Positions 1 to 64,000 are shown, counted from the first letter of the stretch. The stretch is 64,000 nt of DNA from Akkermansia muciniphila (GCA_945883495.1 CAMCXS010000028.1:1-64000), one strand, 5' to 3'. Numbers and translations: made by a program. The notes: generated by a model from the sequence alone, not told the origin.

Positions 1-324
1 GCGGCGGTCTTTGACGCCGACTCCCGTGAGGAACGCGGTGGTGAGGGCGACGTGGCCGAAGCCGGTGTTGTCCAAGTTCCGAAGGACAGTCAGATCGCTT
101 CGGTGCCCTGCGACCGGACGGAGGATTGGGGGAAGCACGCCATCCAGGCTGGATCCGGCAAGGTCCCAGGCAGGCGGGAACACGCCGTTCGGCTGGAAGA
201 GGCAAACGAACCGCAGTGGCGGTGCACTGGCATGAGCCATGAGCTCGAGCTGAGGCAAGGCCAAAGCTGCGCCAATGCCTTTCAAGAGGTGTCGCCGGGA
301 GATTCGCCGGAAGGGAACGGGCAT
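1..324 (-). CDS. DUF1552 family secreted protein, N-terminal part only
   Basis: The gene begins with ATG at 324 and runs off the left edge, so only 108 residues are visible. The N-terminus is a twin-arginine-like export signal (RRISRRHLLKGIGAALALP, residues 6-24). It is followed by blocks I recognise from DUF1552 proteins: CLFQPNGVFPPAWD (41-54), LPPILRP (64-70), SDLTVLRNLDN (76-86) and TTAFLTGV. The family has no settled function. In Planctomycetes and Verrucomicrobia it usually sits beside a large DUF1592/1588/1587 cytochrome-type protein, which would lie left of this window. The Tat-like signal suggests an exported, folded protein. Confidence 0.8.
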   Translation of the reverse strand, partial: MPVPFRRISRRHLLKGIGAALALPQLELMAHASAPPLRFVCLFQPNGVFPPAWDLAGSSLDGVLPPILRPVAGHRSDLTVLRNLDNTGFGHVALTTAFLTGVGVKDRR

Positions 325-446
325 CGGAGAAAAAGCTAGCACAGAGTGAGGGGGTGAGTCCATAGATTCAACGAAAGCCAAATTCTCCCGTGACAGACGC
401 AAAGTTCAGTGGTAGAGAATGTAAGTATCTCCTAACAAGCGCGCCA

Positions 447-1550
447 ATGAAGTTCATTTCCCTCGCCGCGGTCGTCCTCGTCTATTCGTTTTCCAACTGG
501 CAGATGAGCCATTATCGCCAGGAATTGCGGCCGAAGCTGCTGGCGAAAGCAACCGATGAATTGAGCAAAGCGGGATATCCCGTGACGGTGCAGGCGGTGG
601 ATGGAATGGATGCGGAGTTGACTGGCGCGGTTCCAGAGCCGGATGACCGTCTCAAGGCCCAGGCAATTGTCGACCGGATCGAAGGGTTGCGGGCTCTGGA
701 CAAGAACAACTACCTGAAGGTGCCAGGGCGGGTGGAATTGAAGATGGAGCCGGGCTCCGGGCGTTTGCAATTTTCTGGCCGCCTCGGCAACGTGGAGACC
801 GCCCGGGAGCTGGTGACCTTCCTTCAGGATTTGGGGAGCGTGGACGCGGTGATGACGGATCATCTAGTGTTTGACGCCATCGTGGTCGATCCCGCTTACT
901 TGGAGTCTGCCGCGTTCCGGCAAGTGGCGGCGGCCTTTTTTGAGCTCCCTGGAAATGGCACGCTGTTGGCGACGGAGTCCGGCATGCAACTGAAGGGGGT
1001 GGCCACGGCGAAGTTGGAAGGGGATTGGAAGAAAGCGGAGGGGGAGATCGCCAAGGCGGTTCGGCCGGACGTGATGGCGGCGGCTCGCAAAATGACCGGA
1101 GCGGTGGCGGGAGGCGAGCAGTTCCAGGTGAACGCGGAGGTGAAGTTGTATCCCTCGGAACTGCATGTGCCGATGCATCGTCCCGAGGCTCCGTTGACTC
1201 CGGAACGTCTTTCCGTGCTGACGGAGGTGCTTCGCGGCTCTGAGATTCTCTTTCCGGCGCAATCCCGCGAGCTGCAACCGGAGCAGAATGGCAAGTTGGA
1301 GCAGGCTGCCCGGGCGATGCAGGCGGTGGGCTCCCGGGTTCGCTTTGTCGTGGGCGGATTTTATGTGGCTGGAGATGGATCGGCATCCCAGGAAACCTTG
1401 GCTCGGAACCGGGCGGAAGTAGTGGCGGGAGCGTTGGCGGCACTGGGCGTCGCTCCCGAACAGATGGAGGTGGCGTCGTTTGCCTTGCCGCCGGGATCTG
1501 GATCCCCCGAAGCTCCGTCGAGTCAGAAGGTTGAAATCCGCGTGCGCTGA
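447..1550 (+). CDS. BON-like / OmpA-like envelope protein
   Basis: This 367-residue protein starts with a hydrophobic anchor (MKFISLAAVVLVYSFSNWQ), which is why I prefer the ATG at 447 over an in-frame GTG at 390. Residues ~25-190 hold two segments that look like BON domains (for example PVTVQAVDGMDAELTGAV and GRVELKMEPGSGRLQFSGRL). The C-terminal ~110 residues resemble an OmpA-type domain (SEILFPAQSRELQPEQNGKL, then an LARNRAEVVAGALAALGV helix). BON plus OmpA is known from envelope proteins such as mycobacterial ArfA. A peptidoglycan- or membrane-associated role is inferred. The 100-residue membrane protein downstream probably belongs with it (61 bp gap). Confidence 0.6.
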   Translation: MKFISLAAVVLVYSFSNWQMSHYRQELRPKLLAKATDELSKAGYPVTVQAVDGMDAELTGAVPEPDDRLKAQAIVDRIEGLRALDKNNYLKVPGRVELKMEPGSGRLQFSGRLGNVETARELVTFLQDLGSVDAVMTDHLVFDAIVVDPAYLESAAFRQVAAAFFELPGNGTLLATESGMQLKGVATAKLEGDWKKAEGEIAKAVRPDVMAAARKMTGAVAGGEQFQVNAEVKLYPSELHVPMHRPEAPLTPERLSVLTEVLRGSEILFPAQSRELQPEQNGKLEQAARAMQAVGSRVRFVVGGFYVAGDGSASQETLARNRAEVVAGALAALGVAPEQMEVASFALPPGSGSPEAPSSQKVEIRVR

Positions 1551-1611
1551 AGCAAGGTATCGATTCACTCGTTCGATTGCGCCAACCCCTTTTCCCAAAA
1601 CCCGCCACTCC

Positions 1612-1914
1612 ATGCTTGAAGGATCCTACTACCTCGCCGTTTCTGCGGTTGGAATCACCTTGTTGACCGCTCTTGCGTTTGGCACTTTGGGAATTCTAGT
1701 CGGCTGGATTCTCTGGCGCCGTCCGTGTGAGATTTGCCAAGAGCAATTGCTTCGGGCGCGGACCCAACTGGAGGACATGGATGCTCTGGAGCGCGAGAAC
1801 TTGAATCTCCGGCAAAAGCTGGCCGAGGTCACGGGAACGTCCGCCTCTAGCTCGACCAGCGGCTGGGATCCAGCGGAAGACGCCGGCAAGTCCGGTTCCC
1901 AGGCTGCGTCCTGA
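1612..1914 (+). CDS. Small membrane protein with coiled coil
   Basis: A 100-residue protein of unknown function. Residues ~7-35 form one strong membrane helix, then WRRPCEICQEQLLRARTQLE begins a heptad-rich stretch (to ~75), then a Ser/Gly/Ala-rich tail. The CEIC pair just after the membrane could be redox-active or metal-binding, but nothing proves it. The ATG at 1612 sits directly before the hydrophobic stretch, and upstream in-frame sequence looks like the end of the preceding gene read in another frame. It follows the BON/OmpA-like gene by 61 bp and ends 2 bp before the convergent argA stop. Likely an anchored partner of the preceding protein (inference). Confidence 0.6.
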   Translation: MLEGSYYLAVSAVGITLLTALAFGTLGILVGWILWRRPCEICQEQLLRARTQLEDMDALERENLNLRQKLAEVTGTSASSSTSGWDPAEDAGKSGSQAAS

Positions 1915-1916
1915 AT

Positions 1917-3206
1917 TCAGTCGTTGCTTAGGTATTTGTGCACCAGGCGTGAGTTTCGCGCGCTGCGGATCGCTTTCTCAATACGTTGTTTGGGAACCCA
2001 GGTCGAGTCCGTGGTCTCCTCAAACCCGCAGCGATCGATGAAGTAATCCGACGCTTGGGTGGTGTAGCCAAACAAGTGGTAAATGCCAGCGGCTTTGGCG
2101 CGCGCTTCGACCCAACGCATCATGGCGCGGCCGTAGCCCCGGCCGAGGTGTGTGGGGCGCACGTGCAAGCTGGCTACTTCCGCGCAACCGTCTTCGGGAT
2201 AGAGGTGGACGGCGACGATGCCGACCAGATTGTGATCCATCTCGACCACGCAGTAATCGTCCAGACGATCGAGGATTTCTTCGCGGCTCCGCGGCAGGAG
2301 TTGACCTTCTTCGACGGCGCGCCGGGAGAGCTGCACCATCCGCTCCAAATCCCCGAGCATGGCCGGACGCAAGGTTTCGTAGGCGTCCACGTGGATCATG
2401 GTGCCAACGCCTTCAGTGCTGAAAAGTTCCGCGAGGATGGCTTCGTCTTCCAAGCCGGGGACGATGTGGACCCGGGCGACTCCTTCTTCGCAGGCCCTCA
2501 TGGCGCAATTCAATTTGATCCTGGCGCCGAGCGGGAAGTCCTGGCGGCGGGACAGCTCCTCCCGGATGGCGCGGACGGAGTACTGGCTGGCGGGACCGTT
2601 GGGGAAGGGGATTTGATCGGGCCCAGCCACGTAAATCAGTTTGGGGACGCGGAGGGCAATGCCAACCTCGGCGGCGATCCAGTCGGCATCGAGCGCCAGG
2701 GTCTGCCCTTTGCGATCGTATCCGAGCGGGGCGACCACCGGGAGAATGTTCTCGGAGAGCAGTGTCTGAAGGCTGGCGGTATCGACGCCCTGGACTTTGC
2801 CGGTGAGTTGCTGGTCGATCCCGCCGAGAATTCCGGCTTTACGGACAGTGAGCATGTTCGCGGCGGCGGCAGTGCGGACACCCAGGACGGTAAGCTGCTG
2901 CACAAGGCGATTGGCGGTGCGCCCCACGGCGTCGATGGTGATCTCGAGGGTCTCCTTGTCCGTGGGGCCTTCTCCGCCCGTGCTTGTGGGTTTGACGCGA
3001 CGAGCCTTCGCTAAAGCGTGAACCTGAGGACTCGCATCGAAGATGAGAACGACGCGAATCCCCAGGGAACGCAGTGCCGCCAAATCGAGCAGCACGTTGG
3101 AGAGGTTATCGGAGGCGATCACACCGCCGTCCAGCGCCACAATAAAGGTCCGTCCCTGAAATTGAGGAACGTAGCGAAGGATGGTGCGGAGATCGGCGAA
3201 CTTCAT
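1917..3206 (-). CDS. argA: N-acetylglutamate synthase (AAK + GNAT fusion)
   Basis: Catalyses acetyl-CoA + glutamate to N-acetylglutamate, the first step of arginine synthesis, in the cytoplasm. The 429 residues split into an amino-acid-kinase-like domain (~1-275; TFIVALDGGVIASDN near the start, KLIYVAGPD, RIKLNCAMRACEEGVARVHI) and a GNAT acetyltransferase domain (~285-429) with the CoA pyrophosphate loop RPTHLGRGYGRAMM (~355). AAK followed by GNAT is the classical ArgA arrangement and excludes plain ArgB. I start at the ATG at 3206 (MKFADLRTILRYVPQF); upstream in-frame sequence belongs to the barrel gene. It lies 55 bp downstream of OMP-A on the same strand and may be read through from it. 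Confidence 0.9.
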   Translation of the reverse strand: MKFADLRTILRYVPQFQGRTFIVALDGGVIASDNLSNVLLDLAALRSLGIRVVLIFDASPQVHALAKARRVKPTSTGGEGPTDKETLEITIDAVGRTANRLVQQLTVLGVRTAAAANMLTVRKAGILGGIDQQLTGKVQGVDTASLQTLLSENILPVVAPLGYDRKGQTLALDADWIAAEVGIALRVPKLIYVAGPDQIPFPNGPASQYSVRAIREELSRRQDFPLGARIKLNCAMRACEEGVARVHIVPGLEDEAILAELFSTEGVGTMIHVDAYETLRPAMLGDLERMVQLSRRAVEEGQLLPRSREEILDRLDDYCVVEMDHNLVGIVAVHLYPEDGCAEVASLHVRPTHLGRGYGRAMMRWVEARAKAAGIYHLFGYTTQASDYFIDRCGFEETTDSTWVPKQRIEKAIRSARNSRLVHKYLSND

Positions 3207-3261
3207 CGGGGCGGAGGTGGTGAAAGTAGTTCGGCCACCCCCTCTTGCAACCCGAGGAGTT

Positions 3262-4455
3262 TTAGAACCGGAAGCCGATGCCGAAGCGACCTTCCCATGA
3301 AGACGGATCGATCTCAACCGAAGTAAGGCCCGCGTTTGCCTGCACTGGATCGACCCAACGGTAGGTGCCGCTTGATTCGATGAAGAAGCGGCCGTCCTCC
3401 GAGAGGTTGCAACGGGCCACAAGACCACCGTAGAGACCGACTTTCAGAGGCGTTCCGCTGTCCCGCGCCACCTGACTGGCTACCGGTGACTTCGAGCCGG
3501 CGGCGATCCAATCGATTCGATTCTCCAGTTCGTAATCGATGATGTTCAGAGTGAAACCACCGGTTAGGAAGAGATCCACGGGGCCTGCTTTGTGACCGAC
3601 TTCGAGGCCAAATGGGATTTCATTGAGATTCACATCCAGGTTGGAGGTGCTGTAGGCCGTAAAGACAGACCTGGTGTAGGTGGTCTCTTGAGTGGGGCGG
3701 CTGTGATCTGGGACATTGCCGTCATAAGCGGTCCTGGGATCGATGATAAAGAGCTGATCATTGGTATTGACGTGACCGGGGATCAGTCTCGGGAGATCTG
3801 GGTTCGCAATATAATCATAGCGATAGGTATAATCGGTGCGATCCTCGGTGATGCGCGCGACGGGGCGAGCGCCAGTCGAGTTTTCTGTGCTGATGAAGCT
3901 CCAGCCCGTGGTAAAGTTCACCTGAATACCATCGAACTGAGTGAGACGGCGTCCCAGTTGGAGATAAGGGCCGACGCCATTGTCAGAGTCCGAGGCGTTG
4001 GCGTCAATTTCGCTGTAGTCTGAATAGGCGAAGTCGTCGCTGCTAAACTCGACCACATAGTTGCGGATGCCGCCGTAGTTGTTCCCGAGCGGATGGTCTT
4101 TGATTTGCTCTTCTGATTTCACGTAGCCCCCGGCTCCGCCGAAGCGTCGTCCGCGCACCGCGTGTTGGTCGACGTATCCGTCCTTGTAGGTGACCCTGCC
4201 AGCCCGATGATAGAGCCCGGGATCTCCGTGACTTGTTTGTCGATCGAAGTCTGGCGAGGAGTTGGTGAAGGAGGCGTTGATGGAGCGCACTGCCGCGCCG
4301 CCACCGAAAAACCAAATCGGGTCTTCCTCGATGACCACCATTTTGTCGATGCCGCAAGTGACGTCGAACGGGGTAAAATCAGATGCAGTGACTTGAGTCG
4401 CTGCCAGTGCCAGAAAGGAGGCGGTAGCTGTTCGAATGATGGGTGATGTGTGCAT
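3262..4455 (-). CDS. Outer-membrane beta-barrel candidate OMP-A
   Basis: A 397-residue secreted protein of a family I cannot name. A signal peptide (TATASFLALAATQVTASD) is followed by many aromatic-rich alternating strands, and the chain ends in GRFGIGFRF, the terminal aromatic pattern that BAM recognises in outer-membrane barrels. It is clearly paralogous to the gene at 37290-38456: the two share IPFGLE/IPLGLT, GGFTLNIIDYELENR/GGLTLNVIDYDLESR, SGTYRWVDPV/SGSYRWIDPV and VEID.SS.EGRFG. I prefer the ATG at 4455 because an AAGAG motif lies at a plausible distance upstream; an ATG at 4485 would only add ten residues. Role unknown: porin, surface receptor or structural barrel are all possible. Confidence 0.7.
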   Translation of the reverse strand: MHTSPIIRTATASFLALAATQVTASDFTPFDVTCGIDKMVVIEEDPIWFFGGGAAVRSINASFTNSSPDFDRQTSHGDPGLYHRAGRVTYKDGYVDQHAVRGRRFGGAGGYVKSEEQIKDHPLGNNYGGIRNYVVEFSSDDFAYSDYSEIDANASDSDNGVGPYLQLGRRLTQFDGIQVNFTTGWSFISTENSTGARPVARITEDRTDYTYRYDYIANPDLPRLIPGHVNTNDQLFIIDPRTAYDGNVPDHSRPTQETTYTRSVFTAYSTSNLDVNLNEIPFGLEVGHKAGPVDLFLTGGFTLNIIDYELENRIDWIAAGSKSPVASQVARDSGTPLKVGLYGGLVARCNLSEDGRFFIESSGTYRWVDPVQANAGLTSVEIDPSSWEGRFGIGFRF

Positions 4456-4517
4456 GTAAAGGCTCTTTTTTGAGATACTAAACATTTGTTAATAGTCCAT
4501 TCAAGTAAAATGTCCGT

Positions 4518-4583
4518 ATGGTTGTTCCCTTACGCGCTTTTTGGTGCGTTTTTCTCTTGATGCGGCATGTTGGTGATCGATGA
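4518..4583 (+). CDS. Possible 21-residue leader ORF
   Basis: A 22-codon frame (ATG at 4518) ends with TGA overlapping the ATG of the TraB/GumN gene as ATGA (4580-4583). It encodes the hydrophobic peptide MVVPLRAFWCVFLLMRHVGD plus a final R. The arrangement would permit translational coupling. The terminator-like hairpin at 4532-4549 lies inside it. No start signal is obvious and such short frames arise by chance. Confidence 0.25.
   Translation: MVVPLRAFWCVFLLMRHVGDR
4532..4553 (+). terminator. Terminator-like hairpin in the leader of the TraB/GumN gene
   Basis: ACGCGC, a loop of T residues plus G, and GTGCGT form a six-pair stem with one G-T pair, followed at once by a run of T. This reads as an intrinsic terminator on the plus strand. 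No plus-strand gene lies upstream; it sits 30 bp before the ATG at 4580, so attenuation or blocking of stray transcription is possible. Confidence 0.35.
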
Positions 4584-5482
4584 ACCGCCCCTCTTCGCCG
4601 TCGTTCTTCCGCCCATGGGTTCTTGTCTTAATGACCCTGTCCTCGTTATCCGCTGATGACCGAGGATGTGTTTGGCGGGTGGCGGGGCCGGGGGCCGTGG
4701 TTTATTTGGCGGGATCCGTGCATCTGTTGCGGGAGGCAGACTTGCCGCTGCCGCCTGCCTATGAACTGTGCTACCAGGAGTCGAGCCGGGTAGTCTTTGA
4801 GATTGACCTGCAATCGACGAAAACCGCGGAAGGGCAGGGGACTGCGGCAAGAATGGGAATGCTTCCGCAGGGGGAGAAGCTTGAAGATTGGTTGAGTCCG
4901 GAGACGATGGGCCTGCTTCGGGGGTACTGGAGAGAACGAAAGCTGCCGCAGAATCAAATGGAGCGTTTGCGGCCCGGTATGCTGGCGATGACCATCACGA
5001 ATCTAGAAGCCATGCGGATCGGCGCATTCCCCCAATTTGGAGTGGAAGCTCTGTTTGACCGCAAAGCCAGAGAGGACGGGAAGAAAGTAGTCGCCTTGGA
5101 GACGCTGGAACAGCAGTTGGACCTGTTCAATGGGATGAACCGCCAAGAGCAGGACCGGTTGCTCCGGATCACGCTGGAGGATGTGGCGGAGGCGGCGCAG
5201 AGCTTGGAGGCGATGATTGCAGCCTGGCGGGAAGGGGATGGCGTCAAGCTCGCGGAGGAGTTGAACCGGAATTTCGAACCAGAGGATGCCGGGTTGTTGA
5301 AGCGGCTGCTTCATGACCGGAACGAGGCTTGGCTGCCGGTGATCGAAAGAGCGCTGCGCGAACCCGGGGATGGAACCACGCTATTTATTGTCGGCGCCGG
5401 CCACTTGGTTGGGGACCGCAGTGTGATCTCCCTTCTTCAGGCGAAAGGTTACCAGGTGGCGCCGTGGTCTGTGTCGCGTTGA
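4580..5482 (+). CDS. TraB/GumN family protein
   Basis: A 300-residue secreted protein. An N-terminal signal (LVLMTLSSLSADD) precedes the family's first motif, YLAGSVHLLREADLPLP (~41-57), which corresponds to the GxxH motif of TraB/GumN/Tiki proteins. The second conserved motif, FIVGAGHLVGDRSV, is near the C-terminus. In the related Tiki proteases these motifs hold the metal ligands; bacterial members are mostly uncharacterised, so a metallopeptidase activity is inferred only. Length matches the family. The gene stands alone on the plus strand between two minus-strand genes, and its ATG overlaps a possible leader ORF. Confidence 0.85.
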   Translation: MNRPSSPSFFRPWVLVLMTLSSLSADDRGCVWRVAGPGAVVYLAGSVHLLREADLPLPPAYELCYQESSRVVFEIDLQSTKTAEGQGTAARMGMLPQGEKLEDWLSPETMGLLRGYWRERKLPQNQMERLRPGMLAMTITNLEAMRIGAFPQFGVEALFDRKAREDGKKVVALETLEQQLDLFNGMNRQEQDRLLRITLEDVAEAAQSLEAMIAAWREGDGVKLAEELNRNFEPEDAGLLKRLLHDRNEAWLPVIERALREPGDGTTLFIVGAGHLVGDRSVISLLQAKGYQVAPWSVSR

Positions 5483-5500
5483 TTGATTGATCGACGCGGG

Positions 5501-6865
5501 TTAAGCCAGATCGTAAGCCGTCCCCGGTTCCGGGACGACAATCCGGGCGAGAGGAAGCTTGGCGGGAAGGTTCTGCTCAAACCAAGCGATCGCCGAGGCG
5601 TCGCCGTGGACGAGGACGACGTTGGCGGGTTGCAACGCTTCCAGGTAGCCCAGAATGGCTTCGCGGGTCGCGTGGCCGCTGAAATCGAACTTCTCCACGT
5701 CACAACGTAACGCGCGAGGGCGATCGTCGGGGTCGAGTTGCACGTTGGCGCCAGAGTCGGTGGCCAGGATGTGCCCTGCGGGGGATTCGGGATCCGCGTA
5801 ACCGACAAAGAAGAGGCCGCACCGTTCATTTTCCAACACTTGCCTGGCGAAGATGTTAGATACGGTTTTGGGGCTCATCATCCCGCTGGAAAGCGCGTAG
5901 ATACAACGGGGATGATACTCGATCTGGCCGGCTCGCTTCTTGGATGAGGAGATCACGATTTCCACCTCCTCCAGAATGCGCATATCGGGACGCAACCGTC
6001 GAGGCCGACCGCCGAGCATGTCGTAGAGCCGGGTCATCTTGGTGCCGAGACCGCCGATGTGAATCGGAGCATTGGGAATTTCCCGACGGCGCTTCAGGTC
6101 GTGGAGCATGACCAGAAGTTCCTGCGTCTTGCCCATGGCGAAGACTGGAGCGAGTACGGATCCTCCGCGTTCGATTACGGCGTTGATATGCTCTGCCAAA
6201 CGAGCCATCTCCCGCTCCCGGGTGTAGGCGGGATCGCGGGCCACGCTGCCCCGGGTGGTTTCGACGATCACGGTGTCGACCCCGGAGGTGGGCAAGGATG
6301 CGCCACGGGTCAGGGATTGATCCTCGAAATGGATATCACCGGTGTAGAGGAGGCGATGCCCCGCATGCTCGAGAAGGACGGCCGCCGCGCCCAGGATGTG
6401 ACCCGCCTCGAAGAACTCGCATTCGACGGAAGCGCCATATGTAACAGGGAACGGACGTCGCATTGGAGCGGTCTCCCAACGCGGGTACAGCCGTTCCAGT
6501 TCACGGTGGGTGTAGAGCGGATACTCCACCAAGCGGAGTTCGTCCCGCTGGGCGGTCATAACGTTCACCGAGTTGTGGAGCAACGCATCCGAGAGAACCC
6601 GGGTGGCCTCGGACATGAGGATGCGCGCGGAGGGCTGCTCCCGGGCAAGCACGGGCAGGGCGCCCGAGTGATCCAAGTGCGCGTGACTCAGGAGGATGGC
6701 ATCCACGGAGCCAACGGCGAGATCATCCAACCGGGGCAAGGCGGCCATGCCCTCGCGTTTCGGGTGCGTCCCAGCATCGAGCACGACGCGGAGGGCATCG
6801 AACTCCAAGAGGTAAGAATGGGCGCCGATCTCTCTTCCGGCGGCAAGACTGGTAAAGCGAATCAT
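5501..6865 (-). CDS. Beta-CASP metallo-beta-lactamase family ribonuclease-like protein
   Basis: A 454-residue cytoplasmic protein with the metallo-beta-lactamase fold and a beta-CASP insert, the architecture of CPSF73/YSH1-like nucleases (COG1236). The metal motif HAHLDH is at 61-66, a further ligand is in AGHILGAAAVLLEH, and LYTGDIHFEDQSL supplies the Asp motif. FSGHAT and VLVHGD near the C-terminus are the closing beta-CASP motifs. The likely activity is RNA endo- or 5' exonucleolytic cleavage. It is the last gene of a closely spaced minus-strand run (36 bp after the cyclic-nucleotide-binding gene). Its link to the carbohydrate genes upstream is unexplained. No KH or other RNA-binding domain is visible. 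Confidence 0.85.
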   Translation of the reverse strand: MIRFTSLAAGREIGAHSYLLEFDALRVVLDAGTHPKREGMAALPRLDDLAVGSVDAILLSHAHLDHSGALPVLAREQPSARILMSEATRVLSDALLHNSVNVMTAQRDELRLVEYPLYTHRELERLYPRWETAPMRRPFPVTYGASVECEFFEAGHILGAAAVLLEHAGHRLLYTGDIHFEDQSLTRGASLPTSGVDTVIVETTRGSVARDPAYTREREMARLAEHINAVIERGGSVLAPVFAMGKTQELLVMLHDLKRRREIPNAPIHIGGLGTKMTRLYDMLGGRPRRLRPDMRILEEVEIVISSSKKRAGQIEYHPRCIYALSSGMMSPKTVSNIFARQVLENERCGLFFVGYADPESPAGHILATDSGANVQLDPDDRPRALRCDVEKFDFSGHATREAILGYLEALQPANVVLVHGDASAIAWFEQNLPAKLPLARIVVPEPGTAYDLA

Positions 6866-6901
6866 CTCGGCCGGACGAGCCGGGGGGTTCCCGTCACGGC
6901 C

Positions 6902-7276
6902 TCACATCTCGACACCGCTTGAATAGAGCTTGTCCATCTGCCGGATCCGGCCGACGAGCACCTTCATGACGTGGGTGGCGAAAAAAGGATTTTGCTGGAT
7001 GACGCGGTGAAACCGCATGGCGTCGAGGCGGGCTAGTTTGGCAGGTTCGTGAGCCACGACGGTGGCACCGCGGGGCGACTGGTCAATCAGGGCCATTTCC
7101 CCGATGATGGCGCCGCTCTTGGCATTCTCCACGACTTTGTCGTTCACCAGAACATCAAGGGAGCCCTCCAACACCACGAACATGCTGTCGGGAGCGTCGC
7201 CTTGCCGGAAAAGGGTCTCACCAGTGGAGAGATGCACGGGATTGGTCTCGTGCGAAAAAAGGTCTACTGGATTCAT
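6902..7276 (-). CDS. Stand-alone cyclic-nucleotide-binding domain protein
   Basis: 124 residues, essentially one CNBD: LSTGETLFRQGDAPDSMFVV, then the phosphate-binding cassette GAIIGEMALIDQSPRGATVV (E and R in place for ribose and phosphate contacts), then a C-terminal helix. There is no helix-turn-helix, so it is not a CRP-type transcription factor, and no kinase or channel domain. It may bind cAMP or cGMP and act by protein contact. It follows the CHASE2 gene by 62 bp and precedes the beta-CASP gene by 36 bp, so co-expression is likely. Whether it really binds a cyclic nucleotide cannot be told from sequence. Confidence 0.85.
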   Translation of the reverse strand: MNPVDLFSHETNPVHLSTGETLFRQGDAPDSMFVVLEGSLDVLVNDKVVENAKSGAIIGEMALIDQSPRGATVVAHEPAKLARLDAMRFHRVIQQNPFFATHVMKVLVGRIRQMDKLYSSGVEM

Positions 7277-7338
7277 TGCCGGGAGGCTATCCCATCCAAA
7301 GAATCAGGCAAGCGCCAATTGGTGCGTGATACAGAAGA

Positions 7339-8649
7339 TCAAGAGCCAGAAGCTTCCGTGGCGGGCGTTCCGCTGGAGTCCGATGACACCGGAGCGAGTT
7401 TGCGGCGCGGGCTGGGGAGCAGGATGCCGAGCACGAGCAAAACGGCGCAAATCCCCAGGGCGGGCCAGGGCGGCGTCCAACTCAACGAGGTTTGGAACAC
7501 GCCAATGCTCACGCCGCCGTAGAGCAACAGCGTGGCGAACGCACCAGAGACGACCCGGAACCGGCGCCACTGGAACAAGCCAAGGCCGAGCACCGCCAAA
7601 ACTCCCCAGCTGGCATAGCGAAAAAGATTTGGCCAATAGGTAATGTGCCGTCCGGTCTGGATTGTGGCCACCGCCATGGCGATCAATTCCGCCCGGGAGA
7701 TGCGCTCTCCAGTGGGCAATGCGAACTCCTTCATCTCGTCTTGGTCGTAGCCAATGATCACCGCGTTCGTTCTCAGGCTTTCCAGGCTGTCCTTGCTCGC
7801 TTTCCGCAGTTTCTCGGCCACTTCTTCAAAGGGCGAGGCGGCCAACGCCAAAGAACTGAATTCAATCGAGGGGAACGAGCCCTTCATCCCGTGGTAAACG
7901 GTGAAACACCCATCGAGATCGACCGGGACGCTGTGTGGGCCAATGCGAATCATGGGGCGGGTCCCTTCGAGAATCACCTTCACCTGATCCGCGGGAATGT
8001 CCTCCTGATTCATGATCACCTGGAGCACGAAGGAAGGCACCACCTTGTCCCCGATTTTGGCGAGCAGTGGGAAGCGGATGCCGTTTGGGCCACTGGCGGT
8101 TTCTTCGGTGAGTTCGATTTGGGTGAACGCGGCTTTGCCGTTGGCCATCAGCTCAGAGTCCGGCATGGCCACGATATTGCGCACGACGGGGAGCTTTGAG
8201 AGGTCCCCTGTCAGATCCGTCAGCACGGTCATGCCGGTGGTATCCAGGTTCGGTTGGCCTTCCCCGGGAGCGCCAAAGGTGGCTCCCAACGTCAGGGGCG
8301 GCATCGAGATGACCCGCTTATTCAACGCACCTTCCGCCAGTTGATCCGGCTTATCCCAGTTCAACGACGGTACGATGGCCACGGATTTGGGATCGAACGC
8401 CTCCAGGCTCCGCAACACGATGGCCCAGTCAAGCCGCGGATCGAGGTTGTCCTGCTCCAATTCCATCGGATTGACCCGGAGCAAGGTCACTTGGCTCGGC
8501 GCGATCCGCGTCCAGGCGTTGCCCACCAGCCAATCAAGGAACGACCGGTTGTAGCGATCGAACGTCTTGCGCTGGTCTTCGCGGTCGATGAGGACGACGG
8601 CGACGGCGGCGAAGACGAGGAACAAGGTGGCTTTGAGAGAGTAATTCAT
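7339..8649 (-). CDS. CHASE2-like membrane sensor without an output domain
   Basis: 436 residues. One membrane helix at ~6-21 leads into a periplasmic domain (~25-340) that reads like CHASE2: FDRYNRSFLDWLVGNAW, FDPKSVAIVPSLNWD, and the closing block TNAVIIGYDQDEMKEFALPT with RISRAELIAMAVATIQTGR. Three membrane helices follow (~345-412), then a short polar tail. CHASE2 proteins usually continue into an adenylate cyclase, kinase or diguanylate cyclase, but here there is none, and the next gene is a lone cyclic-nucleotide-binding domain. It lies 30 bp after glgE. A sensor that signals through a separate partner is inferred; ligand unknown. Confidence 0.75.
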   Translation of the reverse strand: MNYSLKATLFLVFAAVAVVLIDREDQRKTFDRYNRSFLDWLVGNAWTRIAPSQVTLLRVNPMELEQDNLDPRLDWAIVLRSLEAFDPKSVAIVPSLNWDKPDQLAEGALNKRVISMPPLTLGATFGAPGEGQPNLDTTGMTVLTDLTGDLSKLPVVRNIVAMPDSELMANGKAAFTQIELTEETASGPNGIRFPLLAKIGDKVVPSFVLQVIMNQEDIPADQVKVILEGTRPMIRIGPHSVPVDLDGCFTVYHGMKGSFPSIEFSSLALAASPFEEVAEKLRKASKDSLESLRTNAVIIGYDQDEMKEFALPTGERISRAELIAMAVATIQTGRHITYWPNLFRYASWGVLAVLGLGLFQWRRFRVVSGAFATLLLYGGVSIGVFQTSLSWTPPWPALGICAVLLVLGILLPSPRRKLAPVSSDSSGTPATEASGS

Positions 8650-8679
8650 GCGGGGCTTTGGAAACAGAGCGGAATCGAC

Positions 8680-10689
8680 TCAGTCCTGATCAGCGGACTC
8701 GATGCGGAAAATGTGAACCGGCTTGGTCGCCGGATCCAGTGACACCCAATTCGAGGTGTCGTGCCAAGTATAAACGTCATCCGTGAGCAAATCGCGCACC
8801 CGGTAGGGGATGTTGCGGGGCTCCGGCAAGCTCTCGTGCTGCAGCGTCACGGTGCCTTCTCCAGTATGGGTGGGATCGAGGTTGATAATCACGAGTAGAT
8901 CGGCCTGGCGGTTGGGCGAAGTCCGGACGAAGGCGAGGAGGCGATCGTTGTCCGTGTGCAGGAAGTGGAGGTTCGAAGGCTGCCGGAACTCGGCATGCGT
9001 GTTGCGGATGTGATTGAGTTTCGCGAGGAATTCCCGGATGCCCGGCCGACTCCAATCACGTTCCTTGAGCTGATATTTTTCATTGTTCCGGTACTCCTCG
9101 CGGTCCGGATGTTGATCGTTCTCGCAGAATTCGAAGCCGGAGTAAATGCCCCAGTTGGCCACGGTGGTGGCCGCCAGGGCGGCGCGGATCTTGAAAACGG
9201 CCGACGTACCGTCGACCAACGGGTGGGCCAAAATGTCCGGCGTGTTGGGCCAGAAATTTCCACGAAAATATTCGCGGAGATCGGAATGGGTCAGCTCGTT
9301 GACGTAGTCGATAATCTCCTGACGGTGAGTCCGCCACGTGAAGTAGGTATAGCTCTGAGAGAAACCAATCTTGGCCAGCATTTCCATCATCCGCGGCCGG
9401 GTGAAGGCCTCCGCGAGGAAGATCGCGTCTGGGTGCTGCAAACGCACCTCGCTCATCAGGTATTCCCAAAACGCCACCGGCTTGGTGTGCGGGTTGTCCA
9501 CCCGGAAAATCTTGATCCCTTTGTCCGCCCAGAAAAGGACGACGCGGACCATCTCCTGCCAGAGATTGCGCCAGTCTTTGCAGTGGAAGTTCAGCGGGTA
9601 GATGTCTTGGTATTTCTTCGGCGGGTTTTCCGCGTATTTGATGGTTCCGTCGGGCCGCTGGAAGAACCAGTCCGGGTGATCCTTCACGTAGGGGTGGTCT
9701 GGTGAGCAGTTGATCGCGAAGTCGAGAGCGATTTCCATCCCCAGTTCCTTGGCCTCCTTCACCAGCCACTCAAAGTCTGCGATGGTCCCAAGCTGCGGGT
9801 GCACGTTGTAATGTCCGCCCTCGCTGCCTCCGATCGCCCACGGGGAACCGACGTCGTCCGGCGTGCAGGTGAGCGAGTTGTCCTTCCCTTTGCGATGCGA
9901 GACGCCGATCGGGTGAATCGGCGGGAAGTAGATCACGTTGAACCCCATGTCCCGGGCGTAGCGAATCCGCTCCAGGCAATCCCGGAACGTCGAGTGTTTG
10001 TCCGCCCGGCCCTCGGCACTGCGGGGGAAGAATTCGTACCAGGACGAAAACCCGGCGCGTTCCCGTTCCACAAGGACGCGGTAGATGGGCACCGCCGTGG
10101 TGGAAAGCGAGCGATTCGTCCACCGGCCCGCCAAAGTTTGCAAACCGGGATCGTCCACCGTGCTGGCGACGGTGTCTGGGGCGGCGTCGTAGATGGCCCT
10201 TGAGGCGCGACGCAGAACTTCCGCGTCCGCCGGATGCCCGCCTTGTTCCGCCAACCGGGCCGATTCTTCAAGAATGATGGAGCCTTCGATCGACTCCGTC
10301 TGCAAGCTTTCTCCCGGTTTCAGGGCCGCCGCTTTTCGTTCGAATTCATGGCGCCAAGTCTGGAAATCGTCTTGCCAGCCTTCGACGGTGTATTCCCACT
10401 CGCCGAGTTCCATCACGGTGAACTCGCCTCGCCACCGGTCGTTCCCGAGGTGGACCATCGGGCTCTCTTCCCAAGCGCTGACGCCGCGTTTGCGCCATTT
10501 CACGACGGAGCGCAGCTTGCCGTGGCCGTCCCGGAACACGTCCGCCCAGACCGTTACCGGTGTCCCGGCGATCCGCTTCACTGCGTAGCGCCCCCCCTCG
10601 ATCGATGGCCAGATGTTGCCGATCACCATTGTGGGCGCGTGTCCAAGGCTCGATTTGTCGGTCTGGAAGGGGTTCGGGCGGGCGGTCAT
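8680..10689 (-). CDS. glgE: Alpha-1,4-glucan:maltose-1-phosphate maltosyltransferase
   Basis: GlgE transfers maltosyl units from maltose 1-phosphate to the non-reducing end of alpha-1,4-glucan (GH13_3). The 669-residue length fits the family. An N-terminal beta domain (~20-200) precedes the barrel, with NVIYFPPIHPIG, EIALDFAINCSPDHPYVKDH, the nucleophile motif FRVDNPHTKP (Asp ~396) and the acid motif FLAEAFTRP (Glu ~425). TYFTWRTHRQEIIDYV is typical of GlgE rather than other GH13 enzymes. No TreS, maltokinase (Pep2), GlgB or GlgC is in the window, so the maltose 1-phosphate supply must lie elsewhere. It lies 42 bp after the AmgK-like kinase gene on the same strand. Confidence 0.93.
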   Translation of the reverse strand: MTARPNPFQTDKSSLGHAPTMVIGNIWPSIEGGRYAVKRIAGTPVTVWADVFRDGHGKLRSVVKWRKRGVSAWEESPMVHLGNDRWRGEFTVMELGEWEYTVEGWQDDFQTWRHEFERKAAALKPGESLQTESIEGSIILEESARLAEQGGHPADAEVLRRASRAIYDAAPDTVASTVDDPGLQTLAGRWTNRSLSTTAVPIYRVLVERERAGFSSWYEFFPRSAEGRADKHSTFRDCLERIRYARDMGFNVIYFPPIHPIGVSHRKGKDNSLTCTPDDVGSPWAIGGSEGGHYNVHPQLGTIADFEWLVKEAKELGMEIALDFAINCSPDHPYVKDHPDWFFQRPDGTIKYAENPPKKYQDIYPLNFHCKDWRNLWQEMVRVVLFWADKGIKIFRVDNPHTKPVAFWEYLMSEVRLQHPDAIFLAEAFTRPRMMEMLAKIGFSQSYTYFTWRTHRQEIIDYVNELTHSDLREYFRGNFWPNTPDILAHPLVDGTSAVFKIRAALAATTVANWGIYSGFEFCENDQHPDREEYRNNEKYQLKERDWSRPGIREFLAKLNHIRNTHAEFRQPSNLHFLHTDNDRLLAFVRTSPNRQADLLVIINLDPTHTGEGTVTLQHESLPEPRNIPYRVRDLLTDDVYTWHDTSNWVSLDPATKPVHIFRIESADQD

Positions 10690-10731
10690 GGAGTGGCGTG
10701 GGTTGAAGACTTTGCGAGGATCGGAGTGGGT

Positions 10732-11715
10732 TTACAAGGCGGAATCGTTGGGCAACAAGAGAGGCGCAAGAATTGGCAAAATCCCTTGTTCGACGGCCAC
10801 CTCGCGCAAGTTCGCGAGCGCGGGCCGGATGTGGCGCAGGAAAGTTGGCTTGTTCTTTACCACGCCGAGGAAGCCATACGCGCCCAAGGCCTGCATGAGG
10901 CGTTGGCAGGCGCAGGCCAGGAGTTGTGACCGGAACTGCGGGTTGCGGCTCCGGGCTTCCGCCAAGGCGACCAGTTCTTCGCGCTGGTCACGGTAGAGGA
11001 CCACGTAGGGATCGTAGAGAAGCGAGGCTAGGTCGTATTCCGCCAAGCCGAAGCGCAAGCCTTGGTAATCGATGAACACTGGTTCTCCGCGGCGGACGAG
11101 GATGTTCTGGCTCTGGAAATCACGGTGGATCAAGCAACGCGGCCGGGAGGCCAACGTGGTCCGCAACTCGCGCAACTCCTCGCTGGCGCGGATCCGGGCG
11201 GCTTCCTCGGAGGAGGCGGCGCTGAAGCGGCTGACGAAATTGTCGAAGAAGTAATCCTGCTCCCACTGGTAGAGCGCCTCGTTGAATTCTGGCCCCAACG
11301 GCGGCAAGGCGCTCGTTGGCAAGGCTTCTTCGGTGATCGCGTGGATCCGGCCCACCGCCGCGAGACATTTCTCGTACAGCGGACGCCGGATCACCCACCA
11401 ATCCGCGTCGCGAAACGACCAGAGATCTTCGGAGCCGAGGTCCTCAATCCAGAGCCGCCCGTGTTCCAAATCCCGAGCCAGAATCCGGGGCACCGGCACC
11501 CCATGCCCGGCCAGGAAATCCGTGTGTTGGGCGAAGCGGGAGTTCTCCGGAGTCTGCTGCCCGTATTGGCAGAAAATCATCGGACGCGTGACCGGAGAGA
11601 GCCGGAAATACTGACGGTCGGACCCGCCTCGGCTGATTTGTTCGATCTGGTAGTCCACCCCCTGCATTTCGGGGAGCTGTTGCTTGGCCAATTCGAGGAT
11701 GGTCTGGTCGTCCAT
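10732..11715 (-). CDS. AmgK-like sugar kinase (APH fold)
   Basis: 327 residues of the aminoglycoside-phosphotransferase fold, closest by eye to COG3178/AmgK, which phosphorylates MurNAc and GlcNAc at the anomeric carbon during peptidoglycan recycling. Motifs: GGSDRQYFRL as the nucleotide loop, LIHRDFQSQNILV as catalytic loop, and VFIDYQGLRFGLAEYDLASL for the metal Asp. The MurU-like nucleotidyltransferase immediately upstream (10 bp gap) is the usual partner of AmgK, and together they would make UDP-MurNAc, bypassing fosfomycin-sensitive steps. A role as maltokinase for the adjacent GlgE is an alternative I consider less likely, because Pep2-type maltokinases are longer and the AmgK/MurU pairing is well known. 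Confidence 0.75.
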   Translation of the reverse strand: MDDQTILELAKQQLPEMQGVDYQIEQISRGGSDRQYFRLSPVTRPMIFCQYGQQTPENSRFAQHTDFLAGHGVPVPRILARDLEHGRLWIEDLGSEDLWSFRDADWWVIRRPLYEKCLAAVGRIHAITEEALPTSALPPLGPEFNEALYQWEQDYFFDNFVSRFSAASSEEAARIRASEELRELRTTLASRPRCLIHRDFQSQNILVRRGEPVFIDYQGLRFGLAEYDLASLLYDPYVVLYRDQREELVALAEARSRNPQFRSQLLACACQRLMQALGAYGFLGVVKNKPTFLRHIRPALANLREVAVEQGILPILAPLLLPNDSAL

Positions 11716-11725
11716 GAAGGGAAAG

Positions 11726-12628
11726 TCAGGCTGTGATCACGCACCGTCGAAGTTGCGCTCCGGCTTCGACGGTGGCGCCCGGCCAAACAATGCATTGTTC
11801 CAACCGTGCGTCTGGGCCGACCGTGCAGCCTTCCCCGAGCACCGTCAACCCGTCGATCACCGCTGAGGGATTAACTTGCGCCCCGTGGGCGATGCGTAGT
11901 CCCGCCAAGGGCTGGCCGAGGAACGTCTCCCGTTTCGCCAACGCCGCCGAGGCTTCGAGATAAGCCTCCGCGTCGCCCAAATCCCACCAATCGCCCGCAT
12001 CAATGACGATCCCGCCCAGCCGGTCGTGCTCGGTGATGGCGCGTAAAAAGGCCGGGACCACCGACTCTTGCACCGGCCGGAGGAAGGAAAGGAAGTCCGG
12101 ATGCACCAGGTAGATGCCGGTGAATTGGTAAAAGCGCTCCGGCTGGGTCCCCAAAGCTTGCCGCAGGTCGCGGACTTTTCCGGCGTCGGGATCGAAGGTG
12201 ACGTTCGGGTTGGGGCCGGAAGAGCGCAGCACCAGCGTGGCCAGATTTCTTTGTTCCAAATGCAGCCGTTCCGCTGCCGCCAACGGCACATCGCTGAGGA
12301 TGTCCCCATTGAATACCCAAAACGAATCGTCGTGCACCAGGGGCGCGATGTTGGCGATGCCGCCGCCAGTTTCGAGAACCACTGGATGTTCGTGGACGAA
12401 TTGGATGCGGTGGCCGCGCCAGTTCCGGTGGGGAAACGCTTGGGGCCAGGCCTCGGCAAGGTGGTGTGTGTTCACGATGAACTCCGTTGCCCCCGCCGCG
12501 AGCAAGGCATCGAACGCCCACGTCACCAGCGGACGATTGAGCACTGGGATCAAAGGCTTCGGCAACAGATCCGTGAGCGGCCGCAACCGCGTCCCCAATC
12601 CGGCGCCCAGAACAAAAGCTTTCCTCAC
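11726..12628 (-). CDS. MurU-like sugar-phosphate nucleotidyltransferase
   Basis: 300 residues. The N-terminus KAFVLGAGLGTRLRPLTDLL followed by PKPLIPVLNRP is the classic GxGxRLxPLT...PKP signature of sugar-1-phosphate nucleotidyltransferases. FVFNGD-type text (FWVFNGDILSDVPL) supplies the metal Asp. The C-terminal ~55 residues (GAQVNPSAVIDGLTVLGEGC, then CTVGPDARLEQCIVWPGATV) look like a short left-handed helix coil. I start at GTG 12628, preceded by an AGGGTGG motif; the longer frame runs antisense into the divergent kinase gene. Next to the AmgK-like kinase it is likely N-acetylmuramate-1-phosphate uridylyltransferase; a mannose- or glucose-1-phosphate enzyme is not excluded. First gene of the six-gene run. 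Confidence 0.8.
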   Translation of the reverse strand: MRKAFVLGAGLGTRLRPLTDLLPKPLIPVLNRPLVTWAFDALLAAGATEFIVNTHHLAEAWPQAFPHRNWRGHRIQFVHEHPVVLETGGGIANIAPLVHDDSFWVFNGDILSDVPLAAAERLHLEQRNLATLVLRSSGPNPNVTFDPDAGKVRDLRQALGTQPERFYQFTGIYLVHPDFLSFLRPVQESVVPAFLRAITEHDRLGGIVIDAGDWWDLGDAEAYLEASAALAKRETFLGQPLAGLRIAHGAQVNPSAVIDGLTVLGEGCTVGPDARLEQCIVWPGATVEAGAQLRRCVITA

Positions 12629-12751
12629 CGTGCCACCCTGGCGCGGAGGCGGGGGCGGATCAACGGCGTTCTTGAGATCGCAGGTCTGAACGCCGCTCCT
12701 TTCATCGGGAAATTCGCGTTCAGCCCCGGTTCGTGCTCCAGTCCGCTCGCC
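12629..12751. promoter_or_regulatory. Divergent intergenic region between murU-like and LRR-kinase genes
   Basis: 123 bp separate two divergent starts, so promoters for the six-gene minus-strand run and for the kinase must lie here or inside the starts. I see no convincing sigma-70 pair, operator or hairpin. Confidence 0.4.
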
Positions 12752-14035
12752 ATGGCCACGACTTCGCTCGATTTCAAAGGCGCCGGACTGACGGAGTTTC
12801 CCCGGGAGGAGGTCTTTGCTCACGCGGAGACTCTGGAATGCCTCGATCTTTCCGGGAATCGAATCGAGCTCCTTCCTGATAGCGTAAGTCAGCTGCGGCG
12901 ACTGCGGGTTCTCTTTGCCTCGGGGAACCCGATCCGCCATTTGCCGGCGAGCTTGGGCGCCTGTTCCAAGCTGCGCACGCTTGGGTTGCGCGGGTGCGGG
13001 CTTGAGAGCGTTGCACCCGGGGCCATTCCGGAGAGCTTGGAGGCGTTGATTCTGACGGACAACCGATTGACCGAGCTGCCTCCAGGCATCGGCCGCTGCC
13101 GGAACCTGCGCAAACTGATGCTCACGGGCAACCTCCTCACCGGGCTGCCGGAGTTTTTACGGGACTGCGCGGAGTTAGAATTGCTGCGAGTGGCCGTCAA
13201 TCAGATGGAAGCTTTGCCCGCGTGGCTCCTCCAGATGCCCAAGTTGGCGTGGGTGGCGCTGGGGGGGAATCCCCTCAGCCGTGCCGGCGCAGAAAGAGCC
13301 GACACCATGGAATCAATTTCTTGGTCCGAGCTGCGGCTTCTTGAAACGTTGGGACAAGGCGCGTCCGGCGTGATCCACAAAGCGTTTTGGCAGCGGGCTC
13401 CCGCGGAAGCCGGGCGTGAGGTGGCCGTAAAGATTTTCAAAGGCGCCCTGACCTCGGATGGACTCCCTGGGTCCGAGATGTCCGCCAGTTTGGCCGCCGG
13501 GCGGCATGCGAATTTGGTGCCCATTTTGGGACGGTGCAGCGATCATCCGCAAGGCGCCGAAGCCCTGGTCATGGAGCTTATCGACCCGGTCTTCGTCAAT
13601 CTGGCCGGTCCGCCGTCTCTGGATACGTGTACTAGGGACATTTATCCCGAAGCGCGCCGTTTCCGCTGCACCTCGGTTTGGCGGACCGCACTGGGAGTGG
13701 CGGAGGCGGGGGCGCATCTCCATGAGCGTGGCATCCTTCACGGCGATCTCTATGCGCACAACATTCTCTGGCAGGCTGAGGCGCACCGCGTTTTGCTGGG
13801 GGATTTCGGGGCCGCAAGCCGCCATGAACCTGGGGAAGAACGTGCCATCGCCTTGCAGCGACTGGAGGTCCGGGCATTTGGCGTGCTGCTCAACGAGCTG
13901 ATGGAGCGGTGCGACGACCGCAGTGGAGATGCCGAATGGGAGACATTGGAGGCGCTACGGACCTCCTGTCTTCGGGCCGAGGCGGCGGCGCGGCCTTTGT
14001 TCTCCGGAATTGTCCGGCAGCTTCGCCGCGATTGA
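12752..14035 (+). CDS. Leucine-rich-repeat protein kinase
   Basis: 427 residues. Residues ~5-175 are about seven leucine-rich repeats (LECLDLSGNRIELLPDSV, LEALILTDNRLTELPPGI, LRKLMLTGNLLTGLPEFL). Residues ~195-427 are a protein kinase domain: glycine loop LGQGASGVIHKAF, VAVK lysine (K227), catalytic loop HGDLYAHN (H330-D332, Gly replacing the usual Arg of HRD) and DFG at 351-353. A non-RD, cytoplasmic Ser/Thr-type kinase is predicted; no membrane segment is seen. LRR before the kinase resembles bacterial relatives of LRRK/ROCO proteins, but with no Roc GTPase or COR domain. It is transcribed away from the GlgE/AmgK/MurU run and may regulate it (inference). Confidence 0.8.
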   Translation: MATTSLDFKGAGLTEFPREEVFAHAETLECLDLSGNRIELLPDSVSQLRRLRVLFASGNPIRHLPASLGACSKLRTLGLRGCGLESVAPGAIPESLEALILTDNRLTELPPGIGRCRNLRKLMLTGNLLTGLPEFLRDCAELELLRVAVNQMEALPAWLLQMPKLAWVALGGNPLSRAGAERADTMESISWSELRLLETLGQGASGVIHKAFWQRAPAEAGREVAVKIFKGALTSDGLPGSEMSASLAAGRHANLVPILGRCSDHPQGAEALVMELIDPVFVNLAGPPSLDTCTRDIYPEARRFRCTSVWRTALGVAEAGAHLHERGILHGDLYAHNILWQAEAHRVLLGDFGAASRHEPGEERAIALQRLEVRAFGVLLNELMERCDDRSGDAEWETLEALRTSCLRAEAAARPLFSGIVRQLRRD

Positions 14036-14054
14036 GCCCCCGCGAAGCGCGAAA

Positions 14055-17000
14055 TCAGCGCGGCTGGACAAAGAAGAGACCAGAGAGCCCTTGGGCCCGG
14101 TAACTGCCCGTGACGCGGTCTTGATTCTGAAGCAAAACACCGCCGAAGCTGGTGGATACCCCGTACGGCGCATCCGCAAAGGTTCCGGTGAGAAGGCCAT
14201 TGCGCGGGTTGAAGCGGAGTTTGACGCGCTCCGGGCCATAGTAAATGACCCGGTTCGCGAGGCTCCACGTCGCGGCTCGGTCCAGGGAATTCATGGTGAT
14301 AGTCGGGTCCATGGAAAGATCGGGTCCGAGGAAGCGCAGCCAGACATTGAAATCGTCGGCCGCCAGCCCGTCGATGGCCCTTGTCCCGTTGGGGATCTGG
14401 TAACGGCTGCCGACCACTTTGCGATTCTCGGTGATCGTGGGATACCCGCTGACGGCCGTCGCGCCGGCCAGCTTGACCCAGCGCCAATCTCCATCGAGAT
14501 CGGAGATTGTATTCGGAGTACGGAACGTCAGCTTGCCGGCCAGGAAGCCTTTCGGACTGCGGCCATACAGCCCCCGGTAAAATGACCACTCGGTGGTCCA
14601 CGAAGGAGGATTGGTGTTTCCGTCGTTGGAACGCCGGGCCACACGACCGGCCAAGCTCACCGAAGTGCCATCGGGCAGGGTGAATGCTCCCGAGCAGCGT
14701 CCGTCGTAGCGAACGCCAAGGACCCCATAGCCGTCGCCTCCTGGTTGGGTCTCAGGCGTGTTCCCTTCCGGTTCGCGCATCGCCAGCGTGTAGCCGCCGG
14801 TCTCGGGAGCGGGATTGCGTTTGGTGAAGGTCGGCAGCTTCTGGGCGTCAATGGTGTGGACGGTGCTGTCAATCGTCACCGTTCCCGTGAAGCCAAAGCC
14901 GTCGCTGGTGTCGTTCATTTTCGTGAGACGCAACTCTACGATGATGGGGGAGGCGGGGGACCTCCTGGAAATGCTGAAGGTCACATCGCCACCGGTGCTC
15001 AGAGTCTGGCGCAGGTTGTATCGGGTGGACTCGATCCACAGCGTTCCCGTGAATGTCCTCCTGGTGGTCAGCACAAGATTCTGGAGCCCGCCAGAGGTGG
15101 CGCCGCCCAGAGTGAGAACTCCATCGTACGTTCCCACAGCGGCGGCCTCAAAATCGGGCTCGCTCTCATCGGGAGGAGTGGCCGGACTCGTCTGAGCTAG
15201 TACTTCGGTCAACGACCCAGCAGGCTCGCGGCCGGGGTAGCCCACGTTGGTATCCGGCCGGATGCGGAAGGCGCCGCTGGCTGCGCCGTTCACAAAGGTT
15301 CCGGCGACGATGTTCTGGGCCTGGAAGACAACGCCGGAAAACTTGAACGCTTCACGAGTCGCCCGATCGGAGAACTCAACGCGGACGCCTCCATCGGCCG
15401 CCTTGCCTGAGCCTCCAAGAGTTTGTGGGCCGTAGTGGACGAAGGTATTGTTTTGCTTCCAGGTGATCGCCCGTGCCAGGGAGAACTCCCCATTACCCGG
15501 TGGCGCGTCCCCAATGAAGGTGAACTCCGCATTGTATTCCTCAGGGACCACATTCAGCATGCTGGGCTGACTGGCGATCGGCTTGGTGTAAAGGCTGCCG
15601 ATCGCCCATGGATTGAGGTTGATTTCATCCTTGTAACGAGGCTGCCGAGGATCCGCAAACTTCCGCCACGTCAGCTTTCCGTCGAAGTCGCTCCCGCTCA
15701 GCGAACGCAGCACCACCCGGCCTCCAAGCCAACCGCGCTTTCCGTCCAGCGTCACAGGATATAGGTCGGTGAATAGGTTGATTTCTGAATCGCCCGACAC
15801 AAAGGCCTTTTCCGTAAACGAAGTGCCATCCCCGGTAACTCCCGTGACGGAGACGGCCCCTCCGGTGCTGATGCTCACCCGTGCCCAACCGTCGCCTTGC
15901 GGAGCGTCACTCGGCCAGTCCGATTGTGAGGGAATCAGCATGGTGTAGAGCCCGGAAGCGGGAGCCGCGAGCGGCCGGTTGGTCCGATGATAAGGCGCCT
16001 GGGGGATGTCTCCGACGGTGGAGAAAACTCCCCAGCCGATCGTTCCGAGCAATCCATAGCCATTGGACGTTTGGGTAAGTTGCAGATCCAAATCAACTGG
16101 AGTGCTGCGCGGGACCGTCACCGTTGCCTTCACGGCGCCTTCGGAGGAGATCGTGGCGCGGATCCTTAGCGCACGGCCGTTGAGCTGGACCACACCGGAA
16201 AGGACCCCGGTGCTGGCCAGTTGAAAGGACGAAGCGGCTCCGATCACGGTTTCCGCATCCGCAGCGTCCCGCAGCAACCCGTCGTAGAGCCCGGCCGCGG
16301 TCGCAATGTGATCACTCCATCTGACCGCAGTCGCAGTTTTCGATGCCAAATCAGCCGGGGATGTCGGAACACTCACGGGCGTCGCGGCGCGAGCATCCTT
16401 GATCTCGACCTCCAACACCTCGGCTTCGTCGCTCACGTTCCCGGCCACATCCGTAGCGGTGGCGGTGAGTTGGTGGATACGGCTGTCGAGATCGGACGTG
16501 GTGATCGTCCACGGACTCCCTCCTTCCGTAGATCCGATCGGGCCCAATTGAAACGGGGTGAGACGGGTGAACAACGTGACGGTGGTTCCTGTGGGCGCAT
16601 TCCCGGAGATCTGGAGACGAGGTGACGAGGTCACATTATCGGTATTGGAGTTTCCGGTGTCACGAACCGGCAACAGATCCAGACCCGATGGAGCATCTGG
16701 CTTCACGGTGTCAATGGTCACGGAGATGGCGTTCGAGGCGGTGCTGGTGTGGCCGTTTTCTTCAGCGGTGGCGGTGATCGTTTTCACTCCGTCCTCAAGG
16801 GTGGGAAGCGTGATGGAGAAGGGGAGAGTGGAAACGATCTCGCTGGCCACTTCGGTGCTATTCACCAGAACCCGAACGGTGGCGCCGAGGGACGCATAGC
16901 CGCGAATCACGGGTGTCGAAACATTGGTGATTCCATCCGTGGCGCTTGAGCCGGAATCGCTGCCTAGCGCCAGACCGAGAAGCACCGGAGTCTTTGGACC

Positions 17001-18977
17001 TTCGCCATAGGTGACGACCAGATCGGGCCTCACCGCCGCATCCGTGGCCTCGCGGCTGTCGATCCGTTTCGCGGAAGGAAGGGTGCCCAAATCACGCAGG
17101 AGCCATCCGTAGTTGGGGCGCGTTCCATTGACCCAGTCCTGGACATCCTGGCCAAGTTGCTCCGAAGTCCAGCTGTTCTGGCCTATCACGACGGGAGTCA
17201 GGGAAGCCGACGCCGTGGCCGCATAATCGCCTCCGGGCGACGTCCAGGGCGTGGAGGGGAAGAAGGCGTGGCTCCAGGTGGCATCCCCGTTCGCCGCCTC
17301 CACACCGACGCCGCCCAAGGGACCGGAATCCGACGTGCTTTCGCCCCAGTCTGATGTCAGCCGGTGCAAGGCAAAGTTGCCCGTGTTGAAAGCCGCGAAA
17401 CTGACGTTGAGATTGACCTCCGCGGACGCAATCAAGGCCCCGGCGGGAATCGGGGAGAGATCAAAGCGAATGAGCGCATGCCGAAGCGCAAAAGCTGCCT
17501 TCCCACCGGTCACCCCGGAGAACAGAGTCACACCCGCACCGCTACTGTTGCCGTTTTCCCCGTCGAACAAGCTGGTATCCCGGTCCGCCGTCAGCGTCAC
17601 CTGGCTTTGTTGCACGCTGGGCGAGAGCCGGAAAATCGTCCCCGTTGGCAATCCGTTCGCGCCGGTCTCCGGTCCGCTCCGGGTCCGGGTGGCGACGTAA
17701 AGCTCTCCCGATTGATCGCTGCCGATCGCCGTGATGAAGAACGCAATTGGGTTGCCGCCAACGATCGTGAGCTTGCTTAGAGAAAAGGAGTTCGAGTTGG
17801 GAGCCGTTTCCTCAAGCCCGAGGAGAGTGCCGCCCGGACGGGTGAAATCCGCGCTCCAATCCGCGAACACATACTTCCCTCCCAGTCCTTGGATGCGGGA
17901 ACCTCGGTAAACTTCTCCCCCAGTCACGGAAGTTCCAAATTGAGGCAGCTCTGGATCGCCGATGACCTGACCCGGGTGGGCATATTGGGCGATTGGGTCA
18001 ATGAAGGGCCCGGTGCCAGGAGCGGATGGAGCGAAGTCGAAGCTTCCCTCCCGGTTGCGCCAGCCGTAGTTTCCTCCGGCCGTGATCAGGTTGATTTCCT
18101 CCACCTTGCCTTGCCCAACATCTCCCGCGTAGCAGCGGCCGGACGGAGGATCGAAGCTCATCCTCCAAGGGTTGCGCAAGCCATACGCATAAATCTCCTG
18201 CCGGACCCCGCCGCCCTGGCCCACAAACGGATTGTCCGCCGGGATGCCGTATTGCCCGCCTGGTCCATTGGTGCCCAGTGGGTCAATCCGCAAAATCTTG
18301 CCAAGGAGGTTGGTGAGGTCTTGAGCGTTGCCCAGGGCATTGGCCGGCCGCGATGAGCTGCCGCCAGTGTGGCCGGCGTTGTTGTCGTTGGCGCTGCCGC
18401 CATCCCCCGTGGAGATATAGAGCATGCCATCGGGGCCGAAGCAGAGGTCGCCCCCATTGTGATTGGACTGCGGCTGGTTGAAGGTGAGCAGGATCCGCTC
18501 AGAGCCAGCGTTCGCCATGTTTGGCGTTGTAGTGGAGACGGTATATTCCGCGACGACACTCCGGTGATCGACCGGGGCCGAAGCCGTCCCGGGCTGATCG
18601 GGGCTGGGAGCGCTGTAATAGACGTAGAACTTCCGGTTCACCTGGAAGTTTGGGTGAAATGCCAACCCCAGCAACCCTCGCTCGTCGTAGCTCGTGGTGA
18701 TCGAGACCAGCTTCCCGCTAAGATTCAAGAATGGGGTGCTCAGCAGCGTATCCGTCGCCGTGTTCAGAATCCGGATCGTCCCCAACTGATCCGCGATGAA
18801 GAGCCGTCCCGAGCCATCTCCCGGATGCGCAAACTCGACCGGAGCGATCATCTGGCCTGAGGAAACTGGCACCAGCCGCAACTCGGGAAAAGCCGCAAGC
18901 GCGGACGTTGCGGCGAAGAGCAGAGCGGTCACTGTGCTTGCGAACGCGCTGACCCGCACAAAAAACGATGTGATCAT
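14055..18977 (-). CDS. Large secreted sugar-dehydrogenase-like multidomain protein
   Basis: 1640 residues. A signal peptide (STVTALLFAATSALA, ~15-29) precedes a glucose/sorbosone dehydrogenase-type six-bladed propeller (~36-470; VEFAHPGDGSGRLFIADQLG, SNHNGGDLCFGPDGMLYIST, GLRNPWRMSFDPPSGRCYAG). Then comes a DNRLRE-type beta domain (~478-665, ending DVQDWVNGTRPNYGWLLRD), two bacterial Ig-like domains (~670-880), and two copies of a ~370-residue module (~890-1265 and ~1275-1640). The propeller would be PQQ-dependent if active, but I cannot verify all cofactor residues. No C-terminal sorting signal is visible. Extracellular or periplasmic oxidation of a sugar is the family expectation; the real substrate is unknown. 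It converges with the LRR kinase (19 bp between stops). Confidence 0.8.
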   Translation of the reverse strand: MITSFFVRVSAFASTVTALLFAATSALAAFPELRLVPVSSGQMIAPVEFAHPGDGSGRLFIADQLGTIRILNTATDTLLSTPFLNLSGKLVSITTSYDERGLLGLAFHPNFQVNRKFYVYYSAPSPDQPGTASAPVDHRSVVAEYTVSTTTPNMANAGSERILLTFNQPQSNHNGGDLCFGPDGMLYISTGDGGSANDNNAGHTGGSSSRPANALGNAQDLTNLLGKILRIDPLGTNGPGGQYGIPADNPFVGQGGGVRQEIYAYGLRNPWRMSFDPPSGRCYAGDVGQGKVEEINLITAGGNYGWRNREGSFDFAPSAPGTGPFIDPIAQYAHPGQVIGDPELPQFGTSVTGGEVYRGSRIQGLGGKYVFADWSADFTRPGGTLLGLEETAPNSNSFSLSKLTIVGGNPIAFFITAIGSDQSGELYVATRTRSGPETGANGLPTGTIFRLSPSVQQSQVTLTADRDTSLFDGENGNSSGAGVTLFSGVTGGKAAFALRHALIRFDLSPIPAGALIASAEVNLNVSFAAFNTGNFALHRLTSDWGESTSDSGPLGGVGVEAANGDATWSHAFFPSTPWTSPGGDYAATASASLTPVVIGQNSWTSEQLGQDVQDWVNGTRPNYGWLLRDLGTLPSAKRIDSREATDAAVRPDLVVTYGEGPKTPVLLGLALGSDSGSSATDGITNVSTPVIRGYASLGATVRVLVNSTEVASEIVSTLPFSITLPTLEDGVKTITATAEENGHTSTASNAISVTIDTVKPDAPSGLDLLPVRDTGNSNTDNVTSSPRLQISGNAPTGTTVTLFTRLTPFQLGPIGSTEGGSPWTITTSDLDSRIHQLTATATDVAGNVSDEAEVLEVEIKDARAATPVSVPTSPADLASKTATAVRWSDHIATAAGLYDGLLRDAADAETVIGAASSFQLASTGVLSGVVQLNGRALRIRATISSEGAVKATVTVPRSTPVDLDLQLTQTSNGYGLLGTIGWGVFSTVGDIPQAPYHRTNRPLAAPASGLYTMLIPSQSDWPSDAPQGDGWARVSISTGGAVSVTGVTGDGTSFTEKAFVSGDSEINLFTDLYPVTLDGKRGWLGGRVVLRSLSGSDFDGKLTWRKFADPRQPRYKDEINLNPWAIGSLYTKPIASQPSMLNVVPEEYNAEFTFIGDAPPGNGEFSLARAITWKQNNTFVHYGPQTLGGSGKAADGGVRVEFSDRATREAFKFSGVVFQAQNIVAGTFVNGAASGAFRIRPDTNVGYPGREPAGSLTEVLAQTSPATPPDESEPDFEAAAVGTYDGVLTLGGATSGGLQNLVLTTRRTFTGTLWIESTRYNLRQTLSTGGDVTFSISRRSPASPIIVELRLTKMNDTSDGFGFTGTVTIDSTVHTIDAQKLPTFTKRNPAPETGGYTLAMREPEGNTPETQPGGDGYGVLGVRYDGRCSGAFTLPDGTSVSLAGRVARRSNDGNTNPPSWTTEWSFYRGLYGRSPKGFLAGKLTFRTPNTISDLDGDWRWVKLAGATAVSGYPTITENRKVVGSRYQIPNGTRAIDGLAADDFNVWLRFLGPDLSMDPTITMNSLDRAATWSLANRVIYYGPERVKLRFNPRNGLLTGTFADAPYGVSTSFGGVLLQNQDRVTGSYRAQGLSGLFFVQPR

Positions 18978-19102
18978 GGGTGCTTCATCCTCATCATGAA
19001 CCTCGCGGCGCGTCGAACCTTTTTTGGTGACACTTTTGCCTGCCCGAGCACCGGCGATAGGTTGACGTTGACTCGGTCTCCGTCCTCAGCCTGAAATGCC
19101 GT

Positions 19103-19598
19103 ATGGCCTTGCTTCGCCCCCAGATCGCTCTCGGTCTTCAATTGGCCGCCCTCGTGCTCACCGCCTCACGGTTGTTCGCGCTGGCGCCTGCGTCTCCTCC
19201 GTCGATCGCAGAGACCCTTCAGCCGTTTGTCGATCGCCAAGCCCTGGCGGGCGCCGTGGCCCTGGTCGCGGACAAGGATAAGGTGCTCGGGATCACCACC
19301 GTCGGCTATGCGGACGTAACGGCCAAAGCGCCAATGCCCCCAAACGCGCTCTTCTGGATCGCCTCCATGTCCAAACCGGTCACCGCGGCCGCCGTGATGA
19401 TGTTGGTCGATGAGGGCAAAATTCACCTTGATGACCCGGTGGAAACCTACCTCCCCGAGTTCAAGGGCCAGATGGTCGTGTCGGAGAAAGACGACGCCCA
19501 CGTCCTGCTGAAAAAGCCCGCTCACCCGATCACGGTCCGCAACGTCCTCTCCCACACCAGCGGCCTTCCGTTCAAATCCGCGCTGGAGGAGCCCATTT
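19103..19598 (+). pseudogene. Truncated serine hydrolase (beta-lactamase/PBP class C fold)
   Basis: The first ~165 residues are a good class C beta-lactamase-like serine hydrolase. After a signal peptide (LVLTASRLFALAP), LFWIASMSKPVTAAAVMMLV carries the catalytic SxxK (SMSK), and ITVRNVLSHTSGLPF is the next family block. Just after SALEEP homology stops, and the frame continues to 19831 in unrelated low-complexity text derived from intergenic repeats. The YxN motif, KTG-type motif and roughly the last half to two thirds of the fold are missing. This looks like a 3' deletion rather than a frameshift, since I see no continuation in other frames. It diverges from the 1640-residue gene (125 bp apart). 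Confidence 0.75.
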
Positions 19599-19802
19599 CC
19601 GCTCCGCCGACCTCGCCGCTTTCGGCCAGCCATAACCGGGATTGTCGAAATCGATGTCAACCGAGAAGAATCAGTTGGCGATTGGGCTTTCCCTCTGGGT
19701 TCTCGGTGCGATTTTCCACCACAGAGGGCACTGAGGCCGCAGAGGGCAGAATCGAACCCATCGGATTCGCGGACGGCCCACCTTTTCCGGCGAAATCGCC
19801 CC
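19599..19802. repeat. Intergenic repeat remnants downstream of the truncated hydrolase
   Basis: This stretch has no credible gene. It contains the phrase CCACAGAGGGCACTGAGG followed by CCGCAGAGGGC (19720-19747), a type of low-complexity CAGAGG text I recognise from dispersed intergenic repeats in Verrucomicrobia and relatives. It also has a TCGAAATCGATG motif (~19646-19657). It links the break in the hydrolase gene to the 41-bp array. Confidence 0.4.
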
Positions 19803-20048
19803 GCGCAGAGTGTTGGCGGCGAAAACAGTGACTGATTTGGCCTGCGCAGAGTGTTGGCGGCGAAAACAGTGACTGATTTGGCCCGCGCAGAGTGTTGGCG
19901 GCGAAAACAGTGACTGATTTGGCCCGCGCAGAGTGTTGGCGGCGAAAACAGTGACTGATTTGGCTCGCGCAGAGTGTTGGCGGCGAAAACAGTGACTGAT
20001 TTGGCCCGCGCAGAGTGTTGGCGGCGAAAACAGTGACTGATTTGGCCC
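19803..20048. repeat. 41-bp tandem array, six near-identical copies
   Basis: Six consecutive units begin at 19803, 19844, 19885, 19926, 19967 and 20008, each exactly 41 bp, with a seventh broken after GCGCAGA at 20049. A unit starts GCGCAGAGTGTTGGCGGCGA and ends CTGATTTGGCC(C/T); it contains the small palindrome CAGTgACTG. Copies differ by only one or two bases, so expansion is recent. Because 41 is not a multiple of three and the unit has no stop on the minus strand, it creates long false reading frames there. It is not CRISPR: there are no spacers. Confidence 0.95.
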
Positions 20049-20087
20049 GCGCAGACGCTTTTGGACTGTTGGTGGCCAAGGTTTCCA

Positions 20088-20151
20088 GGCCCAACGGGCC
20101 GGGACAAGATAGCCCAGGGCGAAGGGAGCCAAAGGCGACCGCCGCCCTGGG
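20088..20151. repeat. Hairpin-forming repeat element ending the 41-bp array
   Basis: Two perfect stems lie close together: GGCCC-AAC-GGGCC (20088-20100), and CCCAGGGCG / CGCCCTGGG (20113-20121 with 20143-20151, 21-nt loop). The text between and around them (GGGACAAGATAGCCCAGGGC) resembles a dispersed repeat I associate with Planctomycetes and Verrucomicrobia intergenic regions. It may also terminate transcription of the minus-strand PpnP gene region, although it lies 160 bp past its stop. The interval 20152-20310 holds nothing else I can name. Confidence 0.55.
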
Positions 20152-20310
20152 ACCGTCCATCCCCCCATCAAAGCGCTGTAAGCGCGACACAACCTGCCGA
20201 TGTCCCGTTTGTCCCGCATCTTGTCTCGACGCGGACGCCTTGCTGTCCCAACTCCGAAGCTCGCGATTCTGCTTTCCGCCGGCGGGCGCGAAGCGGTGCG
20301 GCGGCTTGGG

Positions 20311-20640
20311 TCAATCCAGGAACGAGCAGATATACTCGCAGATCCCATCCGCAACCGCGATCTGGAAACCGGAGTTCGCGGGAACCTCGAAGAATTCTCC
20401 GCCTTGGTAGCGTTGGGTCGTATCGCTGCCGTCCAGCGTGACGTCGCAGGTGCCGGCGACGATTTCCATGCGTTCGGCTTGAGCCGTCCCGAAGTGGTAG
20501 CTGCCCGGATAAATCAATCCAAGGGTCTTCTTGGCGCCGCCGGGGAGCAGGATGGAGTGGCTGACGACATTGCCATCAAAGTAGATATTGGCTTTGGTGA
20601 CGGCGGTGACGTTTTGGATTTCAGTTGGGATCGCGGACAT
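20311..20640 (-). CDS. ppnP: Pyrimidine/purine nucleoside phosphorylase
   Basis: 109 residues, the usual size of the PpnP (YaiE, formerly UPF0345/DUF1255) family. This is a single-domain cupin that phosphorolyses many nucleosides to base plus ribose 1-phosphate. Recognisable blocks: ANIYFDGNVVSHSILLPGGA, KKTLGLIYPGSYHFGTAQAE, ERMEIVAGTCDVTLDG and GGEFFEVPANSGFQI. Cytoplasmic, no signal peptide. It is the last gene of a minus-strand run, 14 bp after a secreted-protein gene; the link to that ABC/ligase run is unclear and may be simple read-through. Expected product of nucleotide salvage. Confidence 0.92.
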   Translation of the reverse strand: MSAIPTEIQNVTAVTKANIYFDGNVVSHSILLPGGAKKTLGLIYPGSYHFGTAQAERMEIVAGTCDVTLDGSDTTQRYQGGEFFEVPANSGFQIAVADGICEYICSFLD

Positions 20641-20654
20641 AAAGGAAAAAGGGT

Positions 20655-21296
20655 TCAGGGATGCGGGGCCAAGGCGGTGACGCGCACGTCGTCAAACTGG
20701 ATTGGCTGACCGGAAAACGGCGTGCCGAACAAGGAGGTTTTGCCTTGGAGCGTTGCGGGCTCCGAGATGTATTCGATGAGGGCTTGCTCGGGGGCGGGGG
20801 ACGCTTCTGGCCAAACCCAGCCGGAGACCGACCAGCCCGCGTTGGGAATGGCCTCGACTCGCAGGCGGACGAGGTGCCACTGACCAGCAGTCCAGGTGAA
20901 CGGCACCGTTTGGATGACCTCCTCGCCTTTGAGCAGCTCCACCGCCCGGGCGGCGGGGGAGACCCGGAGTTGGAAGCCCGCTTTGCCGTGGAGGCCGACC
21001 CCAAATCGCGGAAAGCTGCGGCGCTGTTGCAGGCCCTTGGCACGGACCACGATTTCGCCTCCGGTTTTCAAGGAGCCTCCGACTTGCACGGTGGCATCGA
21101 CCAGTTCCCCGGTGGCGATTTGCAGGACGTGATTGCCGCCGTCTTCAGCTTCCACGGTGAAGGCTCCGGCGAGGATGAACAAATCCGGTTCCTGACCGGC
21201 GGGAAACGAGGTGAAGTCCTCCGTGAAGATGACGTTCTCCTGAGCCCCAGCGGTGCCCAGGATGAGGAGAGCAAGAAAAAGGCAGTGGCTATTCAT
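20655..21296 (-). CDS. Secreted beta-sandwich protein of unknown function
   Basis: 213 residues. A signal peptide (CLFLALLILGTAGAQ) is followed by a beta-rich chain: IFTEDFTSFPAGQEPDLFIL, GGEIVVRAKGLQQRRSFPRF, FTWTAGQWHLVRLRVEAI, and a final FGTPFSGQPIQFDDVRV. The pattern resembles concanavalin-type jelly rolls such as DUF1080 or LamG-like carbohydrate-binding domains, but I see no catalytic residues I can name. Its start overlaps the FtsX-like permease stop by 8 bp, so it is likely co-translated with it and could be a substrate or partner of that transporter (inference). Confidence 0.6.
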   Translation of the reverse strand: MNSHCLFLALLILGTAGAQENVIFTEDFTSFPAGQEPDLFILAGAFTVEAEDGGNHVLQIATGELVDATVQVGGSLKTGGEIVVRAKGLQQRRSFPRFGVGLHGKAGFQLRVSPAARAVELLKGEEVIQTVPFTWTAGQWHLVRLRVEAIPNAGWSVSGWVWPEASPAPEQALIEYISEPATLQGKTSLFGTPFSGQPIQFDDVRVTALAPHP

Positions 21297-24200
21297 GGCG
21301 AAGTGATTCGCTCAGGTTCTCGCGCAACATGAGGCGGGCGGCGATCCAACAGAATCCCAGGCCGCCGAAGAGAATCAATGTGTTCAAAATCACGAGGAGA
21401 CCAATCGGCAGGGATCCGCTTCGTGCGAGTAGCGTGGGCAAAATGGCGGCCAAGCCAGTGGCTATTCCGAGAACGACGCCGGCGCCGTGGAGGAACCAAT
21501 GCTCCCAGACGACCAGTTCCGCCAGCCGGGCCCGGGAGAAACCAACGGCGTTGAGCAGGGCCAGTTGCCCACGGCGTTCCAGAATGTTGCGCCCAGTGAT
21601 GATCCCGAGACCGGCGGTGCCGAGCAGCAAGCCGAGGCCGCCGAGAGTCGAGAAAATGCCGAGATAGGTGTTCTGGACGCTGTTGAACTCATTCAATCTC
21701 ACCCAGGTGGGAAGCAACTCAAATCCCCGGTCCTCTAGCTGGCGGCTCCAGAGGGCAGCGGCGGTGGCCCCGTCGGCTCCGGGCTCGGCATCCAGGAGGA
21801 AGAAACGGTAGCCGCCGGCGTCGGGGAAGAGGTCGATGAAATGATTTTCGTCGATGACGATACTGCCCTGAAGGACGGAATTGTCGAGCAGACCGGCCAC
21901 GCGGACGCGGAATCGTTTGCCATCGGCGGCGGTGAGAGTCAGCCGGGAATCGAGGGCGATGCCCAGGGCGTATTGCGCGGTGGCGGCGTCGAGGATCCCG
22001 TTGATCTCCGGAATGCCTTCGGAATCGACGATGGCGGGTTGCGAGAGGCAATCCCAACCGTTGCCGTCTTTTGGAAAGGACTGGGCGGCAAACGCGAAGG
22101 CTCCACGGCGTGCGAGCGCGGCGGGATCGACACCGAGGAGTCGGGGCTGGCTGGCCCGGTTGAGATTGAGACAACTGGCGTCCTCTCCTTGGTTGACTCG
22201 GAACTGGACGAGTTCGAACGAGGCGGGCGTTTCTGGAAGGCCGAAGACCTCGCGGCCGGCGGCGGAGTTGAGATCCTCGTAAATGGGAAGGCTACTCTGC
22301 GCCAGATAGGCAAATCCACCGGTCCCGGAGTCGCGCTTTCCGGCCTGTTGTTCCCCGTGGAGCCGCAGGGAGTTGATGGCGGTGATCATGAAGACGCCGG
22401 ATGCGGTCAAGGCGACCACCGACAGGCTCCGGCCGTGGCGGCGCAAGCTGTTGCTTCTCGCCAAAGCGCCCAAGGTCCGCAATGGTGCCTTGCGGCGTTC
22501 CCAAGATTGGAGGAGCAGGTGAACGCCAAGAATTCCGGCGAGGAGGAGCAGGAATCCGGCGCCGAAAAACGCGCCTTGGCGGGCCATCACCGTGCCCTGT
22601 TGTGGCACGAAAAGCAGCAACAGGCCGCCCAACGCACAGGCGATCGCGATCCAGGGGATCGGGCGTTTGGTCCATGGGGCCAATTGGGCCGGTGTCCAGC
22701 CGATCGCTCCGGAAATCAGCTCGTTCGGCTTAACGCCCCGAGTCGCGGTGCGCGTGGCCCAAAACACGGTGCCGCGCGAGAGCAGGACGGTGGCGATCCA
22801 GGCGCTGGCCAGCGATCCCGGCGTGACGGAGTGAACGAACTGCACGCCCGCTGCCGCATCCCGCCACGCGCCGCTCAGGCCCCACAGGGCGGCTTTGGTG
22901 TAGAGAAATCCGAGCAACAGTCCCACCGTGGCTCCGGCGAGTGCCAGCGCGGTGGCTTCCAGCAAGAAGAGCCTCCGAATCCGGCCCGCATTGAGGCCGA
23001 CCGCCAGGAGCAGGCCGATTTGCCCCCGGCGCTGTTCGATTCCGAACACAAACACGAGCATCACGAGGATCAGAGCGGCGATGATGAGGAAGAAGCTCAT
23101 GCCGGCGAAGAGCCCGCCAAAGTCGTAGGACTGAGCCACCGCGTTGCCAGCCTCCGCGCGCAGGTCGCGAGCCAGCCAGCCCAAGTCGCCCGGGGCCAAA
23201 TTGGGGCGGAGTTGCGCCCAAATCGCGGCTTCCTCCAGGTTGGCGGCGCTCGGCGGCAGGAGGATCGACGTGAGTTCGCCGAAACGGTTGCCCCAGAATT
23301 CTTGGCCGGAGGCGAGCGGCAAGAGGAGTTTGGGCCGGGTCTTGTGCGCGTCCCAATAGTCTTCGTCCTTAGTCCGGATCCGATCTTTGAAGAACGGCAT
23401 GCCGGGATCCCAGTCCGCGTTGTTCTCCGCATCGCTGATTCCCGGGAAATCCGGGCTCAGTGAAGCGTGGAACGGCCCGCCGGTGAGCGGAGCTACTTCC
23501 GCCACGGTGAGCGTCCGGGATTCCTCGATCAGCTGGCGGCCTTTGGACATCCGGAAGAACTCGATGGTGATCTGGTCGCCGGGTTTGAGGCCCAAGTCTT
23601 CGGCCAACCAATCGCTGGCGATGATCTGTCCGGCAGGAGGCGAGTCGTCGGCGGTGGCGGCCGCCATGGAATACGGAGTGAGACGGTCACCGAAGCGGAT
23701 GGCGTTCACCAGGTAGGTCAACGAACCGGTGGCGCCGGGGAACGTCGCCTTGATCTTGGCGGCCAGATTCTCGGCCAGAAAGACCCGGCTGGTTTGCAGT
23801 TGAGGCCGGGGTTCCCCAGGGATCAAGCGGAGTTGGGCATCAGCCAAGGTGGCTGCCTGGAGGATTGCCTTGTCGTCCGGCATGTTCGTGCTGGCGGAGA
23901 GGACCACGTTGGCTTCGCCCGGCTTTGCCAACGCGGTTTGCAAGTCCCTCAACGGCAGGAAGACGGTCAACGGCGGGACTTGCTCGGCATTGAGGCGGTA
24001 ATTCCCCAAACCCGAGGCGAGCACGACGCGGGTAATCTTGCGGCGAAGTTTCTCCGGTTGGTTTGAACTGCCTGAAAGCGGCGCATCCCGGGAGAGAGCG
24101 CCGGGCGATTCCACGCTAAGAATGATGCGTTCCCCCGGGCCCAGACCGAGGCGCCGGGCCAACGGTTGATTGATCGCGAGATCTCCCGAGAGAAGCTCCG

Positions 24201-24558
24201 GAGGCGGGACGTTCGCGAGCTTCCAAAAAGCGTCATCGACTCCGACGACTTGGACGCCGTTGACCCGCACGGAACCGTCTGGCGTGGCGATCGTGCCCGT
24301 GGTTTGCAAGACCGGGGTAGCTTGCGGGTCGAGCTTGGCCGCCAGGGCCGACGTGAAAAAGCGATCGCCGCCGGTGATGGCCCAGGAGATGGTTCCGAGC
24401 CGGGTGGCGGCGTTGGCGCCGAGGCTGGCACGGACGGAATCCCCAACCGCCAACGAGCCGCTGATGATCGCGGATGTCAGGGCCACGCCCCCCAGCACAC
24501 CGAGATTCAGCCACCGGTAGTGGCACAACGAGCGAATCGCGAGATCCCAGAGCGTCAT
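21289..24558 (-). CDS. FtsX-like ABC transporter permease
   Basis: 1089 residues, longer than the LolC/MacB type and more like the large FtsX-family permeases with duplicated cores. Membrane helices: one near the N-terminus (LGVLGGVALTSAIISGSLAV), a cluster at ~490-720 (FFLIIAALILVMLVFVFGIE, then LFLLEATALALAGATVGLLL), and a last cluster near the C-terminus (GIATGLAAILPTLLARSGSL and ILFGGLGFCWIAARLMLREN). A large extracytoplasmic domain lies between the first helix and the first cluster, with another before the last cluster. Its start overlaps the ATPase gene stop by 4 bp (ATGA), so the two form a transporter. Substrate unknown; lipoprotein release, lipid or peptide export are the family options. 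Confidence 0.85.
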   Translation of the reverse strand: MTLWDLAIRSLCHYRWLNLGVLGGVALTSAIISGSLAVGDSVRASLGANAATRLGTISWAITGGDRFFTSALAAKLDPQATPVLQTTGTIATPDGSVRVNGVQVVGVDDAFWKLANVPPPELLSGDLAINQPLARRLGLGPGERIILSVESPGALSRDAPLSGSSNQPEKLRRKITRVVLASGLGNYRLNAEQVPPLTVFLPLRDLQTALAKPGEANVVLSASTNMPDDKAILQAATLADAQLRLIPGEPRPQLQTSRVFLAENLAAKIKATFPGATGSLTYLVNAIRFGDRLTPYSMAAATADDSPPAGQIIASDWLAEDLGLKPGDQITIEFFRMSKGRQLIEESRTLTVAEVAPLTGGPFHASLSPDFPGISDAENNADWDPGMPFFKDRIRTKDEDYWDAHKTRPKLLLPLASGQEFWGNRFGELTSILLPPSAANLEEAAIWAQLRPNLAPGDLGWLARDLRAEAGNAVAQSYDFGGLFAGMSFFLIIAALILVMLVFVFGIEQRRGQIGLLLAVGLNAGRIRRLFLLEATALALAGATVGLLLGFLYTKAALWGLSGAWRDAAAGVQFVHSVTPGSLASAWIATVLLSRGTVFWATRTATRGVKPNELISGAIGWTPAQLAPWTKRPIPWIAIACALGGLLLLFVPQQGTVMARQGAFFGAGFLLLLAGILGVHLLLQSWERRKAPLRTLGALARSNSLRRHGRSLSVVALTASGVFMITAINSLRLHGEQQAGKRDSGTGGFAYLAQSSLPIYEDLNSAAGREVFGLPETPASFELVQFRVNQGEDASCLNLNRASQPRLLGVDPAALARRGAFAFAAQSFPKDGNGWDCLSQPAIVDSEGIPEINGILDAATAQYALGIALDSRLTLTAADGKRFRVRVAGLLDNSVLQGSIVIDENHFIDLFPDAGGYRFFLLDAEPGADGATAAALWSRQLEDRGFELLPTWVRLNEFNSVQNTYLGIFSTLGGLGLLLGTAGLGIITGRNILERRGQLALLNAVGFSRARLAELVVWEHWFLHGAGVVLGIATGLAAILPTLLARSGSLPIGLLVILNTLILFGGLGFCWIAARLMLRENLSESLRHE

Positions 24559-25235
24559 TGCCGATGCAGGGTTCCTCCGCGGAGTTCGTAGGATTGATCG
24601 AGCCGGGAGGCCACACCGCGATCATGGGTCACCAGGACCAGGGAGACGCCTTCGGTCTCGCAAATCTCCAGAAGCAGGTCGATCAGGTTGCGCGCGTTGG
24701 CTTCGTCGAGAGCGCCAGTCGGTTCATCGGCGAGGAGGAGGCGCGGGGAATTGATCAGTGCGCGAACAACGGCCACGCGTTGGCGTTCGCCGCCGGAGAG
24801 TTGGCCCGGCACTTTGGTGAGATGGTTCTCCAGACCGACCCGGCGCAAGAGGTCGCGGGCGCGGGCTTCGGTTTGCTCCCAATTGACTGACGGGCGGGCC
24901 AGAGCGGGGGCGAGCACGTTTTCCAGCGCGCTGCATTGAGGGAGGAGGTGATGCAATTGAAAGACGAATCCGATGGTCTCGCTTCGGAGCCGGGCCAGGG
25001 CGTCGTCGGAAAGCCCGGCGGTCTCGGTGCCCGCGATGCGGACGCTGCCCGAGCTGGGGCGATCGAGCGTTCCGAGGAGGTTGAGGAGCGTGCTTTTCCC
25101 GGAGCCCGACGGTCCCGTAACGGCGAAGCGTTGGCCTGGCTCAATGCACAATTCCAGCCCGTCCAGCACCTTCCGGTCGCTGTCGCCGGAGTAGGTTTTG
25201 GTGACTTTGGTCAGTTCGACAGTGGGTGAATTCAT
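24555..25235 (-). CDS. LolD-like ABC transporter ATPase
   Basis: 226 residues of the MacB/LolD ATPase subfamily. Walker A GPSGSGKST (41-49), Q-loop region FVFQLHHLLPQCSALENVL (typical LolD wording), signature LSGGERQRVAVVRAL, Walker B LLLADEPTGALDEANA and H-loop LVLVTHDRGVASRLD are all intact. It energises the FtsX-like permease whose gene overlaps it by 4 bp. Its own start overlaps the PaaK-like gene stop by 4 bp. Cytoplasmic face of the inner membrane. Confidence 0.93.
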   Translation of the reverse strand: MNSPTVELTKVTKTYSGDSDRKVLDGLELCIEPGQRFAVTGPSGSGKSTLLNLLGTLDRPSSGSVRIAGTETAGLSDDALARLRSETIGFVFQLHHLLPQCSALENVLAPALARPSVNWEQTEARARDLLRRVGLENHLTKVPGQLSGGERQRVAVVRALINSPRLLLADEPTGALDEANARNLIDLLLEICETEGVSLVLVTHDRGVASRLDQSYELRGGTLHRQ

Positions 25236-26467
25236 TCAGAGATCCAGCGGTGGGACTTAAATTCGTGACGGGGCAAGCTGCCCACAGCGGTGGTCGTGAC
25301 AGGGATACGTAAGGCAAAGGCGTTGCTCAGCGCAACTTGAATCCGGTGCGCCAACTCCACATCCGCCGAGTTCGCGGGCTCCACAATCACTTCCAGCTCG
25401 GTCATTGCGTCCACGGTCCGGTGGCGCACTTGAAACTCCACCACTTCCGGGAACTTCCGGATCACAGCTTCGAGTGCGGAGGGATAGACATTGACACCCC
25501 GCACCACGAGCATGTCGTCGCATCGGCCCAAGATGCCGCCTTCCATAAGCAATCCGTCCACTCCCCACACCGGCTTCACCAAATCCCCGGTCCGGTATCG
25601 CAACAGCGGCCGGGCTAGGCGGCGCAGCGTGGTGATGACCAGTTCGCCCGATTCTCCCGGATCCACCGGACGACCCGTTGCCGGCTCAATGACCTCGGCG
25701 TAATAGGCTTCGGAATCGACCAGCAGGCTTCCCGGCTGATTCTCGGTTTCGTAACTGATGGGGCCGGTCTCGGTCATGCCGTGGTGGTCCCGGACGATGG
25801 CACCATTCCAAAGCGAAGCGATCTGGGCGCGAGTCGCGGGAATGCTCCCTCCTGGCTCGCCCGCGACGAGGATCAGGCGGATCCGCATTTGGTCTTGGAG
25901 ATGGCCAGCCTCGTTGCGCAGGACTTCCCCCAAGCGAAGCGCATAGGTCGGCGTGCAGCACAAGACGGTGGCCTGGTAGCGGGCGATCATTTCTATCCGG
26001 GTCCGCGTGCTCAATCCGCCGCCGGGGATCGAGAGGTTTCCGCGGCGGGTCGCGGCTTCGAAGGCGGTCCAGAAACCAAGAAACGGGCCGAACGAGAACG
26101 CAAAAAACAAGGTGTCATCGGCGCGAAGCCCGGCGTGGTCGTAGACCTTGTCCCAGACATCGAGCATGACACCCCAGCTTTCGGCGGTGTCGAGCGTTGG
26201 CAACGGGCCTGCCGAAGTGCCGCTGCTTTGGCAAAACCGCGAGTAGTGTGCCCGAGGATAGGAGAGGTTGGAGCCGAACGGCGGATGCTGAGCGCAATCG
26301 TCGACCAGATCGGACTTTGTGGTGAACGGAATGGAATGGGCGAAATCGGCCAGCGAATCGACACGGCGAAATGCTCCGGCAGGCGCCAGCTTTGCCCGGT
26401 AAAATGCGTTGGAGACCAGGGAATCGAGGAGGCGATTCAAGGCGGGAGTGGGCTCAGGAGGAATCAC
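25232..26467 (-). CDS. PaaK-like adenylate-forming ligase
   Basis: 411 residues of the phenylacetate-CoA ligase-like ANL family. The ATP-binding loop is SSGTSAGPLPT (81-91), DHHGMTETGPISYETE is the A5-type motif, YRTGDLVKP the A8-region Asp, GRCDDMLVVRGVNVYPSALE the hinge, and RHEFKSHR near the C-terminus keeps the A10-type lysine. It would activate a carboxylic acid as acyl-AMP, then a thioester or amide; the substrate is not phenylacetate by any evidence here. It is the first gene of a minus-strand run and overlaps the LolD-like ATPase by 4 bp, so its product may modify a molecule handled by that transporter (inference). Confidence 0.8.
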   Translation of the reverse strand: MIPPEPTPALNRLLDSLVSNAFYRAKLAPAGAFRRVDSLADFAHSIPFTTKSDLVDDCAQHPPFGSNLSYPRAHYSRFCQSSGTSAGPLPTLDTAESWGVMLDVWDKVYDHAGLRADDTLFFAFSFGPFLGFWTAFEAATRRGNLSIPGGGLSTRTRIEMIARYQATVLCCTPTYALRLGEVLRNEAGHLQDQMRIRLILVAGEPGGSIPATRAQIASLWNGAIVRDHHGMTETGPISYETENQPGSLLVDSEAYYAEVIEPATGRPVDPGESGELVITTLRRLARPLLRYRTGDLVKPVWGVDGLLMEGGILGRCDDMLVVRGVNVYPSALEAVIRKFPEVVEFQVRHRTVDAMTELEVIVEPANSADVELAHRIQVALSNAFALRIPVTTTAVGSLPRHEFKSHRWISE

Positions 26468-26490
26468 GGTGGGATGGATTCGGAAAGCGA

Positions 26491-26522
26491 TTGCTTAAAA
26501 ACAATAAAGATCATAATATAAT
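26491..26522 (+). promoter_or_regulatory. Possible promoter in AT-rich island
   Basis: The 100-bp gap between the divergent PaaK-like and Wzz-like genes has an AT-rich patch unlike its surroundings. It contains a perfect TATAAT at 26517-26522 and a TTGCTT at 26491-26496. The 20-bp spacing is longer than ideal, so the -35 assignment is weak. Oriented toward the gene at 26568. Confidence 0.35.
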
Positions 26523-26567
26523 CAACCTCTGTTTCTCCGAACCTCTTTCCTCGTCTCCACCAGATCT

Positions 26568-28436
26568 ATGTCGTCCTCCACACTTTCCGCGCCTCCGGTC
26601 TCGGCCATGGCTGAATCGTTGGACCACGCTCGCCCGTCAGGGAAGCTTGGGCGAGTCCGCGCCTGGGTAGCCACGTGGCTTCGGCTTGGCCATGGGAGGC
26701 ACTGGCGGGGCAGTTGTGTGTTTGCAGCCACGGTGAGCTTGTCGATCCTGGCTTGGTTTTGGACTCGCACGCCGCTTTACCTCGCGCAAGCTTTGGTGCG
26801 CGTCGAGGTCCCTGCTGAACTTCCGGAGGGACGACGATCCACTCTCGCGGTGCGGGATCACGAGATCGCAATGGGAACGGCTGGATACCGGGAATACTTC
26901 TGGGACCGCGTCTCCCCGCGAGATCGCGAGGTGTTTAATACATTGCCCCGGGCCAGTTTTATCCGGACGTCCCAGGTGCGAGGCTCCCATCTGATCCGGA
27001 TTCAAGTGCGGAGTGCTAGCGGGGAGGTGTCGGCTCGGCTGGCCCAACAGTATGCTCAGTATTACGGAGATTATCTTGTATTCCGGCAAAGGGAGGTGCT
27101 GAGGGGGCAGTATGACACCTTGAGCCGCCGGGAAGCGGCCCAGCGTTTCCAGGTGGAGCGGAGCCGCGAGGCGTTGCAGCAATTCCTTCGCGATTTCCGG
27201 GCCGTAGATGGTGGTGGGCTTTTGGGCGAACGGGAGCGCCTGAAGTCGCAGAGAGAAGTGTTAGCCCGCGAATATGCGGCCGCCGAGTTGGCCGTTCTGA
27301 CGGCGAAGAACGGATCCCAATCGGATTCGAGGGCTGCCATGCCGTCACAGGATTTGGAGAAGGTTGCGGAGACGCGGCGCCTGGCCAGTCAGCAGCTGCT
27401 CAAGCTCGACGAAGCCATCGGCCGTCTTGATGACGCCGCGAACCAGGAAGATGGGGACAACGCCCGCTTTGCGGGGCTCAAAGCGCAGCTGGAAGCGGAT
27501 GATCGGATCAGCGCGCAACTTCGGGACAAGTTGGCGGAACTGAAAGTCGCCCTTGCACTGCCCTCCAAGCCTGTGGTGTTCGCCGTTGACGAGGCGATTC
27601 CGGAGAACCGAGCGGTGACTCCGGGGAGATGGGGCAGTCTCTTGCTGAGCGGTATCGCGTTTGCTGGAGCGTTTTTGCTATTTCCGGTTTGCCGGGCGCA
27701 AGCAGAGTGGGCGCTACCGCTGCTTTGGCTGCGGCGTGGGATTCCAAATCAGCTCGGTGGGCTTGCGGCTCTGCGGGTGAAGGGGAGCCGCCAGATGCTG
27801 GCGGAGTGCTTGGAACCTCCTTCACGCGATGCCTTCCGCCAGATCATCCAAGCTCTGGACCGCGAGTTCGCCGGGGAGTCGAACCAATGCCTCCTAGTGA
27901 CGAGTGCGCGGGAGCGGGAGGGCAAGTCGTTCGTTGCGGCGGGCTTGGCGGCGGTGGCCTGCTCTCAAGGGTTGCGAGTTCTCTTGGTGGACTGTCACCT
28001 GGCGAGTCCTTCGGTGGGACTTTGGTTTCCCGGGGCGGACTCGGGTTGCGGCTTGCTGGAATGGCTTCAGGCGCGCGGCGTCGGCTCGAAGCAGCTTTCC
28101 TGTCAGAGGCAGGGCGAAGGTCGCGGTGGTGAACTCTTCGTGGTCAGTTCACGCGGTTGGGCCAGCGATCCCGCGTCACTTCTTGGCCAACCGTGTTTCG
28201 CGGCCTGGTTGCGCCGTGCGCGTGAGGAGTTTGACTGGGTGATCCTGGACGGGCCAGAGGTCAATGCCTCGGGTGAAGCGGCGGTGCTCGCGGCGATGAG
28301 CGATGGCGTCTTGCTGGTGCGGGACGCTGGGGTCTCGACGATCGGCGATCTGGCGCGCGTTAGCCGGAAATTGACCTTCAGCGGCTCCCGGGTCGTGGGC
28401 AACGTCAACAACCGGGTGGAGTTAGCGAGCCGTTGA
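26568..28436 (+). CDS. Wzz-like / BY-kinase-like polysaccharide protein, degenerate
   Basis: 622 residues. A membrane helix at ~48-66 and another at ~366-385 frame a Wzz-type domain with long coiled coil (~165-350), as in polysaccharide copolymerases. A cytoplasmic ParA/CpsD-like ATPase domain follows: Walker A at ~444 is SAREREGKSF (usual SxxPGEGKST), Walker A' is VLLVDCHLASPS at ~470, Walker B is WVILDGP at ~556. The C-terminus (NRVELASR) lacks the tyrosine cluster that BY-kinases autophosphorylate. So it may be a chain-length regulator with ATP-binding but no tyrosine switch. No other exopolysaccharide genes are adjacent. Its 3' end overlaps convergent mtnA by 15 bp. Confidence 0.75.
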   Translation: MSSSTLSAPPVSAMAESLDHARPSGKLGRVRAWVATWLRLGHGRHWRGSCVFAATVSLSILAWFWTRTPLYLAQALVRVEVPAELPEGRRSTLAVRDHEIAMGTAGYREYFWDRVSPRDREVFNTLPRASFIRTSQVRGSHLIRIQVRSASGEVSARLAQQYAQYYGDYLVFRQREVLRGQYDTLSRREAAQRFQVERSREALQQFLRDFRAVDGGGLLGERERLKSQREVLAREYAAAELAVLTAKNGSQSDSRAAMPSQDLEKVAETRRLASQQLLKLDEAIGRLDDAANQEDGDNARFAGLKAQLEADDRISAQLRDKLAELKVALALPSKPVVFAVDEAIPENRAVTPGRWGSLLLSGIAFAGAFLLFPVCRAQAEWALPLLWLRRGIPNQLGGLAALRVKGSRQMLAECLEPPSRDAFRQIIQALDREFAGESNQCLLVTSAREREGKSFVAAGLAAVACSQGLRVLLVDCHLASPSVGLWFPGADSGCGLLEWLQARGVGSKQLSCQRQGEGRGGELFVVSSRGWASDPASLLGQPCFAAWLRRAREEFDWVILDGPEVNASGEAAVLAAMSDGVLLVRDAGVSTIGDLARVSRKLTFSGSRVVGNVNNRVELASR

Positions 28437-29531
28437 GCCGCTCTCCGGAGCGTGTTCCGGGAAAAGCTGGAGGATGCCTTTCTCGGTGGCGGGACAACAC
28501 CCACGCTCGGTGATGAGCCCGGTGACCAAGTGCCGGGGCGTCACGTCGAAGGCGTAGTTCACTCCCGGGGAGGCGTCTTCAAAAAGACGAACGGAGACGA
28601 TCTGACCGTTGGCGTCCTCGCCTTCCATCCAACGCACTTCATCACTGGATCGTTGCTCAATGGGGATTTCCTCAACCCCGTCCCGGGCCGTCCAGTCGAA
28701 GGTGGACGAGGGGAGGGCCACGTGGAAGGGGATCCCGTTGTCCTTGGCGGCGAGAGCTTTGAGGTAGGTGCCGATCTTATTGGCCACATCTCCGGTGCGC
28801 GTGGTCCGGTCCGTGCCTGTGATCACCAGATCCACCAGCCCGTGCTGCATGAGGTGACCGCCGGCATTGTCCGGGATCACGCTGTGAGGCACCCCGTGAT
28901 GCCGCAATTCCCAGGCGGTGAGGCGGGCTCCTTGATTCCGGGGACGCGTTTCATCCACCCAAACATGGACCGGGATCCCGGCGTCATGGGCGGCGTAAAT
29001 CGGTGCGGTCGCGGAACCGTAATCAACGAAGCCGAGCCACCCAGCGTTGCAATGGGTCAGAATCTGAACGGGCGTCCCAGGTGGCTTGCGCGCCGCGATC
29101 TCTTGGATCAACGGTAAGCCGTGCTCGCCGATGCGGCGGCAACCCTCCGCGTCTTCCTCCGTGATGGCGATGGCGGTTTCCAAAGCGGCATCGACGGGGT
29201 CCGAGGCGGCGAGAATCGCGGCCAATTGTCGTTCGACGGCCCATCGGAGGTTTACCGCGGTCGGCCTGGTGGAGAGGAGCTCTTCCGCCAAGCGATGGAG
29301 AGCGGCGTCGGCGCCCGCAGCTTCCCGGGCGGCAAACCACATGCCCCACGCTGCCGTGACACCGATCAGTCCTGCCCCGCGGACGTGCATGTCCCGAATG
29401 GCCCGCGCGGTGGCCGCGACGGAGTGCAGGTCCTCCACGACGAAGCGGAACGGGAGCTGTCGTTGATCGATAATTTGTACGATCTCCCCAGCGAGCCAGA
29501 TCGTGCGATAGGGTTGACCGTCGATGAGCAT
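28422..29531 (-). CDS. mtnA: S-methyl-5-thioribose-1-phosphate isomerase
   Basis: 369 residues. MtnA isomerises methylthioribose 1-phosphate to methylthioribulose 1-phosphate in methionine salvage. Family blocks: ILTHCNAGWLGF with the catalytic Cys at ~162, VDETRPRNQGARLTAWEL, ITGTDRTTRTGDVANKIGTY with the catalytic Asp at ~239, and FDVTPRHLVTGLITERG. Small departures from the norm are RGAGLIG for the usual RGAPAIG and GTDR for GADR. I use the ATG at 29531, since upstream in-frame sequence lies inside pilD. It follows pilD by 7 bp on the same strand; no other salvage gene is nearby. Related eIF2B-like ribose isomerases are the main alternative. Confidence 0.9.
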   Translation of the reverse strand: MLIDGQPYRTIWLAGEIVQIIDQRQLPFRFVVEDLHSVAATARAIRDMHVRGAGLIGVTAAWGMWFAAREAAGADAALHRLAEELLSTRPTAVNLRWAVERQLAAILAASDPVDAALETAIAITEEDAEGCRRIGEHGLPLIQEIAARKPPGTPVQILTHCNAGWLGFVDYGSATAPIYAAHDAGIPVHVWVDETRPRNQGARLTAWELRHHGVPHSVIPDNAGGHLMQHGLVDLVITGTDRTTRTGDVANKIGTYLKALAAKDNGIPFHVALPSSTFDWTARDGVEEIPIEQRSSDEVRWMEGEDANGQIVSVRLFEDASPGVNYAFDVTPRHLVTGLITERGCCPATEKGILQLFPEHAPESGSTAR

Positions 29532-29538
29532 CGGAGAT

Positions 29539-30768
29539 TCAGCGGAGACCAGAGGACCGGAGATACCAGTCAATGAGCTCCGGTCCGGCGAACAGGTAAA
29601 CAAAGGTGGCGAGCGCCAGGTAGGGGCCGAAGGGAATCGGCTTCGATTCCTTCTGCGCGGCGATCCACCGTTGGGCCAAGCCGCCGATCGCGCCGAGGAT
29701 GGATCCGCCCATAAGGGCGAAGATGGTGGCGGGCCAGCCAAGAAACGCGCCGATCATGGCGACGAATTTCACGTCGCCCATCCCCATGGCCTCCCTGGGC
29801 CGAACGATGCGCCGGGTGACGCCTTGGAGTTTCTTGACGCCTTCCAACGGAACCTCAATGCCGGCGATGATGGCTCGATTGTAGTGGAGAACGAGGCCTT
29901 CCGGGGCGGGGCGAGCGACGCCATCGATGAGAACTTCGGTGCACTCGATGATGAGCTGGTCGCGCTCGGAACCAAACATTTCGCTCCAAAGATGGGTGTG
30001 TTCGCCCACTTCCAATTGCGGTTCGGCGTCGGCGGACGGTTCGTGGATGGTCCAAGTGGTATCCTGCTCGAACACGTGGGTGAATTTCCCAAACGCCATT
30101 TTGCCGAGCTTGACCACGGACCAGAGCAGCCCATAACCGGTGGCGAAGCCCAACGCGGAAAGGAAGAGGGCCCGATGCCAAGGCGCGCTGGGCAATGAGT
30201 TCGGTTCCAGCCCGGCCGGGTGGAGAAGGCCGGTAGCCGGAAGGGCCGCATCCAAGGCTGGCAACAGGGCTGACAGGACTCCACCGGCGATTGCCGCTTT
30301 CCAGGTCAAGCCGTCGGGAATGATGAAGTGTTCCGCGTCGATGAAGGTGGAGGCGATCAGGAGGGAGGCGAGGACCCAGTGGACCATCGGAACTCCCCAG
30401 CCGTAGGGGACGAACCGCCACCAGATTGCGAGGAAGACGATCGCGGTGAGGGCTTCGACCAGGACGTAGCGGACGTTGATGGGCGCCTGACACTTCGCGC
30501 ATTTGCCCCGGAGCAAAATCCAACTTAAGATTGGAAGGTTCTGCCAGGCGGGGATTTGCGTCTTACAGGACGGACAGAACGATCGCTTCGGGTTTGAAAC
30601 GGAAAGATTGAGCGGCAACCGGTAGATGACGACATTCAGGAACGATCCGACGCAGGCCCCGAGCGCGAGCACGAACGCAGTGATCACTGGGTGCCGCAGG
30701 GCGCTTTCCACCGGTGGAGTCACGGCAAGGACGGCGGAAGCGAGGAAGAGCGAAAAGGAGGCGGGCAT
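29539..30768 (-). CDS. pilD: Prepilin peptidase with a cytoplasmic insertion
   Basis: 409 residues, compared with about 290 for typical PilD. It processes and N-methylates type IV prepilins or pseudopilins at the inner membrane. The zinc-binding cytoplasmic domain keeps CPSC (65-68) and CAKC (90-93). The aspartate motifs are STFIDAEHFIIPD (Asp 144) and GMGDVKF (Asp 332). Between a membrane helix ending near 222 and the second Asp motif lies a hydrophilic insertion (~229-325; EPQLEVGEHTHLWSEMFGSE, ECTEVLIDGVARPAPEGLVL) with no counterpart in standard PilD. The helix pattern otherwise fits the A24 family. No pilin genes are adjacent. Confidence 0.9.
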   Translation of the reverse strand: MPASFSLFLASAVLAVTPPVESALRHPVITAFVLALGACVGSFLNVVIYRLPLNLSVSNPKRSFCPSCKTQIPAWQNLPILSWILLRGKCAKCQAPINVRYVLVEALTAIVFLAIWWRFVPYGWGVPMVHWVLASLLIASTFIDAEHFIIPDGLTWKAAIAGGVLSALLPALDAALPATGLLHPAGLEPNSLPSAPWHRALFLSALGFATGYGLLWSVVKLGKMAFGKFTHVFEQDTTWTIHEPSADAEPQLEVGEHTHLWSEMFGSERDQLIIECTEVLIDGVARPAPEGLVLHYNRAIIAGIEVPLEGVKKLQGVTRRIVRPREAMGMGDVKFVAMIGAFLGWPATIFALMGGSILGAIGGLAQRWIAAQKESKPIPFGPYLALATFVYLFAGPELIDWYLRSSGLR

Positions 30769-30849
30769 GGGAGGCGTGTGCGTGAGATACGAGATGCGCG
30801 CGTAAAAATTCGGTGCGCAAATTCTGAACTTCGCTTTAGGTAAAAGATC

Positions 30850-31563
30850 ATGGCCCCGAAATCAATCGCGACTTTGCCGTTGCTGCTCCTCGGCGTTCTC
30901 CTGCTCGTGCAATGCCAAACGCCGAGCAGCCCTGGACCCGATGCGATCATCGCCGCCGCGTCCCGTCGAGGCTTGGTCGATGTCCGTTCCGTCGTTCCTG
31001 GCGTCGTCGTGGATTTGCGCTATGCGACACCTGGAAACGTGGCGGGGCGGCCGCTTTATCCGGGGGACATGCCCTGTTTGATTGAACGCCGCACTGGGCA
31101 GCAACTCGCGCAAGCGGCCCGCGAGCTCGCCAGCCACGGCTATCGCATCAAGATCTGGGACGCTTACCGGCCCCCGCAATCCCACCTCGCGCTTTGGAAG
31201 GCTGTACCGAACGGGAATTACGTCTCCGCGCCCTCGGTGACGCTGTCGATGCATTGTGCGGGCGCCGCAGTCGATATGACCTTGGTTGATGCCAACGGCC
31301 GCGAATTGAAGATGCCGACCGAGTTCGACCATTTTTCCCCGAAAGCCGCTGCGGATTACACGGGTGGCGATCCCGAAGTCGCGGCAAACGTTGCGGTGCT
31401 GCAACAAGCGATGCGCCGGGCCGGGTTCAGCACCATGAAAACGGAGTGGTGGCACTTCTGGAATCCCTCCGCCACTCCGCACGTGGCCATTCCTTCCGAT
31501 GCGCTTGGCATCGTCCTCCCCCTGCATGTCCGCACCATCCCCAATCATCGCGCCTCCCGATAA
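30850..31563 (+). CDS. D-Ala-D-Ala dipeptidase-like lipoprotein (VanX/DdpX family)
   Basis: 237 residues. The N-terminus is a hydrophobic signal ending LLVQC, a probable but imperfect lipobox. The M15D metallopeptidase motifs are present: SMHCAGAAVDMTL (SxHxxGxAxD, ~133-145) and TEWWHF (~198), which together bind zinc and the catalytic Glu; YRIKIWDAYRPPQSH is the substrate-arginine block. VanX-like enzymes cleave D-alanyl-D-alanine. Here there is no vanHA cluster, so cell-wall dipeptide turnover is more likely than glycopeptide resistance. It overlaps the downstream nucleotidyltransferase gene by 38 bp. Confidence 0.88.
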   Translation: MAPKSIATLPLLLLGVLLLVQCQTPSSPGPDAIIAAASRRGLVDVRSVVPGVVVDLRYATPGNVAGRPLYPGDMPCLIERRTGQQLAQAARELASHGYRIKIWDAYRPPQSHLALWKAVPNGNYVSAPSVTLSMHCAGAAVDMTLVDANGRELKMPTEFDHFSPKAAADYTGGDPEVAANVAVLQQAMRRAGFSTMKTEWWHFWNPSATPHVAIPSDALGIVLPLHVRTIPNHRASR

Positions 31564-32878
31564 TTCCGCATTGCGCCGGGCCGCTCTCCGGATTGTTCAG
31601 CGCCTTCAAGAAGCCGGGTTCGAGACCTACTTCGCCGGTGGCTGCGTCCGCGACGTCCTGCTCGGCCGTGAGCCGAAGGATTTCGATATCGCCACGAGTG
31701 CCCGGCCGCGTGACGTGCGTTCGCTGTTCCGGAATTCCGGGATGGTCGGCGCCCATTTCGGCGTGGTGCTGGTCCATGAACCGGAAGCGGATTTTGAGAT
31801 CGCGACTTTCCGGACGGATGGGGTGTATCTCGACGGCCGCCGGCCCAAAGACGTCCGCTTTTCCTCAGCGGAGGAGGATGCTCAACGCCGGGATTTTACG
31901 ATCAACGGGATTTTTCAGAATCCGATCACCGGGGAAGTCATCGACTACGTGGGTGGCCAGGCGGATCTTCAGGCCGGTTTGATCCGGGCCATTGGCAATC
32001 CTGCGGACCGATTTCGTGAGGACCATCTGCGCCTGCTTCGGGCGGTTCGCTTTGCCACGAATCTTGGGTTCGAACTGGAGCCGGTGACCTTGGCGGCGGT
32101 CAAGGAGGAGGCTCCGAGCATCTCCCACATCAGCGCCGAACGGGTTCGAGATGAACTGGTGCGCATTCTCGAAAGTCCGCGTCGTCTTCGTGGCTTTGAC
32201 CTTCTCGTTGGGACCGGCTTGTTGTCGGAAATCCTTCCGGAGATTATCGATCTTTGCTGGTGCGAGCCGCATGGTGGTCACTCGCAAGGAGACGTCTTTG
32301 CCCGATGCCGCCGCATGCTGGAACTGTTGCCCGCCGATGCCAGCCTGCCGCTGGTGCTATCCGTTCTTCTCAAGGATGTCGCCAAACCGGTGACCGCGAC
32401 GCGGGGGCCAGAGGGCGAGATTTTGTTTCCCGAAGCCGCCAAAGTGGGGGCGCAAATGACTGGGGAAATCCTCCGGCGCCTCAAGTTCTCCAACGAGGTG
32501 ATCGACGCCACCGTGGAAGCGGTCGCTCGCCATCTGGACTTCCATGAGGTGCGCCGAATGCGGATCGCGAACCTGAAGCGTTTCATGGCCCGGCCACGCT
32601 TCGAGGACGAACTCGAATTGCACCGGGTGGATTGCCTCGCTTCGGAGGTATCCCTGGAGAATCACGCCTTCCTGAAGCAGCGTCGCGCGGAGTTCGGTGA
32701 TGGGCCATTGATTCCTCCCCGGCTCGTCTCGGGGAAAGATTTGCTTGCGGCGGGGTGGACTTCTGGCCCGCATCTGAAAGACGTGCTCGATGCCGTGCAA
32801 GACGAGCAGTTGGAAGATCGGCTCACGACGCACGAGCAGGCAATGGCCTGGGCGCAGGCGCACTATACCCCTCAGTAG
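31526..32878 (+). CDS. CCA-adding / poly(A) polymerase-type tRNA nucleotidyltransferase
   Basis: 450 residues from the ATG at 31526 (an in-frame start at 31499 is possible). Class II nucleotidyltransferase motifs: FAGGCVRDVLLGREPKDFDI with the two metal aspartates, then RRDFTINGIFQNP and FREDHLRLLRAVRFATNLGF. The likely job is adding or repairing CCA at tRNA 3' ends, or poly(A) addition; bacterial CCA enzymes and PcnB cannot be told apart safely by eye. The C-terminal part resembles an HD domain, but the expected HD is KD (VLLKDVAKP), so phosphohydrolase activity is doubtful. Its stop overlaps the convergent glnQ-like gene by 7 bp. Confidence 0.88.
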   Translation: MSAPSPIIAPPDNSALRRAALRIVQRLQEAGFETYFAGGCVRDVLLGREPKDFDIATSARPRDVRSLFRNSGMVGAHFGVVLVHEPEADFEIATFRTDGVYLDGRRPKDVRFSSAEEDAQRRDFTINGIFQNPITGEVIDYVGGQADLQAGLIRAIGNPADRFREDHLRLLRAVRFATNLGFELEPVTLAAVKEEAPSISHISAERVRDELVRILESPRRLRGFDLLVGTGLLSEILPEIIDLCWCEPHGGHSQGDVFARCRRMLELLPADASLPLVLSVLLKDVAKPVTATRGPEGEILFPEAAKVGAQMTGEILRRLKFSNEVIDATVEAVARHLDFHEVRRMRIANLKRFMARPRFEDELELHRVDCLASEVSLENHAFLKQRRAEFGDGPLIPPRLVSGKDLLAAGWTSGPHLKDVLDAVQDEQLEDRLTTHEQAMAWAQAHYTPQ

Positions 32879-33603
32879 CGCATCACGCGGGAGAGGAAGC
32901 GTTGGCAAACTGGGGAGACCGGCGCGTTGAAGAGCGCTTGCGGCGGGTTGCTTTCGGCGATTTGGCCGGACGCGACGAACGCCACCTGATCGGCGACGGC
33001 GCGGGCGAAGCCCATCTCGTGCGTGCTCAAGATGATGTCTTGCCCGGCTTCCGCCAGTTCCTGGATCAGCTCCAGCACCTCCGCCGTCATCTCCGGATCG
33101 AGGGCGGACGTCGGCTCGTCGAGGAAGAGGACTTCCGGGGAAAAGGCGATGGCCCGGGCGATGCCGACGCGTTGCTGCTGGCCTCCAGAGAGTTGCGAGG
33201 GGAGCTTGGTGGCGTGGTCCAGGAGGCCGAAGCGCGTCAAGGATTGGTCCGCCAAGGCGCGGGCTGCCTCCGGGGAGTGGCCGTGGACCTTTTCGAGCGG
33301 CAGCGTGATGTTGCGCCGGGCGTTGAGATGCGGAAAGAGGTTGAACTGTTGGAAGACGAAGCCGTTGCGACGCCGGTAGGCTTGGAGGGATTCCGGATCC
33401 GCGTTGAGGCGATGCTCGTTGAGCGTCACGCTGCCCTGATCGGGAACCTCCAGACCTCCGAGGACCCGGAGCAAGGTGCTTTTGCCGCCGCCGGACGGAC
33501 CGATGAGGACGAGGACCCGAGCCTCTGGGATTTGCAGGGAAAGTTCGTCGAGGGCTCGAGTGGTCCCGAAGACCTTGGTGACATCGCGCAAGTCAAGTTT
33601 CAT
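32872..33603 (-). CDS. Polar amino-acid ABC transporter ATPase (GlnQ-like)
   Basis: 243 residues with every ATPase motif intact: Walker A GPSGGGKST (35-43), FVFQQFNLFPHLNARRNI typical of the GlnQ/HisP group, signature LSGGQQQRVGIARAI, Walker B VLFLDEPTSALDPEM and H-loop ILSTHEMGFARAV. It powers the permease whose gene overlaps it by 11 bp. It is the third gene of a compact binding protein-permease-ATPase run. Specificity (glutamine, glutamate, arginine or histidine) is not determinable here. Confidence 0.93.
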   Translation of the reverse strand: MKLDLRDVTKVFGTTRALDELSLQIPEARVLVLIGPSGGGKSTLLRVLGGLEVPDQGSVTLNEHRLNADPESLQAYRRRNGFVFQQFNLFPHLNARRNITLPLEKVHGHSPEAARALADQSLTRFGLLDHATKLPSQLSGGQQQRVGIARAIAFSPEVLFLDEPTSALDPEMTAEVLELIQELAEAGQDIILSTHEMGFARAVADQVAFVASGQIAESNPPQALFNAPVSPVCQRFLSRVMRY

Positions 33604-34369
33604 CGCGGAAACGGCGTTCCAACCAATGGGCCAACCACGCCACGGGAAGGGTCAAAATGAGATAACCAAGCGTCAGTGGCAGATAGCCTTCCAGACCGGC
33701 GTAGGAACGAGAGATGAAGTTCTTCGTGTTGTAGAAATACTCGGAGACGCCGATCACGTTGAGCAACGACGAATCCTTGATCAAGGAAACGAACAGGCCA
33801 GCGATGGCGGGCAAGACGCGCCGCAGCGCTTGAGGAAAAATCACGTAGCGGTAGACCTGGAAAGGGCTGAAGCCGACCGCACGAGCCGCGTCCCACTGCG
33901 TTGCCGGGATGCTGTCCACGCCGCCGCGGAGGATTTCACCCAGATAAGCTCCGGCAAACATGGAGAGCAGGACGATGCCAATGAGTACCTTGTCGTCCCA
34001 GCCGATGCCGGCCAAAGGCCGCGAAAGCAAAGGCGCGAAGATCACGAAGTATCCGAACAGGAGATGCACCAGCAGCGGCGTGTCCCGGACAAATTCGAGG
34101 AAGCCCCGGCAAGTCCAGCGAACCACCGGCAAACGCGATCTCTGGCCGAGCAGAAAGGCCAAGCCGAAGACGATGCTGCCGAGCAGGGCGGCCAAGGAAA
34201 TGCCCAGCGTCACCGTCCAGCCGCGCCAGAGGGATTCGCGGTAAGCCCACGCCTTGGACCAATCGACCGGCCGACCCAGGCTGTTCAGGACAAGCGTGCA
34301 AAAGACGGCAAACGCCGCGACCAGGATCACGGCGACCACTGCGTTCGCGATGACTTGGCGCCGGGTCAC
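33593..34369 (-). CDS. Polar amino-acid ABC transporter permease
   Basis: 258 residues of the HisMQ/GlnP permease family. Several membrane helices surround LEFVRDTPLLVHLLFGYFVI, the usual RGTPL-type block of this family, and the EAA loop is RAVGFSPFQVYRYVIFPQAL. It forms the inner-membrane channel for the adjacent ATPase and lipoprotein binding protein. It starts 2 bp after the binding-protein stop and overlaps the ATPase gene by 11 bp. A single permease gene implies a homodimer. Confidence 0.9.
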   Translation of the reverse strand: MTRRQVIANAVVAVILVAAFAVFCTLVLNSLGRPVDWSKAWAYRESLWRGWTVTLGISLAALLGSIVFGLAFLLGQRSRLPVVRWTCRGFLEFVRDTPLLVHLLFGYFVIFAPLLSRPLAGIGWDDKVLIGIVLLSMFAGAYLGEILRGGVDSIPATQWDAARAVGFSPFQVYRYVIFPQALRRVLPAIAGLFVSLIKDSSLLNVIGVSEYFYNTKNFISRSYAGLEGYLPLTLGYLILTLPVAWLAHWLERRFRDET

Positions 34370-34371
34370 GT

Positions 34372-35178
34372 TTAGCGAAGAATAAACGGAATTCCTTCCG
34401 CCTCGAGGAAACGTTTCTCCTCCTGGAGGTAGCGCTCGCCCAGTTCCGCAAAGCCGTTGCGCGCCCGGAACGCCGCGATGAATCCGTTCACCTCATCGCG
34501 CAAGCTGTTGTTCCCCTTGGCGATGGCGACGGCCCAGCTTTCTTCGACAAACGGCTTGAGTAGCCCCCGGGTCGTTTCGGGATTCTCTTTGGCGTAGTTG
34601 TAGATGCTCAGCTGGTCGTAGATGAAGGCATCGGCGCGGCCTTGAACGACTTCGAGCACACACGCGCTCTGGTCTTCGAAGACGACGCGCTTCGCCAGTG
34701 GCAGGTGGTTGATTGCCCAAGTTTCACCCGTGGTCGCCGTTTTCGCCGCGATCACCCGGCCGCGGGTTTTGAGATCGTCGATCGATTGGATGTTCGAGTT
34801 CTTCGCCACAAGGAGTGCCAATCCAGTAAAGGCATACGGTTCGGAGAAGTCGATGGACTTGCGGCGCTCGTCGGTTGCGGTCATGGAGGAGAGCACCAGA
34901 TCGACGTTCCCGGTTTGCAGGGCGGGAATTAAGCCGGAGAATTCCATGGGGACGACCTGCAAGGGCCGGCCGAGATGCGTGGCCAGCTCCTCCGCCATCC
35001 GGACGCCCGCCCCATCCGGGCGTCCGGAGGGATCGAGCATTTCAAACGGCGGGTAGGTCAGATCCATGCCGATTCGCAACGGCGGCTTGCCCGAGGCGGC
35101 CGGTTGCCCGCACGATGGCAGAAACAGGGAGAAGAGGCTCAGTCCCAGGAAGAGCAATCGGGGCGGAAGGCAAAGCAT
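34372..35178 (-). CDS. Amino-acid-binding lipoprotein of ABC transporter
   Basis: 268 residues. I start at the ATG at 35178, which puts a signal peptide with lipobox LPSC (Cys 23) at the N-terminus; the longer frame has no signal at its front. The mature domain is a periplasmic binding protein of the SBP3 family: LRIGMDLTYPPFEMLDPSGR, GAGVRMAEELATHLGRPLQV, SMTATDERRKSIDFSEPYAF and GRADAFIYDQLSIYNYAKEN. It would deliver an amino acid or close analogue to the permease encoded 2 bp downstream. In a diderm this would be anchored in a membrane facing the periplasm. Confidence 0.9.
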   Translation of the reverse strand: MLCLPPRLLFLGLSLFSLFLPSCGQPAASGKPPLRIGMDLTYPPFEMLDPSGRPDGAGVRMAEELATHLGRPLQVVPMEFSGLIPALQTGNVDLVLSSMTATDERRKSIDFSEPYAFTGLALLVAKNSNIQSIDDLKTRGRVIAAKTATTGETWAINHLPLAKRVVFEDQSACVLEVVQGRADAFIYDQLSIYNYAKENPETTRGLLKPFVEESWAVAIAKGNNSLRDEVNGFIAAFRARNGFAELGERYLQEEKRFLEAEGIPFILR

Positions 35179-35325
35179 CGTTCCGCAGCCTAGCGCAAGC
35201 GCGGGGCGGGGAAAGCGGATTTCGCGGAGCCGGACACCATCTGGGTTGTGGGATTGCCTTCGGTCCGGGTTTTGGTCCATGACTGGTGGTGACGGCCATG
35301 CACCCCGATTCAAGCGAGCCGGTCG

Positions 35326-35760
35326 TCAGCGCTTGGCGCGCATCTCCTCTTGGCGCATCGGCATGGTGTCGATGAGGGCGAAGAATTGGTCCAGTTTCAG
35401 TGTGCCGGTTTGGCGTGCCTTGATCCCGCCGTCTTTGCCGATGAGGACGAACTCGTTTCGCGGCGTGCTGGACAGTCCGTAGCGTGACCGCAGGCTGTCG
35501 CGAGTCTCTGACGGCGGTCGGACTGCGCCCGGTAGTTGCTTGGAGTGGCGGGAGAGATCAATGACGATCAGGTCGCGATCGACAATGCCGGAGCGCTCCT
35601 GGTGGAGGGCCTGGGAGATGGTCTTGACCTGGTCCAACGTGGTGTTGACGACGAGGATCCGGTTCTTCCAGCGATAGGCCGAAAGGTCCGCGGCCGCTCC
35701 GTTAGAGATGAGGATGGACGTTGCGACGATCCCGAGGATCCCTGCGGCGGGGCATTTCAT
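35326..35760 (-). CDS. DUF4174 family secreted protein
   Basis: 144 residues. A signal sequence (GILGIVATSILISNGAAA) precedes DLSAYRWKNRILVVNTTLDQ, the opening I recognise from DUF4174, a small thioredoxin-like-fold family without the CxxC pair. VIDLSRHSKQLPG and STPRNEFVLIGKDGGIKAR complete the pattern. Function unknown. It stands alone; the 147 bp between it and the transporter lipoprotein gene hold nothing I can name. Confidence 0.75.
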   Translation of the reverse strand: MKCPAAGILGIVATSILISNGAAADLSAYRWKNRILVVNTTLDQVKTISQALHQERSGIVDRDLIVIDLSRHSKQLPGAVRPPSETRDSLRSRYGLSSTPRNEFVLIGKDGGIKARQTGTLKLDQFFALIDTMPMRQEEMRAKR

Positions 35761-35835
35761 GGCAGAGAGGGAACGAGCGTGCCGTCAGTTTGGACTGCTC
35801 CGACAAAAATGCGGAGATGATACGGTGTTCAGTTC

Positions 35836-37287
35836 ATGCGCCCCCACTTCCTGCTCCTGCTGCTGCTTTTGCTCGCTTTGGCTGCCGGTGGTTCACACGG
35901 TCTTCTTGCCACGGAAGCTCCAGTATTTCGCGCTGGGGCGGCGACCAGCCATATCACGCCGGCGTTGGGAGGGGAGATTATCGGTGGGTTCTCACCCTAC
36001 CCATCGACCCACATTCACGATGAATTGCACGCGCGCTGCCTCGTCCTGGACGATGGGAGCACCAAACTCGCATTGGTCGTCTGTGACCTCCTGGGATTGC
36101 ATCGCACCGTGTCGGTGAAGGCGCGGGAGCTGATCGAAGCGGAAACGGGCATCCCTGCCGCGAACGTCTTGATCTCCGGGACGCATACTCATTCCGCGAC
36201 AAGTGCGATCAGTGGCCCCGTGCGCCAATATACTTCGGATTTGGAGCTAACGGACTATCAACAGTTTGTGGTGCGACGGATCGCGGATGGCGTGCGGCGG
36301 GCCGTGAATACCTTGCGTCCGGCGGAAATCGCGTTTGGGCGTGTCGATGTCCCGGAGCATGTGCATATTCGGCGTTGGTTTTTGAAAGAGGGCACCATGC
36401 CGCCGAATCCTTTTGGGAAGATCGACAAGGTGAAGATGAACCCCGGCGCGGGAAATCCGGACTTGGTGGAACCGGCGGGCGAGCCCGATCCCACCGTGAG
36501 TTTCATCGCGGTTCGGGAGCCAGCCGGGCGGATGATTTCAATCTACTCCGCGTATTCGTTGCATTACGTAGGAGGCGTTAGCGGCGCGGACATTTCCGCG
36601 GATTACTTTGGATACTATAGTGAAGCGTTGCGGAGGCTCGTTCCTGGAGGAGGAGAATATCCTGCCTTTGTCGCCATGATGGCCAACGGGACCAGCGGCG
36701 ACGCGAACAATATTAACTTCCGCAATCCGCAACCGCGCAAGCCACCGTATGTACAGATGCGCTATGTAGCGGAGGATCTTGCCACGAAAGTTTACGGTGC
36801 CCTGGCCGGTGTCAGTTGGCAGCGGCAAGCAAAGCTGGATGCCCGCTACCGGGAACTCGCGATCGCCTGGCGGATGATCCCTGGCGATCTCATCGCGTGG
36901 GCCAAGGAGACCGAGGCGAAGGCCCTGCCCATCAAGGAAGGCGGGGGGAATCTGCCGCTCGCCTATGCTGGGCGGGTGCAGCGATTGGCTCAAGCCAGCC
37001 CGCAGACCAAGGCGCCGGTGCAGGTGTTGCGCATTGGGGAGATCTGCATCGGCACGACGCCGACGGAAACCTTCGCTGAAACCGGGATCGAGTTCCGCCA
37101 GCGCAGTCCGTTCCCGAACTCCTTCATGGTGGAGTTGGCGCACGGATACTACGGTTATATGCCCACGCCGCGTCACTTTGAACTCGGTGGTTATGAAACC
37201 TGGCCGGGCACGAACAACTTGGAGCCGCAGGCGTCCGTCAAGATGATGGACGCCTTATTGGAAATGGCCGCGGAGTTGAAGCCTTGA
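35836..37287 (+). CDS. Neutral/alkaline ceramidase-like secreted protein
   Basis: 483 residues after a clear signal peptide (HFLLLLLLLLALAAGGSHG). Blocks match the N-terminal domain of neutral/alkaline non-lysosomal ceramidase: FRAGAATSHITPALGG, LISGTHTHSATSA (~112-124; zinc histidines) and MANGTSGDANNINF (~283-296). It is shorter than true ceramidases (about 650 or more), lacking the C-terminal immunoglobulin-like domain. Such short members are common in Planctomycetes and Verrucomicrobia, and their substrates are unproven; a metallo-amidase or lipase on lipids or amino sugars is possible. It converges with OMP-B, with 2 bp between their stops. Confidence 0.82.
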   Translation: MRPHFLLLLLLLLALAAGGSHGLLATEAPVFRAGAATSHITPALGGEIIGGFSPYPSTHIHDELHARCLVLDDGSTKLALVVCDLLGLHRTVSVKARELIEAETGIPAANVLISGTHTHSATSAISGPVRQYTSDLELTDYQQFVVRRIADGVRRAVNTLRPAEIAFGRVDVPEHVHIRRWFLKEGTMPPNPFGKIDKVKMNPGAGNPDLVEPAGEPDPTVSFIAVREPAGRMISIYSAYSLHYVGGVSGADISADYFGYYSEALRRLVPGGGEYPAFVAMMANGTSGDANNINFRNPQPRKPPYVQMRYVAEDLATKVYGALAGVSWQRQAKLDARYRELAIAWRMIPGDLIAWAKETEAKALPIKEGGGNLPLAYAGRVQRLAQASPQTKAPVQVLRIGEICIGTTPTETFAETGIEFRQRSPFPNSFMVELAHGYYGYMPTPRHFELGGYETWPGTNNLEPQASVKMMDALLEMAAELKP

Positions 37288-37289
37288 GA

Positions 37290-38456
37290 TTACCAAAGCA
37301 CGATGCCGACACCAAAGCGGCCCTCGGCGGAGGAGGCGTCGATCTCGACATCGACCGGTCCGGCTGCGGCATGGACGGGATCGATCCAACGGTAGGAACC
37401 GCTCGCCTCCAGAAAGAGGCGTTCGTCTTTGGAGAGGGGCAAACGCGCGGAGAGACCAGCGAACATGCCTACTTTCAAGTGCGTGCCGGACTGGTTCCAG
37501 CGGAATTGAGCCGCGGCCTCGTCGTTTCCCCCTTGGAACCAAGCGAACCGTGACTCCAAATCGTAATCGATGACGTTGAGCGTGAGACCTCCGTTGAAGC
37601 CCAACTGGAGCGGGCCAAGATCGCGCCAAGCGGTCAGCCCGAGTGGGATTTCAACGAGCCGGGTGTCGAGTTCCGCGGAGCTAAGAGCCACGGCGTAGGG
37701 CTCGTCCGCGCGTTGGCTGTTTCCGCGGCGCGGGCTCTCAAATCCGGTGCCGAAGAAGGCTGGCACGTCCGCGGCATCGTAGACCAGGAACTCGTCCGTG
37801 CCGGCGACGGTGCCCGGGATATCGAGTGGCAAAGCCGAATTGGCGACGTAGTCGTAGAGGTAGATGTTGGTCACCTGGTAAACCGGAAGCATCTCTAGGG
37901 AGCCAGAGGCGGTCTCCGAATCTACGAAGCTCCAGCCGGTCATCAGCTCGAACGTAGTGCCTAGTGACTCGCCCAGGCGGTAAGCAAACTGGAGGCTGGG
38001 GCCGGTCCCCACGGAACCGTCCGTGGAGGTTTCGAAACGGTTGCCTTCGTCGTAGTCCAGGCTCTGAAACGCCACGGTCCGGGCAATGTTTCCGTTGGCG
38101 TTCACTCCACTGTGAATCGCGGAGATTTGGCCGGCGGAATCGACTTGTCCGTTGGCCCCAAAACCTGCAAACCCCGGATTCTCGCCGCCCACGACACCAT
38201 TGTCATAAACAACTGGAGTGGTGCCTCCCGTGAACAATCCGGGATCGCCGTTCCCTGGGGCAGGCAGGAAATTCCGCCAGTCGAGACTCGGGCTGGGCCG
38301 GAAGTCAAAAGCGGCGTTGAGCGAGCGAACCGTGAGCCCAGCGGACACGGACCAACGACTCTCAGCTGGCGGGATTTCTAGCTCCGGGCCGGCCAAGCCG
38401 CGTTCAGAGAACACGATCAATGCGAGCGCGAGGGAGGCGCGTGTCCAGGTCTTCAT
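37290..38456 (-). CDS. Outer-membrane beta-barrel candidate OMP-B
   Basis: 388 residues. A signal peptide (MKTWTRASLALALIVFSERG) is followed by alternating beta strands and a C-terminus EGRFGVGIVLW ending in an aromatic residue, as barrels do. It is a paralogue of OMP-A (3262-4455): matching blocks include DPGLF, MTGWSFVDSE, VEIPLGLTAW, SGTHLKVGMFAGLSARL and FLEASGSYRWIDPV. No known family comes to mind. The region between the signal and ~150 is Gly/Asn-rich. The neighbouring ceramidase-like gene converges on it and is not co-transcribed. Confidence 0.68.
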   Translation of the reverse strand: MKTWTRASLALALIVFSERGLAGPELEIPPAESRWSVSAGLTVRSLNAAFDFRPSPSLDWRNFLPAPGNGDPGLFTGGTTPVVYDNGVVGGENPGFAGFGANGQVDSAGQISAIHSGVNANGNIARTVAFQSLDYDEGNRFETSTDGSVGTGPSLQFAYRLGESLGTTFELMTGWSFVDSETASGSLEMLPVYQVTNIYLYDYVANSALPLDIPGTVAGTDEFLVYDAADVPAFFGTGFESPRRGNSQRADEPYAVALSSAELDTRLVEIPLGLTAWRDLGPLQLGFNGGLTLNVIDYDLESRFAWFQGGNDEAAAQFRWNQSGTHLKVGMFAGLSARLPLSKDERLFLEASGSYRWIDPVHAAAGPVDVEIDASSAEGRFGVGIVLW

Positions 38457-38667
38457 GGGAGAATCTACTCTCCCTAGCGATGCCTTGGTCAGGGCACAAG
38501 GAAAATCTGCGGTGATCCGGGTCTCCGAGTTTCACTTCTCCACGGCCGAGCTCAGGGGGAATTGCCAACCATCCACCGATACATTCGTCTTGAGGAAAGC
38601 GAGATGGCGATGCATGTGCGAAGCCTTGTTCCCGCGAGAGGGGGAAAGAGGACGAAAGAATGCGGGG

Positions 38668-38683
38668 CCGGCCTTCGGGCCGG
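38668..38683. terminator. GC-rich hairpin with UUCG/CGAA loop
   Basis: CCGGCC-TTCG-GGCCGG forms a perfect six-pair stem with a stable tetraloop. It lies 34 bp beyond the stop of the minus-strand gene at 38718 and, read on that strand, is followed by a moderately T-rich stretch. It may be a terminator or a copy of a dispersed hairpin repeat. The rest of 38457-38717 holds no gene I can support. Confidence 0.45.
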
Positions 38684-38717
38684 GCGCCTCTCTCCCGGAC
38701 CGACCGATTGATGGGAC

Positions 38718-39188
38718 TCACTCGGCCGCGTCTGGGATGTCGTCGGACTTGGAGATCCGGGTGAAGAAGCGTTTGAGGCCATCGCTCAAGTTGTCATCCA
38801 CACCGGCCACGCCGGCGTGTTTGAGGGTGCGCCGCACGCCGAGAAGGGCGGAGAAGGCATCACTACGGGCCATGAACTGACCGGCGACGAGCCGTTCCAA
38901 GATCCGTTCCACGCGGAGGATGCGGGACTCTAGATCCGCGCTGAGCTGCAAATCCCGCTTCACCAATTCTGGATCATAACTGCGGGGAAGCTTATCGATG
39001 TTCTGTTCCGAGCGGGTCAGCATGTTCTGCATCCAATCGCCGCTGCCGTCGGGAGCCTTGACGTACTCGGACTTGTCCTTGTTCCGGGCGGGCTCGAAGT
39101 CTGCGGTGAATTGTTCCAAGCCATCGATCAGGGTATCCAACGTTTGCAGTTGCTCCGCGGAATAGGTCTTGTTGATTTCGTTTTGCAT
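38718..39188 (-). CDS. Conserved-looking protein of unknown function
   Basis: 156 residues from the ATG at 39188 (MQNEINKTYSAEQLQTLDTL). I do not recognise the family. The chain is mostly helical and charged, with a central loop VKAPDGSGDWMQNML (~44-58) that looks structured and two long helices after it (DLESRILRVERILERL; SDAFSALLGVRRTLKH). No signal peptide or membrane segment is seen, so it is probably cytoplasmic. Codon usage resembles its neighbours and the length argues that it is real. It is monocistronic, followed by the hairpin at 38668. Confidence 0.65.
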   Translation of the reverse strand: MQNEINKTYSAEQLQTLDTLIDGLEQFTADFEPARNKDKSEYVKAPDGSGDWMQNMLTRSEQNIDKLPRSYDPELVKRDLQLSADLESRILRVERILERLVAGQFMARSDAFSALLGVRRTLKHAGVAGVDDNLSDGLKRFFTRISKSDDIPDAAE

Positions 39189-39317
39189 GGTGCGTGAGAA
39201 GGTTGAGTGGAAACGGATATCCCACCATTGGCCAGATTCAGAGCGCGTCAAGGTCAATGTGAGGGTTTGTCCTCACAAGAGGCGAAAATGCGCATTTTCG
39301 CTGGCGCTCTTCCCTCG

Positions 39318-39496
39318 GAACCGGAGAGTCGCCCCTTCGAACCGGAGACTGGCACCTCGGAACCGGAGATTCTCCCCTTCGAACCGGAGATTCTCCCCTT
39401 CGAACCGGAGACTTTCCCCTTCGAACCGGAGATTTTCCCCTTTGAACCGGAGATTTTCCCCTTCGAACCGGAGATTTTCCCCTTCGAACCGGAGAG
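39318..39496. repeat. 21-bp tandem array, about nine copies
   Basis: Units start at 39318, 39339, 39360, 39381, 39402, 39423, 39444, 39465 and 39486, each beginning GAACCGGAGA and ending mostly TTTTCCCCTTC. The first three copies and the last are degenerate; the middle ones differ by one or two bases. A plus-strand frame would read PFEPEIF repeats and a minus-strand frame LRFEGEN repeats. Both appear to be consequences of the repeat, not genes. Confidence 0.92.
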
Positions 39497-39625
39497 GCTG
39501 CGCCGGAGGCCGGAGCGCTGGAATGGCTACGCTGGCGGGCCAGGAGTCTACGTGAACCGTTGCGTGCCCGGCAGCGTTGCCCCTGAGCAGAAACCACTTG
39601 CAACAAACACTCAGCGATGTGAGCA

Positions 39626-39652
39626 CTAGCGAGCCGCCATCAGGGTCGCTAG
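39626..39652. repeat. Inverted repeat upstream of the RCC1 giant gene
   Basis: CTAGCGA (39626-39632) and TCGCTAG (39646-39652) form a perfect stem with a 13-nt loop containing CCATCAGGG. It lies 54 bp before the ATG at 39707. It may be a dispersed hairpin repeat, a terminator or an operator; sequence alone does not decide. Confidence 0.45.
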
Positions 39653-39706
39653 CCGAGGCTCGGTTCCGGCTAGGTGATCCTCCCCACCACTTACGTCTTG
39701 CAGCTG

Positions 39707-42700
39707 ATGTCCGCGTTGCTCCCACGATTCGGTTTTTACCAGGCGTTCCGGCTCCTGGCCGTTCTTCTTTTGGCCACGGTTCCTGGCTCGGCCGCGCCGC
39801 AGCTGCTGGTGACGGATTCGGGCGGTTTGGAGATCAAGCCGGGCGATGCCTCCAACGTTGTGGCTTGGGGCTTCTCTCGCAGAGGTAATCTGGACGTGCC
39901 GTCTGGAATCATCGGCGCACGGGCCGTGGTGGCTGCCGGGGATCAGAGCGTCGTGCTCATGGGTAACGGCCGGGTGGTGGCGTGGGGCAGCTACGGGTTT
40001 TCATCGACTGTAACGCCCGGGGCGTCGGTGCCGGCGAATCTCGCGGACGTGGTGGCGGTTCAAGCTTCTCCCGATGGCACCCTCGCTCTCCAGCGCAATG
40101 GCACGGTGACGGCTTGGGGGAACGGCGCGGGTGCGCTGCAACTTCCGCCAGGTCTGAAGGATGTGACCGCCATCGCGTTGGGGACGTCCCATGCTGTGTT
40201 CTTGACAAGAGATGGAAGTCTGGTCGCCACGGGCAAAAACAATCACGGGCAGTCCACCCTTCCCGCGAACCTGACAGGCGTAATCGCGATTGCCGCCGGT
40301 GGCGACAATTCTCTGGCCCTCAAAGAAGATGGGACCGTCGTGGCCTGGGGGCGTGACTCCTCTGTTCCTCACGGGTTGCGTGGCGTGACCGCGATCGCCG
40401 CGGGTTGGCTTCATGCAACGGCCCTGCGGCGAGATGGCACGGTCAGCGATTGGTGGTTCAACCGGGTTCCCCCGGGGTTGAACGGGGTGATCCGCGTGGC
40501 GGCGGGCTATCATCGTACCGTGGCCTTAAAGAGCGATGGCAGCATCGTTTGGTGGGGCGATTTTCTGCACAACACGCCGGCTCGGGTCCCAGGGGCGACC
40601 GAAATCGCCACGGGAATTTCCCACGCCGTGGCCTTGCTGCGAGACGTCCGCGATTTTGGAAACATGAACGCCGGTGTCACGGGGCAGCCAGTCGTGCTCA
40701 CGTTGCGGAACACCGGGGACGAACCGTTGGTGATCCAATCGGTCTCCCTGACCGGCGGACAGGCCGCGGACTTTGTCTTGAGTCAAACCGGGCTGGTGAA
40801 GACGTTGGCCCCCGGGGCGGCCACGGAGGTGAGCGTGCGCTTCCGGCCCAAAGCAGTGGGCGAGCGCAAGACCACGCTGCGCATCGCCTCAAACCATCCG
40901 GGCGGCCCCTCGTATGACATTCGCTTGATTGGGATGGGGCAGAACAATACCCCGCCGGTTGTGTCCCGGCGCATGATCGCCGTGGAGGCGACGGGCCCTG
41001 CGGGAGCGGTGGTCGATCTCAGCAGCCAAGTGACCGATCCTGGAGAGGCGACGCCGTCGGCGGTGACGTTTGAGCCTGCCAGCGGAAGCGTGTTTCCGAT
41101 TGGAGACACCGTGGTCACCGCGCGGGTGAGGGACAGTGCCGGGCTGACGGCCACGGGGAGCTTCACGGTGCGGGTGGAAGACACGATCGCGCCCGTGTTC
41201 TTGACCCAGCCGTCGGATATTGAGGTGAACTCCTTCAATCACTTGGGCGAGGTGGTGAACTATCCTCCTCTGACGGTTCAGGACGCAGTGGGAGCGGTGG
41301 TTACCTATTCCATTCCGAGCGGTTCCTTTCATCCGATCGGTCACAAGGTGGTCACCGTCCAGGCTGTGGACCAGGCAGGGAATCGGACTTCCCTGACCTT
41401 CAATGTCTACGTCCGCGGAGCCAGTCTCTCCGTGAGTCAACAGGGGCAGCTTCGGGTTTGGGACGGCGGAGTGCTACAAGCCGCGACGGTTCCAGGCGGA
41501 GCGAATCTGGGAACGACGGTGACGTCGACGTTGACGATTGGCAATGGTGCTGACTGGGCGCCGCTTCGGATCAACGGGCTGAGTCTGGAGGGACCTGGGG
41601 CTGACCACTTCCGGCTGGATACTGACGGCATGCTTCCCGTTGTTCCACGCTTTGGGAGCACCACTTTCCGGGTATCCTTCACGCCCCCTGGCCTTGGCAC
41701 CCAGCAGGCCTCGATCCGGTTTGTCACCAACTCCACAGGGAAGGAGACCGTGGTGCTTCCCCTTTCGGGCGTGGGCAAGGAGAATACCGCGCCCACATTG
41801 CTTATTCCCAATTCTCCGGTCATCGCCGAGGCCACCGGACCAGACGGAGCCGTGGTGAATTTCAGCGTTTCCGTGAGCGATCCCGGTGAGCCGGTGGTTC
41901 CCTCTTTGGAGCTGAGTCACGCCTCCGGCTCAAGGTTTCCGATCGGCGAAACCACCGTGACGGCCCGCGCCGTGGATCCGGATGGGCTCGAAGTGACGCA
42001 GAGCTTCGTGGTCTCAGTTCGGGACCGGACGCCGCCCTCGATCGCAGGGATCGATCCAATCACCAAGCCCTTGGAACAGCCGGAGGGGACGGCGGTGAGC
42101 TTTTCCCCCGGGATCACGGATGCGGTTGGGGTGACTTCCGTGAGTTTCTCGCACCCGAGTGGTTCGGTGTTTCCGCTGGGTTCGACCACGGTTACGGTGA
42201 CGGCAAGGGATGCCGCTGGGAATGAGGCGAGCCGGAGCTTTGCCGTCAACGTTGTCTCCCCCAAGCCGAGTCTGGAAACGTTGGAAGAGGGTGGGGCCAC
42301 GGGGGTGGTCATCGGAAGTTCACCCTACCGGCTCGATCTGGGAATGATTGGGGTGGTGGGCAGCAGGGAACAGCGATTCCGCCTTCGCAATCTGGGGCCC
42401 GGATTGATCAGCGGGCTGCGCTTGGAGCTGAACGATGAGCTCCGCGGAGCGTATCGGATGGAACCCGCCGCCCCGGGCAACCTGGCGGCTGGGGAAGATC
42501 ACGAGTTCTCCGTCATTTGTGAACCGTCGTCCCCCGGAATGATCAAGGGTAGGCTGCGGATTTTCACGGCGTCGGCGACGGATGCGCAGCAGGTGGTGGA
42601 GCTCAAGGGCACGGCCTGGCCGGTGCCGAACCTGACGGTGGAATCCCCGGTCGGCACCCGCCTCGCGCGAGGCGCGGGCCAAGCGGTCACCTGGGGGCAC

Positions 42701-45700
42701 GATCGGTGGTCATCCACGATGTTCAGCGGCATCGCGGCGAGCAAGGTCGCGGCCGGCCGGGACTTTTCGCTGGCGGTCCGTCCCACTGGCACCATCTATG
42801 GCCTTTCCCAGTACTCAAACGTAGAGGATGGCGTGGACGTGGCCGCCGGGACGGAATACGCCGTGGTTTTGCGGGCTTCGGGAGCCGTGCATTTGCATGC
42901 GCGAACGTCTTATCCGCAGGGCTACGTTGAGATGCCCAGCAACCTGAGCGGTGTCGCTGGCATTGCGATGGGCCTCCGGCACACGGTGGCGGTGAAGGAA
43001 GATGGGACGCTCGTGCTTTGGGGCAGCAATGACGAGGGTCAGTTGACCGCGCCGGAAGGCCTGAACAGCGTGTTTGCGGTGGCGGCGGCGGGGACACACT
43101 CGTTGGCCTTGAAGACGGATGGCACGGTGGTGGCCTGGGGAACCAATGCCGACGGCGCGACCACGGTGCCCGACGGCCTGAGCGGTGTCATTGCCATTCG
43201 CACCGGAATGCGTTCCACGGCTGCGTTGCGGGAAGACGGCACGGTCGTGACTTGGGGAAGTGCCGCGGCGGCACTTCCCTGGAGCATCGGCGGAGTCTTG
43301 GACTCGCTGACGTATCGCTCCCCATCGCTGAGATTGCCATCGACGGCTCCTTCGTCTCTCGATGGCGTGACTCAGCAGTCGGCCGGTGCAGACCATGAAC
43401 TCGCCATCACCCGGGCTTGGCCTGCAATCGACTTCGGCACGGTGAACGCGAACAGCACGACGCCGGAACGGAGCTTCACCTTGCGCAACACAGGGACGGC
43501 CGCGCTGCACAACTTGGCGGCGACGATCACGGGCCCCGGGGCGGCTCAATTCCGGATCCTCGGCAGCCCGCTGCCGGCTTCGTTGGCGCCAGGGGAAAGT
43601 GCGGGCGTTGTGGTGCAGTTTGAGCCCACGGGCACAGGGGCGCGCACGGCTAGATTGCGGATCGTCAGCAATGACTTGGACGAGAGCCCGTATGAAGTGA
43701 TTCTCAACGGCGCGGCGACCTTGCCGGAAATTGAGGTGACCTCGCCCGCCTCCTTGGCGACTGGAACCACTGTGTCTTTGGGCTTCCAAGTGATCCGGAC
43801 AGAAGCGACGCGAACGCTCACCCTGCGCAACACCGGCAACGGGAGTCTGGAGGGCGTCTCGCTGGAGGTTTTCGGGGAGCATGCTTCCGAGTTTCGCGTC
43901 AGTGAGCTTCCCGGCAGTTCACTGGCTCCGGGTCAGAGCCGATCCTTCACCGTGACCTTTGCCCCGCTGGCGGCAGGGCCGCGTTCCGCCACACTCCGGA
44001 TCGCGAACAACGACGCCGACGAGAGTCCCTTCGAGCTGGGACTCACGGGGCAGGCGAGTGCCCTGGACGTTTCCGGGGCGGGGGGCGGATGGTTGGCCCG
44101 ACCTTCACAGGCCATCCCGCTGGGGGCGGTGCACACAGGTTCATCCCTGGAGCGGACATTCACTATCCGGAATCTCTCTGAACTACCCGTCACGGGATTG
44201 CGAGTGGTCATCGACGGGGCGGATGCAAGTTCGTTTGCCGTGACTCCAGCGTTTCCTGAACCTCTTCCGGCGGGGGAGAGCTTCAGCTTCACGGTGCGGT
44301 TCCTCGCTTCGTTGGGAGAGCAGCGTTCCGGAACCGTAAGAATCTTGAGCGATGCCGGCGAGGAGATGGTGTTGGCGTTTTCGGTCTCGGTGCAAGCACC
44401 CGAGCTGGATCTGCGGACCCCGGGTGGAACTCCCGCGGTGGGGAAACATGTGTTCGCATGGGGGAACAACAGCTTTGGCCAAATCAGCGTTCCGTCTGGG
44501 CTGGGCGAAGTCAAAGCGGTCGCCGCTGGCACCTTCCACACGGTCGCGCTGAAGGCCAACGGGAGAGTGGTCGCTTGGGGGGCCGACGGGGCCGGGCAAA
44601 CGTGGGTGCCAGTGGGGGCAACTTCCGGGGTGCGGGCTATCTCCGCGGGAGCGGAACACACGGTGGCGTTGAAAGACGATGGAGCCATCTTCTGCTGGGG
44701 CGATGATACGGTGGCCCAGCTGAGTGTTCCCTCAGGTTCCCATGATGCCACCGCGGTTTCGGCCGGGGCGCTCCACACCATCGCTCTGCGAAGGAACGGG
44801 GAGGTTGTCGCTTGGGGCGACAACCAGTTTGGACAGCTGAATTCTCCTGGCGGATTGAATGATGTGGTGGCGATTGCGGCGGGCGGGTTTCACGCACTGG
44901 CGCTGAAGTCGGATGGGAGCCTGGTGACCTGGGGCACCGCTCGTTACGGGTTGAGGAGGATTCCCGCCAGTGCCACAAACCCCCTCGCCATATCGGCGGG
45001 CTTAGCGCACTCCGTGGTGGTTCGGCCGGATGGGCGAGTGGTGGCTTGGGGCAACAACGAGGAGGGGCAACGCAACGTGCCGGGAGGATTAACCGGTGTC
45101 CGTGATGTTGCCGCTGGGCTCGCCCACACTGTGGCGATTCGAAATGACGGCAAGCTGGTCTCCTGGGGGAATAATGAGTTCCGGCAGCGGTCCACTCCCG
45201 TCGGGCTGCATTCGGTCACCGCCGTCGCCGCTGGGGGATTGCACACGGTGGCGATCGGAGAATGGGGCTTCGGCATTTCCCAGCTCGGGGTTGCCAAGGA
45301 TGTCTCCTGGCGGATCCACAACACGGGGACTCTCCCCTTGGCCATTTCCGAAATCAAAATCGAGGGCGCCGATGCGGATCAGTTCTCCTTCGTGGGAGCA
45401 GTTCCTCGTTCCGTGGCGGTCAATGGCAGCGCGGCGTCGCTGACGATTCGTTTCCGGCCGGTTCGCTATGGTCCCGTGGATGCGCGTCTCAAGATCACCA
45501 GCAATGATCCAAGCGCGGCGTCCACGTCTCTCGAACTGCCCGCCACGGTGGTTCGGACTGCCGCCAAACTGGGCACGGCCGGGAGCGCCTTTACCTTCAG
45601 CCCACTCACCGTTGAGAAAAGCACTGGTTTGGTGACCCAGCGGCTGGTCTTTGCGAACCGCACCAAGGCGCCTCTTCATGGGCTCCGGCTGGTTCTTTCG

Positions 45701-46159
45701 AGCGTGGCTCAAGGCGTGACCGTGAACAGCAGCAGCGCCGGAGAGCTGCCCGGCTCGGTTGAGGTCATTTACTCGCGGCCGATTCCTGCTGGGGGGACCG
45801 CTGCCTTCTTCTTAACCTATGTGGATCCGAAACGCCAAACCAGCGCTGGGATTCAACCCGGGATCACTGCGTATGCGCTCACCGAACCGGAACCGCAGCC
45901 GGAACCCGTCGCTGGAACCGAAGTGCCCCTCAGCAGTGTCGCGGACTCCCCAAGCGGCCCGGTGCTGCGATGGGCCACCCAGGCCGGGGCCGCCTATGTG
46001 GTCGAGTATTCCGATGATCGTGGCACCACTTGGTACAGCGCCGTGCATCGCTTGCTCGGAACTGGGAATCTCATGACGTGGATAGATCGTGGTCAGCCAG
46101 AGACCTGGGTACGGCCAGCGAATCGAAGCGTGAGAAACTACCGGGTGAAGCAGCTCTGA
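39707..46159 (+). CDS. Giant secreted RCC1 / HYR / choice-of-anchor protein
   Basis: 2150 residues; signal peptide FRLLAVLLLATVPGSAA. Three clusters of RCC1-like blades (pattern VVAWG...G...P..L..V.AIAAG..H..AL..DG) lie at ~49-312 (seven blades), ~992-1234 (six or seven, more divergent) and ~1581-1854 (seven). Between them are choice-of-anchor D/ASH-type domains (FRPKAVGERKTTLRIASNHP; VRFKP-like text) and HYR/Ig-like domains (ATGPAGAVVDLSSQVTDPGE; FPIGDTVVTARVRDSAG). The C-terminus (VVEYSDDRGTTWYSA, then NYRVKQL) resembles the end domain of many large Verrucomicrobial secreted proteins. I prefer ATG 39707 to GTG 39674. Probably surface-exposed, for adhesion or binding; no enzyme domain is seen. 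Confidence 0.85.
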   Translation: MSALLPRFGFYQAFRLLAVLLLATVPGSAAPQLLVTDSGGLEIKPGDASNVVAWGFSRRGNLDVPSGIIGARAVVAAGDQSVVLMGNGRVVAWGSYGFSSTVTPGASVPANLADVVAVQASPDGTLALQRNGTVTAWGNGAGALQLPPGLKDVTAIALGTSHAVFLTRDGSLVATGKNNHGQSTLPANLTGVIAIAAGGDNSLALKEDGTVVAWGRDSSVPHGLRGVTAIAAGWLHATALRRDGTVSDWWFNRVPPGLNGVIRVAAGYHRTVALKSDGSIVWWGDFLHNTPARVPGATEIATGISHAVALLRDVRDFGNMNAGVTGQPVVLTLRNTGDEPLVIQSVSLTGGQAADFVLSQTGLVKTLAPGAATEVSVRFRPKAVGERKTTLRIASNHPGGPSYDIRLIGMGQNNTPPVVSRRMIAVEATGPAGAVVDLSSQVTDPGEATPSAVTFEPASGSVFPIGDTVVTARVRDSAGLTATGSFTVRVEDTIAPVFLTQPSDIEVNSFNHLGEVVNYPPLTVQDAVGAVVTYSIPSGSFHPIGHKVVTVQAVDQAGNRTSLTFNVYVRGASLSVSQQGQLRVWDGGVLQAATVPGGANLGTTVTSTLTIGNGADWAPLRINGLSLEGPGADHFRLDTDGMLPVVPRFGSTTFRVSFTPPGLGTQQASIRFVTNSTGKETVVLPLSGVGKENTAPTLLIPNSPVIAEATGPDGAVVNFSVSVSDPGEPVVPSLELSHASGSRFPIGETTVTARAVDPDGLEVTQSFVVSVRDRTPPSIAGIDPITKPLEQPEGTAVSFSPGITDAVGVTSVSFSHPSGSVFPLGSTTVTVTARDAAGNEASRSFAVNVVSPKPSLETLEEGGATGVVIGSSPYRLDLGMIGVVGSREQRFRLRNLGPGLISGLRLELNDELRGAYRMEPAAPGNLAAGEDHEFSVICEPSSPGMIKGRLRIFTASATDAQQVVELKGTAWPVPNLTVESPVGTRLARGAGQAVTWGHDRWSSTMFSGIAASKVAAGRDFSLAVRPTGTIYGLSQYSNVEDGVDVAAGTEYAVVLRASGAVHLHARTSYPQGYVEMPSNLSGVAGIAMGLRHTVAVKEDGTLVLWGSNDEGQLTAPEGLNSVFAVAAAGTHSLALKTDGTVVAWGTNADGATTVPDGLSGVIAIRTGMRSTAALREDGTVVTWGSAAAALPWSIGGVLDSLTYRSPSLRLPSTAPSSLDGVTQQSAGADHELAITRAWPAIDFGTVNANSTTPERSFTLRNTGTAALHNLAATITGPGAAQFRILGSPLPASLAPGESAGVVVQFEPTGTGARTARLRIVSNDLDESPYEVILNGAATLPEIEVTSPASLATGTTVSLGFQVIRTEATRTLTLRNTGNGSLEGVSLEVFGEHASEFRVSELPGSSLAPGQSRSFTVTFAPLAAGPRSATLRIANNDADESPFELGLTGQASALDVSGAGGGWLARPSQAIPLGAVHTGSSLERTFTIRNLSELPVTGLRVVIDGADASSFAVTPAFPEPLPAGESFSFTVRFLASLGEQRSGTVRILSDAGEEMVLAFSVSVQAPELDLRTPGGTPAVGKHVFAWGNNSFGQISVPSGLGEVKAVAAGTFHTVALKANGRVVAWGADGAGQTWVPVGATSGVRAISAGAEHTVALKDDGAIFCWGDDTVAQLSVPSGSHDATAVSAGALHTIALRRNGEVVAWGDNQFGQLNSPGGLNDVVAIAAGGFHALALKSDGSLVTWGTARYGLRRIPASATNPLAISAGLAHSVVVRPDGRVVAWGNNEEGQRNVPGGLTGVRDVAAGLAHTVAIRNDGKLVSWGNNEFRQRSTPVGLHSVTAVAAGGLHTVAIGEWGFGISQLGVAKDVSWRIHNTGTLPLAISEIKIEGADADQFSFVGAVPRSVAVNGSAASLTIRFRPVRYGPVDARLKITSNDPSAASTSLELPATVVRTAAKLGTAGSAFTFSPLTVEKSTGLVTQRLVFANRTKAPLHGLRLVLSSVAQGVTVNSSSAGELPGSVEVIYSRPIPAGGTAAFFLTYVDPKRQTSAGIQPGITAYALTEPEPQPEPVAGTEVPLSSVADSPSGPVLRWATQAGAAYVVEYSDDRGTTWYSAVHRLLGTGNLMTWIDRGQPETWVRPANRSVRNYRVKQL

Positions 46160-46255
46160 GCCGGGAGAGCTGACGCAGAGGCAGGGTCACGGATTGGTGA
46201 ATTTTTCTCCATGAAGTAGTTGCCCGGAATTTTAAACAACCTGAAAGGTCGGGGC

Positions 46256-48337
46256 ATGTCTCCTTCTCTGCTTGCGCCGGTTGTTGACCCTCAAGGGGTA
46301 GTCGCCACCGTTCGCGCCGTTTTCGAGCACGCCGGGTTCATGGTGACGGTTCCGGCCGATCGGCCGAAAGGCATTGATCTTCTCGCGTATGCTCCCGGCA
46401 CGGCAGAGCCCTTGGCAGTCCGCTGTGTGACGGACCCGTCGCTTTTGAGCGCGGAGCTGCTGACCGGGATTCTGGAGAACTGCCGGGCGCGAGGCGTGGC
46501 GAGGGTCCAGATCCTCTGTCCGTTGCGTTGTCCTACCGAACTGCACGCAGTAGCGGCGCAAGCGCATGCCGAGCTGGTCGATGGGGAGCAGTTCGCGGCG
46601 GCCTTGAGGACGCTGCCTCCGGCAAACGAAGCGGGGAAGGCCGATGCCGCTGCACCGCTTCCTTCCTTCATGGTTCCGGAGCTCTCCCAGGACCGCATCC
46701 CGCCTCAGTCTCCGCCTCCACTTCCGCTCCCGCTTCCGCCTTCTGCTGCCTTCGCTCCCGCCACTACTCCAGGCCAGCACACTGGGCAAAATCGCCCAGC
46801 CTATCCGGTGCCGAGTCGATGGGGAAGTAGTTGGATCGCCGGCGGGCTTGGGCTGGTGCTACTCATCGCGGCGTGGGGGCTGGCCTCTGTGTTCGTGCCT
46901 GGGAGTGGAAAGCCGGTGCCCGTGGCCAAACCGGCCCAAGAGAACGGCGGCCGAGCTTCGACAGATGCTGGAACTGGCTCTGCCGAGTCAACCGAAATGC
47001 CACAGGCGGCTCCATCTCCGGAAGCTCCTTCGTCAGCTGCGGGAGAACCGATCCAGCCCGTGAGCGGGCTTGAGGTGGATTTTGCCCCCATCCGAATCCC
47101 CGCCGATGCAGCGACCTCGGCATCGGAAGTGAAGCCGGAGTTCGTTCGCGATCTGCGGCGGACGGCGGACCTCGACCGGATTGACGACGCGAAAGTGTCG
47201 GAGTTTGCGACTTTCTTGATTGAGTCTGGAGGACAGTTCGGGCGGGTGGACGTGGAGAGGCTGCGGCCAGCGGCGGAGGAGGTGTTGCGGCAGGCGGAGC
47301 GGTTTCCCATGCTCGCCTATTACGCCGTGCCTTGCGCTAGGGATCAACCAGCCGCGATGGAGGCGCTCTTGCCACTTCTGGAGAAGGCCGGGGATGCGGT
47401 GAAAACCTATCACGGGAGAAGCTTGTGGGCTTATCACACGCGCCGTCGCGAGGATGCCGAGGCGGCGCTCTTGAGTTTGCAATCGATGTTGAGGGAGACC
47501 AACGGGTTGCAAGGGCTCTCTGCCCCAGCGGCGATCAATGCCCTGTTTCATCCATACGCCAAGGGGTTTTGGTCCAGGCATCATGGGGAGATCGCCACGA
47601 TTCTCCAGGACACCGCGGAGGTGGATCTTTGGTTCAAGGAACTCGTGAGGGGAGAGCATTACTTTCTGGCGGCGCGGGAAGTCCGGAGTCGGGCGGCGGG
47701 GGATGCTTCAAGCGTCTATATAAGCCTCTTACGCCAAGCGGATGAGTGCTGTGAGCGATCCTGGACGGCGAAGCCTCATCCGCGAAGTGCGGCTTTGCTC
47801 ATTGCGGTCTGTCAAGACGTCAGCGAGAAGCCCAAGGAGGAGATGCGGATTTGGTTCGATGCCGCGGTGAGCTTGCGTGCGGATTATCATGCTGCCTACC
47901 GGACGTATTTAGAAGGGCTGCAGCCCAGTCACCATGGCAGCGACGCGGAACTCGCCGCCTTTGGGAAAGCTTGCCTGAATACTGGCCGATTCGATCTCGG
48001 CGTGCCCGATCACCTTCTTGAAGCCCACCGCTTGCGGGCGAAAGCTCGCGGGGCGGTCCATTGGGGGAGCCTAGGTCAGGAGGAGATTTCCGACCTTGAG
48101 GCATTGTTTCGGGGCTTCGAGGTCTCAGAGCGCGACGCCAGCAGCCGCGCATGGGATCGCTCGATCGCGGCGGCGGTATGGTTTGCCGCGGGTCAGGAAG
48201 AAAAGCTCGTGGACAGTCTTCGGCTCTTGAATTTTGAAGTGGATCCCGGTGCGCTTCAATGGATTGGGATGCCCCAGCAGGAGTTTGCGGGCGCTGTCGC
48301 GAAAGTTTTGGCCAAAGGCGAGCGGGCGAGCCTGTGA
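46256..48337 (+). CDS. Membrane protein with DUF4034-like C-terminal domain
   Basis: 693 residues from the ATG at 46256, which has a GAAAGG motif upstream. Residues ~1-120 are a compact domain (FEHAGFMVTVPADRPKGIDL, LAVRCVTD) that faintly recalls Mrr-type PD-(D/E)XK folds. A Pro/Ala-rich linker (~145-190) leads to one membrane helix (WIAGGLGLVLLIAAWGLASV, ~198-217), then another linker. The C-terminal ~400 residues are helical. The block WFDAAVSLRADYHAAYRTYL with SDAELAAFGKACLNTGRFDL resembles DUF4034 proteins of Planctomycetes and Verrucomicrobia. Function unknown. It starts 96 bp after the giant RCC1 gene and ends at a poly-G tract. Confidence 0.65.
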   Translation: MSPSLLAPVVDPQGVVATVRAVFEHAGFMVTVPADRPKGIDLLAYAPGTAEPLAVRCVTDPSLLSAELLTGILENCRARGVARVQILCPLRCPTELHAVAAQAHAELVDGEQFAAALRTLPPANEAGKADAAAPLPSFMVPELSQDRIPPQSPPPLPLPLPPSAAFAPATTPGQHTGQNRPAYPVPSRWGSSWIAGGLGLVLLIAAWGLASVFVPGSGKPVPVAKPAQENGGRASTDAGTGSAESTEMPQAAPSPEAPSSAAGEPIQPVSGLEVDFAPIRIPADAATSASEVKPEFVRDLRRTADLDRIDDAKVSEFATFLIESGGQFGRVDVERLRPAAEEVLRQAERFPMLAYYAVPCARDQPAAMEALLPLLEKAGDAVKTYHGRSLWAYHTRRREDAEAALLSLQSMLRETNGLQGLSAPAAINALFHPYAKGFWSRHHGEIATILQDTAEVDLWFKELVRGEHYFLAAREVRSRAAGDASSVYISLLRQADECCERSWTAKPHPRSAALLIAVCQDVSEKPKEEMRIWFDAAVSLRADYHAAYRTYLEGLQPSHHGSDAELAAFGKACLNTGRFDLGVPDHLLEAHRLRAKARGAVHWGSLGQEEISDLEALFRGFEVSERDASSRAWDRSIAAAVWFAAGQEEKLVDSLRLLNFEVDPGALQWIGMPQQEFAGAVAKVLAKGERASL

Positions 48338-48342
48338 GGTGC

Positions 48343-48353
48343 GGGGGGGGGGG
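48343..48353 (+). repeat. Eleven-base poly-G tract
   Basis: A run of 11 G follows the stop of the 693-residue gene by 5 bp, between two convergent genes. Such tracts slip in replication and sequencing. It lies outside coding sequence, so it cannot phase-vary either protein directly. Confidence 0.9.
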
Positions 48354-48516
48354 ACGCGATAGATAGCTTGCCTTGCGACCCGCGGCGTTCCGCTTTCTCC
48401 CCGCGGTATGACTGAAACGAACGGTCCAGCTTCAGCGCGCTCGTGCGCGGCGGTCACCGAGGTGAGGCGCGACGGATCGACAGGTAGCGATGCCCCTGAG
48501 TCGCCAGATCTGGAGC

Positions 48517-49818
48517 TCACTCAGACAGCATGCGGGCTGGTTGACCGGTGGTTTCGAGGACGGAATGCCAGAGCTCGCTGTGTGGGTCCACCTTTCTCCG
48601 GCCTTGGGTGGCTAGCTCGATTGGGAGATGGACAAACGCCCCGTGCCAGCGGCCCACCAGCAATCCCGTCTTGCCCGCCATGGCGGCATGGACAGCGTGC
48701 CGCGCGAGTTGTGAGCAGTAGAAGTTGTCCTGCGCATTCGCCGGCACGCTGCGGATGATATAGCTCGGATCGATGTACTTCAGGTTCACTTCGGTGCGGC
48801 GATCTTTAAAAAAGGCGCTGATCCGGTCCTTAAGGAAGAGGCCGATGTCGCCGTACTTCATATTGCCACTGGCGTCGGTCTCCGCTCCTGTTCTCATCAG
48901 GTCTTGGCCAGCGCCCTCCGCCAGGACGATCACCGCATTCTTCTTCTTTGCGAGCCGGTAGCGAAGGGCTTCGAGAAAGCCGCGTGGGCCCTCAAGTGCG
49001 AACGGAACCTCGGGGATCAAGACGAAATCGACGTTCCCGCCGGCCAACGCGGCGTAGCAGGCGATGAAGCCGGAGTCGCGCCCCATGAGCTTGATAAGGC
49101 CGATCCCGTTTACGGAGCCGACCGATTCAATATAGGCGCACTTCACTGCGGTCACGGCGGCTGAGAAAGCGGTTTCGAACCCGAACGATTTGTCCAGATA
49201 CATAATATCGTTGTCGATGGTCTTGGGGATGCCGACGATGGCTTTCTTTAATCCGCGGCGCTCGCATTCCGCGCTGATGTCCGCCGCGCCGCGCAGCGTG
49301 CCGTCGCCGCCGACCACGAAGAAGATATCCACGCTCATTTCCTCAAGAAGGTCGACCATCTCCTCGATCTTCTGGGGACCACGAGAGGTGCCGAGGATGG
49401 TTCCGCCGAAGTTGTGGATTTGGGCGACGGAGTCTGGGCGTAGGAGCAGAGGGGTGTGGCCGTAGCGGGCGATGAGTCCCTCGTATCCGTAGCGGAAGCC
49501 GTAAACTTTCGTGACGCCGTATCGGTAGTGGAGCTGGGTGACGAGTCCGCGGACGATATCGTTCAGACCTGGGCAAAGACCACCGCAGGTGACGATGGCA
49601 GCGGTGGTCTTTGGCGGATTGAAATAGATCCGCTCCCGGGGGCCAGCGGCTTCGAAACTGAGCTGCGGACCATCGAGAGGAAGGCCGTCCTCCAGGTCGA
49701 GAGTGTGATCGAAGAGGACGCGGTCTTCGTCGGTGCGGAAATTCAGCTCGACCCCGCCGGACTGGCGCAACGGGGAGGCGACTTCACACGGGCCCAGTGA
49801 TTTGATGGCGGTGTCCAT
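48517..49818 (-). CDS. 6-phosphofructokinase, plant/trypanosome-like group
   Basis: 433 residues from the ATG at 49818 (MDTAIKSLGPCEVASPLRQS). Phosphorylates fructose 6-phosphate in glycolysis. The opening TAAIVTCGGLCPGLNDIVRG, then VVGGDGTLRGA (~167-177), PKTIDNDI (~199) and KLMGRDSGFIACYAAL are the family blocks. Gly in GGDGT normally marks ATP as donor; Lys in PKTIDND is usual in PPi enzymes. The combination occurs in the long ATP-dependent PFKs of plants and trypanosomes, so ATP is the likelier donor. It is longer than PfkA (320 residues), with an N-terminal extension of ~80. Divergent from the phosphatase gene (136 bp between starts). Confidence 0.88.
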   Translation of the reverse strand: MDTAIKSLGPCEVASPLRQSGGVELNFRTDEDRVLFDHTLDLEDGLPLDGPQLSFEAAGPRERIYFNPPKTTAAIVTCGGLCPGLNDIVRGLVTQLHYRYGVTKVYGFRYGYEGLIARYGHTPLLLRPDSVAQIHNFGGTILGTSRGPQKIEEMVDLLEEMSVDIFFVVGGDGTLRGAADISAECERRGLKKAIVGIPKTIDNDIMYLDKSFGFETAFSAAVTAVKCAYIESVGSVNGIGLIKLMGRDSGFIACYAALAGGNVDFVLIPEVPFALEGPRGFLEALRYRLAKKKNAVIVLAEGAGQDLMRTGAETDASGNMKYGDIGLFLKDRISAFFKDRRTEVNLKYIDPSYIIRSVPANAQDNFYCSQLARHAVHAAMAGKTGLLVGRWHGAFVHLPIELATQGRRKVDPHSELWHSVLETTGQPARMLSE

Positions 49819-49954
49819 GGCGACGAGGTCGGCGGGATCCGGAAGCAGGTTTGTCACCAGATTCCAAGAAAGTTCGGGTTTTCGGGCTCTGTCGCCGACA
49901 CGCCTGCGCCCGGTAGCGCTTGCGCGCGGGGGATCGCGTTGCAAAGTGGGACCC

Positions 49955-50443
49955 GTGAAGGTCCTTTTCGTTTGCCTCGGAAACATCTGCCGCTCTCCGG
50001 CAGCGGAGGGAGTCATGGCCAAGTTGGTGGCAGACGCTGGGGTGGATGGAGAGTGGGAGATCGATTCCGCAGGGACCATCGGCATCCATGCGGGCGATCC
50101 GGCGGACTCGCGGATGCGGGCGGCAGCTCGGAAGCGAGGGTTCGAATTGACGAGCCGAGCTCGGCAATTCCGCGCGGGGGATCTTGACCAGTTCGATCTT
50201 ATTCTGGCGATGGACAGATCGAACCTCGCGGATATTCGTCGGCTTGCCAAAGAGGCTCCGAAGGCGGAGCTGGCGCTCTTTTGCGATTTCTGCACCCGGC
50301 ATGAGCAGATCGAAGTGCCCGATCCGTACTATGGCGGACCGGAAGGCTTTGAGTTGGTCCTCGATCTGCTTGGAGATGGGTGTTCCGAAATCCTCCGCCT
50401 TTGGCGCGACGAGAAGCGATGGAATCGATCGACGAACGCCTGA
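49955..50443 (+). CDS. Low-molecular-weight protein-tyrosine phosphatase
   Basis: 162 residues from GTG 49955, which places the P-loop at the normal distance: VLFVCLGNICRSPAAEGV with nucleophile Cys 7 and Arg 13 (CX5R). The general-acid loop VPDPYYGGPEGFE (~124-136) is also intact. Cytoplasmic; dephosphorylates tyrosine-phosphorylated proteins, often BY-kinase substrates. The window's BY-kinase-like protein lacks a tyrosine tail and lies 21 kb away. The 3' end overlaps the fructosamine-kinase-family gene by 25 bp, so the two are probably co-translated. Confidence 0.93.
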   Translation: MKVLFVCLGNICRSPAAEGVMAKLVADAGVDGEWEIDSAGTIGIHAGDPADSRMRAAARKRGFELTSRARQFRAGDLDQFDLILAMDRSNLADIRRLAKEAPKAELALFCDFCTRHEQIEVPDPYYGGPEGFELVLDLLGDGCSEILRLWRDEKRWNRSTNA

Positions 50444-51282
50444 TCGCCCGGCTCTTGGAGGAGACGGGGCACGAAGTAGGACCGGCGCGGCGGCGTTCCG
50501 TTTCGGGCGGGTGCATTCATCGCTGCTGGATCTTGGAAGGCCGCTGGGGCGAATGCTTTGTGAAGGCGAATACGGCCAGCCGACTGGAAATGTTTGAAGC
50601 GGAACGCGACGCCTTACGGGAGTTGGCAGCGGCCCAAGCGATCCGGGTGCCCGAACCGTATTTGACCTGCCAGATGGATGGTGAGGCGTTCCTGCTCATG
50701 GAGCGGATCGAGTTTGGCGGAGGTGGCGCGGGAGACCGTCAAGGGCGGGAACTGGCGGCTCTGCACCGGAAGCTGTCCGGGGACGGCCGGTTTGGGTGGG
50801 ATCGGGACAATTTCATCGGCACCACACCGCAACCGAACCGTTGGAGCACGCACTGGGGGGAATTCTTCGCGGAGCATCGCATCGAGCATCAGCTCCGGTT
50901 AAACCGGCAGGCGGGGCACGACTTCCGCGGAGCGCGGCGGTTCGTGGAGCGGGTGGTGGAACTGGTGGGCGATCACTCGCCGGAGGCCTCGCTCTTGCAC
51001 GGGGATCTTTGGGGCGGCAATGCGGGGTTCGATGTCGCGGGCCGGCCGGTGATTTTTGATCCTGCGGCATTTTACGGGGACCGGGAGACGGACTTGGCCT
51101 TCACTCGCCTGTTTGGCGGGTTTGAGGAAGCCTTCTACCGGGGCTACCAAGAGGCATGGCCACTGGCCGATGGGTGGCGCGATCGCCAAGAAATTTACAA
51201 CCTCTACCATGTCCTCAATCACACGTTGCTCTTCGGGGGCGGATATGGACCGCAGGCGCAGCGAATCATGGACCGCTTCTGA
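50419..51282 (+). CDS. Fructosamine kinase family protein
   Basis: 287 residues from the ATG at 50419, which follows a GAGAAG motif. Family motifs: LEMFEAERDALRELAAA, LLHGDLWGGNAGFD (~192, catalytic Asp) and IFDPAAFYGDRETDLAFTRL. Eukaryotic FN3K phosphorylates protein-bound fructosamines and so removes glycation; bacterial members act on ribulosamines or erythrulosamines. It overlaps the LMW phosphatase, which in some bacteria is found with or fused to FN3K-like proteins, and is followed 7 bp later by the giant glycosidase fusion. A deglycation pair (kinase plus phosphatase) is a reasonable inference. Confidence 0.9.
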   Translation: MESIDERLIARLLEETGHEVGPARRRSVSGGCIHRCWILEGRWGECFVKANTASRLEMFEAERDALRELAAAQAIRVPEPYLTCQMDGEAFLLMERIEFGGGGAGDRQGRELAALHRKLSGDGRFGWDRDNFIGTTPQPNRWSTHWGEFFAEHRIEHQLRLNRQAGHDFRGARRFVERVVELVGDHSPEASLLHGDLWGGNAGFDVAGRPVIFDPAAFYGDRETDLAFTRLFGGFEEAFYRGYQEAWPLADGWRDRQEIYNLYHVLNHTLLFGGGYGPQAQRIMDRF

Positions 51283-51289
51283 CGAGACG

Positions 51290-54200
51290 ATGAGAACTTC
51301 CTGGAAATCGTGGGCCATGACGCGGCCGGAACGCGTGGTGACGGAGCCCGACCTGAAGGCTTTTGGCGCTTTTATGGAGCCGGAGTCGTGGAAAGCGATT
51401 GTCTCCGGGGAAGCAAGCCTGGTGATTTCCCGGGACGGGCCGGCGCTGCGGTTCGACTATGATTTCAAAGGGAGCGGCGGCTTCGTGGTGGCGCGCCGGG
51501 AGATGGACATGACCTTGCCGGAGAGTTATGCGATCCAAATGCATTTCAGGGGGATGGGCCCGGCCAACGATTTGGAATGGAAATGGGTGGATCGCCAAGG
51601 CGCGAGTGTCTGGCGGCATGTGCGGACCGTGACGGCCTGGCCGGAGACCTGGAGTCCGTTGGTCATTCGCGGCAGTGAAATTGGGTATGCCTGGGGCCCA
51701 GCGGGCGGGGGCTTGTTGCGCGAAGTCAGCGCGTTGGAGATCGCCATCGTCGCGAAGGACGGCGGCTGTGGATCGATTTGGCTTGGCAAAGTGGAGCTTG
51801 TGGATCGAACGGTTCGCGAAGCCCCGCTGTTCGCGGCCAGCAGCATGTCCCCTGGGCATCCGGCTGCGGCGGCGGGGGAGGCGTTGTCGGAGAATTTCTG
51901 GGAATCGGCGGACGGCGACGAATCTCCGGTTTGGCAGGCGGATTGGCGAGGGGAACGGGATGCCGGTGGTTTGGCGATCCGTTGGGCGAGTCCGTCGGCC
52001 CCGGCGTTTACCATCTCCGAGTCGGCGGATGGGGTGAACTGGGAAACTCTCGCGGCGGAGAAGGCATCGCGCTCCCGGTTTAGCTTGGTCGCGCTGCCGG
52101 GGCCGATTCAGCGTCACTTGCGCTTGCGATTTCAGAGTGGATCGGTGGCGATCGCATCGGTGGAGCTTGTGCCGGTGGAAGCGACGGCTTCGCGGGAGGC
52201 GCGGTTTCATAGTTTGGCGGCCCTGGCGCCGCGAGGATGGCTGCCCCGCTACTGGCTCCGGGAGCAAAGTTATTGGACACCGGTGGCCCCGCCCTGCGGA
52301 AAGCCTCGTGGCCTGATCAACGAGGAGGGGCTCGTCGAGGCCTCGGCCGGTTTTTTCTCGCTGGAGCCGTTTCTCTGGCATCGTGGCCAACTTCTGACCT
52401 GGGCGGACGCGGCCACATCGCAGGCGCAGACGGATGGCTGGATGCCGGTGCCGGTCGTGGTCTGGGAGTGCGGATGCTGGCGACTGACGATTATGGCGGG
52501 CGCAACCGAGCAAGGTTTTGTGGTGCGATACCGGTTGGAGAACCGGTCCGAAAGCCCGGAGGGGGTGCGTTTTTTCTTGGGCATGCGGCCGCATCAGGCG
52601 ACGCCGCCGTGGCAGGCTTTCCGCGGGTTTGGGGGCCTCGGGAGATTGGAGGAACTCAGGGCGGATGCGATTCGGCTGGAACCGGCGGCTAGTGGATTTG
52701 GGGTGTTGAGCGAAGCGGAGATGCTGTTGCCCGAGGTGTTGGCGACGGGGCAGCTTCCAGCGGCGGCATCGATAGAGGATCCGGCTGGGTTGGTGGCGGG
52801 AGCGTATGCCTGGGACTGGGAATTCGCTCCCGGGGAAGCCAAAGAGGTCTGGGCACGCACTGCGGAAAGGATCCGGCTTGAGGATGCTGTGGCACTGTGG
52901 CGTGAGATCCCTGCGCAGGGTTGGCGGATCGAAGGTGGGAATGCGGAAACGGCGGATTTGGCCTTGACGCTGCGGGCGGCGACGGCCCACGTGCTGGTGA
53001 ACCGGGAGGGTCCGGCGCTGCATCCGGGACCGCGCCGGTATGATCGCTGCTGGATCCGGGATGGGGCGGGGATGGCAAGGGCTCTGTTGCAATCCGGGAA
53101 TCGCGAACCGGTGCGAGCGCTGCTGGAGTGGTATGCTCCGTACGTTCGGGAAGACGGTTTCGTGCCATGTTTGGTGGACAGCCAGGGGCCGGACTGGCTA
53201 CCGGAGCATGACAGCCAAGGGCAGTTCGTCCACATCGTGGCGGAATATCTGCGTTACGGCGGGGAGCGAAGCGTCGGGGAAGCGCTTTGGCCAGTGGTCG
53301 TGAAGACAATCGATTGCCTGAAAACGCTGCGGGAGAAGCGGATGACGCCGGAGTATCGAGCCGGAATTCCGCCTCACCGCTTCGGTTTGCTTCCCGAGTC
53401 CGCGAGCCACGAAGGGTACTTGGCCCATCCGGTGCATTCGTATTGGGATGACTTTTGGGCTTTGCGTGGTTTGCAGGATGCCGTGTGGCTGGCCTCGGAA
53501 TTGGGCCAAGCGCAGCAGGAGGACGCATGGCGGGCGTTAAGCGATGATTTTGGGGAGACGCTGGCGGCGTCCCTGCAAGGTTTGATTCGGGATCGGGGCT
53601 TGGAATTCGTCCCTGGATCGGTGGAGTGGGCGGATTTCGATCCATCCGCGACGGCGAACGGGGTGACGTTGCTGGAGGAGATTCCAGGAGTTTCCAAGGA
53701 ACTTTTGGACCGGAGTTACGTCCGGTATCTGGAGCGTTTTCGTGGCCGGATCGATGGAACGGTGCCGTGGGACAACTACTCCGCCTACGAAATCCGGATC
53801 GCTGGAGCCTTACTGGTCCTGGGATGGCGCAAGGAAGCGCTGGAAGCCTTGCGCTTTTTCCTGAGCGACCGGCGGCCGGTGGCGTGGAACCAGTGGCCGG
53901 AGATCTCCTGGCGAAACCTGCGTTCGCCAGGACATTTGGGCGATGTGCCGCACACCTGGATCGCGGCGGAGTTCATCACCGCGGCGCGATCGATGTTCGT
54001 GGTGGAACGGCATCGGGACGATACCCTGGTGATCGGTGCCGGGATGCCGAGTGAGTGGTGGACGGGAGCCGAGGGGCTTACAATTCGGGACTGGCCGGTC
54101 GAAGGTGGGCGCATGACCTGTTCGTTGCGATTGACGGCTCTGGATCAGGCGGAGTGGCGGGTCGAGGGCGACCTTCGGGTACCCTGGGGCGGGATTGTGC

Positions 54201-57200
54201 TGGCGGCTGAATTACCGGGCGAGCTGGTCGCGTGGAGCGTGGACGGGAAGCCGCAGCCACTGCCGAAAACGCGTTTGCCGGTGATTTCACATGCGCCGGC
54301 GATGATCCAATTGGAGTTTGGCAGCGCCACCATGAGGAGAGAGTATCATCTCAGCCGGGATCCGTATGAAATCTTAATCACGCCGCACGGCACCGGGCAG
54401 TCGAGGCTTGGACCGCTGGTGCTGAACCGCTGGGACGGGGATCGGCTGCTCGACGAACAGGGATTCTTCCTGTTCCTCCGGGACGCGAGCGCTGGGGCGG
54501 CTTGGAGCGCGACGCCGAAGCCTTGCCTGAGAAAAGGAGTGACGCATGAAGGGAGTTCGGTCGCGGGCCGGGTGCGTTGGGAATCGCGATTTGAGGAGAT
54601 TGGCACGCGTTTGGAAGTGGGTTGTTCAGGGGATGGATGCGGTGAGGTGCGGCGATTGGAGGTTACGAACCGGTCCAAGGAAGAGCGAATCATTGAGGTG
54701 ACGAGTTTCCTGGAAGTGGTGTTGCATCATCGGGATGCCGACGCGAATCATCCGGCGTTTCAAAAGCTCTTCGTGCAGACGGAGCGGGATCCGGACACGC
54801 CGGCGCTTCTGGCGCATCGTCGTCCGCGAGGCAACGATGAGTCGTGGCCGTGGATGGTGCATCGGCTAGACGGGACGCCGGTGACCCAGTGGGAAACGAA
54901 TCGGTTGCGTTTTCTCGGCCGGGGACGCGATGCGGCGTGTCCGGCGGCGATGGAAGCGGGGGCAAAGCTTTCCAATGAAACGGGCAATGTCCTCGACGCC
55001 TGTTTCAGTCTGCGCACGGAGCTGGTATTGCAGCCTGGAGAGAGCCGGGTGCTCACGTTCTCACTCGGAATGCTGCCAACGCGGGAGGCGGCGTTGGCTT
55101 GGCGCGGCGAGTTGCCTGTTTTGGCCGAAGCGGGGACACCGATGGTGATTTCTCCGGTGGTGGCGCCGTCGTCGCGTCCCAGGGAAGCCGAAGTGCCGGA
55201 AGCGTATGCCGGGTCGTTGCGGATGTTTAGCGGATACGGTGGGTTTGCCGCCGATGGCACGGAATATGTGATCCGCCTGCCGTGGGAGAATGGCGGGCCG
55301 CGTCGCACGCCGATGCCGTGGTGCAATTGTGTCGCGAACCAGCGAATCGGAATGCTGATCTCCGAAAGCGGTGCCGCCTGCACTTGGACGCGCAATAGCC
55401 AAGCGAACCGGATCACGCCGTGGTCGAATGACGCGGTGACGGACCCGGCGGGAGAAGCCTTTTATCTAAGGGCGCAGGATACCGGGGAATATTGGTCGCC
55501 GCTCCCGGGGCCGGCGCCGGTGCCCGCCGCCTATGAGGTGCGTCACGGCTGGGGATATTCCACGTTCCGTTCCGCGTGGGATCACTTGGAGAGCGAGCTG
55601 GAGTTCTTTGTGCCGGTGGCGGATGCGGTGCGCGTGGTGCGCTGGCGGCTTACCAACCAGGCGGACAGCTCGCGGAGGTTTGCGTTGTTCGGGTTCCATC
55701 GTTTGGTATTGGGGACCTTGCCGCCTGAACCGGGCACGATCCGAGTGAAGGCGGAAGCGAAACTAGCGGCACTTGTTGCCAACTATGCGGAATCGAGTCC
55801 CTTTCGCGGTCCGTGCGTTTTCGCCTCGCTAGCGGTCGATGGGGAATCGCCAGCTGGTTGGTCGTTCACGACGGACCGGGCGGCATTTTTGGGGGTCGAT
55901 GGCGGCGGGATGCGTCAACCGATGGCGCTGCGCTCCGGGGGGCCGTTGGGCGGAGAGTCAGGTGCTGGGCTGGATGCTTGTTTCGCCCAACGGATCGAGT
56001 TGGAGATCGCTTCGGGCCAAACCGTCGAAGTGGTCTTCCTCCTTGGGGAATGTGATGATGCGGGGGCACTGGAATCGGTGATCGCCCAATTCCGGCGGCC
56101 GGGCGCGGCGGAGACTATGCTGAGCGAGGTGAAGACGGTTTGGCAAACCACCTTGGGTGGGATTCAGGTCGAGACGCCGATGCCTGGACTGGACCTCATG
56201 GTAAATGGATGGTTGTCGTATCAAGCTATCGTCTCCCGGCTCATCGCCCGGACGGCGTTTTATCAGTCTAGCGGCGCCTTCGGTTTCCGTGATCAATTGC
56301 AAGATACTCACGGGTTGGCGTTGCTCTGGCCGGAGCTGACACGGGAACAGATATTGCGCCACGCGCGCCAGCAGTTTAGTGAAGGAGACGTGATGCACTG
56401 GTGGCATCCGCAACCGATCGGGCGGGGCATGCGGACGCGATTTTCGGATGATTTGCTCTGGCTGCCCTATGTCGCCGCTTCTTATGTGAACCAGACGGGC
56501 GATGAGTCGATCTGGGACGAGCGTGTCCCGTATCTGCAAGGCCCGCCGCTGGCGGAAGGGCAAGACGAAGCCTATCTGGAGTCGATCGAGAGTGAGGAGA
56601 CCGGCACCGTCTATGATCATTGTTGCCGGGCGATTGATCGTTCGTTGAAGACTGGCTCACATGGCTTGCCGCTGATGGGCACAGGGGATTGGAACGATGG
56701 GATGAATCGTGTAGGACGCTTGGGGAAGGGCGAAAGCGTTTGGATGGCGTTCTTTCTTGGAGAAGTGCTCCAGCTGATGAAGCCTTGGTGCGAGATGCGG
56801 AGTGATAGCGATCGCGTCACTCGTTACGGCGTCCACATGAAGGCTTTGATCGAAGCCGTGGAGAAGGAGGCTTGGGACGGGGAATGGTATCGTCGCGCTT
56901 ATTATGATAGCGGAACTCCTCTGGGTACCGCCAGCGCCGGGGAATGCCAGATCGACAACTTGGCGCAGTCCTGGGCCGTGATTTCCAGAATGGCGGATTC
57001 GGCGCGGGCCAAGCAAGCCATGCAATCCGCTTGGGAGAGGCTGGTGGATCGCGAGGCAGGGGTGGTGCGCTTGCTCGCGCCTTCGTTTGCCGAGTGTCCG
57101 GAAGATCCCGGCTACATCAAAGGATACGTGGCCGGGGTGCGGGAGAATGGCGGTCAATATACCCACGCGGCCTGCTGGTTTGCGAAAGCGCTGGCGATGC

Positions 57201-57652
57201 TGGGGCGGAACGAAGATGCGGCCCAAGTTTTGGAATGGCTCACGCCAGTTTGGCACGCGCGGTATCGCGAAGAAGCGGATCGTTACTTGTTGGAGCCTTA
57301 TGTGATCGCCGCGGATATTTATCATGGAGAGCCGCACACGGGACGAGGCGGATGGACCTGGTATACCGGCTCGGCGGCGTGGTTCTACCGCGTGGCTCTA
57401 GAGACGCTACTGGGGCTATCGATTGGTCGTGGGAAGGAATTGGTTTTGCGGCCTCGGGTGCCGGCGAGTTGGCCGGGCTTCAAAGTTCGCTACCGGCATG
57501 GACATCGGGGCACCGTTTATGAAATTCAGGCGAGCCGGGTGGCTACGGGTGTCACTGTGGATGGCCGCGCGGTGGAGTCCTGCGATGATGGTGTGCGAAT
57601 CCCGATCGAAGACGATGGGCGGACTCATGTGGTCATCGTGGGCTTGCCTTGA
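51290..57652 (+). CDS. Giant fusion: binding domains + six-hairpin glycosidase-like domain + GH94 phosphorylase
   Basis: 2120 residues from the ATG at 51290, with no signal peptide. Residues ~20-160 look like a CBM11/CIA30-type sandwich and ~180-300 like a discoidin domain (FTISESADGVNWETLAAE). Residues ~370-960 contain a beta domain and an (alpha/alpha)6 barrel with YDRCWIRDGAGMARALLQSG (~583) and WDDFWALRGLQDAVW. Residues ~1010-2115 are a full GH94 module: ILITPHGTGQSRLGPLVLNR, GAFGFRDQLQDTHGLALLWP, MHWWHPQPIGRGMRTRFSDD, GTGDWNDGMNRVG (catalytic Asp ~1804) and GGQYTHAACWF. GH94 enzymes phosphorolyse beta-glucosides such as cellobiose or beta-1,2-glucan. The GT84 domain of cyclic-glucan synthases is absent. 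It follows the FN3K-like gene by 7 bp. Confidence 0.85.
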   Translation: MRTSWKSWAMTRPERVVTEPDLKAFGAFMEPESWKAIVSGEASLVISRDGPALRFDYDFKGSGGFVVARREMDMTLPESYAIQMHFRGMGPANDLEWKWVDRQGASVWRHVRTVTAWPETWSPLVIRGSEIGYAWGPAGGGLLREVSALEIAIVAKDGGCGSIWLGKVELVDRTVREAPLFAASSMSPGHPAAAAGEALSENFWESADGDESPVWQADWRGERDAGGLAIRWASPSAPAFTISESADGVNWETLAAEKASRSRFSLVALPGPIQRHLRLRFQSGSVAIASVELVPVEATASREARFHSLAALAPRGWLPRYWLREQSYWTPVAPPCGKPRGLINEEGLVEASAGFFSLEPFLWHRGQLLTWADAATSQAQTDGWMPVPVVVWECGCWRLTIMAGATEQGFVVRYRLENRSESPEGVRFFLGMRPHQATPPWQAFRGFGGLGRLEELRADAIRLEPAASGFGVLSEAEMLLPEVLATGQLPAAASIEDPAGLVAGAYAWDWEFAPGEAKEVWARTAERIRLEDAVALWREIPAQGWRIEGGNAETADLALTLRAATAHVLVNREGPALHPGPRRYDRCWIRDGAGMARALLQSGNREPVRALLEWYAPYVREDGFVPCLVDSQGPDWLPEHDSQGQFVHIVAEYLRYGGERSVGEALWPVVVKTIDCLKTLREKRMTPEYRAGIPPHRFGLLPESASHEGYLAHPVHSYWDDFWALRGLQDAVWLASELGQAQQEDAWRALSDDFGETLAASLQGLIRDRGLEFVPGSVEWADFDPSATANGVTLLEEIPGVSKELLDRSYVRYLERFRGRIDGTVPWDNYSAYEIRIAGALLVLGWRKEALEALRFFLSDRRPVAWNQWPEISWRNLRSPGHLGDVPHTWIAAEFITAARSMFVVERHRDDTLVIGAGMPSEWWTGAEGLTIRDWPVEGGRMTCSLRLTALDQAEWRVEGDLRVPWGGIVLAAELPGELVAWSVDGKPQPLPKTRLPVISHAPAMIQLEFGSATMRREYHLSRDPYEILITPHGTGQSRLGPLVLNRWDGDRLLDEQGFFLFLRDASAGAAWSATPKPCLRKGVTHEGSSVAGRVRWESRFEEIGTRLEVGCSGDGCGEVRRLEVTNRSKEERIIEVTSFLEVVLHHRDADANHPAFQKLFVQTERDPDTPALLAHRRPRGNDESWPWMVHRLDGTPVTQWETNRLRFLGRGRDAACPAAMEAGAKLSNETGNVLDACFSLRTELVLQPGESRVLTFSLGMLPTREAALAWRGELPVLAEAGTPMVISPVVAPSSRPREAEVPEAYAGSLRMFSGYGGFAADGTEYVIRLPWENGGPRRTPMPWCNCVANQRIGMLISESGAACTWTRNSQANRITPWSNDAVTDPAGEAFYLRAQDTGEYWSPLPGPAPVPAAYEVRHGWGYSTFRSAWDHLESELEFFVPVADAVRVVRWRLTNQADSSRRFALFGFHRLVLGTLPPEPGTIRVKAEAKLAALVANYAESSPFRGPCVFASLAVDGESPAGWSFTTDRAAFLGVDGGGMRQPMALRSGGPLGGESGAGLDACFAQRIELEIASGQTVEVVFLLGECDDAGALESVIAQFRRPGAAETMLSEVKTVWQTTLGGIQVETPMPGLDLMVNGWLSYQAIVSRLIARTAFYQSSGAFGFRDQLQDTHGLALLWPELTREQILRHARQQFSEGDVMHWWHPQPIGRGMRTRFSDDLLWLPYVAASYVNQTGDESIWDERVPYLQGPPLAEGQDEAYLESIESEETGTVYDHCCRAIDRSLKTGSHGLPLMGTGDWNDGMNRVGRLGKGESVWMAFFLGEVLQLMKPWCEMRSDSDRVTRYGVHMKALIEAVEKEAWDGEWYRRAYYDSGTPLGTASAGECQIDNLAQSWAVISRMADSARAKQAMQSAWERLVDREAGVVRLLAPSFAECPEDPGYIKGYVAGVRENGGQYTHAACWFAKALAMLGRNEDAAQVLEWLTPVWHARYREEADRYLLEPYVIAADIYHGEPHTGRGGWTWYTGSAAWFYRVALETLLGLSIGRGKELVLRPRVPASWPGFKVRYRHGHRGTVYEIQASRVATGVTVDGRAVESCDDGVRIPIEDDGRTHVVIVGLP

Positions 57653-59325
57653 GCAGTCATGCGCCAAGTCGCGTCTGGGAGAATCTGAAGGATGTGGTCG
57701 AAGAGGTTGGGATCTTCTTCTCCGCTACCGAAGCAGAAACAGGTAACGTTGCGTTCCCGGAGCAGGGAGAAGACTTTCTGGAGGTCTTCGATGGTCAGGC
57801 TGGATAGCAGGTGATCAAGAACTACGGTTTGTGCGCCGGAGAGCAACACTCGAGCCATGACTAGCATTTGTTGCGTGCCCAGCGGGAGCTGCTTGTCCCA
57901 ATTGACGACTTCGTGGAGTGCGTTGCTCTCCTCGACGAGTCGTTCCAAACCGAGTCGACGCAAAACTGCAAGCACCTCGTCGTCGCGAATGGTCTCGTCG
58001 TGTCGGCTATGGACTAGCGTATTGCGCAAGGTGCCGATGTGAAGATAAGGGCGCTCGGGAACGAAGGCGACATCTCCCTCGGGCAGGAACACGCGGCCGG
58101 ATCCTTCGGCCCAAATCCCGGCCATGGCGCGGAAGAGGGCGCGCTTCGCGGGATCGCTGGAGCCATCGATGAGAAGCCATTGGCCCTGAGCGAGCCGGAA
58201 ATCCAGTTCCCAGAGAAGGGGCGGCGCTCCTTCTTTGGCCCAAAGGGTGAGCTTCGAGAAGCCCGGGCTTTCGTCCCCGGTCAATTCCACCAGCGAGCCG
58301 TCGCGGGCCGAGGCTTCCTCCATGCCATCGATCAGCTGACCCAACCGGGCGACCACGGCGCTGTAGGCGGAGATCGATTGGAACTGAGTTACGATCAGGG
58401 AAAATGCGCCCATCAGGTGGGCGAAAGCGACGACGGATTGCGTGATCACACCGAACTCCGCCTGTTCATCGATGAAAAGCGGCGCGACGATGAGATACGG
58501 GATGAGCTGGATCATGTAGGCGTAACCGGTCGTGAAGAACGAAAGATTGCGGTTTACGGAGATCATGCGGCGCATGTTCTGAACGAGATCTCGGAGCTTT
58601 TCTCCGAGCGTATGGGATTCCCGTCCTTCGCGCGCCAGGATCGCGATGGAATCGGCGTTCTCGCGCATGTGAAGGAGTTCGGAGCGGAAGTTGGCTTCTT
58701 TGTCGAGTTGCTGGTAGTTCAGGCGGATAAGCGGCTTGCCCATCAAAATGGTCAGCAGCGTTCCGGTGATGGCATAGATCACGGAAATCGCGAATAGGCG
58801 CGGACTGATGGTCCAGAGAACGCCGGAGAAGGAAATCATCGTCACCGTGCCGTTGAGGAAGAGCAGGACGAACGAGAGCGTGGAGGTGGTGAAGGAGCGG
58901 ACATCTTCGGCGATGTTTTGGTCCGGATTGGCCACAAGGCCGAGACGTTCCAGGTGGAAGTACGTCCGGCTCTCGAGGTAATCACCGAGAAACTGGCGGG
59001 TCTGCCACTCGCGCCAGAGCAGGGCAAGGCGCTCTTCGGCGAATCGGTACCAGGCGGCGGTGAAGGTCAACGCGGCAAAGACCCCGAAATAGGTCCAGCC
59101 GAGCGAGATGAACTGGGCGTGTTGCCGTTGTTCGATCGCGGAAACGAAGTCGCGCCCGATGTAGCTGGCGAGAACGTTCAGGGCGTTGAGGCCGACCATG
59201 AGCGCAACGAGGGCGCCGAACAGAAAAATGGCCTTCCAGCGGACGTTGGAAGCGAGGAACGCCCGGACGACACGCCGCAAACGACTGCCGATCGCGTTCT
59301 TTTTCCGCTTGGCGCCGACGGTCAT
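57625..59325 (-). CDS. ABC half-transporter (SbmA/YddA-like) with degraded ATPase
   Basis: 566 residues from the ATG at 59325; a start at 59484 would add 53 unconvincing residues. The membrane domain resembles the ABCD/YddA/SbmA group, with several helices (WKAIFLFGALVALMVGLNAL) and the marker NPDQNIAEDVRSF (133-145). The nucleotide-binding domain is damaged at every motif: Walker A reads GSSDPAKR (388-395; last Gly to Ala, Ser/Thr to Arg), the signature reads LPLGTQQ (480-486), the catalytic Glu of Walker B is His (VVLDH, 501-505), and the H-loop His is missing. The frame is intact, so it may be a retained pseudo-ATPase. It converges with the GH94 fusion, overlapping 28 bp. Confidence 0.8.
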   Translation of the reverse strand: MTVGAKRKKNAIGSRLRRVVRAFLASNVRWKAIFLFGALVALMVGLNALNVLASYIGRDFVSAIEQRQHAQFISLGWTYFGVFAALTFTAAWYRFAEERLALLWREWQTRQFLGDYLESRTYFHLERLGLVANPDQNIAEDVRSFTTSTLSFVLLFLNGTVTMISFSGVLWTISPRLFAISVIYAITGTLLTILMGKPLIRLNYQQLDKEANFRSELLHMRENADSIAILAREGRESHTLGEKLRDLVQNMRRMISVNRNLSFFTTGYAYMIQLIPYLIVAPLFIDEQAEFGVITQSVVAFAHLMGAFSLIVTQFQSISAYSAVVARLGQLIDGMEEASARDGSLVELTGDESPGFSKLTLWAKEGAPPLLWELDFRLAQGQWLLIDGSSDPAKRALFRAMAGIWAEGSGRVFLPEGDVAFVPERPYLHIGTLRNTLVHSRHDETIRDDEVLAVLRRLGLERLVEESNALHEVVNWDKQLPLGTQQMLVMARVLLSGAQTVVLDHLLSSLTIEDLQKVFSLLRERNVTCFCFGSGEEDPNLFDHILQILPDATWRMTAQGKPTMTT

Positions 59326-59552
59326 CGTGCCGATGGCATGGAGCCGGAGAGGGCTGACGTCAAGCGAAGGACGGTGAAAGCAGAGGGTGAGCTGGACCCT
59401 AACAAGCTGCAAAACAGGGCTTGACAGAGCCTTCGCAGAGCGGACAGGTGGGGAATTGACGCTCGTTTCGCGCTGTTCCGTCACTTGACGGAGGGGGCGA
59501 CTCCTCGTAAGGGAATTGTAGTGTTCGTTCGTGCCTAACCCTGATTCACCCT
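59326..59552. promoter_or_regulatory. Divergent intergenic region before the pyrimidine/purine run
   Basis: 227 bp between divergent starts. It holds a perfect TTGACA at 59421-59426 and TTGACG at 59485-59490, each a fair -35 for the plus-strand genes, but neither has a good -10 at 16-18 bp. No riboswitch-like or attenuator structure is evident. Confidence 0.3.
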
Positions 59553-60944
59553 ATGCACGCTACTGAAATCGAAGAGTTCCGCCTCAAACTCCGGGGGACG
59601 AAGAGTGTCAAACGGATGCTGGTGAGCGCGGGCCCGCCGGCGGCCAAGGAGCGGCTTTTGCCTTTGGTTGCCCAACTGGCTGAGCACAAGGTTGAGGTCT
59701 TCGCGACCCCAGGCACGGCGCGGTTCTTCGGCGAGCGTGGCGTTGAGGTGACCGAGGCCCGGAAAATCGCGGACGGTGGCGAGCCAAACATCCGCACGTT
59801 GCTTGAAACGCGTGTGTTGGATTGCGTCATCAACATTCTCACCGGGGATGTCGACTATGATGAGTCCTCCGACAGTAGGATCATCCGGTCGTTGGCGGTG
59901 ACCTCGGAGATTCCGTTGTTCACGGACGTGGAAGTCTCCGAAACGCAGTTGAACTACCTGTTGCGGTCCCTGGCGGTGGAGGGCGGAGTCAACGCTTGGA
60001 ATCTGCGTGATGTCTGTCTGGACCGAATTCACCAAAAGGGCGGGTTCGCCAATCACCACGGGCACTTCGACAAGGCGTTTCTGATCAATCAGGAGAACCT
60101 GGTGCTGAGCCAGAGCGATATGCAGAAGAAGTGGTATCTCTACCGCTTTCTGAAAGAAAACTACAACTACGACGATCTCTATCTGCGGATCTCGATGTGC
60201 GTGGAGCGTCTCATCAATCAGGGCTGTCGCTACACGCGGACCATGGTCGATGCCGACAGCATTGTGAAGACGCTGCCGCTGGAAGTGGCGTTGGACGTGA
60301 AGGAAGCCTACAAGGACCGGATCCGGATCGATGTCGGCATCCAGCCGCTGGAAGGTGTGGTCGATCCCAAGGCGCGGGAGTTTTTCGAGAAGGCCTGTGA
60401 ACGGGCGGATTTTGTGGGTGGATTGCCGTCCCGCGATCGTCCGCAACCGGAAAAGCACCTCGATATCGTGATGAAGATCGCCAAGGAGTTGGGCAAACCG
60501 CTCGATGTCCATGTCGATCAGGAGAACAATCCCGACGAGGACGAGACGGAGCTGCTCGCGCTCAAGGCGATGGAGCATGGGATGGAAGGACGTGTTTTTG
60601 GGGTGCACTGCATTTCCCTGGCAGCGAAGTCGGTGGAGACGCAGGACCGGATCATCAAGGTGATGCTCGATGCCGGTTTGCAGGTGATCTGTTGTCCGTC
60701 GGCGGCGTTGAGCATGAAGTCTCTGGACCGGCAGGCGCCGCTGCACAATTCGATTGCACCGGTGCCGAGATTGTTGGAACGCGGGGTGCCGGTCTATCTC
60801 GGGGTCGACAACATCGCGGACTTGTTCATGCCGTTCGTCGACGCGGATATGTGGGTGGAGTGCCGGCTGTTGATGGAGGCCTGCCGTTTTTATGACATTG
60901 ATGCGGTGGTGGACATCGCGACACGCCGGTTGCCTTGGGGATGA
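59553..60944 (+). CDS. MGS domain - amidohydrolase fusion protein
   Basis: 463 residues. Residues ~18-140 are a methylglyoxal-synthase-like (MGS) domain as at the C-terminus of carbamoyl-phosphate synthetase: RMLVSAG, VEVFATPGTARFF, GGEPNIRTLLETRVLDCVIN and EIPLFTDVEVSE. Residues ~160-463 are an amidohydrolase resembling cytosine deaminase: HGH (169-171, HGHFDKAFL), HVDQ (320-323), GVHC (His 352) and LGVDN (Asp 419) match its metal and catalytic residues, except that the Glu of the usual HxDE is Gln 323. It overlaps pyrF by ATGA, and pyrF overlaps guaB the same way. A pyrimidine ring hydrolase regulated by a nucleotide through MGS is my inference; substrate unknown. Confidence 0.75.
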   Translation: MHATEIEEFRLKLRGTKSVKRMLVSAGPPAAKERLLPLVAQLAEHKVEVFATPGTARFFGERGVEVTEARKIADGGEPNIRTLLETRVLDCVINILTGDVDYDESSDSRIIRSLAVTSEIPLFTDVEVSETQLNYLLRSLAVEGGVNAWNLRDVCLDRIHQKGGFANHHGHFDKAFLINQENLVLSQSDMQKKWYLYRFLKENYNYDDLYLRISMCVERLINQGCRYTRTMVDADSIVKTLPLEVALDVKEAYKDRIRIDVGIQPLEGVVDPKAREFFEKACERADFVGGLPSRDRPQPEKHLDIVMKIAKELGKPLDVHVDQENNPDEDETELLALKAMEHGMEGRVFGVHCISLAAKSVETQDRIIKVMLDAGLQVICCPSAALSMKSLDRQAPLHNSIAPVPRLLERGVPVYLGVDNIADLFMPFVDADMWVECRLLMEACRFYDIDAVVDIATRRLPWG

Positions 60945-61720
60945 CGATTGGGATGAAGTTTTTCGAGAAGCTTGCGAAACGGCAAACGGCCACGGATTCC
61001 CGGCTCTGTGTGGGGCTGGACCCGAGGTTTGAACAGACGGGGGCGCGCACGGCGGACCACCTGCGGGCTGTGATCGAGCAAACCCTTCCGTTTGCGGCGG
61101 CGTTTAAGCCGAACGTGGCCTATTTTGAGGCGATGGGCTTGGAGGGCTTCCGGCTCTTGGAATCGGTCCGGGGCTGGATTCCTGAGGACGTGCCGCTGGT
61201 CCTGGATGCGAAGCGGGGCGACATTGGGGAGACGCAGCGCTATTACGCCAAGGCCTGTTACGATGTTTGGGGTGCGGACGCGGTGACGTTGAACGCCTAC
61301 ATGGGGGCGGACACGTTGGAGCCGTTCTTGGAGCGGCCGGAGAAGGGGATTTACGTGCTCGCCGTGACGTCAAACGCGGGGGCGGCGGACGTGGAAACGC
61401 AGCGGTTGGCGGATGGGCGCGCGGTGTTTGAGTTGATTCAGCAGATGGCGGCCGGCTCGGACCAGATCGGCTTGGTGGTGGGATTGACCAATGCGGGCGA
61501 TGTCTTGGAGCGGATCGCCGACTTGCCTTTGCTGTTGCCCGGGCTGGGAGCGCAAGGGGGGGATTTGAGGCGGCTTTCGGCGGGAATTGTTCGCCAAGCG
61601 CCCTTGCTGGTGAATGTTTCCCGCGCCATTCTTTTCCCCCAACCAGGAGAAACCCCGGGGACAGCCGCTGAGCGTTTTGCCGAGGAGATCCGGCGTTCCC
61701 TGAGTCCCGCACCCCAATGA
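60941..61720 (+). CDS. pyrF: Orotidine 5'-phosphate decarboxylase, type 2
   Basis: 259 residues from the ATG at 60941, which overlaps the upstream stop as ATGA. Decarboxylates OMP to UMP, the last step of de novo pyrimidine synthesis. CVGLDPRFEQTG opens the barrel; LVLDAKRGDIGETQRYYA (~84-101) carries the KRGDIG wording of the type 2 (mycobacterial/myxobacterial) group rather than the DxKxxD wording of type 1. LNAYMGADTLEPFL and LLPGLGAQGGDLRRL are further family blocks. Overlap with guaB downstream (ATGA) couples pyrimidine and guanine nucleotide supply. Cytoplasmic. Confidence 0.95.
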   Translation: MTIGMKFFEKLAKRQTATDSRLCVGLDPRFEQTGARTADHLRAVIEQTLPFAAAFKPNVAYFEAMGLEGFRLLESVRGWIPEDVPLVLDAKRGDIGETQRYYAKACYDVWGADAVTLNAYMGADTLEPFLERPEKGIYVLAVTSNAGAADVETQRLADGRAVFELIQQMAAGSDQIGLVVGLTNAGDVLERIADLPLLLPGLGAQGGDLRRLSAGIVRQAPLLVNVSRAILFPQPGETPGTAAERFAEEIRRSLSPAPQ

Positions 61721-63183
61721 ATCCATTCGAGTTAACGCTGAGTTTTGATGATGTGCTGCTGGTGCCGTGCCCCAGTTCCGTGGTGCCGGCGGAGGTGGAG
61801 TTGGGCTCGATGCTGACCAGTGGGATTTCCCTGAACATCCCGATCATTTCATCGGCCATGGACACTGTGACCGAGGATCAACTTGCGATCGCTTTGGCCC
61901 GGGAAGGCGGCATTGGGGTGATTCACCGCAACTGTCCGGTCGATATCCAAGCGGACTACGTGGCGCGAGTGAAGCGTTCTGAAAACATGGTGATCGTGGA
62001 TCCGTTCACCGTGACCAAGGATTTGACGATCGACGAGTTGGTGGCCGTCATGGAGCGCCGGGGCGTTGCCGGGTTTCCGGTGGTGGATGCCGAAGGCAAG
62101 CTCGAGGGGATGGTGACCACCCGGGACATTTGGTACATCGAAGACCCATTTTCGACTCGCGTGGCCGATGTCATGACGCCCCGGGAGCGGCTCGTGACCA
62201 GCCATGGCGAAACCAGTTTGGAAGAGGCGCGGGCGATTTTGTTCCGGAACCGGATCGAGAAGCTGCCCTTGGTGGATAAGGAGAATCGTTTGGTGGGCTT
62301 GATCACGAGTCAGGACATCGAGAAGCGGCAACGCTTTACCGTTTCCGCCAAGGATGATCATGGCCGCTTGCGGGTCGGCGCCGCTGTCGGCACGGGTCCG
62401 GAAGCGTTGGAGAGGGCGCAAGCATTGATTCATGCCGGAGCGGACGCCTTATTTATTGATGCGGCGACCGGGCACACCTCGCGCGTCATTGACTTGATCG
62501 GGCGCTTGGTGGATCTCTCGGGCGGCCGGGTGCCGGTCGTGGCGGGGAACGTGGTGACGCGGGAAGGGGCGCGCGATCTGATTGATGCCGGAGCCTCCGC
62601 GATCAAGGTCGGCGTGGGACCTGGCTCGATTTGCACGACCCGGGTGATCGCAGGCGTGGGGGTTCCGCAGCTCAGCGCGATTTTGAATGTGGCTTCCGAG
62701 GCGCGGCCCCGGGGCATTCCGGTGATTGCGGATGGCGGAATTCGCTACTCTGGGGACATCGTCAAAGCGCTCGCCGCAGGCGCGGATGCCGTCATGCTTG
62801 GGTCAATTCTCGCGGGCACGGAGGAAAGCCCCGGCGCGACGGTTCAATACCAGGGCCGGACGTTCAAAGAGTATCGCGGCATGGGCTCGCTCAAGGCGAT
62901 GCGCAAAGGATCGAGCGATCGCTACGGCCAAAACGCTTCCGGCAAGATGGTGGCGGAGGGCGTCGAGGCCCGGGTGCCGTATCGAGGTCGGCTCGAAGAC
63001 GTCATTTTCCAACTTCTCGGCGGTCTGCGCTCCGGGATGGGCTACATCGGAGCCGGGAACTTGGAAGAACTGCGCGCGAACGCTCGCTTCATCCGAATTA
63101 CCGCTGGGGGGCTCCGGGAAAGCCACCCGCACGACATCACCATCACGGAAGAGCCGGTGAATTATCAGAGCATGAAGCTCTGA
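61717..63183 (+). CDS. guaB: IMP dehydrogenase
   Basis: 488 residues, the standard length. Oxidises IMP to XMP with NAD, the committed step to [20 protein letters not shown] is the family opening; [20 protein letters not shown] follows. Two CBS domains lie at ~95-210 ([30 protein letters not shown]). The active-site loop is [20 protein letters not shown] with catalytic Cys ~306, then [20 protein letters not shown] and [10 protein letters not shown], the mobile flap and RYGQ-type arginine. It is translationally coupled to pyrF by a 4-bp overlap. Cytoplasmic tetramer in the family. Confidence 0.97.
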
Positions 63184-63371
63184 GCGTGTTGGAGTGTCGC
63201 GCTGCGACTTGCGGCTCTAGATTACGGTTGAGACGAGATCGGGAAGGCATTTGGTTTTGCTTGCCGCAAAACATACGTCCGTCTTGACGTACGCTTATCG
63301 GGGCAAAGCGAGGCTGTCATACAAAACGCAGCCGATGGGTCACTGAGGAGAAAACCATCCTCTTCCTCATC
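63184..63371. other. Intergenic region with small hairpin
   Basis: 188 bp between guaB and the pectate-lyase-like gene. GTCGC-GCT-GCGAC (63196-63208) is a short perfect stem 12 bp after the guaB stop, without a T tract. The surrounding GGAGTGTCGCGCTGCGACTT resembles intergenic repeat text seen in Verrucomicrobia (recollection, not searched). No clear promoter. Confidence 0.35.
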
Positions 63372-64000
63372 ATGCGCTTCCCTGTTCTCTTCCTTGGCCT
63401 GCTTGCATCGCTTCATCTTCCGCTAGCCGTTGCCGCCGAAGGCTATGGCTCCGATACTCCGGGAGGTGCCGGGGGCCGCGAGCTCGCGGTTACCAACCTG
63501 CAGGATGAGGGGCCGGGGAGTCTGCGAGCGGCCTTGGCCGAAAAGGGGCCAAGGATCGTCGTTTTCCGCACCGGGGGAGTGATCCGGCTGCACAAGGACT
63601 TGCTGATTGATGAGCCGTTCCTCACCATCGCGGGGGAAACTTGTCCCGCGGATGGCCCTGGCATCAGCTTGGTGGGGGCGGGACTGCGAGTTCGCACGCA
63701 CGATGTCATTGTCCGTCATCTCCGGATCCGCGTGGGCGATGATTCCAAAGGGCCGCGACGGGAGAACCGGGACGGAATTGGCATTGGGGATGAGCGCTCC
63801 ACGGTGCACCACGTGCTGGTTGACCATTGCTCAGTGAGTTGGGCGATCGATGAGAATGTGCAGATTTGGTATCCGTGTCACGACATCACCATTCAGTGGT
63901 GTCTTATCGCCGAATCCCTGGAGAACGCGGGGCATCCTAAGGGAGCGCACGGGATGGGACTGCTGGTGGGCGATCATGCCCGGAGGATCTCGGTGCACCA
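63372..64000 (+). CDS. Pectate-lyase-like secreted protein, N-terminal part
   Basis: The frame opens at ATG 63372 and runs off the right edge, so 209 residues are seen. A signal peptide (FLGLLASLHLPLAVAA) precedes the polysaccharide lyase family 1-type right-handed beta-helix: GGRELAVTNLQDEGPGSLRA, KGPRIVVFRTGGVIRL, FLTIAGETCPADGPGI, HDVIVRHLRIRVGDD, VDHCSVSWAIDENVQIW (~149-165) and ITIQWCLIAESL. These are the blocks of bacterial pectate lyases and of related polysaccharide lyases in Planctomycetes and Verrucomicrobia. The catalytic arginine region would lie beyond the window or near its end, so activity is unproven. Probably extracellular or periplasmic polysaccharide degradation. Confidence 0.88.
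   Translation, partial: MRFPVLFLGLLASLHLPLAVAAEGYGSDTPGGAGGRELAVTNLQDEGPGSLRAALAEKGPRIVVFRTGGVIRLHKDLLIDEPFLTIAGETCPADGPGISLVGAGLRVRTHDVIVRHLRIRVGDDSKGPRRENRDGIGIGDERSTVHHVLVDHCSVSWAIDENVQIWYPCHDITIQWCLIAESLENAGHPKGAHGMGLLVGDHARRISVH

Follow-up and report, generated by a model that had tools for sequence, protein, structure and literature searches.

A 2120-residue Akkermansia muciniphila protein joining an unnamed six-hairpin barrel to a GH94 phosphorylase half, with a proposed role in the degradation of osmoregulated periplasmic glucans

The window, a 64,000-nucleotide stretch of DNA from Akkermansia muciniphila (GCA_945883495.1 CAMCXS010000028.1:1-64000), contains a reading frame of 2120 codons that is open in a single frame with no internal stop (51290-57652, plus strand). 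Its start may be the ATG at 51290 or an alternative ATG at 51317, and residues 1-21 are of low confidence in the AlphaFold model. The 7-bp gap that separates it from the fructosamine kinase gene upstream holds no terminator-like site, and the two genes are probably on the same transcript. The features discussed here are the following.

48517-50295, minus strand: ATP-dependent 6-phosphofructokinase (NCBIfam NF005301); the domain covers residues 159-590 of the reading frame, and the real start lies inside it
50380-51282, plus strand: fructosamine kinase gene (Pfam PF03881, 9.5e-100)
51290-57652, plus strand: fusion coding sequence, N-half glycosidase plus GH94 phosphorylase of the cyclic beta-1,2-glucan synthase (CGS) type, as assigned from the open frame, Pfam, PDB matches and AlphaFold
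51362-51814, plus strand: N-terminal beta-sandwich, residues 25-175, probably carbohydrate binding, without a Pfam match (AlphaFold secondary structure; kept across 75 orthologues)
51836-52144, plus strand: F5/8 type C (discoidin/CBM32-like) domain, residues 183-285 (Pfam 2e-6; family profile against CBM32-type structures 7.6e-12)
52247-52879, plus strand: beta-supersandwich of the N-half, residues about 320-530 (AlphaFold model, fold matches)
52937-54004, plus strand: (alpha/alpha)6 six-hairpin barrel, residues about 550-905, without a Pfam family (AlphaFold model, fold matches, Pfam scan)
53060-53062, plus strand: D591 of WIRDG, GH15-like subsite -1 Arg-Asp pair (aligned with GH15 WLRD)
53411-53413, plus strand: E708 of SHEGY, candidate general acid
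53900-53902, plus strand: E871 of WPEISW, candidate general base (the segment that holds it aligns with the EE..GNFPQ region of GH15)
54326-54338, plus strand: fusion junction GCCACCATGAGGA; the former phosphorylase ATG is codon 1015
54350-55099, plus strand: first GH94-type sandwich, residues 1021-1270, a homologue of the domain that sits between GH189 and GH94 in CGS (40% identity to the CGS of genomes G027 and G046)
55310-56047, plus strand: GH94 supersandwich domain, residues 1341-1586, the best of two stretches (Pfam PF06165, 1.1e-125)
56141-57415, plus strand: GH94 catalytic barrel, residues 1618-2042 (Pfam PF17167, 1.4e-112)
56696-56698, plus strand: D1803, GH94 catalytic acid in GDWNDG
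57625-59484, minus strand: SbmA/BacA-like transporter of the ABC_membrane_2 type, its Walker A and B motifs degenerate; a conserved partner of N-half genes (ABC_membrane_2/SbmA_BacA assignment)

A Pfam scan of the whole protein finds the F5/8 type C domain, two GH94 supersandwich stretches and the GH94 catalytic domain. Neither the scan nor comparison with CGS reveals a glycosyltransferase (GT84), in the N-half or elsewhere, and the scan gives no match to GH189 (PF10091). The lack of GT84 has positive controls: the identical scan detects Glyco_trans_2_3 and PF10091 in two true synthases of relatives, whose TM segments are also detected. The initial annotation, which described a large protein ending in GH94 but lacking GT84 or any other glycosyltransferase, is thus borne out. 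It had also noted the lack of a signal peptide, and by hydrophobicity the N-terminus carries no such stretch; no TM-like segment is present in the 2120 residues.

The C-terminal half (residues 1015-2120) is a CGS-type GH94 at 45% identity. Its best PDB matches are the cyclic beta-1,2-glucan synthases 8rf9 and 8rf0, over residues 1014-1266 and 1303-2085, and residues 1014-2117 of the fusion correspond to the C-terminal half of CGS, whereas the glycosyltransferase, GH189 and TM segments of CGS are missing and sequence comparison of the N-half with CGS yields no match. The context of the GDWNDG aspartate, on which the initial annotation relied, is intact: D1803 aligns with the catalytic D2528 of RrCGS (PMC11842490). 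Mapped by motif, R1667-D1668, W1801, E1952, Y1957 and H1959 fall at glucose- and phosphate-binding positions of LpSOGP and T2026 at the position of S1005, such that every subsite -1 or phosphate position given for that enzyme is either kept or conservatively replaced (PMC5309861). In a tree of GH94 domains, the CGS of related genomes are separated (99/100) from a set that holds the fusion protein and the stand-alone GH94 genes; this set also includes L007, a membrane GH94 on a long branch.

The N-half was modeled with AlphaFold on 75 orthologues (mean pLDDT 92, pTM 0.90). In the model, two beta-sandwich binding domains are followed by a supersandwich, a six-hairpin barrel and, at the C-terminal end, a further sandwich, in agreement with the binding-type sandwiches and second barrel of the initial annotation. 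By structure, the barrel best matches MmpH (Z 28.8), the 5z3 glycosidase series, GH65, GH78, GH116 and GH94, with Z of 23-29 for the GH15, GH65, GH94 and MmpH matches. We take the 5z3 series to be GH15 isomaltose glucohydrolase. The barrel resembles the GH15-type structures (5z3a-e) and MmpH (7qsj) in its (alpha/alpha)6 fold (Z about 28) and in an alignable RD motif and base region, but structural alignment leaves 14-19% identity, and the fusion protein has no Pfam match over the barrel, to Glyco_hydro_15 or any other family. Sequence-based methods likewise give faint signals. Pfam matches on the barrels of 47 relatives are weak and mostly to GDE_C and GH78, with weak Glyco_hydro_15 matches in 10 of the 47 (best 0.0026); NCBIfam gives a match to the fusion N-half far below threshold; and a PDB sequence search with the barrel returns only a weak match to MmpH. 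Profile comparison of the barrel gives E 7e-5 (probability 63%) against GH94 and a weak E of 0.0022 in one comparison (probability 13%) against GH15. Membership in the SGL clan (GH144/GH189) was rejected, there being no PF10091 match and no profile similarity to GH144, whose profile consisted of two sequences.

Across 75 sequences, nine carboxylates of the N-half (D591, E639, D641, E708, D720, D782, D784, E871 and D885) do not vary, and six of them (E708, E871, D591, E639, D641 and D720) persist in plasmid homologues at 30-35% identity. We infer that E708 is the general acid and E871 the general base. Alignment with GH94 by hhalign had suggested E703 as the acid, a candidate that we rejected because this residue varies in 15 of the 75 sequences and is lost in distant homologues that keep E708. 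The N-half probably belongs to an unnamed six-hairpin family and would act as an inverting glycosidase on a non-reducing end. The six-hairpin fold leaves alpha versus beta linkage undecided, since related families act on both.

Genome scanning found at least 498 relatives of the N-half, of which 80 loci were fetched, many on short contigs. These loci span Verrucomicrobiota, Chromatiaceae, Solimonas, Stagnimonas, Deltaproteobacteria-type lineages, Gemmatimonadota and Phycisphaerales. Where an annotation was seen, it read only "discoidin domain protein"; the N-half is a widespread putative glycosidase family without a Pfam name. In 39 of the 80 loci the N-half gene has a phosphorylase gene in its vicinity, namely a CGS-type GH94 without GT84 or GH189 in 23 and SOGP (beta-1,2-oligoglucan phosphorylase, identified by Pfam) in 16. 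SOGP has the same expected reaction as the GH94 half and takes its place beside the N-half gene in those 16 loci, but belongs to another GH94 subfamily (about 25% identity) and in the loci seen is not fused to a hydrolase. Among the 42 loci whose sequence extends 5 kb to either side, a phosphorylase occurs within 4 kb in 28, the BacA-like transporter in 27 and either in 36. GH1 accompanies the N-half gene in 11 loci; the present genome has none. On plasmids, the gene adjoins a GH144 endo-beta-1,2-glucanase with GH3 nearby (Croceibacterium), occurs apparently broken with GH144 and a sugar ABC transporter (Xanthomonas sacchari), or lies beside SOGP and a BacA-like transporter (Methylosinus). The best match of the plasmid GH144 is XCC2207 (8xul), that is, XcSGL.

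Fusion of the N-half to a phosphorylase was found in none of the 80 fetched loci, and between these and a 387-genome survey of the phylum, the fused form is confined to one assembly. In the literature searched, we found no paper combining GH94 with a discoidin domain. In six loci (L022, L032, L035, L062, L065 and L072), the stop codon of the N-half gene overlaps the phosphorylase start as ATGA. At the fusion junction, the last residue of the orthologous N-half is about T1014, the ATG comes next, and the bases read ccATGAgg. As ATGA marks the overlap in the split relatives and is retained here, the fusion appears to be a coupled gene pair brought into one frame by a net one-base difference. A chimeric or frameshifted reading frame was otherwise rejected on the lack of internal stops. 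That single base could nevertheless be an assembly or sequencing indel, the reality being two overlapping genes as in the relatives, and the restriction of the fusion to one genome fits such an artefact. However, the junction has no homopolymer longer than 3, and the frame is open and conserved on either side. We consider an indel unlikely, and two separate proteins would be compatible with the same biochemistry.

The convergent gene downstream of the fusion encodes a transporter that shares its ABC_membrane_2/SbmA_BacA transmembrane region with SLiPT and YddA/BclA (SbmA, BacA). Its Walker A motif reads GSSDPAKR. The 28 homologues that neighbor N-half genes likewise lack the P-loop, and nearly all of them also lack the Walker B glutamate; five more distant homologues keep the P-loop. 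From these motifs, the ATPase domain of the partner transporter is conserved but apparently dead. Proton-driven SbmA has been speculated to have arisen by separation of a YddA-like TMD from its NBD, and the present transporter, which keeps an NBD without motifs, is intermediate between YddA, whose NBD is attached, and SbmA, which has none (PMC13316013).

A further association is with opgG. The genome has two opgG genes, one of them adjoining opgH, and both OpgG proteins carry a signal peptide; it has no GH189 and no CGS. Within the phylum, opgG is present in all 12 genomes with a full-length N-half (one in two pieces) versus 77 of 387 overall (hypergeometric P 1.9e-9 over 387 genomes, without regard to phylogeny). 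Most of the divergent relatives of the N-half in this phylum come from genomes without opgG. Across phyla, opgG was found in 48 of 50 sampled N-half genomes, the exceptions being those of L092 and L098.

Osmoregulated periplasmic glucans (OPG) have a beta-1,2-glucan backbone, to which beta-1,6 branches or a single alpha-1,6 link may be added (PMC10514313), and the GH94 domain of CGS works from the non-reducing end (PMC11842490). A GH94 phosphorylase is expected to stop at beta-1,6 or alpha-1,6 links; a glycosidase with a GH15-like subsite, fused or adjoining, would clear them. We favor, as the somewhat more probable reading, a cytosolic two-step enzyme for the degradation of OPG. In the periplasm, OpgG/OpgD-type enzymes would cleave the OPG that the OpgGH of this genome makes, and import would follow, perhaps via the adjacent BacA-like transporter. 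The N-half would take off glucosyl units attached by linkages that resist the phosphorylase, candidate targets being a beta-1,6 branch or an alpha-1,6 link such as that of cyclized glucan. Glucose-1-phosphate would then be released by the GH94 half, which would phosphorolyze the beta-1,2 links starting at the non-reducing end. Such a link-clearing role would explain both the pairing of the N-half with either type of phosphorylase and the association with opgG. The initial annotation had proposed trimming and phosphorolysis of a single oligosaccharide, an idea to which the recurrent pairing with two different beta-1,2-glucan phosphorylases and the invariant barrel carboxylates lend weight; from genome context, the proposed substrate can be narrowed further than it had been, to beta-1,2-glucan and OPG.

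Alternatively, the N-half could itself hydrolyze beta-1,2-glucan, as an exo-beta-1,2-glucosidase or a sophorose-releasing enzyme, in place of clearing other links. It adjoins GH144 and SOGP in several loci, including the Croceibacterium and Xanthomonas sacchari plasmids where the neighbor is of the CpSGL/XcSGL family, and has an exo-type RD motif. Such an activity would largely duplicate the phosphorylase, however, and the barrel has no profile relation to GH144, its weak sequence signals pointing toward GDE_C and GH78. We regard this alternative as doubtful.

Somewhat less likely still is a role in OPG synthesis or chain-length control, with the GH94 half shortening or lengthening the growing glucan and the N-half adding or remodeling its branches. 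The GH94 domain of CGS does adjust chain length during synthesis (PMC11842490), phosphorylases are reversible, and the link to opgG is strong. On the other side, no glycosyltransferase lies in the fusion chain or adjoins it, the protein is apparently cytosolic, whereas OpgG has a signal peptide, and the neighbors (SOGP, GH1, GH3 and GH144) are of degradative types. It is highly improbable that the fusion is a CGS that lost its GT84: although the C-terminal half is CGS-derived, the N-half is unrelated to GT84 or GH189 and occurs as a gene without GH94 in 80 of 80 loci, and the GH94 half groups with stand-alone genes.

Returning to degradation of OPG, a broader proposal can be made tentatively, and we hold it with less confidence than the two-step enzyme: the N-half may found a new GH family that clears the alpha-1,6 (or beta-1,6) links of OPG and, together with the BacA-like transporter with its apparently dead ATPase domain, may constitute a cytosolic OPG salvage pathway distributed over several phyla, of which the present protein would be the fused form. 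We found no description of such a route in the literature searched. If it exists, a common gene annotated merely as "discoidin" would encode an enzyme of a cytosolic return route for OPG, glucans whose synthesis is studied because many pathogens lose virulence when opgG is mutated (PMC10514313). The partner transporter would then offer a test case for the transition from ABC transporters to ATP-independent SbmA-type importers proposed previously (PMC13316013).

The initial annotation suggested that the sugar phosphate could enter glycolysis and pointed to the nearby phosphofructokinase gene. This link is weak: phosphoglucomutase would be needed before glucose-1-phosphate could enter, and although a phosphofructokinase gene also lies near the N-half gene in three loci of Verrucomicrobiaceae (L023, L025 and L035), it was not found in the other loci.

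The gene for an SbmA/BacA-like transporter with a degenerate ATPase domain adjoins the gene for the N-half, the discoidin-type glycosidase half of the fusion protein. Across several phyla, 29 transporter sequences encoded beside the N-half gene share this degenerate domain. The ATPase domain, from which the Walker A P-loop motif and the Walker B glutamate are absent, is still attached to the transporter both in the window and in its counterparts in the relatives' loci L019-L097. Other genes of the window are listed with the transporter gene.

39674-46159 (+), 2161-residue protein with repeats of RCC1-like, HYR-like, and choice-of-anchor-like segments (assigned by eye)
46220-48337 (+), 705-residue protein that by eye has a restriction-endonuclease-like stretch at the N-terminus, a linker rich in proline, and a TM-like segment
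49733-51282 (+), low molecular weight phosphatase-like gene, with fructosamine kinase directly downstream and the fusion gene after that
57625-59484 (-), SbmA/BacA-like transporter

The phosphatase-like gene, the fructosamine kinase gene, and the fusion gene possibly form one transcript. The first two look like a protein deglycation pair adjoining a producer of sugar phosphate.

In one relative's locus, a single frame (L019:11083-13182) combines the transporter with no more of the GH94 half than its C-terminal ~100 residues; it looks like either what is left of a lost phosphorylase or an effect of assembly. Relatives of the N-half in three genomes (G117, G411, and G218) lie within frames of 1550-1677 residues, compared with the usual 1030, and are perhaps other fusions. 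On a Xanthomonas sacchari plasmid (L117, NZ_CP010410.1), the N-half homologue appears to be broken into several parts, with an intact GH144 gene alongside. A GH94 protein of ~2000 residues with a membrane-type N-terminus is encoded at L007 (G020:C15), whose genome belongs to the same family.
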